Notes under the pieces: generated by a model | Told to the model about the DNA's origin: nothing | The model's database searches: none | The model's input: only the letters and a program-made list of their open reading frames with translations | Program-made: the position numbers and the translations under genes | Virus record (IMG/VR): IMGVR_UViG_3300020595_000123 | Location: 1-31,475 of that record | Strand: one strand, 5' to 3' | Length of the DNA: 31,475 nucleotides | Source of the DNA: a virus | Shown here: one piece after another, positions 1-31,475 of the stretch | Numbering within the stretch: the stretch's first letter is position 1 | How the letters are laid out: each line of letters opens with the position of its first letter

Positions 1-826
1 AATCAACCTTATACATATCCGCAAAGGCTTGATGAATATCTCCGCTACCAAAGTCATAATCAACAAGCATAGCAGCCAAAGTAGGATGATAGGCACCAAT
101 ATCAAATTCGACAAAAATATCGTTATGCGGAATAAAACTTTTTCGGGATCCGTCTTTATGTGAAAGTGCTGCATAATTAACTCCCCTAAATTTGTTAGAA
201 GGCCTTGTCGTAAGCGTTTTATAGTTGTAACTAGTGTATACAACATCGTTTTCAACTGGGTGGAAATGTTTTTCAAATTCATCTTTATCAATTTTTATAC
301 CATTACGCTCAATTGCATTAAATACTAATGTAGCTTTATCATTATAAAACGGGTTTACTACGGTATTAACACGGTGCTCTAAATCATCATATATTTGCTC
401 GCAAACCTCATAGTGTTTAGTAATTGGCACGAGTTGATTTACCGTTAATAGATCCGGAAATCTCCTATATAATGTAGAATGAGCTGTTGTTTGTGGAAGT
501 ATATACGGAGGAGATCCTAATGTTATATCTACAAGCTGTTTTAAAATCGTGTAGTGTAAAAACTCTTTCTTATCCCTTACATATATTTTTTCTAACCCTT
601 TCAAATATAAATATACCTCATCTTCAAATACATTTTCACATTCGGGGTGGGAAACAGGTAGTATGTATCCCTTATGACCTTTAATAGGTCTTATATAGAA
701 GCCAATAATAGAGTTTTGTGATGGGTGTTGGTAAGGATTATTTGAGATAATCTCTACAAACGCTTCTTTAAAACCACTATTTTTTAAAACCTCAAATTGT
801 TCTTTATTTTCTATTAACCAAAACAT
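1..826 (-). CDS. DNA polymerase, family A type, N-terminal part (3' end beyond window)
   Basis: The minus-strand frame opens at ATG 826-824 and stays open to the window edge, giving 275 residues without the C-terminus. Near residues 206-211 a TTRPSN stretch followed by GVNYAAL resembles the family A pattern T-GR-S..PNLQNIP. Around residue 242 FDIGAYHPTL stands where motif A (DYSQIELR) is expected, and GDIHQAF near 262 matches the DIHxxxA segment that follows motif A in Pol I enzymes. Residues 20-60 (FYIRPIKG, YILPVSHPE) look like a degenerate 3'-5' exonuclease-type fold. It would replicate phage DNA. Motif A lacks the usual glutamate, which is odd. Motifs B and C lie outside the window, so activity cannot be judged. 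The family assignment is fairly secure from the order of these segments. Confidence 0.72.
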   Translation of the reverse strand, partial: MFWLIENKEQFEVLKNSGFKEAFVEIISNNPYQHPSQNSIIGFYIRPIKGHKGYILPVSHPECENVFEDEVYLYLKGLEKIYVRDKKEFLHYTILKQLVDITLGSPPYILPQTTAHSTLYRRFPDLLTVNQLVPITKHYEVCEQIYDDLEHRVNTVVNPFYNDKATLVFNAIERNGIKIDKDEFEKHFHPVENDVVYTSYNYKTLTTRPSNKFRGVNYAALSHKDGSRKSFIPHNDIFVEFDIGAYHPTLAAMLVDYDFGSGDIHQAFADMYKVD

Positions 827-858
827 TTATTTAAATATACAACCTTTTTTTTATATTA

Positions 859-1464
859 TCACTCTTGATAAAATTGAAGATAATTAAATCTTAAAAACTT
901 TCCTAAACCATTAATTTGTAAATTTTTCTCTACAAATCCAATTTGTTTTGCATTTATTTGTCTAACATTTTCTTTTTCACCTGAGATAACCCATATTAAA
1001 GGCACTTGAAGGTATAAAGAAGAAGATAAAGAATCATTAAAATTAGAGACACTTACTTCAATATATAAATTTTGGTTTGATTTTTTAACAAAATATCTAG
1101 TAAATTCACCATTATTAATATCATCTTGGGTTAAAATAGGATAATATGAGACTGGGGTATATGGGGTTTCATTTCTGGAAGCACCGGTGATTATACTGTA
1201 ACGGGAATTGTAAGGTAAAAAACGTGGGTCTTGATTTCCTAATTCATCCCCTTCATCAAAAGATGGGGTTGGTTTTCTTTTAATAGTGGGGTTAGGTAAA
1301 GGAATTAATTCTAAATTAGGGCCATCATTAGGTTCTTTCCCACTAAAACTTTTACCATCTGAGGTGTTAAAGTAAGGGCCAGTGTAAGGTTTTTTTGTAG
1401 CAAGTTCTGCAAGAGTACCATTGCTATAAAATCCAGTTTGTATTTGGTTTTTAGGATAGTACAT
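859..1464 (-). CDS. Hypothetical virion structural protein, 201 aa
   Basis: I take ATG 1464-1462 (MYYPKNQIQTG) as the start. It sits one base after the stop codon of the upstream hub gene. A longer frame reaching 1569 would overlap that gene by about 100 bases and add an unlikely hydrophobic leader. The protein begins with a phrase rich in Tyr and Gly (TKKPYTGPYFNTSDGKSF), a style I associate with small virion proteins of marine phages. A Pro-rich middle and a beta-rich C-terminus (LYIEVSVSNF, LYLQVPLIWVIS) follow. There are no membrane segments and no enzymatic motifs. As the last gene of the baseplate cluster it is probably a baseplate or tail accessory protein. I do not recognise a named family. 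Confidence 0.7.
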   Translation of the reverse strand: MYYPKNQIQTGFYSNGTLAELATKKPYTGPYFNTSDGKSFSGKEPNDGPNLELIPLPNPTIKRKPTPSFDEGDELGNQDPRFLPYNSRYSIITGASRNETPYTPVSYYPILTQDDINNGEFTRYFVKKSNQNLYIEVSVSNFNDSLSSSLYLQVPLIWVISGEKENVRQINAKQIGFVEKNLQINGLGKFLRFNYLQFYQE

Positions 1465-1465
1465 A

Positions 1466-4400
1466 TTATGTTCGTTTACCAAATTTATCACAAGGTTTAT
1501 ACTTTGGAGACCCACTAGGATCAAAACGTAAAATTTCACCACTTTTACCAAATCTAGCAGTAGCATCACTTACGTGAATCCATTGTGGGTTATCATCATC
1601 TCCCTTTTCCCATATTAATTGACCAAAGGTTAAATTATCAGCTATCCAAGTAAATACTTCATTTAATTCCTTACCACCTTTTACAGAAACAAAATCAACG
1701 GCTTCACCAAATTGGTGTTGAGAAGTTGTAGAACCCCCAATAGCAAGATTAACAGCTTTACTTCTGTAGCAACTAGTTATTAACATTTCACCAAACTCAT
1801 TAGTAATAGGGATTAAAATATTATCATCTAATGATTTTAATGCTTTTATAACTGTAGGAGTTGGGGAATTTTCTATACCTGTTGTAGTAACTGTAAGGGT
1901 GTCTAAAGGATAACTACCATCCCAAGCAACATCGTCTATATCTACTGTTTCATCTTCAACCTCTAATTTATTTTTTCCTAAAGCTTCATCAAAGTTTTGT
2001 TCTGTAGGTAATTTAGGGACTGCTATGGTTTCTAACTTAGTATACCATTTATTATTTTGAATTTCATGTGATACACCTTTAATAATCCAAATTAATGTTT
2101 GGGGGTAATATTTAGGTAAAAATCTAGTATCAACTTCTAATTTATCATATATTCGTATCCCAGAAAGTCCTTCCATAGTAACGGAAATATTTATTGGAAG
2201 CATTCCTATTTGGTTAGTTCCTAAAGTTTGTTTATCTTCTTTTATTTGAGTTTTATTAAAAATTTCATTTTCTAATTTAATAATTTCTTGAAGCCAATCT
2301 TTTTGTAATTTTACAAATTCAGGATATCTATCTGTAGGGAAATCCTTAAATTGGTAGAAATCTTCCCTCTTATTTGTTTTATCGGATATGTCTTTACCCT
2401 TTGGGGTACCTTGAGCATAACCTAGCCAAAGATATTTTAATTGGTCCTTTAATTTAGTAATTCTTTCTTCGGTTGTAGGAACTGTTATGTTATTATTTTT
2501 TCTTAATGAATCTATTTTTTCTGGGAAGAATCTATCTTTTAATCCAGAATTCCAAGATGATAAACCAGTAGCATCTGAACCTACATTGTTACTTTGAGCC
2601 TGAGCTCCGATAGTAACTTGAGTAGCAAAATCATTAGTTAATTCTGTTTTAATATTAAAATCTGTTACAAAACTACCATCTCTTCCTACTACTGATCCTG
2701 AAGAGTTTAGGGTAGGATTAATACCATAAAGATTAATAGTAGAATTTTTAACATCTTGAGTACCATAGATAGGATTTTGATCATAAATCCTCATTATTTT
2801 ATCATCTTCTAATCTAATAGAAAGTTTATTAACTCCACCTAAACAACTATTAGCGGTTTGACATAATTCATCTACAAAATCATACAAGCTAATAGTTCCG
2901 GTTTGTTCATTTCTTAGATTTTTAATAGCATCTAAAAGATATTGGTACTCAAAATAAATATTCATTATTTTCCCATGTAAAGGAAATTCTTCTTTATGAT
3001 TATTTGGGTTTACTGTACTTTCCCAACGTTCTAACTTAACTTTTGGAAATGAAAAAACACTACCAGCATTTACTTTTCCATCCCAATCATTTGTACTATT
3101 AGCTATAGTTTTTAACTCATTTTTACTGTAAGGAAAATTAGCTCTAACCATTACTTTTGATGGATCAGCGGATACATTTATGCCTGGGTTGTACATTATA
3201 TTTTTATCTGTATCCGTATCTATATCCAAGATAGGTTCATTATCTCCTTTTGAAGTATAAAGTAATAATCTATCTTTGATAAAATCTAAAATATCCCCTA
3301 AACGAATATAAAAATAAGGTTTTTCTTGAGCAAAAGTAGCAGTAGCACTAACAATTTTTCCTATAGATGTTTCAAGTCGAGTATAATTTAAACCTTCAAT
3401 TGTATCCCCTGCTTCTTGGATTTCTACAGATGTAGTTTGAAGTCCATTCTTTTGGGTATAAACTTGATTCACGGTAATTTCTTCAGCTACTAAAATTGTT
3501 TTAAAATCAGATGAAACTTGCTTATATGAACTAGCAGCAGATCTTACATTTGTTCTTGAAAAAGAAGGGGATGCTGCTGTTGCTAAAAAAGAGGTTAATG
3601 CAGATGTTTCGTTAGGTTGGGGTTGATTGGGATTTGATGTTGTTGAAGATTTTCCTCCATATTGACCATCAATATTTAAACTTTCAATTATATCACCTTG
3701 ACTGATTAAAGATAAGCTAATTTCATAATAACCAGCTTTATTAAATTCCCAGCTAAAGTTTTTTATTTTACCAAAAAACGCATCGTAATTACCATTAGAT
3801 TTTTCTCTACGTTTCTCTATTAATTGTAAGAATTGGTTAGGATTATCACTAATAACTTTATCACCATTTTTACCCGAAAGAAATATGGGTAGAAGGCTTG
3901 TTACACCTTCAGCATTAGGATTTGAAACATATTTATCATCATTATTAAAGTAAATAGAATTACCCCATTCTATAAACATAGAATAACCAATTCTACAATA
4001 TAAACTATCAATAAGGGAAAATTGTTTTTCGTTATTAGCTCTAATAGTTACTGAGGCTTCTCTTAAGGAACCCATATTACGGGACTTAATATTAAAAGAA
4101 GTTATACCAGGCATAGCACTTAAACCAAAACTAGTTCCACCAAATCCGTAAGCAGAATTATTTAATATAGAATCGGATGTTGCTAAACCCGAACGATAAT
4201 AGGGGTTTGAATATGAGCCTGAAGAGTTGACTTCAAAATAAGCAGTACCACCAAATAATACTATATTATTGGCTAATTTATTACCTAAAAAATTATCTGA
4301 GCTTCCTAAACCTAATTGTTGGAGACGTTTAGTACCATCATCAGCTAACTTTAATACTAAAACCTCTTCATTTTCAGGGTTAGGACCTGCTCCCCCATCT

Positions 4401-4645
4401 TGAGTAGTATCATTAGGAGCAGAAACAAAATTAGTTCTTGAAGAAGGTAAGTAGTATGGAGTATTTTCAATATTAACAGAAGAAGCTAATGCCACATAAG
4501 CAGATTTAGCATTTTGCCAAACAATCTCTTGATTATCTTTTTGAATTTTACCTAAACGTTCTTGCCTTTGAGCAACTTGTTTATCTACGTAAGGTTTAAA
4601 AGGCCCTCCTAGTAAATTAGTACCTTCGAAATTACTATCTGCCAT
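1466..4645 (-). CDS. Baseplate hub protein with C-terminal M15 peptidase domain
   Basis: This 1059-residue protein has a long structural region (about residues 1-900). It contains a segment typical of phage hub proteins, MPGITSFNIKSRNMGSLREA, followed by alternating beta strands. The C-terminal 120 residues form a peptidase M15 (D-Ala-D-Ala carboxypeptidase-like) domain. Visible motifs are SCYRS (about 959-963), SQHQFGEAVD with the zinc ligands H977 and D984, and WIHVS with H1024. In this family such domains cleave peptide cross-links of peptidoglycan. Its position after the gp53-like gene, and the fusion of structural and wall-cutting parts, suggest a hub or spike that opens the cell wall during injection, analogous in role to T4 gp5 with its lysozyme. 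The hub role of the N-terminal part is inferred. The M15 call is strong. Confidence 0.82.
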   Translation of the reverse strand: MADSNFEGTNLLGGPFKPYVDKQVAQRQERLGKIQKDNQEIVWQNAKSAYVALASSVNIENTPYYLPSSRTNFVSAPNDTTQDGGAGPNPENEEVLVLKLADDGTKRLQQLGLGSSDNFLGNKLANNIVLFGGTAYFEVNSSGSYSNPYYRSGLATSDSILNNSAYGFGGTSFGLSAMPGITSFNIKSRNMGSLREASVTIRANNEKQFSLIDSLYCRIGYSMFIEWGNSIYFNNDDKYVSNPNAEGVTSLLPIFLSGKNGDKVISDNPNQFLQLIEKRREKSNGNYDAFFGKIKNFSWEFNKAGYYEISLSLISQGDIIESLNIDGQYGGKSSTTSNPNQPQPNETSALTSFLATAASPSFSRTNVRSAASSYKQVSSDFKTILVAEEITVNQVYTQKNGLQTTSVEIQEAGDTIEGLNYTRLETSIGKIVSATATFAQEKPYFYIRLGDILDFIKDRLLLYTSKGDNEPILDIDTDTDKNIMYNPGINVSADPSKVMVRANFPYSKNELKTIANSTNDWDGKVNAGSVFSFPKVKLERWESTVNPNNHKEEFPLHGKIMNIYFEYQYLLDAIKNLRNEQTGTISLYDFVDELCQTANSCLGGVNKLSIRLEDDKIMRIYDQNPIYGTQDVKNSTINLYGINPTLNSSGSVVGRDGSFVTDFNIKTELTNDFATQVTIGAQAQSNNVGSDATGLSSWNSGLKDRFFPEKIDSLRKNNNITVPTTEERITKLKDQLKYLWLGYAQGTPKGKDISDKTNKREDFYQFKDFPTDRYPEFVKLQKDWLQEIIKLENEIFNKTQIKEDKQTLGTNQIGMLPINISVTMEGLSGIRIYDKLEVDTRFLPKYYPQTLIWIIKGVSHEIQNNKWYTKLETIAVPKLPTEQNFDEALGKNKLEVEDETVDIDDVAWDGSYPLDTLTVTTTGIENSPTPTVIKALKSLDDNILIPITNEFGEMLITSCYRSKAVNLAIGGSTTSQHQFGEAVDFVSVKGGKELNEVFTWIADNLTFGQLIWEKGDDDNPQWIHVSDATARFGKSGEILRFDPSGSPKYKPCDKFGKRT

Positions 4646-4648
4646 AAC

Positions 4649-4942
4649 TTACTCATTTATATTTAAAGCATTTAATACAAAAGATAAATTACCAGGAATT
4701 CTAATTTGTACACCTGAAGGAGGGTACATAGAACCTACAAACTCAGGGTTTGCTGATGAGATTACCCACCAAAAGCTAGCATCATTATAGTACTGATTAG
4801 CTAGTAGATCATATCTATCCTCATCCGTAGTAATAACATATAAATCATTATCATTACGTGGAATTTCAACGTATCTATTACTAATGTAATAACGTTTTCC
4901 TTCAGTACTTTTTTTAATTAATGTGTTACTATATCTTCCCAT
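4649..4942 (-). CDS. Baseplate wedge protein, gp53/LysM-like
   Basis: This is a 97-residue protein. The core reads DRYDLLANQYYNDASFWW, then a short loop, then YPPSGVQIRIP. This is the pattern of phage LysM-like baseplate proteins (tail protein X and T4 gp53), in which a small domain is followed by a Pro-rich strand. Its ATG overlaps the stop codon of the upstream 638-residue gene (TAATG), and the hub-peptidase gene starts four bases after its own stop, so the three are translationally coupled. Size and context fit a small wedge or hub linker. The exact T4 counterpart is inferred. Confidence 0.7.
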   Translation of the reverse strand: MGRYSNTLIKKSTEGKRYYISNRYVEIPRNDNDLYVITTDEDRYDLLANQYYNDASFWWVISSANPEFVGSMYPPSGVQIRIPGNLSFVLNALNINE

Positions 4943-6858
4943 TAAAATGGATTTGTTTGATTAAATATATCTAATGCACCTTGGGCTTGTCCTATAACAT
5001 CTATAAACTCTTCATTATCTTCTTCAGGGATTTCTTCAAGTTCAACTTCACTAATAGCTAAATCTGGTAAAGGTTCCTGAGGGTTTGGTATTACTACAGC
5101 GTTGGGAACTCCTAAATCATATAAATTTTGATTTGCTTCTGTTCCATTAGCTAATTGTATAAATTTTTGTTTAATATTATTTTTACCAAATATACCATCT
5201 TTATTTGTAGTATCAAAAGGTGAACCTATAGTTTGTGGTAAGAATCTTTGAATTGGTTTAAATTCAACAGAAACATTAATAATGTGAGTTAATTCTTTTA
5301 CTGCGGGGTCTCTGTATGTATTACCACCTACATCGGAGATAGATTGGTTTGATGAAGGAATGCCTATTTCCCACGGGGAATCAGTAGGCATTGTATAACT
5401 TAAAGATGTAATTACACCAGGTTGTTCAAAGAAATAACCACCAATAGTTAATTGATGAATATTACCTCTCATAAATCCATTTTCACTAAAATTTGGTGCT
5501 AGTGTTGATTGAAGGTAATTTAGTTTTTGGTACATTATAGATAACTCAGGTTTTGATTGAGCTACTACTTGGAAACCAAAACTTACACTTCTAGTAAATC
5601 CTTCGTAATTAAAGAATTCTTCACCTCTACCTAAATATTTAAAACTACCCCAACTAGCACCCATATTATCTGTAATAGCACCATCAAAGAATGCTGGGAA
5701 GTGAACAAAGGTTTTTCGTTTTGGATTATCTGGGTTAATTACTGCAAATCTAAATTTAACAAAATCATTTACAGCATCATTTTGTTGTGTAACATTATCA
5801 GCATTGTACATATACAATGCATTAATTTTATTTACTACATTTGTTTTACCTGTAGTTGGGTCTACAGCACCTGAAGAGTAGTTACTTCTATTAAGAGCAG
5901 GATTACCCGGATTACCTGCGTTTACTCTTTTTTCAAAGTTTTTCTGGTTATAATCTGGGGCATTAGTTAAAGTACCATTTCTTCTAGCTATATCATGTTG
6001 AGTAACACCAACAACTTTAGAAGTAATTTTTTTTCTAAAATCTACAGCTTTACCTGTTGTTCTAAATGAATTAAGGCTACTTAATTTATTTAATTCAGTA
6101 TTAGTAAGAGTAGCTCCTCCTTTACCAAAGAAAAATGGGCGATCACCTGTAAATAATGGGTTATTAATACCTGTTCTAGTACCATCTTTAGCAAAACTAA
6201 TAATAGTATTAATAGAAGCAACATCAGTACCTGCGTTAGGTCCTCCTAAATAAGAGAATAAAGGACCAAATGTTTGGTTTCTTACAAATTTTTTATCAAG
6301 GGTTAAAAGTCTTGAATTATTTCTTAATGCAGGGTTAGTTCTACTAATTAAATTTGTATATTGGGGTCTACTAAATGCTATATTATTTCCTGTTGGGTCT
6401 GTACCCTGTTTATTAGGGTGAGTACCAATAAGATTTCCTATAGGACCTGCTGCTAAGAATGTAGATAATGGAGTATATACACCATCATTTAATCTTGCCC
6501 TATTAGCTGTTCTTGTTATAGTGTTATATCCAGCAAATATATTTACTCCCGTCATTGATAGGAGATTTTGTTTTGCTAAAAATTGTATACCATTTGGAGA
6601 TTTAATATCAGTAAACATTTTACCTAACCTTACAACATCTGTAGAAGCATCTACAAAAGCACTTGCTCCACCCCTTAAAATAAAATCACTACCATTTCCT
6701 ATAGCAAAGCGATTAGGGGTTGGGGCTAAAAAATCAGCTCCAATAGGTGTTGATATATAAGGTTGATTACTCCACCCACCAGCAGGTCTATCTCCTGGAT
6801 TGTTAGGGGAGCCAAATCTTAGAGATCTAAGGTCGGTTTTTAAGTCTACTAACGGCAT
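4942..6858 (-). CDS. Baseplate/tail structural protein, 638 aa
   Basis: The N-terminal half is rich in Asn, Gly and Pro and contains KSPNGIQFLAKQNLLSMTGV, a phrase I associate with baseplate proteins of environmental T4-like phages. The middle (about residues 360-530) is a beta-rich domain. It includes FVKFRFAVINPDNP, FFDGAITDNMGASW, GRGEEFFNYEGFTRSVSF, KLNYLQSTLAPNF and GFMRGNIHQLTIGGYF. These resemble tail-tube-like or tube-initiator proteins. The last 45 residues are acidic. It lies between the tape-measure end of the cluster and gp53/hub, which suggests a baseplate component at the tube base. No catalytic motif is visible. A structural role is likely but its exact homologue is uncertain. 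Confidence 0.72.
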   Translation of the reverse strand: MPLVDLKTDLRSLRFGSPNNPGDRPAGGWSNQPYISTPIGADFLAPTPNRFAIGNGSDFILRGGASAFVDASTDVVRLGKMFTDIKSPNGIQFLAKQNLLSMTGVNIFAGYNTITRTANRARLNDGVYTPLSTFLAAGPIGNLIGTHPNKQGTDPTGNNIAFSRPQYTNLISRTNPALRNNSRLLTLDKKFVRNQTFGPLFSYLGGPNAGTDVASINTIISFAKDGTRTGINNPLFTGDRPFFFGKGGATLTNTELNKLSSLNSFRTTGKAVDFRKKITSKVVGVTQHDIARRNGTLTNAPDYNQKNFEKRVNAGNPGNPALNRSNYSSGAVDPTTGKTNVVNKINALYMYNADNVTQQNDAVNDFVKFRFAVINPDNPKRKTFVHFPAFFDGAITDNMGASWGSFKYLGRGEEFFNYEGFTRSVSFGFQVVAQSKPELSIMYQKLNYLQSTLAPNFSENGFMRGNIHQLTIGGYFFEQPGVITSLSYTMPTDSPWEIGIPSSNQSISDVGGNTYRDPAVKELTHIINVSVEFKPIQRFLPQTIGSPFDTTNKDGIFGKNNIKQKFIQLANGTEANQNLYDLGVPNAVVIPNPQEPLPDLAISEVELEEIPEEDNEEFIDVIGQAQGALDIFNQTNPF

Positions 6859-6862
6859 TTAA

Positions 6863-7078
6863 TTATCCTGGTAAGTTATCTGTATACTTAGGAGGAGTTA
6901 AACCATCTAAATCTAATGTAGAAGGTTGTGGTTTTTTCTGCATGTTTGGATTACCATTGATCGAATATTGATCATGCAATGGTGATAAATCACTTGCACC
7001 AGGCATATTAGCAGGAGTAGCTCCATTAAATGAAGTTAAATTTGAACCGTTGTTTGTTAATTTATTTAATAATCCCAT
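6863..7078 (-). CDS. Small hypothetical protein, 71 aa
   Basis: This is a short Asn- and Pro-rich protein with no predicted helical core. It contains ASDLSPLHDQYSINGNP in the middle and ends in PPKYTDNLPG. ATG 7078 lies 13 bases after a promoter-like element, and the next gene begins four bases after its stop. It is therefore probably the first cistron of the baseplate unit. It looks largely unstructured, as a small peptide clamp or linker in the baseplate might be. I do not recognise a function. Confidence 0.6.
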   Translation of the reverse strand: MGLLNKLTNNGSNLTSFNGATPANMPGASDLSPLHDQYSINGNPNMQKKPQPSTLDLDGLTPPKYTDNLPG

Positions 7079-7091
7079 AATATTATGTTTT

Positions 7092-7103
7092 GTTATAAAT
7101 ATT
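7092..7103 (-). promoter_or_regulatory. Candidate promoter element (sense AATATTTATAAC)
   Basis: The plus strand reads GTTATAAATATT. In the sense direction it ends 13 bases before the ATG at 7078 and would serve the baseplate unit. It is one of a set of near-identical elements in front of genes in this window. Confidence 0.5.
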
Positions 7104-7108
7104 AAATT

Positions 7109-9100
7109 TTAAAGTTTACTATAGCTTAATGATTCAGCATATCCAACTTTTGATGAGTCCATGTAAACATTTGAGTCTTTTTGAGCTATTTGTTCTAGTA
7201 CAGATAACATTTTACTATCACCACCCCCACCTTTACTAATATTAGGTGATACTGCTAAGTTATCACCTTTAGCTGTCATAGCCATTTTACCATATGAATC
7301 GGTAATAGTAAAAGGACCACGTGAAGAATCTGCTATACCATCTTGAACCATCTGAGTAGAAGAAGCAACTAAAGCTCCTAAAGCTCCTGTTGCTGCTAAA
7401 GCTAGAGGTAAACCAAAAGGACCCGCCATAAACGAACCTTCAAAAATTTTAGCATAAGCAGTTATTAAACCTTTTACAGCTACTGCTGCTTGTAAAGCTG
7501 CTATACCTCCTAAAACACCTAATAAAGCACCAGCTGCAGCTTTTGATTCTGATATAGCGGCAACCATTGAAGCGAAACCATCAATTATTGGGGATAAAAT
7601 AGTAGCAATATCTCCTACGACACCTTTAATTTTTTCTAATGATGCTTCAAATTTTTCACTTGCACTTTGGGCCTGCATTTGTTGATATGATTGTTCACCA
7701 TACTTTTCAATGAAATCGTCTTGAGATAAATTTAATAATTCTTGTTGCATTACCATTTGAGCTAACTCATCACGAGACATACCTAAAGCATCAGCCGCTG
7801 CTTGTTGTTGAATTCTATTACCTGTAGCGAATGCTTCTGTAATTTCAGAATTTTTAGCAATTTCTTCTGAAAGTCCTGCTAAATCATTATCTAATGCTAA
7901 TTGTCTAGCTTTATCAAGGTTGATTTCTTTTCCAGTTAGCATCTGGAATTTTAATTCGTTTTCGATTGAGGTTTCAAATTCTAATAATGAACCCGCAATT
8001 TTATCTACTCCTTCTAAACTTAAACCTAAAGCTCTAGCTTCAGTAGCAGCTTCAGCTAATAATTGAGGAGACATTCCTAATGACACTACAATTGAAGCAG
8101 AAGCAGTAGCTATATCATTTAAAACTGCTTTAGCACTAATAGCACTATTTCTTTGTCTATTAACAGCATTAACAGTTTCTACTGTATTTTCTAAAACTCC
8201 TTCTGTATCTTCACCTTGGATTCTAGCTAGTAGTGATAATTGGGAAGCTTCTTTTACTCCTAATCCTAACTGTTTAGTTAGCATTGTCATAGTAATTAAA
8301 GTATCACCCCCAAAATCTGAAATTAAACCTGTAGTTGCTGCTAAATCTGTAAAGGATTTATTTAAATCTTTTGATGTAATTAAAACATCTTGAGATTCTA
8401 AAGCTGTTATTGCTAAACTATTCTGAAGTTGGTATGCTGATTCATAACTAATTCCTAGATTTTTTTGTAGATTAGCTATATTATCACTACCTGCTAATGC
8501 AGCTTTAGCTAAACCTATTATAGCACCTTCAGATAATATAGAAAGTTTTTCAGTATTTGTTAAATCCTCATTTAATAATTGAGCAGCTAATCCTGATTTA
8601 TCAAGAGATATTAAATAATCCATAGCTGTTTGAGCTATATTTCCTAAAATACCCCTACGAAGAATATCTTGTTTTATTTGTTCTCCTGTTGTCTTTCTTT
8701 GTGCTTCAGCTTGATCAGCTATCTCTTCATAATTAAAAACATCTTCAGCACTAATCTCTATACCTTTAGAACGAAGAGTATTAATAGCTTCACTTGCTAT
8801 TTTTCTGGCTCTATCTGCTTTTTCTTGTTCTCTAGCATATTCTTTTTGGGCAACGGCACCTTTTTTGCCTCCTTTAGCTATTTCTTCTTGTAAAGCAAGT
8901 TGTTTTTGGTTTGATTTAACAATAGCTTCTGTTGCCTTAGTTAAATCATTACTATAGGTTTTAACTACTTTTTTAGTAGCAGCATCAAATCCTTCAGTTT
9001 CTTGGGCTGCTAAATTTAAATTAGCAGTAATATCACGAAGTAACTCATTCGTTGCTTCAAATTCTTCCCTTAATTTTTTTGCTTCGTCAGATGTAGCCAT
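7109..9100 (-). CDS. Tail tape measure protein
   Basis: The protein has 663 residues. The N-terminal third is charged, heptad-rich coiled coil (for example LREEFEATNELLRDITANL and KADRARKIASEAINTLRSK). The middle is rich in Ala, Leu, Glu and Gln. A hydrophobic Ala/Gly/Leu stretch at about residues 521-580 (AAAGALLGVLGGIAALQAAV and onward) looks like membrane-inserting helices. This combination is typical of tape measure proteins, which set tail length inside the tube and help pass DNA through the membrane. It follows the gp26/gp51-like frameshift pair, the classical position for a tape measure. At about 2 kb it implies a short to medium contractile tail. The start ATG 9100 follows a promoter-like element by 13 bases. 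Confidence 0.85.
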   Translation of the reverse strand: MATSDEAKKLREEFEATNELLRDITANLNLAAQETEGFDAATKKVVKTYSNDLTKATEAIVKSNQKQLALQEEIAKGGKKGAVAQKEYAREQEKADRARKIASEAINTLRSKGIEISAEDVFNYEEIADQAEAQRKTTGEQIKQDILRRGILGNIAQTAMDYLISLDKSGLAAQLLNEDLTNTEKLSILSEGAIIGLAKAALAGSDNIANLQKNLGISYESAYQLQNSLAITALESQDVLITSKDLNKSFTDLAATTGLISDFGGDTLITMTMLTKQLGLGVKEASQLSLLARIQGEDTEGVLENTVETVNAVNRQRNSAISAKAVLNDIATASASIVVSLGMSPQLLAEAATEARALGLSLEGVDKIAGSLLEFETSIENELKFQMLTGKEINLDKARQLALDNDLAGLSEEIAKNSEITEAFATGNRIQQQAAADALGMSRDELAQMVMQQELLNLSQDDFIEKYGEQSYQQMQAQSASEKFEASLEKIKGVVGDIATILSPIIDGFASMVAAISESKAAAGALLGVLGGIAALQAAVAVKGLITAYAKIFEGSFMAGPFGLPLALAATGALGALVASSTQMVQDGIADSSRGPFTITDSYGKMAMTAKGDNLAVSPNISKGGGGDSKMLSVLEQIAQKDSNVYMDSSKVGYAESLSYSKL

Positions 9101-9113
9101 AGTTTATCTATAT

Positions 9114-9134
9114 GTTATAAATATTATTTATAAC
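9114..9134. promoter_or_regulatory. Candidate promoter element inside a perfect inverted repeat
   Basis: The plus strand reads GTTATAAATA, one central base, then TATTTATAAC: a 10-base perfect inverted repeat. The sense element AATATTTATAAC ends 13 bases before the tape measure ATG (9100). The stop codon of the gp51-like frame (9124-9126) lies inside it. The second arm also gives a sense-strand TATAAATA, identical to the T4 late -10 sequence. Confidence 0.5.
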
Positions 9135-9414
9135 TGCTTTTTGTAGGAATTTTTACAGTTCCATCCGAATTTATCATGTTAGTAGAATTAGGATTAGAGG
9201 ATTCTTTAGATTTTTTCATCATTTCTGATTGTTTATCATAATGATTTTTAATCTTAGAATAAGTAAATTTTCTTAACCATAAAGGCATATCATAAACTAC
9301 AGGCCAAGAGTACCCCCCTTGCCCATAAAAACAAATTTCGTGGATTTGAGTTAAAAAATTTAACCTATATTGTTTAGCCGAGGTTGACGTCAGGCCAAAA
9401 AAAGTTAATCCCAA
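9124..9414 (-). CDS. gp51-like tail assembly frame, probably made only by frameshifting
   Basis: This frame overlaps the end of the gp26-like gene by 41 bases in a different frame. It has no ATG. The only start-like codon before its upstream in-frame stop (9457-9459) is TTG 9414, without a ribosome binding site. The product contains IHEICFYGQGGYSWP and MPLWLRKFTYSKIKNHYD, a pattern I associate with T4 gp51-like assembly proteins. The overlap contains seven consecutive T bases in the sense strand, where a +1 (or -2) slip joins the two frames. The fusion would have about 327 residues. The frame lies directly before the tape measure gene, as with lambda G/GT and similar tail chaperones. The homology is moderate. 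The frameshift is inferred from the start-codon problem and the slippery run. Confidence 0.72.
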   Translation of the reverse strand: MGLTFFGLTSTSAKQYRLNFLTQIHEICFYGQGGYSWPVVYDMPLWLRKFTYSKIKNHYDKQSEMMKKSKESSNPNSTNMINSDGTVKIPTKSSYK

Positions 9415-10108
9415 TTGGGAGATTGACTGGCTTGTTTGAAGTAGAGGGAAAAAAAGTTAAATCCACGTCCGGTTGAATTTTTGAAATATGCTCTCTAAAT
9501 GATCTAGCATCTCGAGCTAAAAAGGCTTGATCAATAAATTCTCGAATAGTTTTAGATTCTCTATCTCCATTAATAGAAGTAACCATATATTTTAAACGAG
9601 TTGTTAATTCGGGAGATTCTTCTTTTTTTAATTTTTTTAATCCTTCTAATTCTCTATTAATTTTACCTTCATCGCCTTGAGTTAAAAATTTAAATGTAAT
9701 TTCATTATTTGAGGCTGGGAGTGTGAATGTAAATTCATTTTGTCCTTTAGTATATAAAGATTCATCTAAAGGTTTATTATCAATTTCCGATAAATCAACA
9801 ACTTCTTCTACACCATTATAAGTAAATTTATATTCTGCTCCATATCCTAAAATACGAGCAGCAATCATTACAGCATTTTTATCACCAATAACTAAATCAC
9901 TATAATCAAATTTAGTTACAATTAATGATTTTAATAATTTATCTAATACAGTCCCATTTTGAATATAATTTTGATTAGTAAGGATATCTTCTTCCTTAGC
10001 AGTCATATATTTAATTTCAATAGTACCGTTTGATAATGGGTGACCTTCAGGATATAATAAACCTTTTGAAGGTAAGTCGATTGTTTCTGTTGGTAAGTTA
10101 AAACTCAT
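9374..10108 (-). CDS. gp26-like baseplate hub / tail assembly protein
   Basis: The protein has 244 residues. Its N-terminus, LPSKGLLYPEGHPLSNGTIE followed by KYMTAKEEDIL, is the hallmark of the T4_baseplate family (gp26-like), with VLDKLLKSLIV and IGDKNAVMIAARILGYG following. The C-terminal third is helical (EFIDQAFLARDARSFREHI). In T4-type phages the gp26 and gp51 proteins act in hub assembly. In this position, between tail tube and tape measure, the protein may also act as a tape-measure chaperone. The stop codon at 9374-9376 lies past a T7 run that could send some ribosomes into the gp51-like frame. A terminator separates the gene from the tail tube gene. Confidence 0.85.
   Translation of the reverse strand: MSFNLPTETIDLPSKGLLYPEGHPLSNGTIEIKYMTAKEEDILTNQNYIQNGTVLDKLLKSLIVTKFDYSDLVIGDKNAVMIAARILGYGAEYKFTYNGVEEVVDLSEIDNKPLDESLYTKGQNEFTFTLPASNNEITFKFLTQGDEGKINRELEGLKKLKKEESPELTTRLKYMVTSINGDRESKTIREFIDQAFLARDARSFREHISKIQPDVDLTFFPSTSNKPVNLPIGINFFWPDVNLG
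9397..9403 (-). other. Putative programmed frameshift site (T7 run)
   Basis: The sense strand reads AAC TTT TTT TGG in the gp26-like frame. A one-base forward slip of the Phe tRNA from TTT to TTT gives GGC CTG ACG in the gp51-like frame. A two-base backward slip reaches the same frame with full re-pairing in the P site. Frameshifting at this point of tail operons, before the tape measure, is well documented in many phages. Here it is inferred from sequence only. Confidence 0.6.
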
Positions 10109-10133
10109 ATTTTTATTTATAACGTTTATCGTG

Positions 10134-10143
10134 TATACATATT
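10134..10143 (-). promoter_or_regulatory. Candidate promoter element (sense AATATGTATA)
   Basis: This is the G variant of the recurrent element. It lies just downstream of the tail tube terminator and about 25 bases before the gp26-like ATG at 10108. A second element, sense GTTATAAATA at 10114-10123, lies closer to the start. Confidence 0.45.
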
Positions 10144-10146
10144 TAA

Positions 10147-10180
10147 TATAAAAAAGAGCTTGACGTTAGCCAAGCTCTCT
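10147..10180 (-). terminator. Rho-independent terminator after tail tube gene
   Basis: A perfect 8-bp stem (AGAGCTTG paired with CAAGCTCT, 10155-10162 with 10171-10178) encloses an 8-base loop. In the sense direction a T-rich run (complement of 10151-10155) follows. It lies about 20 bases past the stop of the tail tube gene. Confidence 0.85.
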
Positions 10181-10201
10181 TTAAAAGTAATTGTTTTTTT
10201 T

Positions 10202-10690
10202 TTAGAAGTTCAAGATACAGTAATCTGGTTGAACTGTCATTGTTAGGTTAATTGCTGTATTCTCAGTATCCCAACCATATTCACCAAAACCAGCTTCAGT
10301 AATTAAAGCACCTTTGATAATCCATTCTGATACTACATCACCTACAGGACCTAATACGTTAAATGTCAAATCTTTCTTGTAGAAATCTGAATAACCATCT
10401 CTACCAGTTACTGATTCGTGGTGTAGTCTTACCCATTCCATTACTGCTTGTGCACCTGAAGGTGTGATTGGATCAAATAGTGTAAACTGGATAGGACCCC
10501 ATGTTGATTTACCTTTAACGAAACGTTGAACGTTAATATGGTTTAAAGCCACTGTGCCTTGACTTAATGTTACAGCACCTACACCTTTAATTGTGTAAGC
10601 TGGGAACCCATCAATATACATGATGAATCTATTCGCTTGTTTTGGCTCAAACGCTGTAAAAAATATTTCGTTAGGATCTAATACTGCCAT
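10202..10690 (-). CDS. Tail tube protein (gp19-like)
   Basis: The protein has 162 residues, close to T4 gp19 (about 163). It is beta-rich and has the features of contractile-tail tube subunits: FEPKQANRFIMYIDGFPAYT near the start, WGPIQFTLFDPI, AVMEWVRLHHES, and a final strand pair AINLTMTVQPDYCIL. It polymerises into the inner tube through which DNA passes. It lies directly after the sheath gene, the usual order, and is followed by a strong terminator. Its base composition is slightly richer than that of its neighbours, as expected for a highly expressed virion gene. Confidence 0.92.
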   Translation of the reverse strand: MAVLDPNEIFFTAFEPKQANRFIMYIDGFPAYTIKGVGAVTLSQGTVALNHINVQRFVKGKSTWGPIQFTLFDPITPSGAQAVMEWVRLHHESVTGRDGYSDFYKKDLTFNVLGPVGDVVSEWIIKGALITEAGFGEYGWDTENTAINLTMTVQPDYCILNF

Positions 10691-10708
10691 TGTTGTTTAA
10701 TTTATTCT

Positions 10709-10720
10709 ATTATAAATATT
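10709..10720 (-). promoter_or_regulatory. Candidate promoter element (sense AATATTTATAAT)
   Basis: The element lies 18 bases before the tail tube ATG (10690), in the short gap after the sheath stop codon. Confidence 0.5.
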
Positions 10721-10734
10721 CGTTATTTAAACCT

Positions 10735-12480
10735 TTACGCTGGGAAAGTAGCTCCCGTTGGTAATACGTTAAAGTCTAAGTAAATGAATTCTGCTGTTTT
10801 AGTAGGTTGTAAGTAAATAGCACCTACTAATTGGTTTCTATCAATTACATCCGGAGTATTATTGCTATCATCCATTACTACTTTGAAAGCATATAAACCT
10901 TGTCTTTGTTGAACTGTTTCTAGATATGGGTTTACTGCTGCTAAGAAATTATTTCTTGTAGCTGCTGTGTTTTGTTCAAATACTAATGTTTGAGCAACTT
11001 GTCCAATGTAAGATTTAAGAGCAATTAATAATCTTCTAACATTTACTCTATCAAGCGCGGAAGCTTGTTTTTGTAATGTTTTCTGACCGTATACTACTGT
11101 TCCTGTTCCTGGGAATGATGCAATTGGGTTGATATTTGCTTCATATAAAGTATCTCTATTACCTTGAGATAATTTTCTTTCAGGGCGAATTACGTTAGTT
11201 AATCCTCCTCTGTTGATACCCGCTGGAGCAAACCATGGCTCGCTTACACTGTCGTTAAATGCGTAAACTCCCCCCATCATTGTTGATGCTGGTACGAAAA
11301 CATTTTTACCTGAATCTGGTTCGAATGTTTGTAACCAAGGCCAGTACATAGCTGCATATGAAGTATTTCTAGCATCACCTTGAGCTGTTGCATTAGCAAT
11401 AGTTGAACCATATACTACAGGATCTAAAACATAAAGATTATCTCCTCTAGTTTGTGTATTGTTTATTGCTGCTGTAGTTTGTGATGGGTGAACTTTATCA
11501 AATAATCCAGGTGTTAATAAAGCATTAAATTGGTAATCATCTTGGTTTGATAATAAATTAATCATATCAGTATAATCACTACCAATTAAACCTTGAGTTA
11601 CACCTGTAACACCTCCTGAACTAGTACCTGCTTTTTCATAGTAATTACCACCACCAGGGTATATTGAGATGTTTTTACCTTCACCACCACTAAATGAACC
11701 ATTAGAAGAACCTGAACCTAATGCTGGGATGGAACCTGTAAAGTTAGATTTTGGATCACCACCATTATTTAAATAATTTGGGGTTGCACTACCTACAGAT
11801 TTTACTCTTACATATCTAGAAGCATTAGGATATGAACCTGAAATTTCTAAATAGTTTTCTGTTGAATTATAGTTATATCTAGTATCACCTATTACTCTAG
11901 AAATAAAGTTATCTGAGTTAGGATCTAATGATAAATTATTCCATGTTTCTAAAACAATAGGGTTATCATTTCTATCATCACCTCTTCTAATTACTAATGA
12001 GAAAGTACCAGCAGATTCGTTACGAGCAACTACTTGCCATCTTACGTTATCTACTGAGCCAGAGTCTAATGAACCTGAAGTAACTGAACTAGTATTGTTA
12101 AAAATAACACCTTTATCAATAGCTTCTAAAGTAAATGAAGTACCATTACTAGAACTATCAGCAACTTCTGCTTCAGCATAATCCCATGCTGTAAGTGAGC
12201 CTGATACTACTCTAGTAACTAATAAAGTGTTACCACCATTGTTAAAGTAATTATAAGCAGCAATTGAAGTAAAATAAGTATATACTTCACTACCACTATC
12301 AAATGTAGTTCCAAATCTGTTTTGATAATCACTATAAGATGTAACTACTGTAGGTACTTCTACAGGTCCTTTTACTGCGGGACCTACAAGAGCAGCTCCT
12401 ACTTGAACTGGCTGCTGTGTGATAAATGACTGGTCATTCTCTCTTGCTAATACACCGGGTGATATTAATGTTTCTGCCAT
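10735..12480 (-). CDS. Tail sheath protein (gp18-like)
   Basis: The protein has 581 residues. The N-terminus (LISPGVLARENDQSFITQQP) and the segment VGAALVGPAVKGPVEVPTVV then SYSDYQNRFG are typical of contractile sheaths. So are NGGNTLLVTRVV and a C-terminal domain with RNTLYEANINPIASFPG-like text (here RDTLYEANINPIASF), VYGQKTLQ and ALDRVNVRRLLIALK. The middle (about residues 230-290) is a Ser/Gly-rich, probably surface-exposed insertion. The sheath contracts around the tube to drive it into the host envelope. The tail tube gene follows directly. Start ATG 12480 follows a promoter-like element by 20 bases. Confidence 0.93.
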   Translation of the reverse strand: MAETLISPGVLARENDQSFITQQPVQVGAALVGPAVKGPVEVPTVVTSYSDYQNRFGTTFDSGSEVYTYFTSIAAYNYFNNGGNTLLVTRVVSGSLTAWDYAEAEVADSSSNGTSFTLEAIDKGVIFNNTSSVTSGSLDSGSVDNVRWQVVARNESAGTFSLVIRRGDDRNDNPIVLETWNNLSLDPNSDNFISRVIGDTRYNYNSTENYLEISGSYPNASRYVRVKSVGSATPNYLNNGGDPKSNFTGSIPALGSGSSNGSFSGGEGKNISIYPGGGNYYEKAGTSSGGVTGVTQGLIGSDYTDMINLLSNQDDYQFNALLTPGLFDKVHPSQTTAAINNTQTRGDNLYVLDPVVYGSTIANATAQGDARNTSYAAMYWPWLQTFEPDSGKNVFVPASTMMGGVYAFNDSVSEPWFAPAGINRGGLTNVIRPERKLSQGNRDTLYEANINPIASFPGTGTVVYGQKTLQKQASALDRVNVRRLLIALKSYIGQVAQTLVFEQNTAATRNNFLAAVNPYLETVQQRQGLYAFKVVMDDSNNTPDVIDRNQLVGAIYLQPTKTAEFIYLDFNVLPTGATFPA

Positions 12481-12500
12481 TGTGTTAGAATTATTATTTT

Positions 12501-12512
12501 GTTATAAATATT
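12501..12512 (-). promoter_or_regulatory. Candidate promoter element (sense AATATTTATAAC)
   Basis: The exact 12-base form lies 20 bases before the sheath ATG (12480). Confidence 0.5.
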
Positions 12513-12529
12513 CAAGAGAGAATCAAAAA

Positions 12530-12781
12530 TTAATCTATTTTTGTAAATTCTCCTGTTTCTATGTTGATATTCCCATCCCCATATTTTTGTTGAAGATTTT
12601 CTCCTAGTTTACGACCTTTTTCACCTACTTCATCAATTGAAGATTTTAGTTTATCTTTTTCTAATTCAAGAGCTAAAATTTGATATTCTATTTGACCTAA
12701 TTGTGTTACAACACTTTGTTCTAATTGTTGAATATCTTTAATGATTTGGTGTTCTTCTTTAGTTAATAACACTTTTTCCAT
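12530..12781 (-). CDS. Small coiled-coil protein, 83 aa
   Basis: A single amphipathic helix region covers roughly residues 5-65 (KEEHQIIKDIQQLEQSVV, YQILALELEKDKLKSSI). A short beta-like tail, KYGDGNINIETGEF, follows. Small proteins of this shape are common in tail regions of T4-like phages, but I know no assigned function. It stands alone between the glycosyltransferase and the sheath gene. A promoter-like element ends only two bases before its ATG, so either the element is not a -10 box here or translation starts downstream, for example at GTG codon 4. Confidence 0.65.
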   Translation of the reverse strand: MEKVLLTKEEHQIIKDIQQLEQSVVTQLGQIEYQILALELEKDKLKSSIDEVGEKGRKLGENLQQKYGDGNINIETGEFTKID

Positions 12782-12783
12782 GT

Positions 12784-12794
12784 TTATAAATATT
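12784..12794 (-). promoter_or_regulatory. Candidate promoter element very close to a start codon
   Basis: Sense AATATTTATAA ends two bases before ATG 12781. This spacing does not fit a normal -10 box for the annotated start. Confidence 0.35.
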
Positions 12795-12797
12795 ATA

Positions 12798-15125
12798 TTA
12801 TTTTTTGTTATTTAATAATTTTTTTACTTCAGTAAATACTTTATTGGGGTGGATTGATTTTTGACATATATGTTGTTTATCAGTTCCTTTCCAAATAGGG
12901 CACCAATTCCAATCACCAGCATCAAATTTAAAATTAGGATTTACCCAACAAGAGTTACATACAGATTCATTACGTACTCTGGTTACTTTTGTTTGAAATT
13001 CATGTTCTTCTGAGGTAAAATTATTAATCATAACTGTACGTTTACCTAAAGCCCAATTAAACCAAGCTAACCCAGAACTAAGGCCTATAAAAGTTTCAGC
13101 ATGTAATAAATAATTAGCTACTACATCGAAGGGTTGATTCCAAGAATTAATAGTATTTGGAATATCTAATTTATCTTTACTTAAAACAACAACTTTATAA
13201 CCTGACTGGTTTAAAAGTTTAGTTAAAATTGTCCAGTACTTATAAGGCCATTCTTTACATCCTGCTGTGGATTGAGGGGAAATTACTACATATTTATCTT
13301 TAATTGGTTTAGCCTTTTTAAAAAAATTAATTCCATAGTTAACTTCTTTAAAATCTAATCCTAATATATCTGTAGCAGTTTGTTGTAATGGGAACAAATT
13401 TACTTGGTTTGGGTGTAAATTTTTATCATTCCAAAAACCATTTTCTCCTCTAAACCATCCAATTTTATATTTAGCTCTAATACCTTGAACAGATTCACCT
13501 GGGGTGGTAAATTCAATGTTTTTATATGCTTCTAACCCCTCAAACCAATCATTATGGAAGGTAGATACTACTACTTTACAGTTATGTTTTTTAGCGAATT
13601 CTACAACATAAGGGGTCCATGCTAAAGTATCACCTATAGAACTAGATTCAAGAGATATTAATACTTTTTCACCTGTTAGATCTAAAGTATCTACAATTTC
13701 ACCATTAACTTTAATAATCCATTTAGTATAATATTCTCTTCCACAAGAAGTCCACATATTTTTACCAATAGTATTACTAAAAATAGTTTTATTAGTATTA
13801 GCATCAATAAATTCTATTAAATATTGTTTATCTTCATCACCTAAAATTTCAACTTTAGGACCTTCTAAATACGAAATATGAATTTCATTAGGTTTAGGTG
13901 CTGGGAGAGTGTAGTTTTCTATAAATTCTTGGATAGTATTTTTACCAATTTCTGCTACACGATCCCAATTAAAATCTCTATGGATAATTTTAGCTTCTTC
14001 TACAGCACGTTTTTTATGATCTGTATAATTTTCAAAAGCATCACGCATTACACGAGCTAAATCTTCAAAATCAGGTTCATAATAATTTCCAGGCACATGG
14101 TTACTTTCTAACATTTTAGCATACCTAGAGTATGTATTATTACTAGTAGGTCTTTCACCTAATATTTTTACGGGAAGTCCTTTTCCTTTAGCAAATTCCA
14201 TTTGAGCAGAACATGATGAGTATATAGAAGGGGTACCACAGGCCATTGCTTCAATTAAAGGTAAATTCCATCCTTCTGCTCTAGCACATGATAAAAACAC
14301 ATGACCATTTTTTAAATATGTAATATAATCTTCTCGTGATGGGAAATGTTTAATTTTTAGTCGGGGATCTTCTAAATTAAATCCTTTAAGTCTATCTTCA
14401 GTTGTTTCAAAACCATCAATGTCTTTACCCCACATATTATCAATAGATAATATAAGATCAATTGGTTCTTCAGGTTTAAACTCTTTAAGGAAAGCTTCAA
14501 TGATTTCTTTAGTAGATTTTCTATAGTCCCAACGACCAAATAAAATAAATTTAAATCTACCATCTACGTAATCTAATGTGGTTTGGGGGTCTTCTGGGAA
14601 GAAAGTATCAACATCAACTCCTTCAGGTACAACTTTTACTTTATTAGGATCGGCACCTTGTTCAATAGTACATTGGGCTTGCCAATTTGAAGGAACCCAT
14701 AATTGGTCAAATTCACACCATTTATTAAAAAATCCTTCAGGTTGTCTTGTAGATTCCCACACATTAAACCCTATTTTAGGACCCTGGTAATTATGGTAAA
14801 AGTAATGGTGATTTGTTTCTGCTAATATTAAATTAATATTATGGTTAAAATTTTCACCATAATTACTATATATTTCTTTATCTATTAACTGGTGGTTGTT
14901 ATCAAAAACTGTTTGGGTTGAAAGGATTTTTTTATCTTGGTCTGTAAGATATTCTTCACCATTATGAGGTTCATCACTTATACCATCCCAACTATTACCA
15001 ACAGTAAAGTTTCTAAATTTTAATGGGAAGTAGTTTGAAATACCTCTAAAGAAATCACGAGTGTGGTTGTTGTATCCAGTTGTACCTACATAAGGACCAT
15101 GCCCATATATTTTTGGTTGTTTCAT
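12798..15125 (-). CDS. Two-domain glycosyltransferase: GT4 fused to TibC-like O-heptosyltransferase
   Basis: The protein has 775 residues. Residues about 100-400 form a GT4-type glycosyltransferase: VPEGVD (166-171), FGRWDYRKS (196-204), and EGWNLPLIEAMACGTP with the E-x7-E pair E284/E292. A small beta domain (about 413-480) is followed by a GT9-like domain that closely resembles bacterial autotransporter heptosyltransferases (TibC, Aah). It has SLESSSIGDTLAW with candidate catalytic D499, LQQTATDILGLDF, STAGCKEWPYKYW, and GLSSGLAWFNWALGKRTVMI (nucleotide-sugar site). It also has a four-cysteine finger, CNSC (723/726), WCP (742) and C754, matching the iron finger of TibC. TibC transfers heptose from an ADP-sugar to serines of repetitive surface proteins. 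The gene follows four Ser/Thr-rich fibre genes, so those fibres are the likely acceptors (inference). The actual sugar is unknown. Confidence 0.88.
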   Translation of the reverse strand: MKQPKIYGHGPYVGTTGYNNHTRDFFRGISNYFPLKFRNFTVGNSWDGISDEPHNGEEYLTDQDKKILSTQTVFDNNHQLIDKEIYSNYGENFNHNINLILAETNHHYFYHNYQGPKIGFNVWESTRQPEGFFNKWCEFDQLWVPSNWQAQCTIEQGADPNKVKVVPEGVDVDTFFPEDPQTTLDYVDGRFKFILFGRWDYRKSTKEIIEAFLKEFKPEEPIDLILSIDNMWGKDIDGFETTEDRLKGFNLEDPRLKIKHFPSREDYITYLKNGHVFLSCARAEGWNLPLIEAMACGTPSIYSSCSAQMEFAKGKGLPVKILGERPTSNNTYSRYAKMLESNHVPGNYYEPDFEDLARVMRDAFENYTDHKKRAVEEAKIIHRDFNWDRVAEIGKNTIQEFIENYTLPAPKPNEIHISYLEGPKVEILGDEDKQYLIEFIDANTNKTIFSNTIGKNMWTSCGREYYTKWIIKVNGEIVDTLDLTGEKVLISLESSSIGDTLAWTPYVVEFAKKHNCKVVVSTFHNDWFEGLEAYKNIEFTTPGESVQGIRAKYKIGWFRGENGFWNDKNLHPNQVNLFPLQQTATDILGLDFKEVNYGINFFKKAKPIKDKYVVISPQSTAGCKEWPYKYWTILTKLLNQSGYKVVVLSKDKLDIPNTINSWNQPFDVVANYLLHAETFIGLSSGLAWFNWALGKRTVMINNFTSEEHEFQTKVTRVRNESVCNSCWVNPNFKFDAGDWNWCPIWKGTDKQHICQKSIHPNKVFTEVKKLLNNKK

Positions 15126-15160
15126 ATATAACTTTATAATTTTAGTTGTAACTAAATGTA

Positions 15161-15182
15161 TGAAGGGGGGACTAGCCCCCCT
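15161..15182 (-). terminator. Strong GC hairpin after fibre A, terminator-like
   Basis: A 7-bp stem, AGGGGGG with CCCCCCT, encloses a 5-base loop (15171-15175). It lies just past the stop of fibre A and upstream of the glycosyltransferase gene. The sense-strand tract after the stem (TTCATACATTTAG) is a weak U-tract. It may terminate poorly, protect the 3' end, or allow read-through into the glycosyltransferase gene. Confidence 0.5.
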
Positions 15183-15191
15183 ACTTACTTT

Positions 15192-18100
15192 TTATTTTTT
15201 ATAAACTGCTTTTTCTAAAGCTTCTACTCTTTCAAGTAGTTCTTTATTTGATTGAATTAATACTGCTACTAATTTATCGTATTTAACAGCTTTATATCCA
15301 TTTTTTCTAGTAGTTACTAGTTCTGGGAACTGGGATTCAATTTCTTGGGCTATTACACCAATTTCAGTACCGGTTTTACCACTAACTTCATTCCAATCGA
15401 ATGTATAACCTCCTAATTGAGATAATTTTGCTGAAGCAGATATAATAGGTTTAATATTTTCTTTTAATCTCTTATCTGAAGAATAATAAGCAATAATATC
15501 ACCACCTACTCTTAATTCTTGAGCTGTAGTACCTGTTACATAATCTAATTCGTTAGCACCATCTCTATATATGGTATTCCCGGATCCATCCGCCATAATA
15601 ACGCGGTATGCTGTATTGGCAGCAGCTGATGTAATACTAAAGCTGTTACCTGATGAACCTGAAGTTCCTGAAGAACCTGATGAACCATTGTTACCATTGT
15701 TACCATTGTTTCCTGAGTTTCCTGAGCTACCTGAAGTACCTGATGAACCACTTGAACCATCGTTACCATCGTTACCATTGTTTCCGCTGTTACCCGAGCT
15801 ACCTGAAGTACCTGATGAACCACTTGAACCATCGTTACCATCGTTACCATCGTTTCCTGAGTTTCCTGAAGTACCTGAAGAGCCTGATGAGCCTGAGTTT
15901 CCTGAAGTACCTGATGAACCACTTGAACCATCGTTACCATCGTTTCCTGAGTTTCCTGAAGTACCTGATGAACCACTTGAACCATCGTTACCATCGTTTC
16001 CTGAGTTTCCTGAAGTACCTGATGAACCACTTGAACCATCGTTACCATCGTTACCATCGTTTCCTGAGTTTCCTGAAGTACCTGATGAACCACTTGAACC
16101 ATCGTTACCATCGTTACCATCGTTTCCTGAGTTTCCTGAAGTACCTGATGAACCTGATGAGCCTGAGTTTCCTGAAGTACCTGATGAACCTGATGAGCCT
16201 GAGTTTCCTGAAGTACCTGAGCTACCTGAGCTACCTGAGTTTCCTGATGAGCCTGAAGTACCTGAGCTACCTGAGGTACCTGATGAACCTGATGAGCCTG
16301 AAGTACCAGAATTACCTGAAACACCTGATGAACCTGATGTACCAGATGAACCTGATGAACCTGAATTACCTGAACTACCAGAAGTACCTGAGCTGCCTGA
16401 TGTACCTGAAGAACCTGAAGAACCTGATGAACCATTGTTACCATTGTTTCCTGAGTTTCCTGAGCTACCTGAAGTGCCAGATGAGCCTGAAGAACCTGAT
16501 GAACCATTGTTACCGTTGTTTCCTGAGTTTCCTGAACTACCTGAAGTGCCAGATGAGCCTGAAGAACCTGATGAACCATTGTTACCGTTGTTTCCTGAGT
16601 TTCCTGAGCTGCCTGATGTACCTGAAGAACCTGATGAACCATTGTTACCATTGTTTCCTGAGTTTCCTGAACTACCTGAGGTACCAGATGAGCCTGAGGT
16701 ACCAGATGAGCCTGAAGAACCTGATGAACCATTGTTACCGTTGTTTCCTGAGTTTCCTGAGCTACCTGAAGTGCCAGATGAGCCTGAAGTACCGCTTGAA
16801 CCTGAGCTACCTGAGTTACCTGAATTACCAGATGAGCCTGATGTACCTGAAGAGCCTGAGGTACCAGATGAGCCTGAAGAACCTGATGAACCATTGTTAC
16901 CATTGTTTCCTGAGTTTCCTGAGCTACCTGAAGTACCACTTGAACCTGAACTACCTGAGTTACCTGAATTACCAGATGACCCTGATGTACCAGATGAGCC
17001 TGATGTTCCTGAACTACCTGATGAACCTGAGTTACCTGAGTTACCTGATGAACCTGAAGTACCTGAGCTACCTGATGTACCAGATGAACCTGATGAACCT
17101 GAAGAGCCTGAGTTACCTGAGTTACCTGATGAGCCTGAAGTACCTGAGCTACCTGAGGTACCAGATGAACCTGATGAGCCTGAAGAACCCGAGTTACCTG
17201 ATGAGCCTGAAGTGCCAGATGAACCTGAAGTGCCAGATGAACCTGATGAGCCTGAAGATCCTGAGTTACCAGATGAGCCTGAAGTACCTGAACTACCTGA
17301 AGTACCGGATGAGCCTGATGAACCTGAAGAACCCGAGTTACCTGATGAGCCTGAGGTACCAGATGAGCCTGAAGTACCTGAGCTACCTGAGCTACCTGAG
17401 CTACCTGAGTTACCTGAACTACCAGAAGTACCTGAACTACCTGAAGTGCCTGATGAGCCTGAAGATCCTGAGGTACCAGATGAGCCTGAAGAGCCTGAAG
17501 AGCCTGAGTTACCTGATGAGCCTGATGTACCAGATGAGCCTGATGTACCAGATGAGCCTGATGTACCAGATGAGCCTGAAGAGCCTGAAGAGCCTGAGTT
17601 ACCTGATGAGCCTGAAGTACCAGATGAGCCTGAAGTACCTGAGCTACCTGAGCTACCTGAGCTACCTGAGCTACCTGAGTTACCAGATGAGCCTGAAGTA
17701 CCAGATGAGCCTGATGAGCCTGAGTTACCTGATGAACCTGAAGTACCTGATGATCCAGATGTTCCTGAGCTACCAGAAGTACCTGAGCTACCGCTTGAGC
17801 CTGAGTTACCTGATGAACCTGAAGTGCCAGATGAACCTGAAGTACCGGATGAGCCTGATGAACCTGAGTTACCTGAATTACCTGATGAACCTGAAGTACC
17901 GGATGAGCCTGATGAACCTGAGTTACCTGAAGTACCAGATGAGCCTGAAGTACCAGATGAGCCTGAAGTACCCGAGCTACCACTTGAACCACTATTTCCT
18001 GAAGAACCTGAAGTACCTGAGCTACCAGAAGTACCTGAGCTGCCTGAAGTGCCTGATGAACCTGATGAGCCTGAAGTACCAGATGAACCAGATGAGCCTG

Positions 18101-19247
18101 AAGTACCAGCTACACCAGAAGTACCTGATGAACCTGATGTACCTGATGAGCCTGATGTACCTGATGAGCCTGATGAGCCTGATGTACCCGGAGCACCACT
18201 AGTACCAGAAGTACCATCAGCTCCATTTACACCTGATAAACCTGATGTACCTGATGTACCTGATGAGCCTGATGAGCCTGATGAGCCTGATGAGCCTGAT
18301 GTACCTGCTACACCAGATGTACCTGAGCTACCTGAAGTGCCAGATGAACCTGATGAGCCTGAAGACCCTGAGTTACCTGATGAGCCTGAAGTACCAGATG
18401 AGCCTGATGAGCCTGAATTTCCTGATGTTCCTGATGAGCCTGATGAGCCTGATGAACCTGAATTACCTGAACTACCCGAAGTACCTGAAGAGCCTGATGA
18501 GCCCGAATTTCCTGAAGTACCTGATGAACCTGATGAACCTGACGTACCTGAAGAACCGGACGTGCCCGACGAACCAGATGAACCAGATGTACCTGAACTA
18601 CCTGAAGAACCTGAGTTACCTGATGTACCAGATGAGCCTGAACTACCTGAAGAACCTGAGTTACCTGATGTACCTGAACTACCAGAAGAACCTGATGAAC
18701 CAGATGTACCTGATGAACCACTTGTTCCTGAAGAACCTGATGTACCCGAGCTACCACTTGAACCACTATTTCCTGAACTACCTGATGTACCAGATGAGCC
18801 TGAAGTTCCTGATGAGCCTGAGCTACCTGAGTTACCTGAAGATCCACTTGTACCAGATGAGCCTGAAGTACCTGAGCTACCTGAAGTACCTGAGCTACCA
18901 GATGAGCCTGAAGTACCTGAAGTACCTGAAGCACCATCTACACCCGAAGTACCTGAACTACCTGATGAGCCTGAAGTACCTGATGAGCCTGAAGTACCTG
19001 ATGAGCCTGAAGTACCTGAACTACCTGAGCTACCTGAGTTACCAGATGAGCCTGAACTACCTGATGTACCTGAAGAACCTGATGTTTGAGCTGCTTCTCT
19101 ATAAGCAACTTGTCCATCAGGTTTTAATACTAATACTGTTTCTTCGGTTGAGGCTTCAGGGACTTCGCCTGGTACTATGTTTACCGATCCGCTAAATTGG
19201 GAAGAACCTGATACAATCAGGCCTTTTTTAATTTTAAATTCGTTCAT
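15192..19247 (-). CDS. Giant collagen-like tail fibre A with S74 self-cleaving chaperone
   Basis: The protein has 1351 residues. Residues 1-55 form a small beta domain (EFKIKKGLIVSGSSQ, VPEASTEETVLVLKPDGQVA) shared with fibre B, probably the attachment head. Residues about 56-1200 are unbroken Gly-X-Y triplets, mostly GSS and GTS, with GNS throughout and GNN/GND clusters towards the C-terminal end. Short breaks such as GLSGVNGADG occur. The last 150 residues hold a tip segment and an S74 intramolecular chaperone domain: SSDKRLKENI, with cleavage expected at S1257/D1258 by analogy with endosialidase, then GVIAQEIESQFPELV and a closing coiled coil. This domain trimerises the fibre and then cuts itself off. 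The protein is likely a trimeric, long, flexible adhesin. Exact repeat number may be affected by assembly of repeats. Confidence 0.9.
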   Translation of the reverse strand: MNEFKIKKGLIVSGSSQFSGSVNIVPGEVPEASTEETVLVLKPDGQVAYREAAQTSGSSGTSGSSGSSGNSGSSGSSGTSGSSGTSGSSGTSGSSGSSGTSGVDGASGTSGTSGSSGSSGTSGSSGTSGSSGTSGSSGNSGSSGSSGTSGSSGTSGSSGNSGSSGSSGTSGSSGTSGSSGTSGSSGSSGSSGTSGNSGSSGSSGSSGTSGNSGSSGSSGTSGSSGSSGTSGSSGTSGSSGSSGTSGNSGSSGSSGTSGSSGNSGSSGSSGSSGTSGNSGSSGSSGTSGSSGNSGSSGSSGSSGTSGSSGTSGVAGTSGSSGSSGSSGSSGTSGTSGLSGVNGADGTSGTSGAPGTSGSSGSSGTSGSSGTSGSSGTSGVAGTSGSSGSSGTSGSSGSSGTSGSSGTSGSSGTSGSSGNSGSSGSSGTSGSSGTSGSSGTSGNSGSSGSSGTSGSSGNSGNSGSSGSSGTSGSSGTSGSSGNSGSSGSSGTSGSSGTSGSSGTSGSSGNSGSSGSSGTSGSSGNSGSSGSSGSSGSSGTSGSSGTSGSSGNSGSSGSSGSSGTSGSSGTSGSSGTSGSSGNSGSSGSSGSSGTSGSSGSSGTSGSSGTSGSSGNSGSSGSSGSSGTSGSSGTSGSSGNSGSSGSSGSSGTSGSSGTSGSSGNSGSSGSSGSSGTSGSSGTSGSSGNSGSSGSSGSSGTSGSSGTSGSSGNSGNSGSSGSSGSSGTSGSSGTSGSSGNSGNSGSSGSSGTSGSSGTSGSSGNSGNSGSSGSSGTSGSSGNSGNNGNNGSSGSSGSSGTSGSSGTSGSSGNSGNSGSSGSSGTSGSSGTSGSSGNSGNNGNNGSSGSSGSSGTSGSSGTSGSSGNSGNNGNNGSSGSSGTSGSSGNSGNNGNNGSSGSSGSSGTSGSSGNSGNNGNNGSSGSSGSSGTSGSSGNSGNNGNNGSSGSSGSSGTSGSSGTSGSSGNSGSSGSSGTSGSSGVSGNSGTSGSSGSSGTSGSSGTSGSSGNSGSSGSSGTSGNSGSSGSSGTSGNSGSSGSSGTSGNSGNDGNDGNDGSSGSSGTSGNSGNDGNDGNDGSSGSSGTSGNSGNDGNDGSSGSSGTSGNSGNDGNDGSSGSSGTSGNSGSSGSSGTSGNSGNDGNDGNDGSSGSSGTSGSSGNSGNNGNDGNDGSSGSSGTSGSSGNSGNNGNNGNNGSSGSSGTSGSSGNSFSITSAAANTAYRVIMADGSGNTIYRDGANELDYVTGTTAQELRVGGDIIAYYSSDKRLKENIKPIISASAKLSQLGGYTFDWNEVSGKTGTEIGVIAQEIESQFPELVTTRKNGYKAVKYDKLVAVLIQSNKELLERVEALEKAVYKK
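15648..19082 (-). repeat. Gly-X-Y coding repeat array of fibre A
   Basis: About 3.4 kb of 9-base triplet units encode Gly-Ser-Ser, Gly-Thr-Ser, Gly-Asn-Ser, Gly-Asn-Asn and Gly-Asn-Asp. Synonymous codon differences (GGT/GGA, TCA/AGT) are scattered through it, so the array is conserved as protein more than as DNA. It leaves long stop-free frames on both strands. Confidence 0.95.
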
Positions 19248-19296
19248 CGTTTATTTTTCTGTTTTCATTTCCAACAGGTAATTCCGTTATGTCTGG

Positions 19297-19306
19297 TATA
19301 CATATT
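19297..19306 (-). promoter_or_regulatory. Candidate promoter element (sense AATATGTATA)
   Basis: This G variant of the element lies about 50 bases before the fibre A ATG (19247) and just after the fibre B terminator. Confidence 0.45.
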
Positions 19307-19314
19307 ATAATAAT

Positions 19315-19349
19315 ATAGAAAAAACAAAGTGCCCCTCAATGAGGGGCAC
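19315..19349 (-). terminator. Rho-independent terminator after fibre B
   Basis: A perfect 9-bp stem, GTGCCCCTC with GAGGGGCAC (19329-19337 with 19341-19349), encloses an AAT loop. The sense-strand tract TTTGTTTTTT follows. Confidence 0.93.
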
Positions 19350-19373
19350 CTTTCTTTATAGTAAAGCTATTTA

Positions 19374-21488
19374 TTAAGCTTTAAGTCTAGTATTATGGAA
19401 TACTACTCTAATTGTACTACCTGTACTATTACTTACTGTTAAGGCAAAATTACCTCCACCTGAAGTCACATTAAATACAATTCCATCTGTATTACCAATA
19501 TCTGTAGTACTACTTTCAGCTAAAACAGCACCTGTTGAATTAGCAGTTATCCTTACAGTACCCGTACGTTGATGGGATCTATCTGTACTATAAGCTACAT
19601 AGTCTAAAATTAAACCAGTATATGTAGTTCCACTAATAGAAGGTTGAATATTACCATCAGCACCATTAGCGACTTCAATTCTATCTGAGGTGGTTTCTAA
19701 ATACTCACCTACAGTAAGAACATCTGTAGTAGCATCAAACGTTAAGTTTGGTTGTGCTGTACCACTAGTACCATTAGAATTATCTACAGTGATAAGTCTA
19801 TTAGTATCTGGTGTAGATAAATTAATTAACCCTGATGTACCACTTGAACCTGATGATCCTGAAGTACCAGATGAACCTGAACTACCTGATGATCCTGAAG
19901 TACCAGATGAACCTGAACTACCTGATGATCCAGATGTACCAGATGAACCTGATGTACCTGAACTACCTGATGTACCTGAAGAACCTGAGCTACCTGATGT
20001 ACCTGAAGAACCTGAGCTACCTGATGTACCTGAACTTCCTGATGTACCTGAGCTTCCTGATGAGCCTGAACTACCAGATGTGCCTGATGAACCAGATGAA
20101 CCAGCGCTTCCTGAGGTACCTGAGCTTCCTGATGAGCCTGAAGTACCTGAGCTACCTGAAGTACCTGATGAGCCTGAAGAACCTGAAGTACCGCTTGAAC
20201 CTGAACTACCTGATGTACCAGATGAGCCTGAAGTACCAGATGAGCCTGATGAACCTGAAGTACCTGATGAACCTGAAGATCCTGAAGTACCTGAACTACC
20301 AGATGTGCCTGAAGAACCTGAAGATCCTGAGCTGCCTGATGTGCCTGAACTACCTGATGAGCCTGAACTACCAGATGTGCCTGATGAACCAGATGAACCA
20401 GCACTTCCTGAAGTACCTGAGCTACCTGAACTACCAGATGTACCAGATGATCCTGATGTACCTGAACTACCAGATGAACCAGATGTGCCTGAGCTACCTG
20501 AAGAACCTGATGATCCTGAAGTACCTGATGATCCTGAAGTACCTGATGAACCTGAAGTACCTGATGAACCTGAACTACCTGCGCTTCCTGAAGTACCTGA
20601 ACTACCTGAAGAACCTGAAGTACCTGAAGAACCTGAAGTACCAGATGAACCTGAAGAACCTGATGATCCTGAAGTACCTGATGAACCTGAACTACCTGCG
20701 CTTCCTGAAGTACCTGATGAACCTGAAGAACCTGATGATCCTGAAGTACCTGATGAACCTGAGCTACCTGCGCTTCCTGAAGTACCTGATGAACCTGAAG
20801 AACCTGAAGTACCTGAGCTACCAGATGTGCCTGAGCTACCAGATGTACCAGATGAGCCTGATGAGCCTGATGAACCTGATGTACCTGAAGATCCTGAACT
20901 ACCTGCGCTTCCTGAAGTACCTGAACTACCTGAAGAACCTGAAGTACCTGATGAACCTGAAGTACCTGATGAACCTGATGTACCAGAAGAACCAGATGAG
21001 CCTGAACTACCTGATGTACCTGAGCTACCCGATGAACCAGCACTTCCTGAAGTACCTGAACTACCTGAAGAACCTGAGCTACCTGATGTACCTGAAGAAC
21101 CTGAGCTACCTGATGTACCAGATGAACCTGATGTACCAGATGAACCTGATGTGCCTGATGAACCAGATGAGCCTGATGTTCCTGATGAACCAGATGAACC
21201 CGATGAACCTGATGTACCTGAAGATCCTGAACTACCAGAAGTACCCGAACTACCTGAAGAACCTGAAGTACCACTTGAGCCTGAGCTGCCTGATGTGCCT
21301 GAACTACCTGATGAACCTGAAGTTTGTGCTGATTCTCTGTAGGCTACTTGACCTGTTGATGTGAGCACTAAAACAGTTTCCTCTGTAGGGGCTTCAGGAA
21401 CATTACCTGGAACAATAAATACTGAACCTGATAACTGTGAAGAGCCGGATACTATGAGACCCTTCCTGATTTTAAATTCGTTAGCCAT
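19374..21488 (-). CDS. Collagen-like tail fibre B
   Basis: The protein has 704 residues. The first 56 (EFKIRKGLIVSGSSQ, VPEAPTEETVLVLTSTGQVA) are clearly paralogous to the head of fibre A. Residues about 57-553 are Gly-X-Y triplets, nearly all GSS and GTS, with occasional GSA. The C-terminal 151 residues form a beta-rich tip (LTFDATTDVLTVGEYL, YTGLILDYVAYSTD, RTGTVRITANSTG). It is related to the tip of fibre C and has no S74 chaperone. The shared head suggests that A and B occupy the same or equivalent docking sites, as alternative or mixed fibres (inference). ATG 21488 is the only sensible start. Confidence 0.88.
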   Translation of the reverse strand: MANEFKIRKGLIVSGSSQLSGSVFIVPGNVPEAPTEETVLVLTSTGQVAYRESAQTSGSSGSSGTSGSSGSSGTSGSSGSSGTSGSSGSSGTSGSSGSSGSSGTSGSSGSSGTSGSSGTSGSSGTSGSSGSSGTSGSSGSSGSSGTSGSAGSSGSSGTSGSSGSSGSSGTSGSSGTSGSSGTSGSSGSSGTSGSAGSSGSSGTSGSSGSSGSSGTSGSSGTSGSSGTSGSSGSSGTSGSAGSSGSSGTSGSSGSSGSSGTSGSAGSSGSSGTSGSSGSSGSSGTSGSSGTSGSSGSSGTSGSAGSSGSSGTSGSSGTSGSSGTSGSSGSSGSSGTSGSSGSSGTSGSSGTSGSSGSSGTSGSAGSSGSSGTSGSSGSSGSSGTSGSSGSSGSSGTSGSSGTSGSSGSSGTSGSSGSSGTSGSSGTSGSSGSSGTSGSSGSSGTSGSSGTSGSSGSSGTSGSAGSSGSSGTSGSSGSSGSSGTSGSSGTSGSSGSSGTSGSSGSSGTSGSSGTSGSSGTSGSSGSSGSSGTSGSSGSSGSSGTSGSSGSSGTSGLINLSTPDTNRLITVDNSNGTSGTAQPNLTFDATTDVLTVGEYLETTSDRIEVANGADGNIQPSISGTTYTGLILDYVAYSTDRSHQRTGTVRITANSTGAVLAESSTTDIGNTDGIVFNVTSGGGNFALTVSNSTGSTIRVVFHNTRLKA
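19830..21320 (-). repeat. Gly-X-Y coding repeat array of fibre B
   Basis: About 1.5 kb of 9-base units encode mostly Gly-Ser-Ser and Gly-Thr-Ser, with Gly-Ser-Ala at irregular intervals. The unit length keeps the frame under any change in copy number. Confidence 0.95.
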
Positions 21489-21522
21489 AGAGAATTTGTG
21501 TTGTTTTTTAAATTATTTTAAC

Positions 21523-21535
21523 GTTAATAAATATA
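21523..21535 (-). promoter_or_regulatory. Weak candidate promoter element (sense TATATTTATTAAC)
   Basis: A diverged copy of the recurrent element lies about 35 bases before the fibre B ATG (21488), in the short gap after the fibre C stop. Confidence 0.35.
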
Positions 21536-21546
21536 TATAAAACTAG

Positions 21547-23388
21547 TTATCTTTCAATTAAATTTGTAAAGGATTTTACAGTAACATTATACCCACTTCC
21601 ACTACCATTATCTACTGTAAGTACAGCATTAGTACCTGTAGAAGCCGTGAATGTAATTGCATCTGTTGCGTTATTTAAATCTGTACTTGTAACCTCATCT
21701 ATAATAATAGATGAAGAATCAAATATAGCTCTTATAGTACCAAATCTAGCTCTACCATCATTACCTAGTAAAGTGTAATCTACTACCATTCCTAAATAAT
21801 TTGCTGTTGGGACTGAAACTAGGTTACCAGTATTACCATCCGTAACTGTAATTTCTGAAGTTCTTCTTTCAAATTCAGTATTTTGGGTTAATATAGTACC
21901 ATCAAATGTTAAAGCACTTTCACCATTAATAGTATCTGTACCTGTAGCTGTTAATATATTATTATCAGTATTATTAGTAATAGTAGCTGAACCTGAACTA
22001 CCACTTGTACCTGAACTACCTGAGCTACCATCTATACCTGAAGTACCTGATGAGCCTGAGCTACCATCTATACCTGAAGTACCTGAACTCCCACTAGAAC
22101 CACTGGTTCCAGATGAACCAGAAGTACCTGATGAACCTGAACTACCATCTGCTCCTGAGGTACCTGAAGAACCACTTGAACCATCTATACCTGAAGTACC
22201 GCTTGAGCCTGAAGATCCATCTAAACCTGAAGTTCCTGATGAACCTGAACTACCACTTGTGCCTGAAGAACCACTTGAACCATCAGTACCTGAAGTACCT
22301 GATGAACCAGATGAACCGTCTAAACCTGAAGTTCCTGATGAACCTGAACTACCACTTGTGCCTGAAGAACCACTTGAACCATCAGCACCTGAAGTACCTG
22401 ATGAGCCTGAAGAACCTGAAGTACCCGAACTACCTGATGAGCCTGATGTACCTGATGAACCACTTGAACCTGATGTACCTGAAGAGCCTGATGAACCAGA
22501 CGTACCTGAGCCACCACCGCCTCCACCATCAATACGCACTATTACGCCAGTTGAACCACTAGCATCTACTTGGACACCCGAACCACTGAAGTTAATAATA
22601 GCATTGTTTTTAGATACAAGAGATCCAGTTTGGAGAATATCTGTTTTTACTAAATCATCAAAAAAGTTTACAGTTTCAATTTGGAAACCCGCTACTTCTT
22701 GACCAACATTTAAGTTATTTAAGTTAGTAACTGCTCTACTAAAAATAGGAGCTAAACCATCATTTGCAGTTAATTCTACAAGAGGAGTTGCTTGTACAGA
22801 CTCATATAATTCATCTCCACTATCAGCTTGAGATCCTGATTCACCCCATGTTACATAAAGGGATGCTTCATTACCACCAGCATTTCTACCAGTAATTTCT
22901 GATATAGTATATTTATGGAATCTACCATTAATAATTGTTTGTTCAGAATTAGCAGCTTGACCTAAAATAGCATAAGTAGGAGTATCAGTATAAATAGATT
23001 CATCACTACCAGTAATATTTCTAAAATCCGGATCTGTATTATTTGGGCTTTGTAAAGAAGCGGAGGCTATGTAATAATCTCCTGCAGCAGGAGAAATTCT
23101 AGCTAAGCCTTGTGATTCTGATGTTGCAGGAAGAGAGGCTACTGTAATAGTTTGAGCACCTACATCTACTCCTGTAATTTCTACTCCTGAGGAAAAAGCT
23201 GATGATTCTACTAGTTGTTGTCCTACACGGATGTTAGCTAAACCTAAGTATCCACTAACATCAGTTACATTAGTTAATGTGGTAGAATCAGTTGTAGCAT
23301 CAAATCTAACTCTAATATATGAATTACTTCCATTACCAATAGGGTTAGAAAAATTTTCAATTTTTCCGTAAAATAATTGTTGTGACAT
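21547..23388 (-). CDS. Collagen-like tail fibre C with long N-terminal domain
   Basis: The protein has 613 residues. The N-terminal 287 residues are non-repetitive and beta-rich (FYGKIENFSNPIGNGSNSYI, YYIASASLQSPNN, GRFHKYTISEIT) and unlike the heads of A and B. A Gly-rich hinge (RIDGGGGGGSG) leads into a short Gly-X-Y array (about 288-466) in which GSS-GSS-GTS blocks alternate with GxD spacers (GLD, GID, GAD, GTD). The C-terminal 147 residues (ESALTFDGTILTQNTEFERR, NYLGMVVDYTLLGND, ARFGTIRAIFDSSS) align in order with the tip of fibre B. The long head suggests a different docking place, or a structural base for the fibre. No chaperone domain is present. Confidence 0.86.
   Translation of the reverse strand: MSQQLFYGKIENFSNPIGNGSNSYIRVRFDATTDSTTLTNVTDVSGYLGLANIRVGQQLVESSAFSSGVEITGVDVGAQTITVASLPATSESQGLARISPAAGDYYIASASLQSPNNTDPDFRNITGSDESIYTDTPTYAILGQAANSEQTIINGRFHKYTISEITGRNAGGNEASLYVTWGESGSQADSGDELYESVQATPLVELTANDGLAPIFSRAVTNLNNLNVGQEVAGFQIETVNFFDDLVKTDILQTGSLVSKNNAIINFSGSGVQVDASGSTGVIVRIDGGGGGGSGTSGSSGSSGTSGSSGSSGTSGSSGSSGTSGSSGSSGTSGADGSSGSSGTSGSSGSSGTSGLDGSSGSSGTSGTDGSSGSSGTSGSSGSSGTSGLDGSSGSSGTSGIDGSSGSSGTSGADGSSGSSGTSGSSGTSGSSGSSGTSGIDGSSGSSGTSGIDGSSGSSGTSGSSGSATITNNTDNNILTATGTDTINGESALTFDGTILTQNTEFERRTSEITVTDGNTGNLVSVPTANYLGMVVDYTLLGNDGRARFGTIRAIFDSSSIIIDEVTSTDLNNATDAITFTASTGTNAVLTVDNGSGSGYNVTVKSFTNLIER
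21991..22527 (-). repeat. Gly-X-Y coding repeat array of fibre C
   Basis: About 0.54 kb is organised as blocks of GSS GSS GTS separated by GLD, GID, GAD or GTD. It is the shortest of the four arrays. Confidence 0.93.
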
Positions 23389-23445
23389 CTATATTGTAAT
23401 TGTATTATTAAATAATACTGTTCTTCACTCTTCCAAACAGGGTTT

Positions 23446-23456
23446 ATTATAAATAT
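23446..23456 (-). promoter_or_regulatory. Candidate promoter element (sense ATATTTATAAT)
   Basis: This element directly follows the fibre D terminator and lies about 57 bases before the fibre C ATG (23388). Confidence 0.45.
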
Positions 23457-23484
23457 GAAAAAAAGCCCCTCAAATGAGGGGCTC
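23456..23484 (-). terminator. Rho-independent terminator after fibre D
   Basis: An 8-bp stem, AGCCCCTC with GAGGGGCT (23464-23471 with 23476-23483), encloses an AAAT loop. A sense-strand run of seven T follows. Confidence 0.93.
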
Positions 23485-23508
23485 TTAAACATTTAATTAA
23501 ACTGTTTT

Positions 23509-25590
23509 TTAAAATTGTAAGTTATAAATAATATTATCAAATATATCTAAACCACCTGTAACTGAATACACATTATGGTTACCTGTTGTGCTAAATTGAA
23601 CAGTTGTATTACCAATATTAGCTGCATTACTCGCAGATAAATCATGTGCTCTTACTTGAGGAGGTACTCTTGTTGCTAGTGAGTTATTACCACCGGCACC
23701 ATTTGATAAGGCATTTGAAGGTACAGTAACAACTACAGATGAATCTGACATTGTATCAATAAAGTGAGTAAGTGACATTAACTGACAATTACCTGCAGAT
23801 GGAGATTCTAATGTTAAAGCTGTATCAGTAAGTGAAGAAACATCAAACGCTGGGATATAAGCACCTTCTGTACCCGAGGTGCCACCTGAATCTGCTACTG
23901 TAACAGTAAAGGTATTTGTATTACTTACAGTTACTTCTAAATAACTATAATCTACACTCATATTTCTAATTACAACAAAGTCGCCTGATGTTAATCCGTG
24001 AGATGCTTTGGTTACTGTTAAAGTTGTACTTGAACGAGACCAACTTAATCCACCTTCTACATTACCTGAAGACATTACTGTAACTGTATTATCACCACCT
24101 GTTACTTGGTATCTAATTACTGGGTTGTAAGAGGCACCACCACCACCACCAGAAGCAGCATCTACCCATTCTGTGTTATAATTTGTACCATCAATCTTAG
24201 CTAATACTTGAGAAGTTGTACCACCTACAGGAACACCTTGTCCTGAAGTACCTGAGCTACCTGATGAACCAGCTGCACCTGAAGTACCTGAGCTACCTGA
24301 TGAACCAGCTGCACCTGAAGTACCTGAGCTACCTGAGCTGCCATCTATCCCTGAAGTACCTGAGCTACCTGAACTACCGTCTGTACCTACACCTGAAGTA
24401 CCTGAGCTACCTGATGAACCTGCACTTCCTGAGGTACCAGATGAGCCTGATGAACCATCATTACCATCGTTACCATCTATACCAGAAGTACCTGAGCTAC
24501 CTGAGCTACCATTTATACCCGATGTACCCGAAGAACCACTTGAGCCATCAGCACCTGAAGTACCTGATGAACCTGAACTACCGTCTGTACCTACACCTGA
24601 TGTACCAGATGAGCCTGATGAACCTGCACTTCCTGAGGTGCCAGATGAACCTGATGAACCATCATTACCGTCTATACCAGAAGTACCTGAGCTACCTGAT
24701 GAACCATCTATACCCGATGTACCAGAAGAACCGCTTGAACCATCAGCACCTGAAGTACCTGATGAGCCTGAACTACCGTCTGTACCTACACCTGAAGTAC
24801 CTGAGCTACCTGATGAACCTGCACTTCCTGAGGTACCTGAAGAACCAGATGAACCGTCGTTACCGTCGTTACCATCTGTACCAGAAGTGCCAGATGAGCC
24901 GGATGAACCATCTATACCCGATGTACCAGAAGAACCGCTTGAACCATCAGCACCTGAAGTACCTGAGCTACCTGAACTACCGTCTGTACCTACACCTGAG
25001 GTACCAGATGAGCCTGATGAACCATCATTACCGTCTATACCTGAGGTACCAGATGAGCCTGATGAACCATCATTACCGTCTATACCTGAGGTACCAGATG
25101 AGCCTGATGAACCATCATTACCGTCTATACCTGAAGTACCTGAAGAACCACTTGAACCATCAGCACCTGAAGTACCTGATGAACCACTTGAACCATCTAC
25201 TCCTGAAGTACCTGAACTACCTGAGCTGCCTGATGTACCTGATGAACCTGATGAACCGTCGTTACCATCTATACCTGAGGTACCTGATGAGCCTGATGAA
25301 CCAGCTATACCTGAAGTACCAGATGAGCCTGATGAGCCATCTACTCCTGAGGTACCTGAACTACCTGAACTACCGTCTGTACCTACACCTGAAGTACCTG
25401 ATGAACCCGATGAACCTGATGAACCACTGCCACCTCCACCACCGGAGCCAACAGCTATAATGTTACCATTTGATTCTTTTAAAAATAGACCTTCGTCTCC
25501 TAATGAACCAGAAGAAAAAATTGCAACATTCCCATTTGCTGGGTTTGTTACATTGCTTCCGGAAGTATTTAATAAATTTATTTGAGCCAC
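23509..25590 (-). CDS. Collagen-like tail fibre D (GTG start)
   Basis: The protein has 693 residues. It starts at GTG 25590, with no ATG nearby and a promoter-like element 14 bases upstream. Residues 1-50 form a short head (INLLNTSGSNVTNPANGNVA, LFLKESNGNIIAVG) ending in a Gly hinge. Residues about 51-449 are Gly-X-Y blocks, GSS GSS GTS, spaced by GVD, GID-GND, GAD or GVGTD and arranged in higher-order repeats of about 200 bases. The C-terminal 244 residues begin with GGTTSQVLAKIDGTNYNTEW, a phrase common in phage fibre proteins. They continue as a beta-rich domain (SHGLTSGDFVVIRN, NTFTVTVADSGG) that may carry the receptor tip. It is the first fibre gene after the neck cluster. Confidence 0.88.
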   Translation of the reverse strand: MAQINLLNTSGSNVTNPANGNVAIFSSGSLGDEGLFLKESNGNIIAVGSGGGGGSGSSGSSGSSGTSGVGTDGSSGSSGTSGVDGSSGSSGTSGIAGSSGSSGTSGIDGNDGSSGSSGTSGSSGSSGTSGVDGSSGSSGTSGADGSSGSSGTSGIDGNDGSSGSSGTSGIDGNDGSSGSSGTSGIDGNDGSSGSSGTSGVGTDGSSGSSGTSGADGSSGSSGTSGIDGSSGSSGTSGTDGNDGNDGSSGSSGTSGSAGSSGSSGTSGVGTDGSSGSSGTSGADGSSGSSGTSGIDGSSGSSGTSGIDGNDGSSGSSGTSGSAGSSGSSGTSGVGTDGSSGSSGTSGADGSSGSSGTSGINGSSGSSGTSGIDGNDGNDGSSGSSGTSGSAGSSGSSGTSGVGTDGSSGSSGTSGIDGSSGSSGTSGAAGSSGSSGTSGAAGSSGSSGTSGQGVPVGGTTSQVLAKIDGTNYNTEWVDAASGGGGGASYNPVIRYQVTGGDNTVTVMSSGNVEGGLSWSRSSTTLTVTKASHGLTSGDFVVIRNMSVDYSYLEVTVSNTNTFTVTVADSGGTSGTEGAYIPAFDVSSLTDTALTLESPSAGNCQLMSLTHFIDTMSDSSVVVTVPSNALSNGAGGNNSLATRVPPQVRAHDLSASNAANIGNTTVQFSTTGNHNVYSVTGGLDIFDNIIYNLQF
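24244..25440 (-). repeat. Gly-X-Y coding array of fibre D with higher-order repeats
   Basis: About 1.2 kb. The spacer that encodes GVGTDG recurs near 24385, 24590, 24785, 24985 and 25380. Each is followed by similar ordered blocks, so larger units of about 200 bases, or twice that, have duplicated. Confidence 0.9.
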
Positions 25591-25604
25591 TTCGAATAGG
25601 TTTT

Positions 25605-25616
25605 GTTATAAATATT
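25605..25616 (-). promoter_or_regulatory. Candidate promoter element (sense AATATTTATAAC)
   Basis: The exact 12-base form lies 14 bases before the GTG start of fibre D (25590). Confidence 0.5.
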
Positions 25617-25646
25617 TCGTTTTTTCGTAAAAATTAATAAGTTATG

Positions 25647-25961
25647 TTAATTTTCATCTCCTCCAACTTCAATAAAACCACTATTAATTATAGTGCCTTG
25701 ATTTTCTAAAAAATCCCCTACATATAATTGAGAATCGGCACGAATTACTTGACCATCCGGGAGTTCTACTTCTGATCCAATTTCCATAATTAAAGTACCA
25801 GCTACTGTTAATCTATATGTAGAAATACTGGTATTAGCTGAAACTCTATAAGTTTGACCTGGGAGGATAATTCTTGGTATTACTGCACCAGAAGCACTAT
25901 CATTACCTCCAGTCTGGAAAGCTGATACTGCTACATTATCTAAAAATCTAACATTTGCCAT
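25647..25961 (-). CDS. Small beta-rich protein, 104 aa, coupled to gp15-like gene
   Basis: The protein starts MANVRFLDNVAVSAFQTGG. It is made of short strands (SISTYRLTVAGTLIMEIGSE, LENQGTIINSGFIEVGG) like a small beta-helix or decoration domain. Its ATG overlaps the stop of the gp15-like gene (TAATG), so it is made together with the neck and tail completion proteins. It is the last gene before the four fibres. A fibre-attachment or virion-surface role is possible but only suggested by position. I do not recognise a family. Confidence 0.65.
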   Translation of the reverse strand: MANVRFLDNVAVSAFQTGGNDSASGAVIPRIILPGQTYRVSANTSISTYRLTVAGTLIMEIGSEVELPDGQVIRADSQLYVGDFLENQGTIINSGFIEVGGDEN

Positions 25962-26935
25962 TATTCTTCGTCGTTTAATCTTTTACGTGTCGTAACATTT
26001 TCAGTTAAACGGTTTCTACCATCTTCTGTAATTTGGGGGTTTGGTTGAAATACTTGAGGATTTGAAGTAGTTTCCATAGAAAATATAACTTTTGATTTTG
26101 AGTTATATTTTTTAATTGAACTAAGATCCTTTTGTATAGCATCCGGTATTATATATCCATACATATTAATATCAAATGTACTCCTAACAGAACGATCTTC
26201 ACCTTTAGCAATTTCATTTACTGTATTAAAACTATCAATACGAGCCATAAATTTAAACCTATCAGGATTACCCCAATATGCATCTGAGGCGTATTCTACA
26301 GATTCAATTATTTTATTTAATTGTTCAATATAATAAGTTTGCACAATAACACTATATGATAACGTAACATAATCAGGGACTACATTAGCTATAAATTGTT
26401 TTGTTTGATCTCTATTATTTAATAAATTAAAATTAGAATAGAAATTTTTACTATTCCAAGATTTTTGCCAAGATGTGTATAGATGAGGTTGGTTAGCATC
26501 TAGTTTATTAGTAATACTTCTATTTTTAGTTAAACTATTACGTTTAAACATAATAATGGGAGACATTATTCTACCATTTTTATCTCTATAATATCCATCT
26601 TTTTGTACTGATTTCCATCTTTCAGGTGAACCATATATAATAGGAACTTCTCTACGTTCACCATTTTGATAAACAAAAGGACGAATTACATTTTCAAAAT
26701 AATAAAATATAGCTTCATCTATATCTTGTAACCCAACTGTAAAATCTTTATAAGTGTCTCCTTTACGAGACATTTTTTCAGAACGATTAAATGGAATGCC
26801 TGATTGGTTAAGGTTAGGGTCAGTAGAATATTTACCTGAACCATTAGGGTTACCAGCTTGTACATAGCTAGGATCTTGTAATCCTTCACTAAGTTCTCTT
26901 TGTGACTTTGGTATGGGTTTTCTTCCTTTTGCCAT
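25961..26935 (-). CDS. Tail sheath stabiliser / tail completion protein (gp15-like)
   Basis: The protein has 324 residues. The sequence FENVIRPFVYQNGERREVPI then YGSPERWKSV matches the start of the gp15 family (in T4, a ring that caps the tail and joins it to the neck). VTLSYSVIVQTYYIEQLNKI and the later GEDRSVRSTFDINMYGYIIP also fit, the last being the typical final strand block. The first 60 residues are a basic, flexible extension absent from T4 gp15. The gene overlaps its neighbours by TAATG on both sides, so gp13-, gp14- and gp15-like proteins and the 104-residue protein form one coupled operon. The homology is recognised from motif order. It is longer than the T4 protein. Confidence 0.82.
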   Translation of the reverse strand: MAKGRKPIPKSQRELSEGLQDPSYVQAGNPNGSGKYSTDPNLNQSGIPFNRSEKMSRKGDTYKDFTVGLQDIDEAIFYYFENVIRPFVYQNGERREVPIIYGSPERWKSVQKDGYYRDKNGRIMSPIIMFKRNSLTKNRSITNKLDANQPHLYTSWQKSWNSKNFYSNFNLLNNRDQTKQFIANVVPDYVTLSYSVIVQTYYIEQLNKIIESVEYASDAYWGNPDRFKFMARIDSFNTVNEIAKGEDRSVRSTFDINMYGYIIPDAIQKDLSSIKKYNSKSKVIFSMETTSNPQVFQPNPQITEDGRNRLTENVTTRKRLNDEE

Positions 26936-27504
26936 TAGAATCTTTCTAATTGAATTTGTACTTTATCTGCTGGTACATAATGTGTTTCACATATTACTGA
27001 AACATTATAACCAAATCTATTTAAATCTGTTTCTAATGGATTATTACCATTATCATCTTTAAAATCATATGCTGGGTTTTTACCCACAAAATATTGTGAT
27101 ATATTAACTACATCAATCTGGAAGTAAGATTGTTGATACATTATAATATCACCTACTTCTGTTACTAAATTAGCTCCATTAGGATTATCATTATTGTAAC
27201 AATCTTCTACCCCATTAGTAGATGGTAATAGATCATCTTTTAAGAAACGGAATGTTGGGTTCCAACTAAAATCAGGACCAAACTCATTTTCTGGGAAGTC
27301 CTGGTTAGGGGTTTCAATTAGACAATATAATAATACAGGAGGATGATAAAATTTATCTTTTGATGCTTCTCCGTAAATATTTACTTGAGTTTCATCTAAA
27401 TCATATTTGTATAGAACACATTGTTGGGAGATAATGTTATGCATTAACTCCCTATTAATATGTCTAAACATACTTATATCTCTTGCTTCTCCAAATAACG
27501 CCAT
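26935..27504 (-). CDS. Neck protein (gp14-like)
   Basis: The protein has 189 residues. VGDIIMYQQSYFQIDVVN followed by QYFVGKNPAYDF recalls the gp14 neck family (in T4, GDLIYF...FEINWVEPYDPFYQLG). The gene lies between the gp13- and gp15-like genes, as in T4-type genomes, with stop/start overlaps on both sides. It probably helps form the neck that seals the filled head and accepts the tail. It is shorter than T4 gp14 (256), lacking part of the C-terminal region. The call rests mainly on this short motif and the gene order. Confidence 0.75.
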   Translation of the reverse strand: MALFGEARDISMFRHINRELMHNIISQQCVLYKYDLDETQVNIYGEASKDKFYHPPVLLYCLIETPNQDFPENEFGPDFSWNPTFRFLKDDLLPSTNGVEDCYNNDNPNGANLVTEVGDIIMYQQSYFQIDVVNISQYFVGKNPAYDFKDDNGNNPLETDLNRFGYNVSVICETHYVPADKVQIQLERF

Positions 27505-28667
27505 TAGCCTATAAAAATTGTCATTGGTACTTGTTCCAATTCACTATTACGTGCTATTGATTCAGCTTGTCTTCTTTCTAACAGTTTTTGTCTAGAAGTA
27601 TCATCAAAATAAGCTCTTAATCTTTCTACTAAAGAATTTTTATCAGCTGTAGCAGATGCTAATAAATCTGCTTGATTTAATGTTACTTCAGCCCCTGGGA
27701 TAGGTACCTGAGTGTATTTTCCTCTAACGTAACCTAATATTTCTTTAGATAGTGCTAATGTATATTCAAATATCCAACTTCTACCTACTGAGTTGACACT
27801 ATCATAATCAACATTTCTATATGGGACTTGGGATATATTTGATATTGTATTAGGGTTTACATCTACTGTAGCACAATACTCCTCAGATTTAAGCATATAT
27901 TCAAACCAAAGCTGTCCACCTTCATCAACACTAGTTGGGATAGGGAATATCCTTAATTTATTATTAATTAATTGGAATGTAAATTGAGAAAATAAAACAT
28001 CTCTAAACATTTCAATACCTTGCATCATTTGTAAATCATAACTTAATGGTAACATTAAGAATGAATTAGCACCATATCCAGCCATACCAGCATTAGCAAA
28101 TGCTCCTAAACCTGAACCAGCATATCCTAAACCGCCATACATTTGTATAGATGCAGGCATTGGTTCATAAAAAATTCTCATTACTTCAATATCACTACCA
28201 GTAAGTCCTTGTGAGGTTGCCCACTCGTCTAAATCATAGTCTTGAACACTTGAAGTTAAATATATAGAGCCTTTTTTCCAGTCTACATTACCTCCAACTC
28301 CAGCCCAAGTTCCATATTGTTCTGATAAGTCTACAATTCTTTGTAAATTAGGAGTTATAGTAGCATCCTGAAAGTTAACATTACTTTCTTCGTAAGTATA
28401 AGGAGTACCTTCTAAAGATAAATAATCTTCACGTTGTTTGTAAGCAAATAATTCATTAGAATAAACAGTTACTGCTTCTTCAAAAGCAGCATAAAAATTT
28501 ATATCTTGTAATTCAACGTTTTCTATAGGATAACCTAAACGTAAACCACAAAATTTAGATACTTTATCAGCGTCTCTTTGAAAATCAGGATTGTAATCAT
28601 AAAATCCAAATGGAGTATCTCCGGGTGCAAATGATGATGATCCTGGCCAAATGGGGATGTTTGCCAT
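27504..28667 (-). CDS. Neck / head completion protein (gp13-like)
   Basis: The protein has 387 residues. The N-terminal part has RLGYPIENVELQDINFYAAF and EEAVTVYSNELFAYK, typical of head-tail adaptor proteins. The C-terminal part has WIFEYTLALSKEILGYVRGK then YTQVPIPGAEVTLNQADLL, close to the gp13-family pattern where a helix bundle meets the portal. A Gly/Ala/Met-rich insertion at about 180-205 (GGLGYAGSGLGAFANAGMAG) is unusual. As first gene of a coupled operon it starts 8 bases after a promoter-like element. It probably sits between portal and tail. The family is fairly clear. The insertion may be specific to this phage group. Confidence 0.8.
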   Translation of the reverse strand: MANIPIWPGSSSFAPGDTPFGFYDYNPDFQRDADKVSKFCGLRLGYPIENVELQDINFYAAFEEAVTVYSNELFAYKQREDYLSLEGTPYTYEESNVNFQDATITPNLQRIVDLSEQYGTWAGVGGNVDWKKGSIYLTSSVQDYDLDEWATSQGLTGSDIEVMRIFYEPMPASIQMYGGLGYAGSGLGAFANAGMAGYGANSFLMLPLSYDLQMMQGIEMFRDVLFSQFTFQLINNKLRIFPIPTSVDEGGQLWFEYMLKSEEYCATVDVNPNTISNISQVPYRNVDYDSVNSVGRSWIFEYTLALSKEILGYVRGKYTQVPIPGAEVTLNQADLLASATADKNSLVERLRAYFDDTSRQKLLERRQAESIARNSELEQVPMTIFIG

Positions 28668-28675
28668 ATCTTTTT

Positions 28676-28687
28676 GTTATAAATATT
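28676..28687 (-). promoter_or_regulatory. Candidate promoter element (sense AATATTTATAAC)
   Basis: The exact 12-base form lies immediately after a terminator and 8 bases before the gp13-like ATG (28667). If it is a -10 box, the mRNA would have almost no leader. Confidence 0.55.
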
Positions 28688-28714
28688 AAAAAAAGAGCCC
28701 CTAATTAGGAGCCT
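28688..28714 (-). terminator. Rho-independent terminator after the 171-aa gene
   Basis: The sense hairpin GGCTCC with GGGGCT (two G-U pairs) has a TAATTA loop. Seven T bases follow. It lies directly upstream of the neck operon's promoter-like element. Confidence 0.8.
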
Positions 28715-28741
28715 TTTAAAATTTAATATGTTAATTCCGTA

Positions 28742-29257
28742 TTAAGTTGATGCTACAACGTATTCAATTTGGATGCTACCTGAATAATCTGTGTCGGTAC
28801 CATCACCGGCCATTGCTTTAATTTCATTCATATAAACTAATGAACCTGAGACTACAGATGGGACATCAAAAGCATCACCAGTTAAAACTAAAGATTTTCC
28901 GGGTTCTACTTTAAATGTAACTGATTCGGCATTTGATTTAACACAAAAAATACTTGCAAATTTATCACTAGTAGGAAAATTTGTAATTCTAATATACTTA
29001 ACATCACTATTAACAAATGCTCCTGGGGTGAGTTCTTGTTTAGTTGGAACAAACCCAATAATACCAATACCATTTTCAGTAAGTGAACCACTCCATTGAT
29101 AATCAATTACTTCAGTTCTAGTAACATAATTATTAATTCCACATACAGTAAATTTATTAAATGATTCCTGAACATTATAGTTAGGGAGAATAATAGATTC
29201 CTGTATAGTTACATCTAAGCAACCAGTAGGGGGTGTTTTAGGAGCACAATTTGCCAT
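28742..29257 (-). CDS. Hypothetical structural protein, 171 aa
   Basis: This small, beta-rich protein has alternating strands (VKYIRITNF, ASIFCVKSNAESVTFKVEPG, GSIQIEYVVAS), no membrane helix and no enzymatic motif. It lies between PhoH and the neck genes, close to the capsid gene. It has its own promoter-like element 11 bases before the ATG and its own terminator, so it may be expressed strongly. This would suit a head decoration or other virion protein, but the function is not recognised. Confidence 0.65.
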   Translation of the reverse strand: MANCAPKTPPTGCLDVTIQESIILPNYNVQESFNKFTVCGINNYVTRTEVIDYQWSGSLTENGIGIIGFVPTKQELTPGAFVNSDVKYIRITNFPTSDKFASIFCVKSNAESVTFKVEPGKSLVLTGDAFDVPSVVSGSLVYMNEIKAMAGDGTDTDYSGSIQIEYVVAST

Positions 29258-29268
29258 GTGTATTTTTA

Positions 29269-29280
29269 ATTATAAATATT
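29269..29280 (-). promoter_or_regulatory. Candidate promoter element (sense AATATTTATAAT)
   Basis: The element lies 11 bases before ATG 29257, in the gap after the PhoH stop codon. Confidence 0.5.
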
Positions 29281-29293
29281 AGAAAAAATATTA

Positions 29294-30025
29294 TTATTTA
29301 CGTCTACCACTAGAGCCTGATGTTCCTAAAGTCATTCCTTTTTCTTCAGCCTCATTATACAAACCAATTAGATCTTCTACAATTGAATCTCTATGATTAG
29401 TTGTTAATGTAATAGCACATAAATTTTTAACTTTACGAGCTGCTGAGTATAAGAATCTAAACCCAGATTCAGATTTTTTCTTTAAATCAGTCTGGTGTGA
29501 ATCACCACATATCATCATTTTGGAACGTAAACCTAAACGCGTTACAATCATTTCCATTTGTTCGTGTGTAACATTTTGAGCCTCGTCTACAATTACACAT
29601 GAATCTAAGAATGTTCTACCACGCATAAACGATACAGGTACAATCTCTATCTTACCTTCCTCAATGAGTTTTTCGATTTTAACTTTATCATAAAGCGCAA
29701 ACATATTTTGATAAATAGGTTGCACCCATGGGTCCATTTTTTCGCGGAGATCACCCGGTAAAAACCCGATTTCCTCCTTACTCACAGTAGGTCGTGTTAT
29801 AATAATTTTTTCGATTTCTCTCATGAATAATTTCTCGAGAGCGATTTGACAAGCTAATAACGTTTTACCTGAACCTGCTGAACCTCCTAGTAATGTAACT
29901 GTGTTTTCTAGGACTTTTGCTTTGGCTTCTTTCTGTTCCTCGTTTAACGTAATTTTAAACTTGATTGGGTTTTTAGGCTTTCGTTTTTGTTTGAAAACCT
30001 CATCATTATGATGATTGGCTGCCAT
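29294..30025 (-). CDS. phoH: PhoH-like ATPase
   Basis: The protein has 243 residues and all main PhoH motifs. Walker A is GGSAGSGKT (47-55), RPTVSKEEIGFLPGD lies at 78-92, MRGRTF at 134-139, Walker B is VIVDEAQN (144-151), and GDSHQTD starts at 174. PhoH-like genes are common in marine phages. Their role is uncertain: RNA-linked ATPase or helicase activity is proposed for the family. The gene follows the capsid gene and its terminator, with a promoter-like element in the gap. The last residues, LGTSGSSGRRK, resemble one unit of the fibre repeats but use other codons. Confidence 0.93.
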   Translation of the reverse strand: MAANHHNDEVFKQKRKPKNPIKFKITLNEEQKEAKAKVLENTVTLLGGSAGSGKTLLACQIALEKLFMREIEKIIITRPTVSKEEIGFLPGDLREKMDPWVQPIYQNMFALYDKVKIEKLIEEGKIEIVPVSFMRGRTFLDSCVIVDEAQNVTHEQMEMIVTRLGLRSKMMICGDSHQTDLKKKSESGFRFLYSAARKVKNLCAITLTTNHRDSIVEDLIGLYNEAEEKGMTLGTSGSSGRRK

Positions 30026-30050
30026 AAAAGGATAACATTTAATTGTTTAT

Positions 30051-30060
30051 TATACATATA
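30051..30060 (-). promoter_or_regulatory. Candidate promoter element (sense TATATGTATA)
   Basis: This G variant lies directly after the capsid terminator and about 26 bases before the PhoH ATG (30025). Confidence 0.45.
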
Positions 30061-30087
30061 AAAAAGAGCCCCGCTAATGCGGGGCTC
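30057..30087 (-). terminator. Rho-independent terminator after the capsid gene
   Basis: A perfect 9-bp stem, GAGCCCCGC with GCGGGGCTC (30066-30074 with 30079-30087), encloses a loop of four. A sense-strand run of T follows. Confidence 0.95.
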
Positions 30088-30112
30088 AATTTTTCCTATT
30101 CTAGGTTATATA

Positions 30113-31475
30113 TTATAGGCTTTGTAAACCATTAACATATACTTTACCGTAGAATTCTGGACGGATCATCTTCTTAGCGTAACGAGTTAAGAGACCTTTA
30201 CGTGGTGTGAAGGTATCTGGATCGTAGATAAGAGGAGTCATGATTAACGGAATGTATGGAGCAAATACAGCACCGCTTTCCAAGAACTGAGAACCTCTGT
30301 AACCCATTAAGATTACGTTTTCGTTCATGTAAGGGTTTTTGTATACGTCATATCTGTTATTCAATGAACCAGCTTTCTGTACACCAAACGCGTAGTTTTT
30401 AGATACATCACCATCTGAAGTTGAAGCAAATCCTGGGATTGATTCTAGGATAGTTGCAACAGCAGGAGAAATTACCATAAAGTTAGCACCACCTCTAAGA
30501 GTTAATTGGTGAATCTTGTTAGATAATTTCTGTAGTTTAGTACCTAAAGTTTGGAACCAACCACCTTGAGTGTTGTAGAAACCTGAAGCGTCTACTGTAA
30601 ATTCAGTAGTTGCATCATTGATAACTCTGTTGTTTTGAGCTGACCAGTACTCAGTACCTGCAGCAGCATCAGTAATCAACATATCTAAGATTTCGAGGTC
30701 GATCTCTAATGAGATGTACTCGCTCATGATGTTAGTTACTTCAGCTTCAGCATCTAGAGCTTGGTAAGCGTTCAAATCTTGAGCGAACTCAGGAGTCCAA
30801 ACAGCTTTCAATTTCTTAGTTTTAGCTACGATAGCCTCACTTCTCATCTGAATGTTGATCTCTGGGATGTCGATATCAGTTTGAGATAATGAGTTAGGGA
30901 ATGCGAAGTCGTTTCCAGCTTCGAAATCACCTACCTCGTAAGGAGACATAGTTGTTGCTTTCTGGTAGAATGCTTTGAAATTGGTATTTTGAGCAATTGG
31001 GTTAGCACCTGCAGAAGCAGAAACAAAGAATTCGATGTTAGCACCGTTTACTTTAGTAAGACCCATTAATAAATCATCAGCATCAACTGTTGAACCTGAA
31101 GTAAGTACGAAACCACGTACTGCTTGAGCATCGTATCCTGGGATAGCAGTTAAAGCAACTGATAATTTGTGGATTTCATCAGCTTCTAAAGAAGCAGTTA
31201 ATCTCGAATCAAAGTTAATATCAACGTTAGAGGCAGAAGCTCTAGCAGCTAAAGTAACTAATGAAGAAGAGAATTGGTTAGTAGAGTAAGTGTATCTACC
31301 AGCACCGTACAAACCATCAGTACCTAATTGATTTAAGTTACCTGCAGCCGTTTCGAATGGGAAATCACCTGAGTTAGAAGTACCGTAAAGTGATTCACCT
31401 TGAGCGAAAGGAGTTTTCGCATCACCATATTGGAAGTCTAAGTAAAATACTAGACCTGAAGGTAAGTTCATTGGT
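30113..31475 (-). CDS. Major capsid protein (gp23-like), 5' end beyond window
   Basis: The frame runs to the right edge. The ATG at 31471 is internal, because the frame stays open upstream and the text PMNLPSGLVFYLDFQYG is an inner gp23 segment. Diagnostic gp23-family stretches are EINIQMRSEAIVAKTKKLKA, VWTPEFAQDLNAYQALDAEA, EVTNIMSEYISLEIDLEILD and GANFMVISPAVATILESIPG. The C-terminus has VILMGYRGSQFLESGAVFAP, YIPLIMTPLIYDPDTFTPRK and RPEFYGKVYVNGL. About 454 residues are visible. In T4 the protein forms the hexamers of the head and is trimmed at its N-terminus by the prohead protease. Any such site lies outside the window. Codon use here is more GC-rich, as expected for the most abundant virion protein. 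Confidence 0.95.
   Translation of the reverse strand, partial: PMNLPSGLVFYLDFQYGDAKTPFAQGESLYGTSNSGDFPFETAAGNLNQLGTDGLYGAGRYTYSTNQFSSSLVTLAARASASNVDINFDSRLTASLEADEIHKLSVALTAIPGYDAQAVRGFVLTSGSTVDADDLLMGLTKVNGANIEFFVSASAGANPIAQNTNFKAFYQKATTMSPYEVGDFEAGNDFAFPNSLSQTDIDIPEINIQMRSEAIVAKTKKLKAVWTPEFAQDLNAYQALDAEAEVTNIMSEYISLEIDLEILDMLITDAAAGTEYWSAQNNRVINDATTEFTVDASGFYNTQGGWFQTLGTKLQKLSNKIHQLTLRGGANFMVISPAVATILESIPGFASTSDGDVSKNYAFGVQKAGSLNNRYDVYKNPYMNENVILMGYRGSQFLESGAVFAPYIPLIMTPLIYDPDTFTPRKGLLTRYAKKMIRPEFYGKVYVNGLQSL

Follow-up and report, generated by a model that had tools for sequence, protein, structure and literature searches.

Two overlapping minus-strand reading frames in an IMG/VR virus record of 31,475 bases, analyzed as a whole stretch and referred to here as the window, are very probably joined by a +1 slip on a U run, which would yield a long tail assembly chaperone beside a short one. 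A programmed frameshift joining gp26-like and gp51-like frames had originally been predicted for this overlap, and the survey of relatives bears it out: frame 2 lies at +1 in 303 of 305 distinct junctions, the site is found in all 303, some relatives lack a start codon for frame 2, and double coding runs from the site. The evidence gathered here is that of sequence and comprises the overlap, the frame relation, site conservation, double coding, start-less relatives, homology, and gene order; from it we infer the slip itself and its direction, with +1 preferred. The rate of the shift, the ratio of the two products, and their chaperone role are extrapolated from lambda and T4.

Overlapping frames next to the tape measure-like gene

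The window encodes a gp23 major capsid protein (PF07068; E value, 2.7e-63), pointing to a phage T4-like virus. The features of the tail region considered below are as follows.

7109..9100, minus strand: tape measure-like protein, 663 aa, named from its position and from the immuto annotation of its counterpart
9124..9402, minus strand: frame-2 extension (TAC C-terminal part, gp51-like), FFGLT...SSYK then stop, from the ORF and conserved-domain alignments; without a convincing start of its own
9124..10108, minus strand: inferred long product TAC-NC, 327 aa by +1 (328 aa if −2), built from both frames
9374..10108, minus strand: short tail assembly chaperone (TAC-N, T4 gp26-like), an ORF of 244 aa ending ...INFFWPDVNLG then stop
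9389..9403, minus strand: putative shift site TTT TTT TGG CCT GAC; 14-nt invariant block in alignment A3, YTT-T in 303/303 +1 junctions, CCT in 111/111
9412..9414, minus strand: TTG, the sole conventional start (ATG/GTG/TTG) in the stretch leading from the preceding frame-2 stop to the site, without a Shine-Dalgarno-like sequence
10202..10690, minus strand: tail tube protein (phrog_4542; E value, 7.7e-21)
10735..12480, minus strand: tail sheath protein (phrog_23, E value, 1.3e-76; PF04984)

The two overlapping ORFs sit between the tail tube and tape measure-like genes, as in G/GT-type chaperones. That the pair would lie just ahead of the tape measure gene had been foreseen, and the tape measure-like ORF (9100 to 7109) does come next, with the tail tube gene preceding. 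Several other minus-strand genes were recorded in the window. A 1,059-aa tail-cluster protein (1466 to 4645) has a Peptidase_M15 domain (PF08291) close to the end and is possibly a tail hub with a built-in peptidase. A 775-aa protein encoded between the sheath and collagen-like genes (12798 to 15125) carries the glycosyltransferase domains PF00534 and PF01075, and four large collagen-repeat ORFs (PF01391), one of them ending in a Peptidase_S74 chaperone, stand in tandem at 15192 to 25590. Long antisense ORFs on the plus strand over 15192 to 25590 are probably by-products of the collagen repeats.

At the junction the sense strand reads ATT AAC TTT TTT TGG CCT GAC, and its seven T residues (9403 to 9397) are read by frame 1 as TTT TTT TGG. 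Frame 2 is at +1 relative to frame 1 (equivalently −2) and is open on the minus strand for 96 aa, between TTG 9414 and its stop at 9124. As first described, it has neither an ATG nor a ribosome-binding site ahead of it, TTG 9414 being the sole start and showing no Shine-Dalgarno-like sequence; the first in-frame ATG is codon 39, which lies past the site and within the conserved domain stretch VYDMPLWLR. The 15-mer spanning the T-run context, TTTTTTTGGCCTGAC, occurs once in the window versus 0 expected, and this context is not due to chance. Among 120 occurrences read out of IMG/VR, 119 were this same chaperone junction, and the 15-mer is nearly diagnostic of it.

In the proposed mechanism, most ribosomes would finish frame 1 at the stop at 9374 to give the short chaperone of 244 aa, and a minority would slip one base forward on the U run. 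With the second UUU (9400 to 9398) in the P site and UGG waiting in the A site, tRNA-Phe would move to the overlapping UUU (9399 to 9397); base 9397 would be skipped and frame 2 would resume at GGC (9396 to 9394) CUG ACG, producing the long chaperone of 327 aa. The junction peptide of the window is predicted to contain ...INFFGLTSTSAK under +1 or ...INFFFGLTSTSAK, with one Phe more, under −2; for Flavobacterium phage immuto the predicted peptides are ...DGGVDIPIGVSFLGLTPEYR and ...GVSFLFGLTPEYR, respectively. Taking lambda gpG/gpGT as the model, the tape measure protein would be coated by both forms, and tail tube subunits would be brought in by the domain that only the long form has.

The +1 site is compact and very well conserved, and a classical stimulator is apparently not required. 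In 39 sequences, RNAalifold predicted no pairs for a conserved RNA structure at the site, MFE windows near it were only mildly below shuffles, and a Shine-Dalgarno-like upstream stimulator, looked for in 111 loci, was present in just 6. Separately, an upstream run, ACTTTTTTTCCC (9446..9457, minus strand), 42 to 54 nt before the shift site, showed excess synonymous conservation in about half of the clade. Its codons were TTT for Phe in 67/68 and CCC for Pro in 55/65, and frame +1 was open from this run through to the main site in most loci, not all. The run is a candidate second slip site or RNA element.

Conservation of the junction and double coding

A first IMG/VR search with the frame-1 protein as the query yielded 80 relatives. 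In those keeping both ORFs, frame 2 was always at +1, and the junction took the form TTT TTT TGG CCT GA, TTT CTT TGG CCT GA, or TTT CTT TAC CCT GAC. Because one of the six search patterns covered the junction, the search was repeated with the frame-2 (gp51-like) domain alone, its first 12 codons being left out of the query; this site-blind search returned the +1 relation and the site in 80/80 loci. Pooling all loci fetched, some of which had been selected by the 15-mer TTTTTTTGGCCTGAC itself, gave the 305 distinct junction sequences, and an in-frame YTT followed by T was present in every one of the 303 with the +1 relation. In the two exceptions (L325 and L340), the second ORF occupied a different frame and had an ATG of its own (ATGGAGAACATTGAC and ATGAATATTGAC), and the sites had decayed to TTC TTG TAT CCT and TTC CTT TGG CCA. 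These loci act as a natural control. Loss of the run in relatives keeping both frames had been named in the original prediction as an outcome that would count against it. The check favored the shift: both loci without the site had gained a separate ATG. A seemingly odd site in L168 (GAG TTT TGA) was an artifact of taking the last YTTT, and a normal site was present.

Isolates carrying the +1 junction were Flavobacterium phage immuto, Microcystis phage Mel-JY01, and Rhodothermus phage RM378. Judging from few records, the main-clade hosts would be Flavobacterium, Rhodothermus, and the sources of Bacteroidota MAG contigs, with Microcystis as the exception. The immuto record annotates frame 2 as a 36-aa ORF beginning at an internal codon (L081, 4175 to 4285), and in Listeria phage LIS04 the frame-2 ORF carries no annotation (L175, 3211 to 3442).

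Codon choice around the site was analyzed in 111 non-redundant loci of the main clade. The Phe codon ahead of the P site was TTT in 111/111 loci, and Phe codons at the site were never TTC, compared with a Phe usage of 855 TTT to 140 TTC (14% TTC) in gp26 bodies; log10 P for the invariant TTT was about −10 with loci treated as independent and shared ancestry ignored. Codon-usage probabilities overstate the case because of this treatment, and the double-coding pattern holds regardless of them. The 0-frame Pro codon was likewise CCT in all 111 loci, versus 35% CCT usage in gp26 bodies, and frame +1 over this codon always encoded Leu, mostly by CTG but also by CTA, CTT, or CTC. CCT would be fixed in frame 1 because frame +1 needs Leu there, and the combination of the two argues for translation in frame +1 starting at the site. 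Judged from these codons, double coding starts exactly at the shift site. Frame 2 was not maintained upstream of it, with a stop 3 to 9 nt ahead in several loci (3 nt in L046, L072, L111, and others).

Direction of the proposed shift and alternative explanations

A +1 and a −2 slip on the seven-T sense run had been proposed as equally able to re-pair. The run itself was confirmed (9403 to 9397), but the two directions are not equally open, +1 being the better supported. In a −2 shift the P-site tRNA would move back two bases on the U run and add one extra Phe (328 aa), as is known for phage Mu (PMC5009743). The T7 run permits this, and the invariant TTT at the first Phe (111/111 main-clade loci; log10 P about −10 given codon usage, loci taken as independent) would suit it. 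However, the TTC TTT TGG variant, seen in 8 distinct contexts from a more distant group, has just four T and keeps the same frame relation; it speaks against −2 because tRNA-Phe would have to re-pair on UCU, whereas the move from UUU to UUU (+1) is allowed. The TTC TTT CGT site of Streptococcus phage GXN1 argues likewise, and LR756508 (TTT CTA) also favors +1. A −2 shift is unlikely on this evidence, and the preferred direction is +1, with the P-site tRNA slipping from YUU onto UUU.

Variants of the run also bear on RNA polymerase slippage, in which the homopolymer of seven T would give rise to mRNAs of altered length. The frame relation is kept where the T7 run is broken, as in TTT CTT TGG (immuto, L021, and L052), and junction and frame survive both this break (TTTCTTT) and reduction to four T (TTCTTTT), leaving transcriptional slippage extremely unlikely. 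The chance that an assembly or sequencing error in the homopolymer has split what is really one ORF is practically negligible: homopolymers are error prone in general, but the +1 relation recurs across hundreds of independent contigs, is present in isolates, and holds at loci without a long homopolymer, and since independent isolates carry the junction it is not an assembly error.

It is very unlikely that frame 2 is instead a separate gene, perhaps coupled to frame 1, that is translated from TTG 9414 or from a near-cognate codon, for instance CTG within GGC CTG. Other T4-like phages do have an ATG at or just past the stop, L325 and L340 have an ATG of their own, and the TTG of 9414 occurs in the window and many relatives, but it is missing from many others. 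This TTG is there because the codons for PIG dictate it (ATT GGG; ATT GGN), and it is gone when those residues or codons change. No ATG, GTG, or TTG stands in frame 2 ahead of the conserved domain in 16 of the 111 non-redundant loci, and no Shine-Dalgarno sequence was seen. A CTG start was ruled out, as the Leu is kept through CTA, CTT, or CTC in some loci. Independent initiation would also leave the TTT invariance unexplained, and the +1 slip on YUU-U is retained below as the preferred reading.

Relation to known tail assembly chaperones

The short form matched the baseplate hub family phrog_150 (E value, 4.7e-9) and gave an E value of 0.0011 with PF12322 T4_baseplate, where its 19.2 bits fell below the Pfam cutoff of 24.5. 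Set directly against the small T4 gp51 profile alone, the +1 fusion gave no significant match, and therefore the link to T4 runs through the T4-like phages with a −1 shift. In hhalign comparisons, the fusions from nine such phages match T4-type gp51 over the full length (E value, 1.3e-25), and the +1 fusion aligns with these −1 fusions across 263 columns, the junctions falling in register (E value, 1.4e-7); T4 gp26 in turn aligns with T4 gp51 (E value, 4.7e-19). By these profile alignments, the window pair is a T4-type short/long tail assembly chaperone pair, and the frame-2 extension is homologous to the gp51 C-terminal domain by way of its alignment with the −1 fusions. The short form and the extension were folded as two separate parts. 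AlphaFold returned a pLDDT of 92 for the short form, whose predicted structure matched T4-like baseplate hub proteins (BFVD models) in Foldseek, and three predicted helices with a pLDDT of 70 for the extension. Among the PDB matches listed, the sole chaperone was the HK97 chaperone 2ob9, a weak hit (E value, 1.5; probability, 0.28), and searching PDB sequences with the gp26 profile yielded no useful match.

T4 genes 26 and 51 are divergent, and they are indeed separate genes, as the original prediction had it. The further suggestion that T4 is a contrast making a fused form notable does not stand, as T4 already has both forms, gp26 being the short one and gp51 the in-frame long one, according to PMC10885494, citing Vladimirov 2022 (Vladimirov, Gautam, and Davidson, Virology 2022;566:9-15). 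A fused product is therefore to be expected; what differs is how it is made. The T4 proteins are homologous to the window pair and follow the same short/long logic, but they come from two separate genes. T4-like phages are described in PMC10885494 and PMC12846349 (citing Vladimirov 2022) as carrying either short and long chaperone genes or poly-T −1 sites, whereas the window clade uses +1. Neither published mode (−1 shift or separate long gene) is found here, where frame 2 is at +1 and many relatives have no separate start.

The cyanophages P-SSM2, S-PM2, S-RIM8, and S-CREM2, together with VH7D, 65.2, BUCT608, phiM9, and OLIVR6, have a gp51-like ORF that overlaps the gp26 end at ...FF, as in the window. 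Unlike the window, these nine phages have U_UUU_UUC or U_UUU_UUG and the −1 frame, and several have an ATG near the stop. Such sites with a gp51-like ORF at −1 were recorded at L180 to L186, L190, and L191 (cyanophages, Aeromonas 65.2, Vibrio VH7D, Stenotrophomonas BUCT608, and rhizobiophages), and in Aeromonas 65.2 and Vibrio VH7D this ORF is without annotation. Stenotrophomonas jumbo phage RAS14 has AGT TTT TTT ATC at the gp26 end (L179, near 3283), again with the gp51-like ORF at −1. Isolates in which the long chaperone lacks an annotation or is annotated from a wrong start include immuto, LIS04, and Aeromonas 65.2.

Lambda gpG/gpGT, and the chaperone shift in general (Xu 2004; PMC5009743), occupies the same place between the tail tube and tape measure genes. 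The extension also arises near the end of the short ORF, as in the window, but the shift is −1 in lambda and +1 in the window clade. A 2016 review described the chaperone frameshift as conserved in long-tailed phages except T4 (PMC5009743), and the present data fit T4 as a case where a separate long gene stands in for the shift. In HF1-group haloviruses, +1 was predicted at TTT-CGC in the chaperone pair (PMC7230728). This is also a +1 shift in a myovirus chaperone pair on a UUU codon, but the viruses are archaeal and their site differs from that of the window. In Streptococcus phage GXN1 the end of gp26 carries TTC TTT CGT together with a +1 ORF (L177, 2483 to 3232); this site is closer than the window's to the HF1 TTT-CGC and also resembles the influenza PA-X +1 site. 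The +1 site of E. coli prfB is CUU UGA. The window clade shares with it YUU followed by U and a P-site slip, and the CTT TGG variants match prfB in the P site; it differs in having a sense codon (UGG, UAU, or UAC) in place of the stop and no internal Shine-Dalgarno sequence.

No report of a +1 chaperone shift in T4-like phages was found in the literature searched, mostly without subscription papers. Tail-chaperone frameshifting and T4-like chaperones with their −1 or duplicated forms were already known; the +1 form in a large clade looks new. For bacteria in which Shine-Dalgarno pairing plays little part, it would offer a clean system to study +1 slippage on UUU-U. A large T4-like clade, probably infecting mostly Bacteroidota, is likely to make its long chaperone via +1 on YUU-U followed by a sense codon (UGG, UAU, or UAC), with neither a Shine-Dalgarno sequence nor conserved RNA structure, and the T4 superfamily would then hold +1, −1, separate start, and gene duplication as interchangeable routes to one short/long pair.

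Follow-up and report, generated by a model that had tools for sequence, protein, structure and literature searches.

A phage GT4-TibC fusion glycosyltransferase encoded beside four collagen-like fibre genes probably O-glycosylates the phage's own fibres

The window, as we call the stretch of DNA analysed here, comes from IMG/VR, where it is a virus record 31,475 bases long; it is a fragment of a marine T4-like phage with a contractile tail. It was assigned to the T4-like phages by profile scans, which detected the Gp23 capsid protein, PhoH and the sheath as well as a T4 baseplate match below the cut-off. Judged by the capsid, the closest isolate is a Flavobacterium phage with 52.7% identity. 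Megablast found no close copies of the window stretch among phage or plasmid collections, and a promoter scan gave 36 sites compared to 37.3 expected. The features of the locus are listed in Table 1. A Pfam search with the 'neck' protein gave no match; the gene is conserved in relatives, where it adjoins the fibres or the sheath.

Table 1. Features of the locus and the evidence for their assignment
Feature	Position	Strand	Evidence or role
Tail sheath	10735..12480	-	PF04984, PF17482; downstream anchor of the survey
GT4-TibC fusion glycosyltransferase, 775 aa	12798..15125	-	TIGR04414 232.1 bits > 200; PF00534 35.4 > 26.4
TibC/BAHT half, residues 412-770: N-terminal beta-barrel, GT-B core, iron finger, thumb deleted	12816..13892	-
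Iron-finger cysteines C723, C726, C742, C754	12864..12959	-	align with TibC Cys339/342/358/370
GT4 half, residues 1-408, retaining GT-B fold by similarity	13902..15125	-	PF00534; phrog_2170; VIA
Fibre F1, collagen-like, 1351 aa, 382 triplets, S74 tip	15192..19247	-	PF01391 E 2.6e-162
F1 Peptidase_S74 intramolecular chaperone, residues 1257-1312	15312..15479	-	PF13884 E 4.5e-16
F1 Gly-X-Y repeat span, residues 57-1202	15642..19079	-
Fibre F2, collagen-like, 704 aa, 166 triplets	19374..21488	-	PF01391 E 9.9e-72
Fibre F3, collagen-like, 613 aa, 58 triplets	21547..23388	-	PF01391 E 1.6e-22
Fibre F4, collagen-like, 693 aa, GTG start, 124 triplets	23509..25590	-	PF01391 E 4.7e-47
'Neck' gene, 324 aa, so named by position alone	25961..26935	-	upstream anchor of the survey

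The original prediction had described four adjacent fibre genes with the gene of a 775-residue enzyme downstream. Their coordinates and common minus strand were confirmed, as was the gap of 66 bases between the end of fibre F1 and the enzyme gene. The predicted Gly-Ser-Ser and Gly-Thr-Ser repeats are present, but their collagen Gly-X-Y register, built of GSS, GTS, GNS and GID triplets, had been missed. Since all four fibres matched PF01391 (Collagen) and F1 ends in an S74 chaperone, the repeats are not a product of chance; simple low complexity was likewise ruled out by the Pfam matches and the fixed register. Together, the four fibres contain 730 triplets, whose X and Y positions hold 1039 Ser, 204 Thr, a single Pro and no Lys. 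Because there is only one Pro among 730 triplets, it is doubtful that a triple helix of these fibres would be stable if unmodified.

The two halves of the enzyme were recognised as predicted. In the GT4 half, PF00534 matched residues 189-313, phrog_2170 (glycosyltransferase) gave an E of 3.1e-30, and VIA gave a Z of 26.0 to the PBCV NY2A glycosyltransferase 3oy2; TibC aside, the VIA list tests chiefly residues 1-405 of the enzyme. The second half matched TIGR04414 (TibC-AAH) over residues 413-770, far above the 27.6 bits obtained with the LPS heptosyltransferase I model. When 30 other records were searched with TIGR04414, 29 matched, 28 of them above the cut-off. With phmmer it matched the TibC structures 4rb4/4rap (E 5e-36), and Foldseek gave an E of 5.8e-28. 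The AlphaFold model of the whole enzyme has a pLDDT of 83.6 and a pTM of 0.57. In the model, residues 413-775 form the N-terminal beta-barrel and GT-B core that define the TibC fold and superpose on TibC 22-391 (VIA Z 37.0, rmsd 2.1, 350 residues), which bears out the structural part of the prediction.

The alignment places D499, T620, K624 and W688 at TibC D110 (the catalytic base), T226, K230 and W305. Among the phage TibC domains in which the column is filled, these positions hold D in 79/79, T or S in 81/81, K in 81/81 and W in 82/82, and each iron-finger cysteine is conserved in 77/81. Two features of TibC are missing from the window enzyme. TibC Arg286, which contacts the donor adenine and is required for TibC activity, is replaced by V669. 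Other fusions of the window type have V, I, T or L at this position, with one exception (L035). Of the 82 phage TibC domains, 16 have the Arg; one of them belongs to the exceptional fusion, and for the other 15 the ORF examined contains no GT4 half of the window type. ADP-heptose, which the original prediction gave as the donor of TibC-family enzymes, is unsure as the donor here because the residue that contacts the adenine is a Val. A search of 14 records for the RfaE domain II (TIGR02199), the sole heptose gene sought, gave matches in 2 records, all below the cut-off. The second missing feature is the beta-hairpin thumb with Phe265/Val266, which is required for the active TibC dodecamer. The window enzyme has an 8-residue gap here relative to TibC and an 11-column gap relative to the stand-alone phage TibCs (among the 26 of 82 rows listed), and since the thumb is deleted, a dodecamer of the TibC type is unlikely.

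To survey the relatives, we considered the contigs that run from the 'neck' gene to the sheath. Collagen was present in 6/6 of these contigs with TibC and in 1/20 without, in line with the predicted co-occurrence of enzyme and fibres. Over the 61 loci in which a sheath is present with 5 kb or more of upstream DNA, 22 carried TibC and collagen, 11 TibC without collagen, 1 collagen without TibC and 27 neither (Fisher p 1.6e-7, relatedness ignored). After correction for relatedness, 2-3 of 3-5 pairs changed in the same direction and 0-1 in the opposite one, the rest being undecided, which is not significant. Flavobacterium phage immuto has neither TibC nor collagen fibres. Enzyme and collagen are both present in separate phage groups, namely the T4-like relatives including Mel-JY01, the L046/L048/L050 records, in which none of ten window structural proteins matched in the stretches examined, and a 735-kb phage. 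The prediction would be weakened by relatives with the enzyme and without such fibres, and one far record is of this kind: a TibC homologue is encoded by the 636-kb phage LR756504, in which Pfam detected no collagen. Two fragments are possibly further cases, one whose TibC-like match ends ahead of the iron finger and which has no collagen within 5.7 kb (L094), the other a 37-kb record without collagen (L036). Conversely, collagen was seen where TibC is absent, in L154 (G040) and, as a weak stretch of 13 triplets in a short upstream region, in L128.

The relatives also carry enzymes that correspond to the residues of their collagen. Among 35 TibC-positive loci with collagen, a prolyl-hydroxylase-like (P4H-like) enzyme was found in 8/8 Pro-type loci and in 0/27 Ser/Thr-type loci. 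Similarly, a fusion of lysyl hydroxylase and procollagen galactosyltransferase was present in 6/7 Lys-bearing loci and in 0/28 others, Lys-bearing being defined as more than 0.015 Lys per triplet, a threshold chosen once the values were known. The P4H, LH and GT25 models were derived from the very loci in which they were counted; they had no match among 134 TibC-negative loci and none within the window, itself a fragment. LH and GT25 each occurred in 15/92 TibC-positive loci, duplicates included and the loci being partly different. The LH domain of the phage relatives matched PLOD3 (E 7.6e-29) and mimivirus L230 (6ax6, E 2.2e-28), and their GT25 domain matched procollagen galactosyltransferase 1 (E 3.3e-21 to 4.7e-21). 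A GT4-GT25-LH protein of 784 aa was assigned by sequence profiles because its AlphaFold model, with a pLDDT below 50 over the last 100 residues, was too poor for a fold search. One locus (L218) has a GT25 domain despite Ser/Thr-type, Lys-free collagen. When the match of Pro and P4H was corrected for relatedness, 3/3 independent changes agreed (p 0.25), and such changes are too few for significance.

Pro-type loci have as little as 0.09 Ser/Thr per triplet, and judged by these loci by themselves a need of TibC for Ser/Thr fibres looked weak. Further upstream DNA was available for 7 Pro-type phages; 5 of them have Ser/Thr-type fibres too, and the other 2 contigs stop inside Pro-type fibres. TibC thus retains Ser acceptors wherever this can be judged. 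In a phage closely related to the window (G030; neck 87%, sheath 82%), four Ser/Thr fibres, partly akin to those of the window, stand together with two Pro/Lys fibres that are accompanied by hydroxylase genes. Fibre tips akin to the window's were found either on Ser/Thr shafts without P4H or on Pro shafts with P4H.

A glycosyltransferase at this site might instead act on LPS or capsule and alter the glycans of the host surface, for example to block superinfection, and lie beside the fibres as part of a host-recognition island. This is the usual reading for glycosyltransferases in fibre regions of marine T4-like phages, as far as the accessible text of PMC7029224 goes. TibC is kin to the LPS heptosyltransferases, as seen from 34.8 bits for PF01075 on the enzyme, and sugar genes occur in relatives, such as UDP-galactopyranose mutase in L016. 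However, the TIGR04414 score exceeds that of the LPS heptosyltransferase I model by far, and the presence of collagen, together with the way in which hydroxylases and procollagen galactosyltransferase follow Pro and Lys in the fibres, suggests that the island has a protein substrate, so that an action on host glycans is unlikely. If the substrate were another virion protein, such as the capsid, sheath or tube, the fibres would be bystanders. The enzyme gene lies immediately ahead of the sheath gene block, and glycans on the capsid and tail tube of mycobacteriophages have been reported (work cited in PMC12619734, seen in excerpt), but TibC follows collagen, whereas the sheath is present in all 61 loci with or without TibC, which makes this quite improbable. 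It is very improbable that collagen fibres and glycosyltransferases merely travel together as a swapped cassette and do not act on each other: the tree-corrected tests are too small to argue against shared inheritance, but the pair recurs in the separate phage groups named above, the enzyme content tracks the residue content, and window-related tips change their shaft together with P4H.

We conclude that the 775-aa enzyme is probably a phage-encoded protein O-glycosyltransferase whose substrate would be the phage's own collagen-like fibres. The TIGR04414 score, the VIA Z of 37, the catalytic residues, the 66-base gap, the co-occurrence and the residue match count for fibre O-glycosylation; the change of Arg286 to Val, the loss of the thumb and the records LR756504, L094, L036, L154, L128 and L218 count against it. 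Computation has given us the domains, the catalytic residues, where the gene lies, with what it co-occurs and how enzymes match residues; what is modified, with which sugar, in what order the two halves act and whether this stabilises the fibre is inferred as follows. The fibre chains would be synthesised inside the infected cell and glycosylated ahead of trimerisation. The TibC half may put a sugar on Ser, perhaps Thr, of the GSS and GTS triplets, most likely a heptose from a host-made NDP-heptose, and the GT4 half may then add a second sugar. Such a two-step glycan, already part of the original prediction, fits the repeated linkage of a GT4 partner to TibC among relatives, by fusion or as a neighbour gene. 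The glycans would stand in for Pro/Hyp and hold a nearly Pro-free triple helix together, and would also keep the fibre hydrated and shielded. Relatives have a larger set in this slot, suited to other acceptors: a P4H-like enzyme accompanies collagen that contains Pro, and a GT4-procollagen galactosyltransferase-lysyl hydroxylase fusion accompanies collagen that contains Lys. We lean slightly towards viewing the slot as a modular island for collagen maturation in which the acceptor decides the enzyme: Ser/Thr would be served by TibC-GT4, Pro by a PKHD/P4H-like oxygenase and Lys by the galactosyltransferase-hydroxylase fusion, a single polypeptide. Such an island would give bacteriophages a pathway of collagen modification like that of animals; in the window's lineage, O-glycosylation would have taken over from proline in stabilising the triple helix. 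Overall, the earlier interpretation is partly supported.

According to the accessible text of PMC4358343, TibC modifies Ser, not Thr, of repetitive Escherichia coli surface proteins, and its substrate is a beta-helix, not collagen. The window enzyme shares with TibC/AAH the family score, the fold, the catalytic Asp/Thr/Lys/Trp and the four iron-finger cysteines, and has Ser at the position of TibC Pro300, as in AAH. It differs by the GT4 fusion, its phage origin, the lost Arg286, the deleted thumb and the putative collagen-like acceptors. Pfam scans found no autotransporter among the 20 proteins of the window, which is a fragment. Mimivirus also encodes collagens and enzymes that modify them (the lysyl hydroxylase-glucosyltransferase L230, R655 and R699; PMC9546862 and PMC9614988, both in part), whereas the window belongs to a bacteriophage and has a TibC-type enzyme for Ser/Thr and no hydroxylase. 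The original prediction knew of no described phage system of this type, which was too wide, since virion glycosylation by mycobacteriophage glycosyltransferases is in print (cited in PMC12619734). There the glycans on the phage's own virion are reported, whereas the window is a metagenome record; the targets there are the capsid and tail tube, and the excerpt seen mentions neither TibC nor collagen fibres. In bacterial collagen-like proteins of the BclA type, glycans are thought to aid stability (PMC8968730, in part); these are spore surface proteins, not phage fibres, and the comparison made here is between the proteins. Other collagen-like phage tail fibres, such as those of Escherichia coli prophages, also have a Gly-X-Y shaft amid phage fibre domains, but the recombinant ones tested carried no glycosylation; the same source, as far as its accessible text goes, states that bacteria and viruses are without collagen prolyl hydroxylases (PMC3368898). 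In the open literature, as far as the texts could be seen, we found no paper about phages by title that joins TibC, heptosyltransferase and phage, and none that joins collagen-like, phage, glycosyltransferase and tail fiber.

The usual view of glycosyltransferases beside phage fibre genes is that they serve the phage against host LPS or restriction; the alternative is that the virion modifies its own fibres. If true, this would account for how very long, almost proline-free collagen-like fibres hold together, and TibC chemistry would reach from adhesins to phages. It would also place enzymes of collagen hydroxylation and galactosylation in bacteriophages, which may then be a source of small, bacterially adapted collagen-modifying enzymes.

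The window derives from a T4-like contractile-tailed phage whose Gp23 capsid, PhoH and sheath proteins all exceed the Pfam cut-offs; a T4 baseplate match lies below the cut-off, and a search of the 31,475-base window, a virus record of IMG/VR, for tRNA genes found none. The host is likely a member of the Bacteroidota, because the isolates nearest by capsid are Flavobacterium phage immuto (52.7%) and Microcystis phage Mel-JY01 (49.7%). The recorded host of Mel-JY01 is cyanobacterial, its capsid nonetheless groups with the Flavobacterium-phage-like set, and its host label may deserve checking. On the minus strand, the gene order is a 324-aa protein named "neck" by its position, a 104-aa gene, the four fibres, the 775-aa enzyme, an 83-aa gene and the sheath. 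The original prediction had placed a GT4-TibC fusion enzyme next to four Ser/Thr-rich fibre genes, and all its coordinates were correct when the window was re-checked. The 1059-aa M15 protein is perhaps a cell-wall-cutting hub. Two of the three window hairpins are terminator-like on the minus strand and have the common core GCCCCTCA/TGAGGGGC.

All four window fibres (F1 to F4) passed Pfam Collagen. Their repeats comprise 730 Gly-X-Y triplets, in which Ser occurs 1039 times, Thr 204 times, Pro once and Lys never, and F1, which adjoins the enzyme gene, carries an S74 chaperone at its end. Inside the repeats the GC content climbs from about 31% to almost 50%, and long open frames arise on the antisense strand, which we took as composition artefacts. 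The 1172-codon frame is probably a by-product of the Gly-Ser codon choice and could mislead annotation. At the start of the Mel-JY01 record (L051:2-3049), a plus-strand collagen frame of 162 triplets is hardly annotated; the annotation there instead has two minus-strand genes (1-651 and 739-2298), perhaps antisense artefacts.

Coordinates of features in the window and in related loci (L numbers)
Record	Positions	Strand	Feature	Remark
Window	1466-4645		1059-aa protein, C-terminal M15 peptidase domain	Tail module
Window	15571-19089	+	1172-codon open frame of Pro-Glu-Leu/Val-Pro codons	Antisense to F1
Window	15154-15192, 19321-19357, 23461-23486		GC-rich hairpins	Between fibre genes and ahead of enzyme
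L029	5426-7777		GT4-GT25-LH single chain	Also in L023, L024, L045, L058, L061, L068, L072, L073
L154	13315-19278		GSQ/GTT-type collagen	TibC-free contig

Enzyme residues 413-770 matched TIGR04414, the model of the bacterial autotransporter heptosyltransferases TibC and AAH, with 232.1 bits (cut-off 200), and the TibC chains with E 5e-36. The predicted enzyme structure (pLDDT 83.6, pTM 0.57) superposed on TibC over 350 residues with Z 37.0 and rmsd 2.1, in agreement with Foldseek. The functional TibC residues D110, T226, K230, W305 and Cys339/342/358/370, as named in PMC4358343, correspond to D499, T620, K624, W688 and C723/726/742/754 of the window enzyme. When 82 phage TibC domains were aligned, near-copies included, the catalytic residues in filled columns were D in 79/79, T or S in 81/81, K in 81/81 and W in 82/82, and each iron-finger Cys was kept in 77 of 81. 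Four GT4-TibC fusions (L031-L034) have all four iron-finger Cys substituted and retain the catalytic residues.

The enzyme belongs to the TIGR04414 family, yet two TibC hallmarks fail. In the window enzyme Val takes the place of Arg286, which contacts adenine and is required for TibC activity (PMC4358343); across the 82 aligned domains the residue is V in 29, T in 24, R in 16, I in 11 and L in 2. The 16 with Arg comprise stand-alone proteins, truncated ORFs, L094 and a single GT4 fusion (L035). In the 26 of 82 aligned rows inspected, the window enzyme and most fusions lack the beta-hairpin thumb on which the TibC dodecamer depends (same source); L034, L036, L040 and L051 have one of intermediate length, and in L035 and the stand-alone proteins its length resembles that in TibC. 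The position of donor stereoselectivity, given there as Pro300 in TibC and Ser294 in AAH, is Ser683 in the window enzyme, like AAH. The conserved residues point to a chemistry that is probably TibC-like sugar transfer. Because Arg286 is replaced by Val and the thumb is deleted, TibC's donor nucleotide and oligomer are not to be assumed, and we file the enzyme as a variant within TIGR04414 rather than as that family's standard heptosyltransferase.

Residues 1-405 are predicted to adopt a GT4-type fold (best Z 26.0, to a chlorella virus glycosyltransferase). Some relatives encode TibC by itself, as a protein of about 400 aa, and a GT4 in a gene of its own immediately upstream. One GT4 type, of 317 aa, is present in 12 loci and is fused to TibC in a 735-kb phage; in the L046 group a third GT4 type is fused to TibC. 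The three types show no strong mutual BLAST matches. This repeated linkage of TibC to differing GT4s supports a putative joint action of the two, and does not tell its order. Between collagen and TibC, L016 (4275-9996) encodes DUF6445, a GT2, a carbamoyltransferase, a second GT2-like protein and a UDP-galactopyranose mutase, which suggests a more elaborate glycan.

The co-occurrence of TibC and collagen was followed in IMG/VR by scans with the enzyme (49 loci, 5 matching in the TibC half only), the sheath (best 80 of at least 600) and the neck protein (best 80 of 344). Where sheath-anchored loci extended at least 5 kb upstream, collagen was present in 12/19 with TibC vs 0/13 without (p 4e-4); with 1.5-5 kb upstream, it was present in 0/9 and 1/15, respectively, the one being a weak 13-triplet stretch in L128. 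Taken together, the 61 loci that have a sheath and extend 5 kb or more upstream divided into 22 with both, 11 with TibC only, 27 with neither and 1 with collagen only (p 1.6e-7). All 11 TibC-only loci, two of which (L017 and L069) are one contig, end upstream at the contig end, so the fibre region may be cut off; one of them, L014, starts within a short Pro-type collagen missed by the run filter. In the 30 records first searched whole, chosen mostly for the enzyme, TIGR04414 was found in 29 and collagen in 22, the latter being absent from G002, G004, G010, G012, G017, G025, G028 and immuto. Immuto has neither, and Mel-JY01 has both the enzyme and collagen genes, in a different order.

For a cleaner comparison, confined to contigs that reach from neck to sheath, a further 42 contigs of about 20 kb or more were taken from 160 rows of the sheath and neck scans, omitting two records already searched; the sheath was present in 29. 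With neck and sheath both on the contig, and near-copies such as G052/G053 and G054/G055/G056 counted, collagen was above the cut-off in 1/20 records without TibC (G040; G043 has one weak match) and in 3/3 with TibC (G030, G062, G064), or 6/6 when the enzyme-found window, G016 and G075 were added. Set aside were TibC-positive records that do not include the neck, of which G060 and G065 have collagen and G059 does not, and 11 more TibC-free records with collagen above the cut-off; these 11 have no sheath, so the enzyme's slot may lie past the contig end.

The association has exceptions. TibC is present and Pfam collagen absent in LR756504 (636 kb) and in the 37-kb L036 record, where the protein sits in a sugar-gene island and is below the TIGR04414 cut-off. 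The TibC-like match of L094:4306-5391 ends ahead of the iron finger, and 5.7 kb of this locus gave no collagen; L085, its close sheath relative, is without TibC. The collagen-bearing L154 lies in G040. The slot that TibC takes elsewhere is filled there by an uncharacterised 327-aa protein and another whose TPR and FkbM matches fall below the cut-off. A genome scan gave eight loci: L218 and L222 have the enzyme and Ser/Thr-type collagen, L223 and L225 are without TibC, and L219, L220, L221 and L224 have TibC and no collagen call on the stretch examined, with a short GTS run in a small ORF of L224. Collagen elsewhere in the bins of these last four (2/4) says little. The contigs of L219 and L223, which encode GT4-TibC or GT4 proteins, were assigned to archaeal metagenome bins; for L219 the assignment may be wrong and the contig a fragment of a phage or of a sugar island. 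Tree-based independent contrasts are few, with TibC and collagen changing in the same direction in 2-3 and oppositely in 0-1.

The TibC-positive loci have two collagen types, Ser/Thr-type and Pro-type (GPI, GPQ, GPK or GAQ triplets), and the Pro-type loci have additional genes between fibres and TibC. One encodes a 205-aa 2OG-Fe(II) oxygenase with HxD...H...R in 13/13 aligned and Pfam 2OG-FeII_Oxy_3 in both of two scanned; its nearest solved relatives are PKHD-type hydroxylases (E 5e-11) and prolyl 4-hydroxylase (E 1e-4). The other is a 784-aa protein (10 aligned, two partial) in which GT4 is followed by a procollagen galactosyltransferase 1-like part (GT25; positions 351-552, 9evj E 3.9e-21) and a procollagen lysyl hydroxylase-like part (LH; positions 607-796, PLOD3 E 7.6e-29, mimivirus protein L230 E 2.2e-28). 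Its gene directly follows Pro/Lys-type collagen fibres wherever the contig includes them.

We compared enzymes and residues in 35 TibC-positive collagen loci, with six known duplicates dropped and near-copies remaining, using models derived from the very loci scored. The prolyl-hydroxylase-like (P4H-like) domain was present in 8/8 Pro-type loci vs 0/27 others. LH was found in 6/7 loci in which Lys exceeds 0.015 per triplet, a threshold chosen after the values were seen and passed by L058 with 2 Lys in 63 triplets, vs 0/28 others; the miss is L214 with 3 Lys, and the 28 include L037 with 5 Lys and L050 with 1. LH is absent from the Lys-free Pro-type L016 and L121. GT25 also matches in the Ser/Thr-type L218. 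Mapped onto the TibC tree, the Pro type requires 5 changes, of which at least 3 are forced, and in 3/3 independent pairs the oxygenase changes with it (p 0.25). P4H-like, LH and GT25 were found in 0/134 TibC-negative loci, many not spanning the region. Judged from these gene contents, the choice of enzymes tracks the acceptor residues that the fibres offer.

Two comparisons with relatives serve as natural experiments. G030 (130 kb; neck 87%, sheath 82% identical to the window) has four Ser/Thr fibres partly similar to those of the window: the F4 end domains match at 93% and 59%, the F3 N-terminal domain at 61%, the F2 C-terminal domain at 41% and the F1/F2 N-termini at 45%; the S74 tip of F1 had no match among the G030 fibres. 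Additionally, G030 has two Pro/Lys fibres with GT25, LH and P4H, and retains the GT4-TibC enzyme. L014 and L016, which combine Pro-type shafts with the oxygenase, have tips 45-51% identical to the S74 tip of F1; L006, a Ser/Thr-type locus lacking the oxygenase, has one that is 47% identical. Ser/Thr-type fibres occur further upstream in 5 of 7 Pro-type phages (G014, G016, G018, G020, G030, G060, G065), therefore TibC has Ser targets in the judgeable cases; the G018 and G020 contigs stop inside Pro-type fibres.

In the proposed mechanism, the fibre chains would be synthesised, modified while single and then trimerised with the aid of end domains such as S74. Animal collagen enzymes work prior to trimerisation (PMC8968730). 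Glycosylation is listed as a collagen stabiliser in PMC3368898, which cites 'Sweet is stable', and a vent worm collagen has glycosylated threonine in place of 4-hydroxyproline, as cited in PMC6953826. Because only 1 Pro occurs in 730 triplets, the window fibres look like candidates for glycan stabilisation. Already known are the TibC enzymes that act on autotransporters, collagen-like fibres of phages, mimivirus collagen modification and, as cited in PMC12619734, the glycosylation of mycobacteriophage virions. In the literature searched, with most subscription papers and preprints outside its scope and sources available in part, no report linked the collagen fibres of phages to enzymes of the TibC, lysyl-hydroxylase or procollagen-galactosyltransferase kinds. 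We file the window system as a form of virus self-glycosylation that differs from the known ones.
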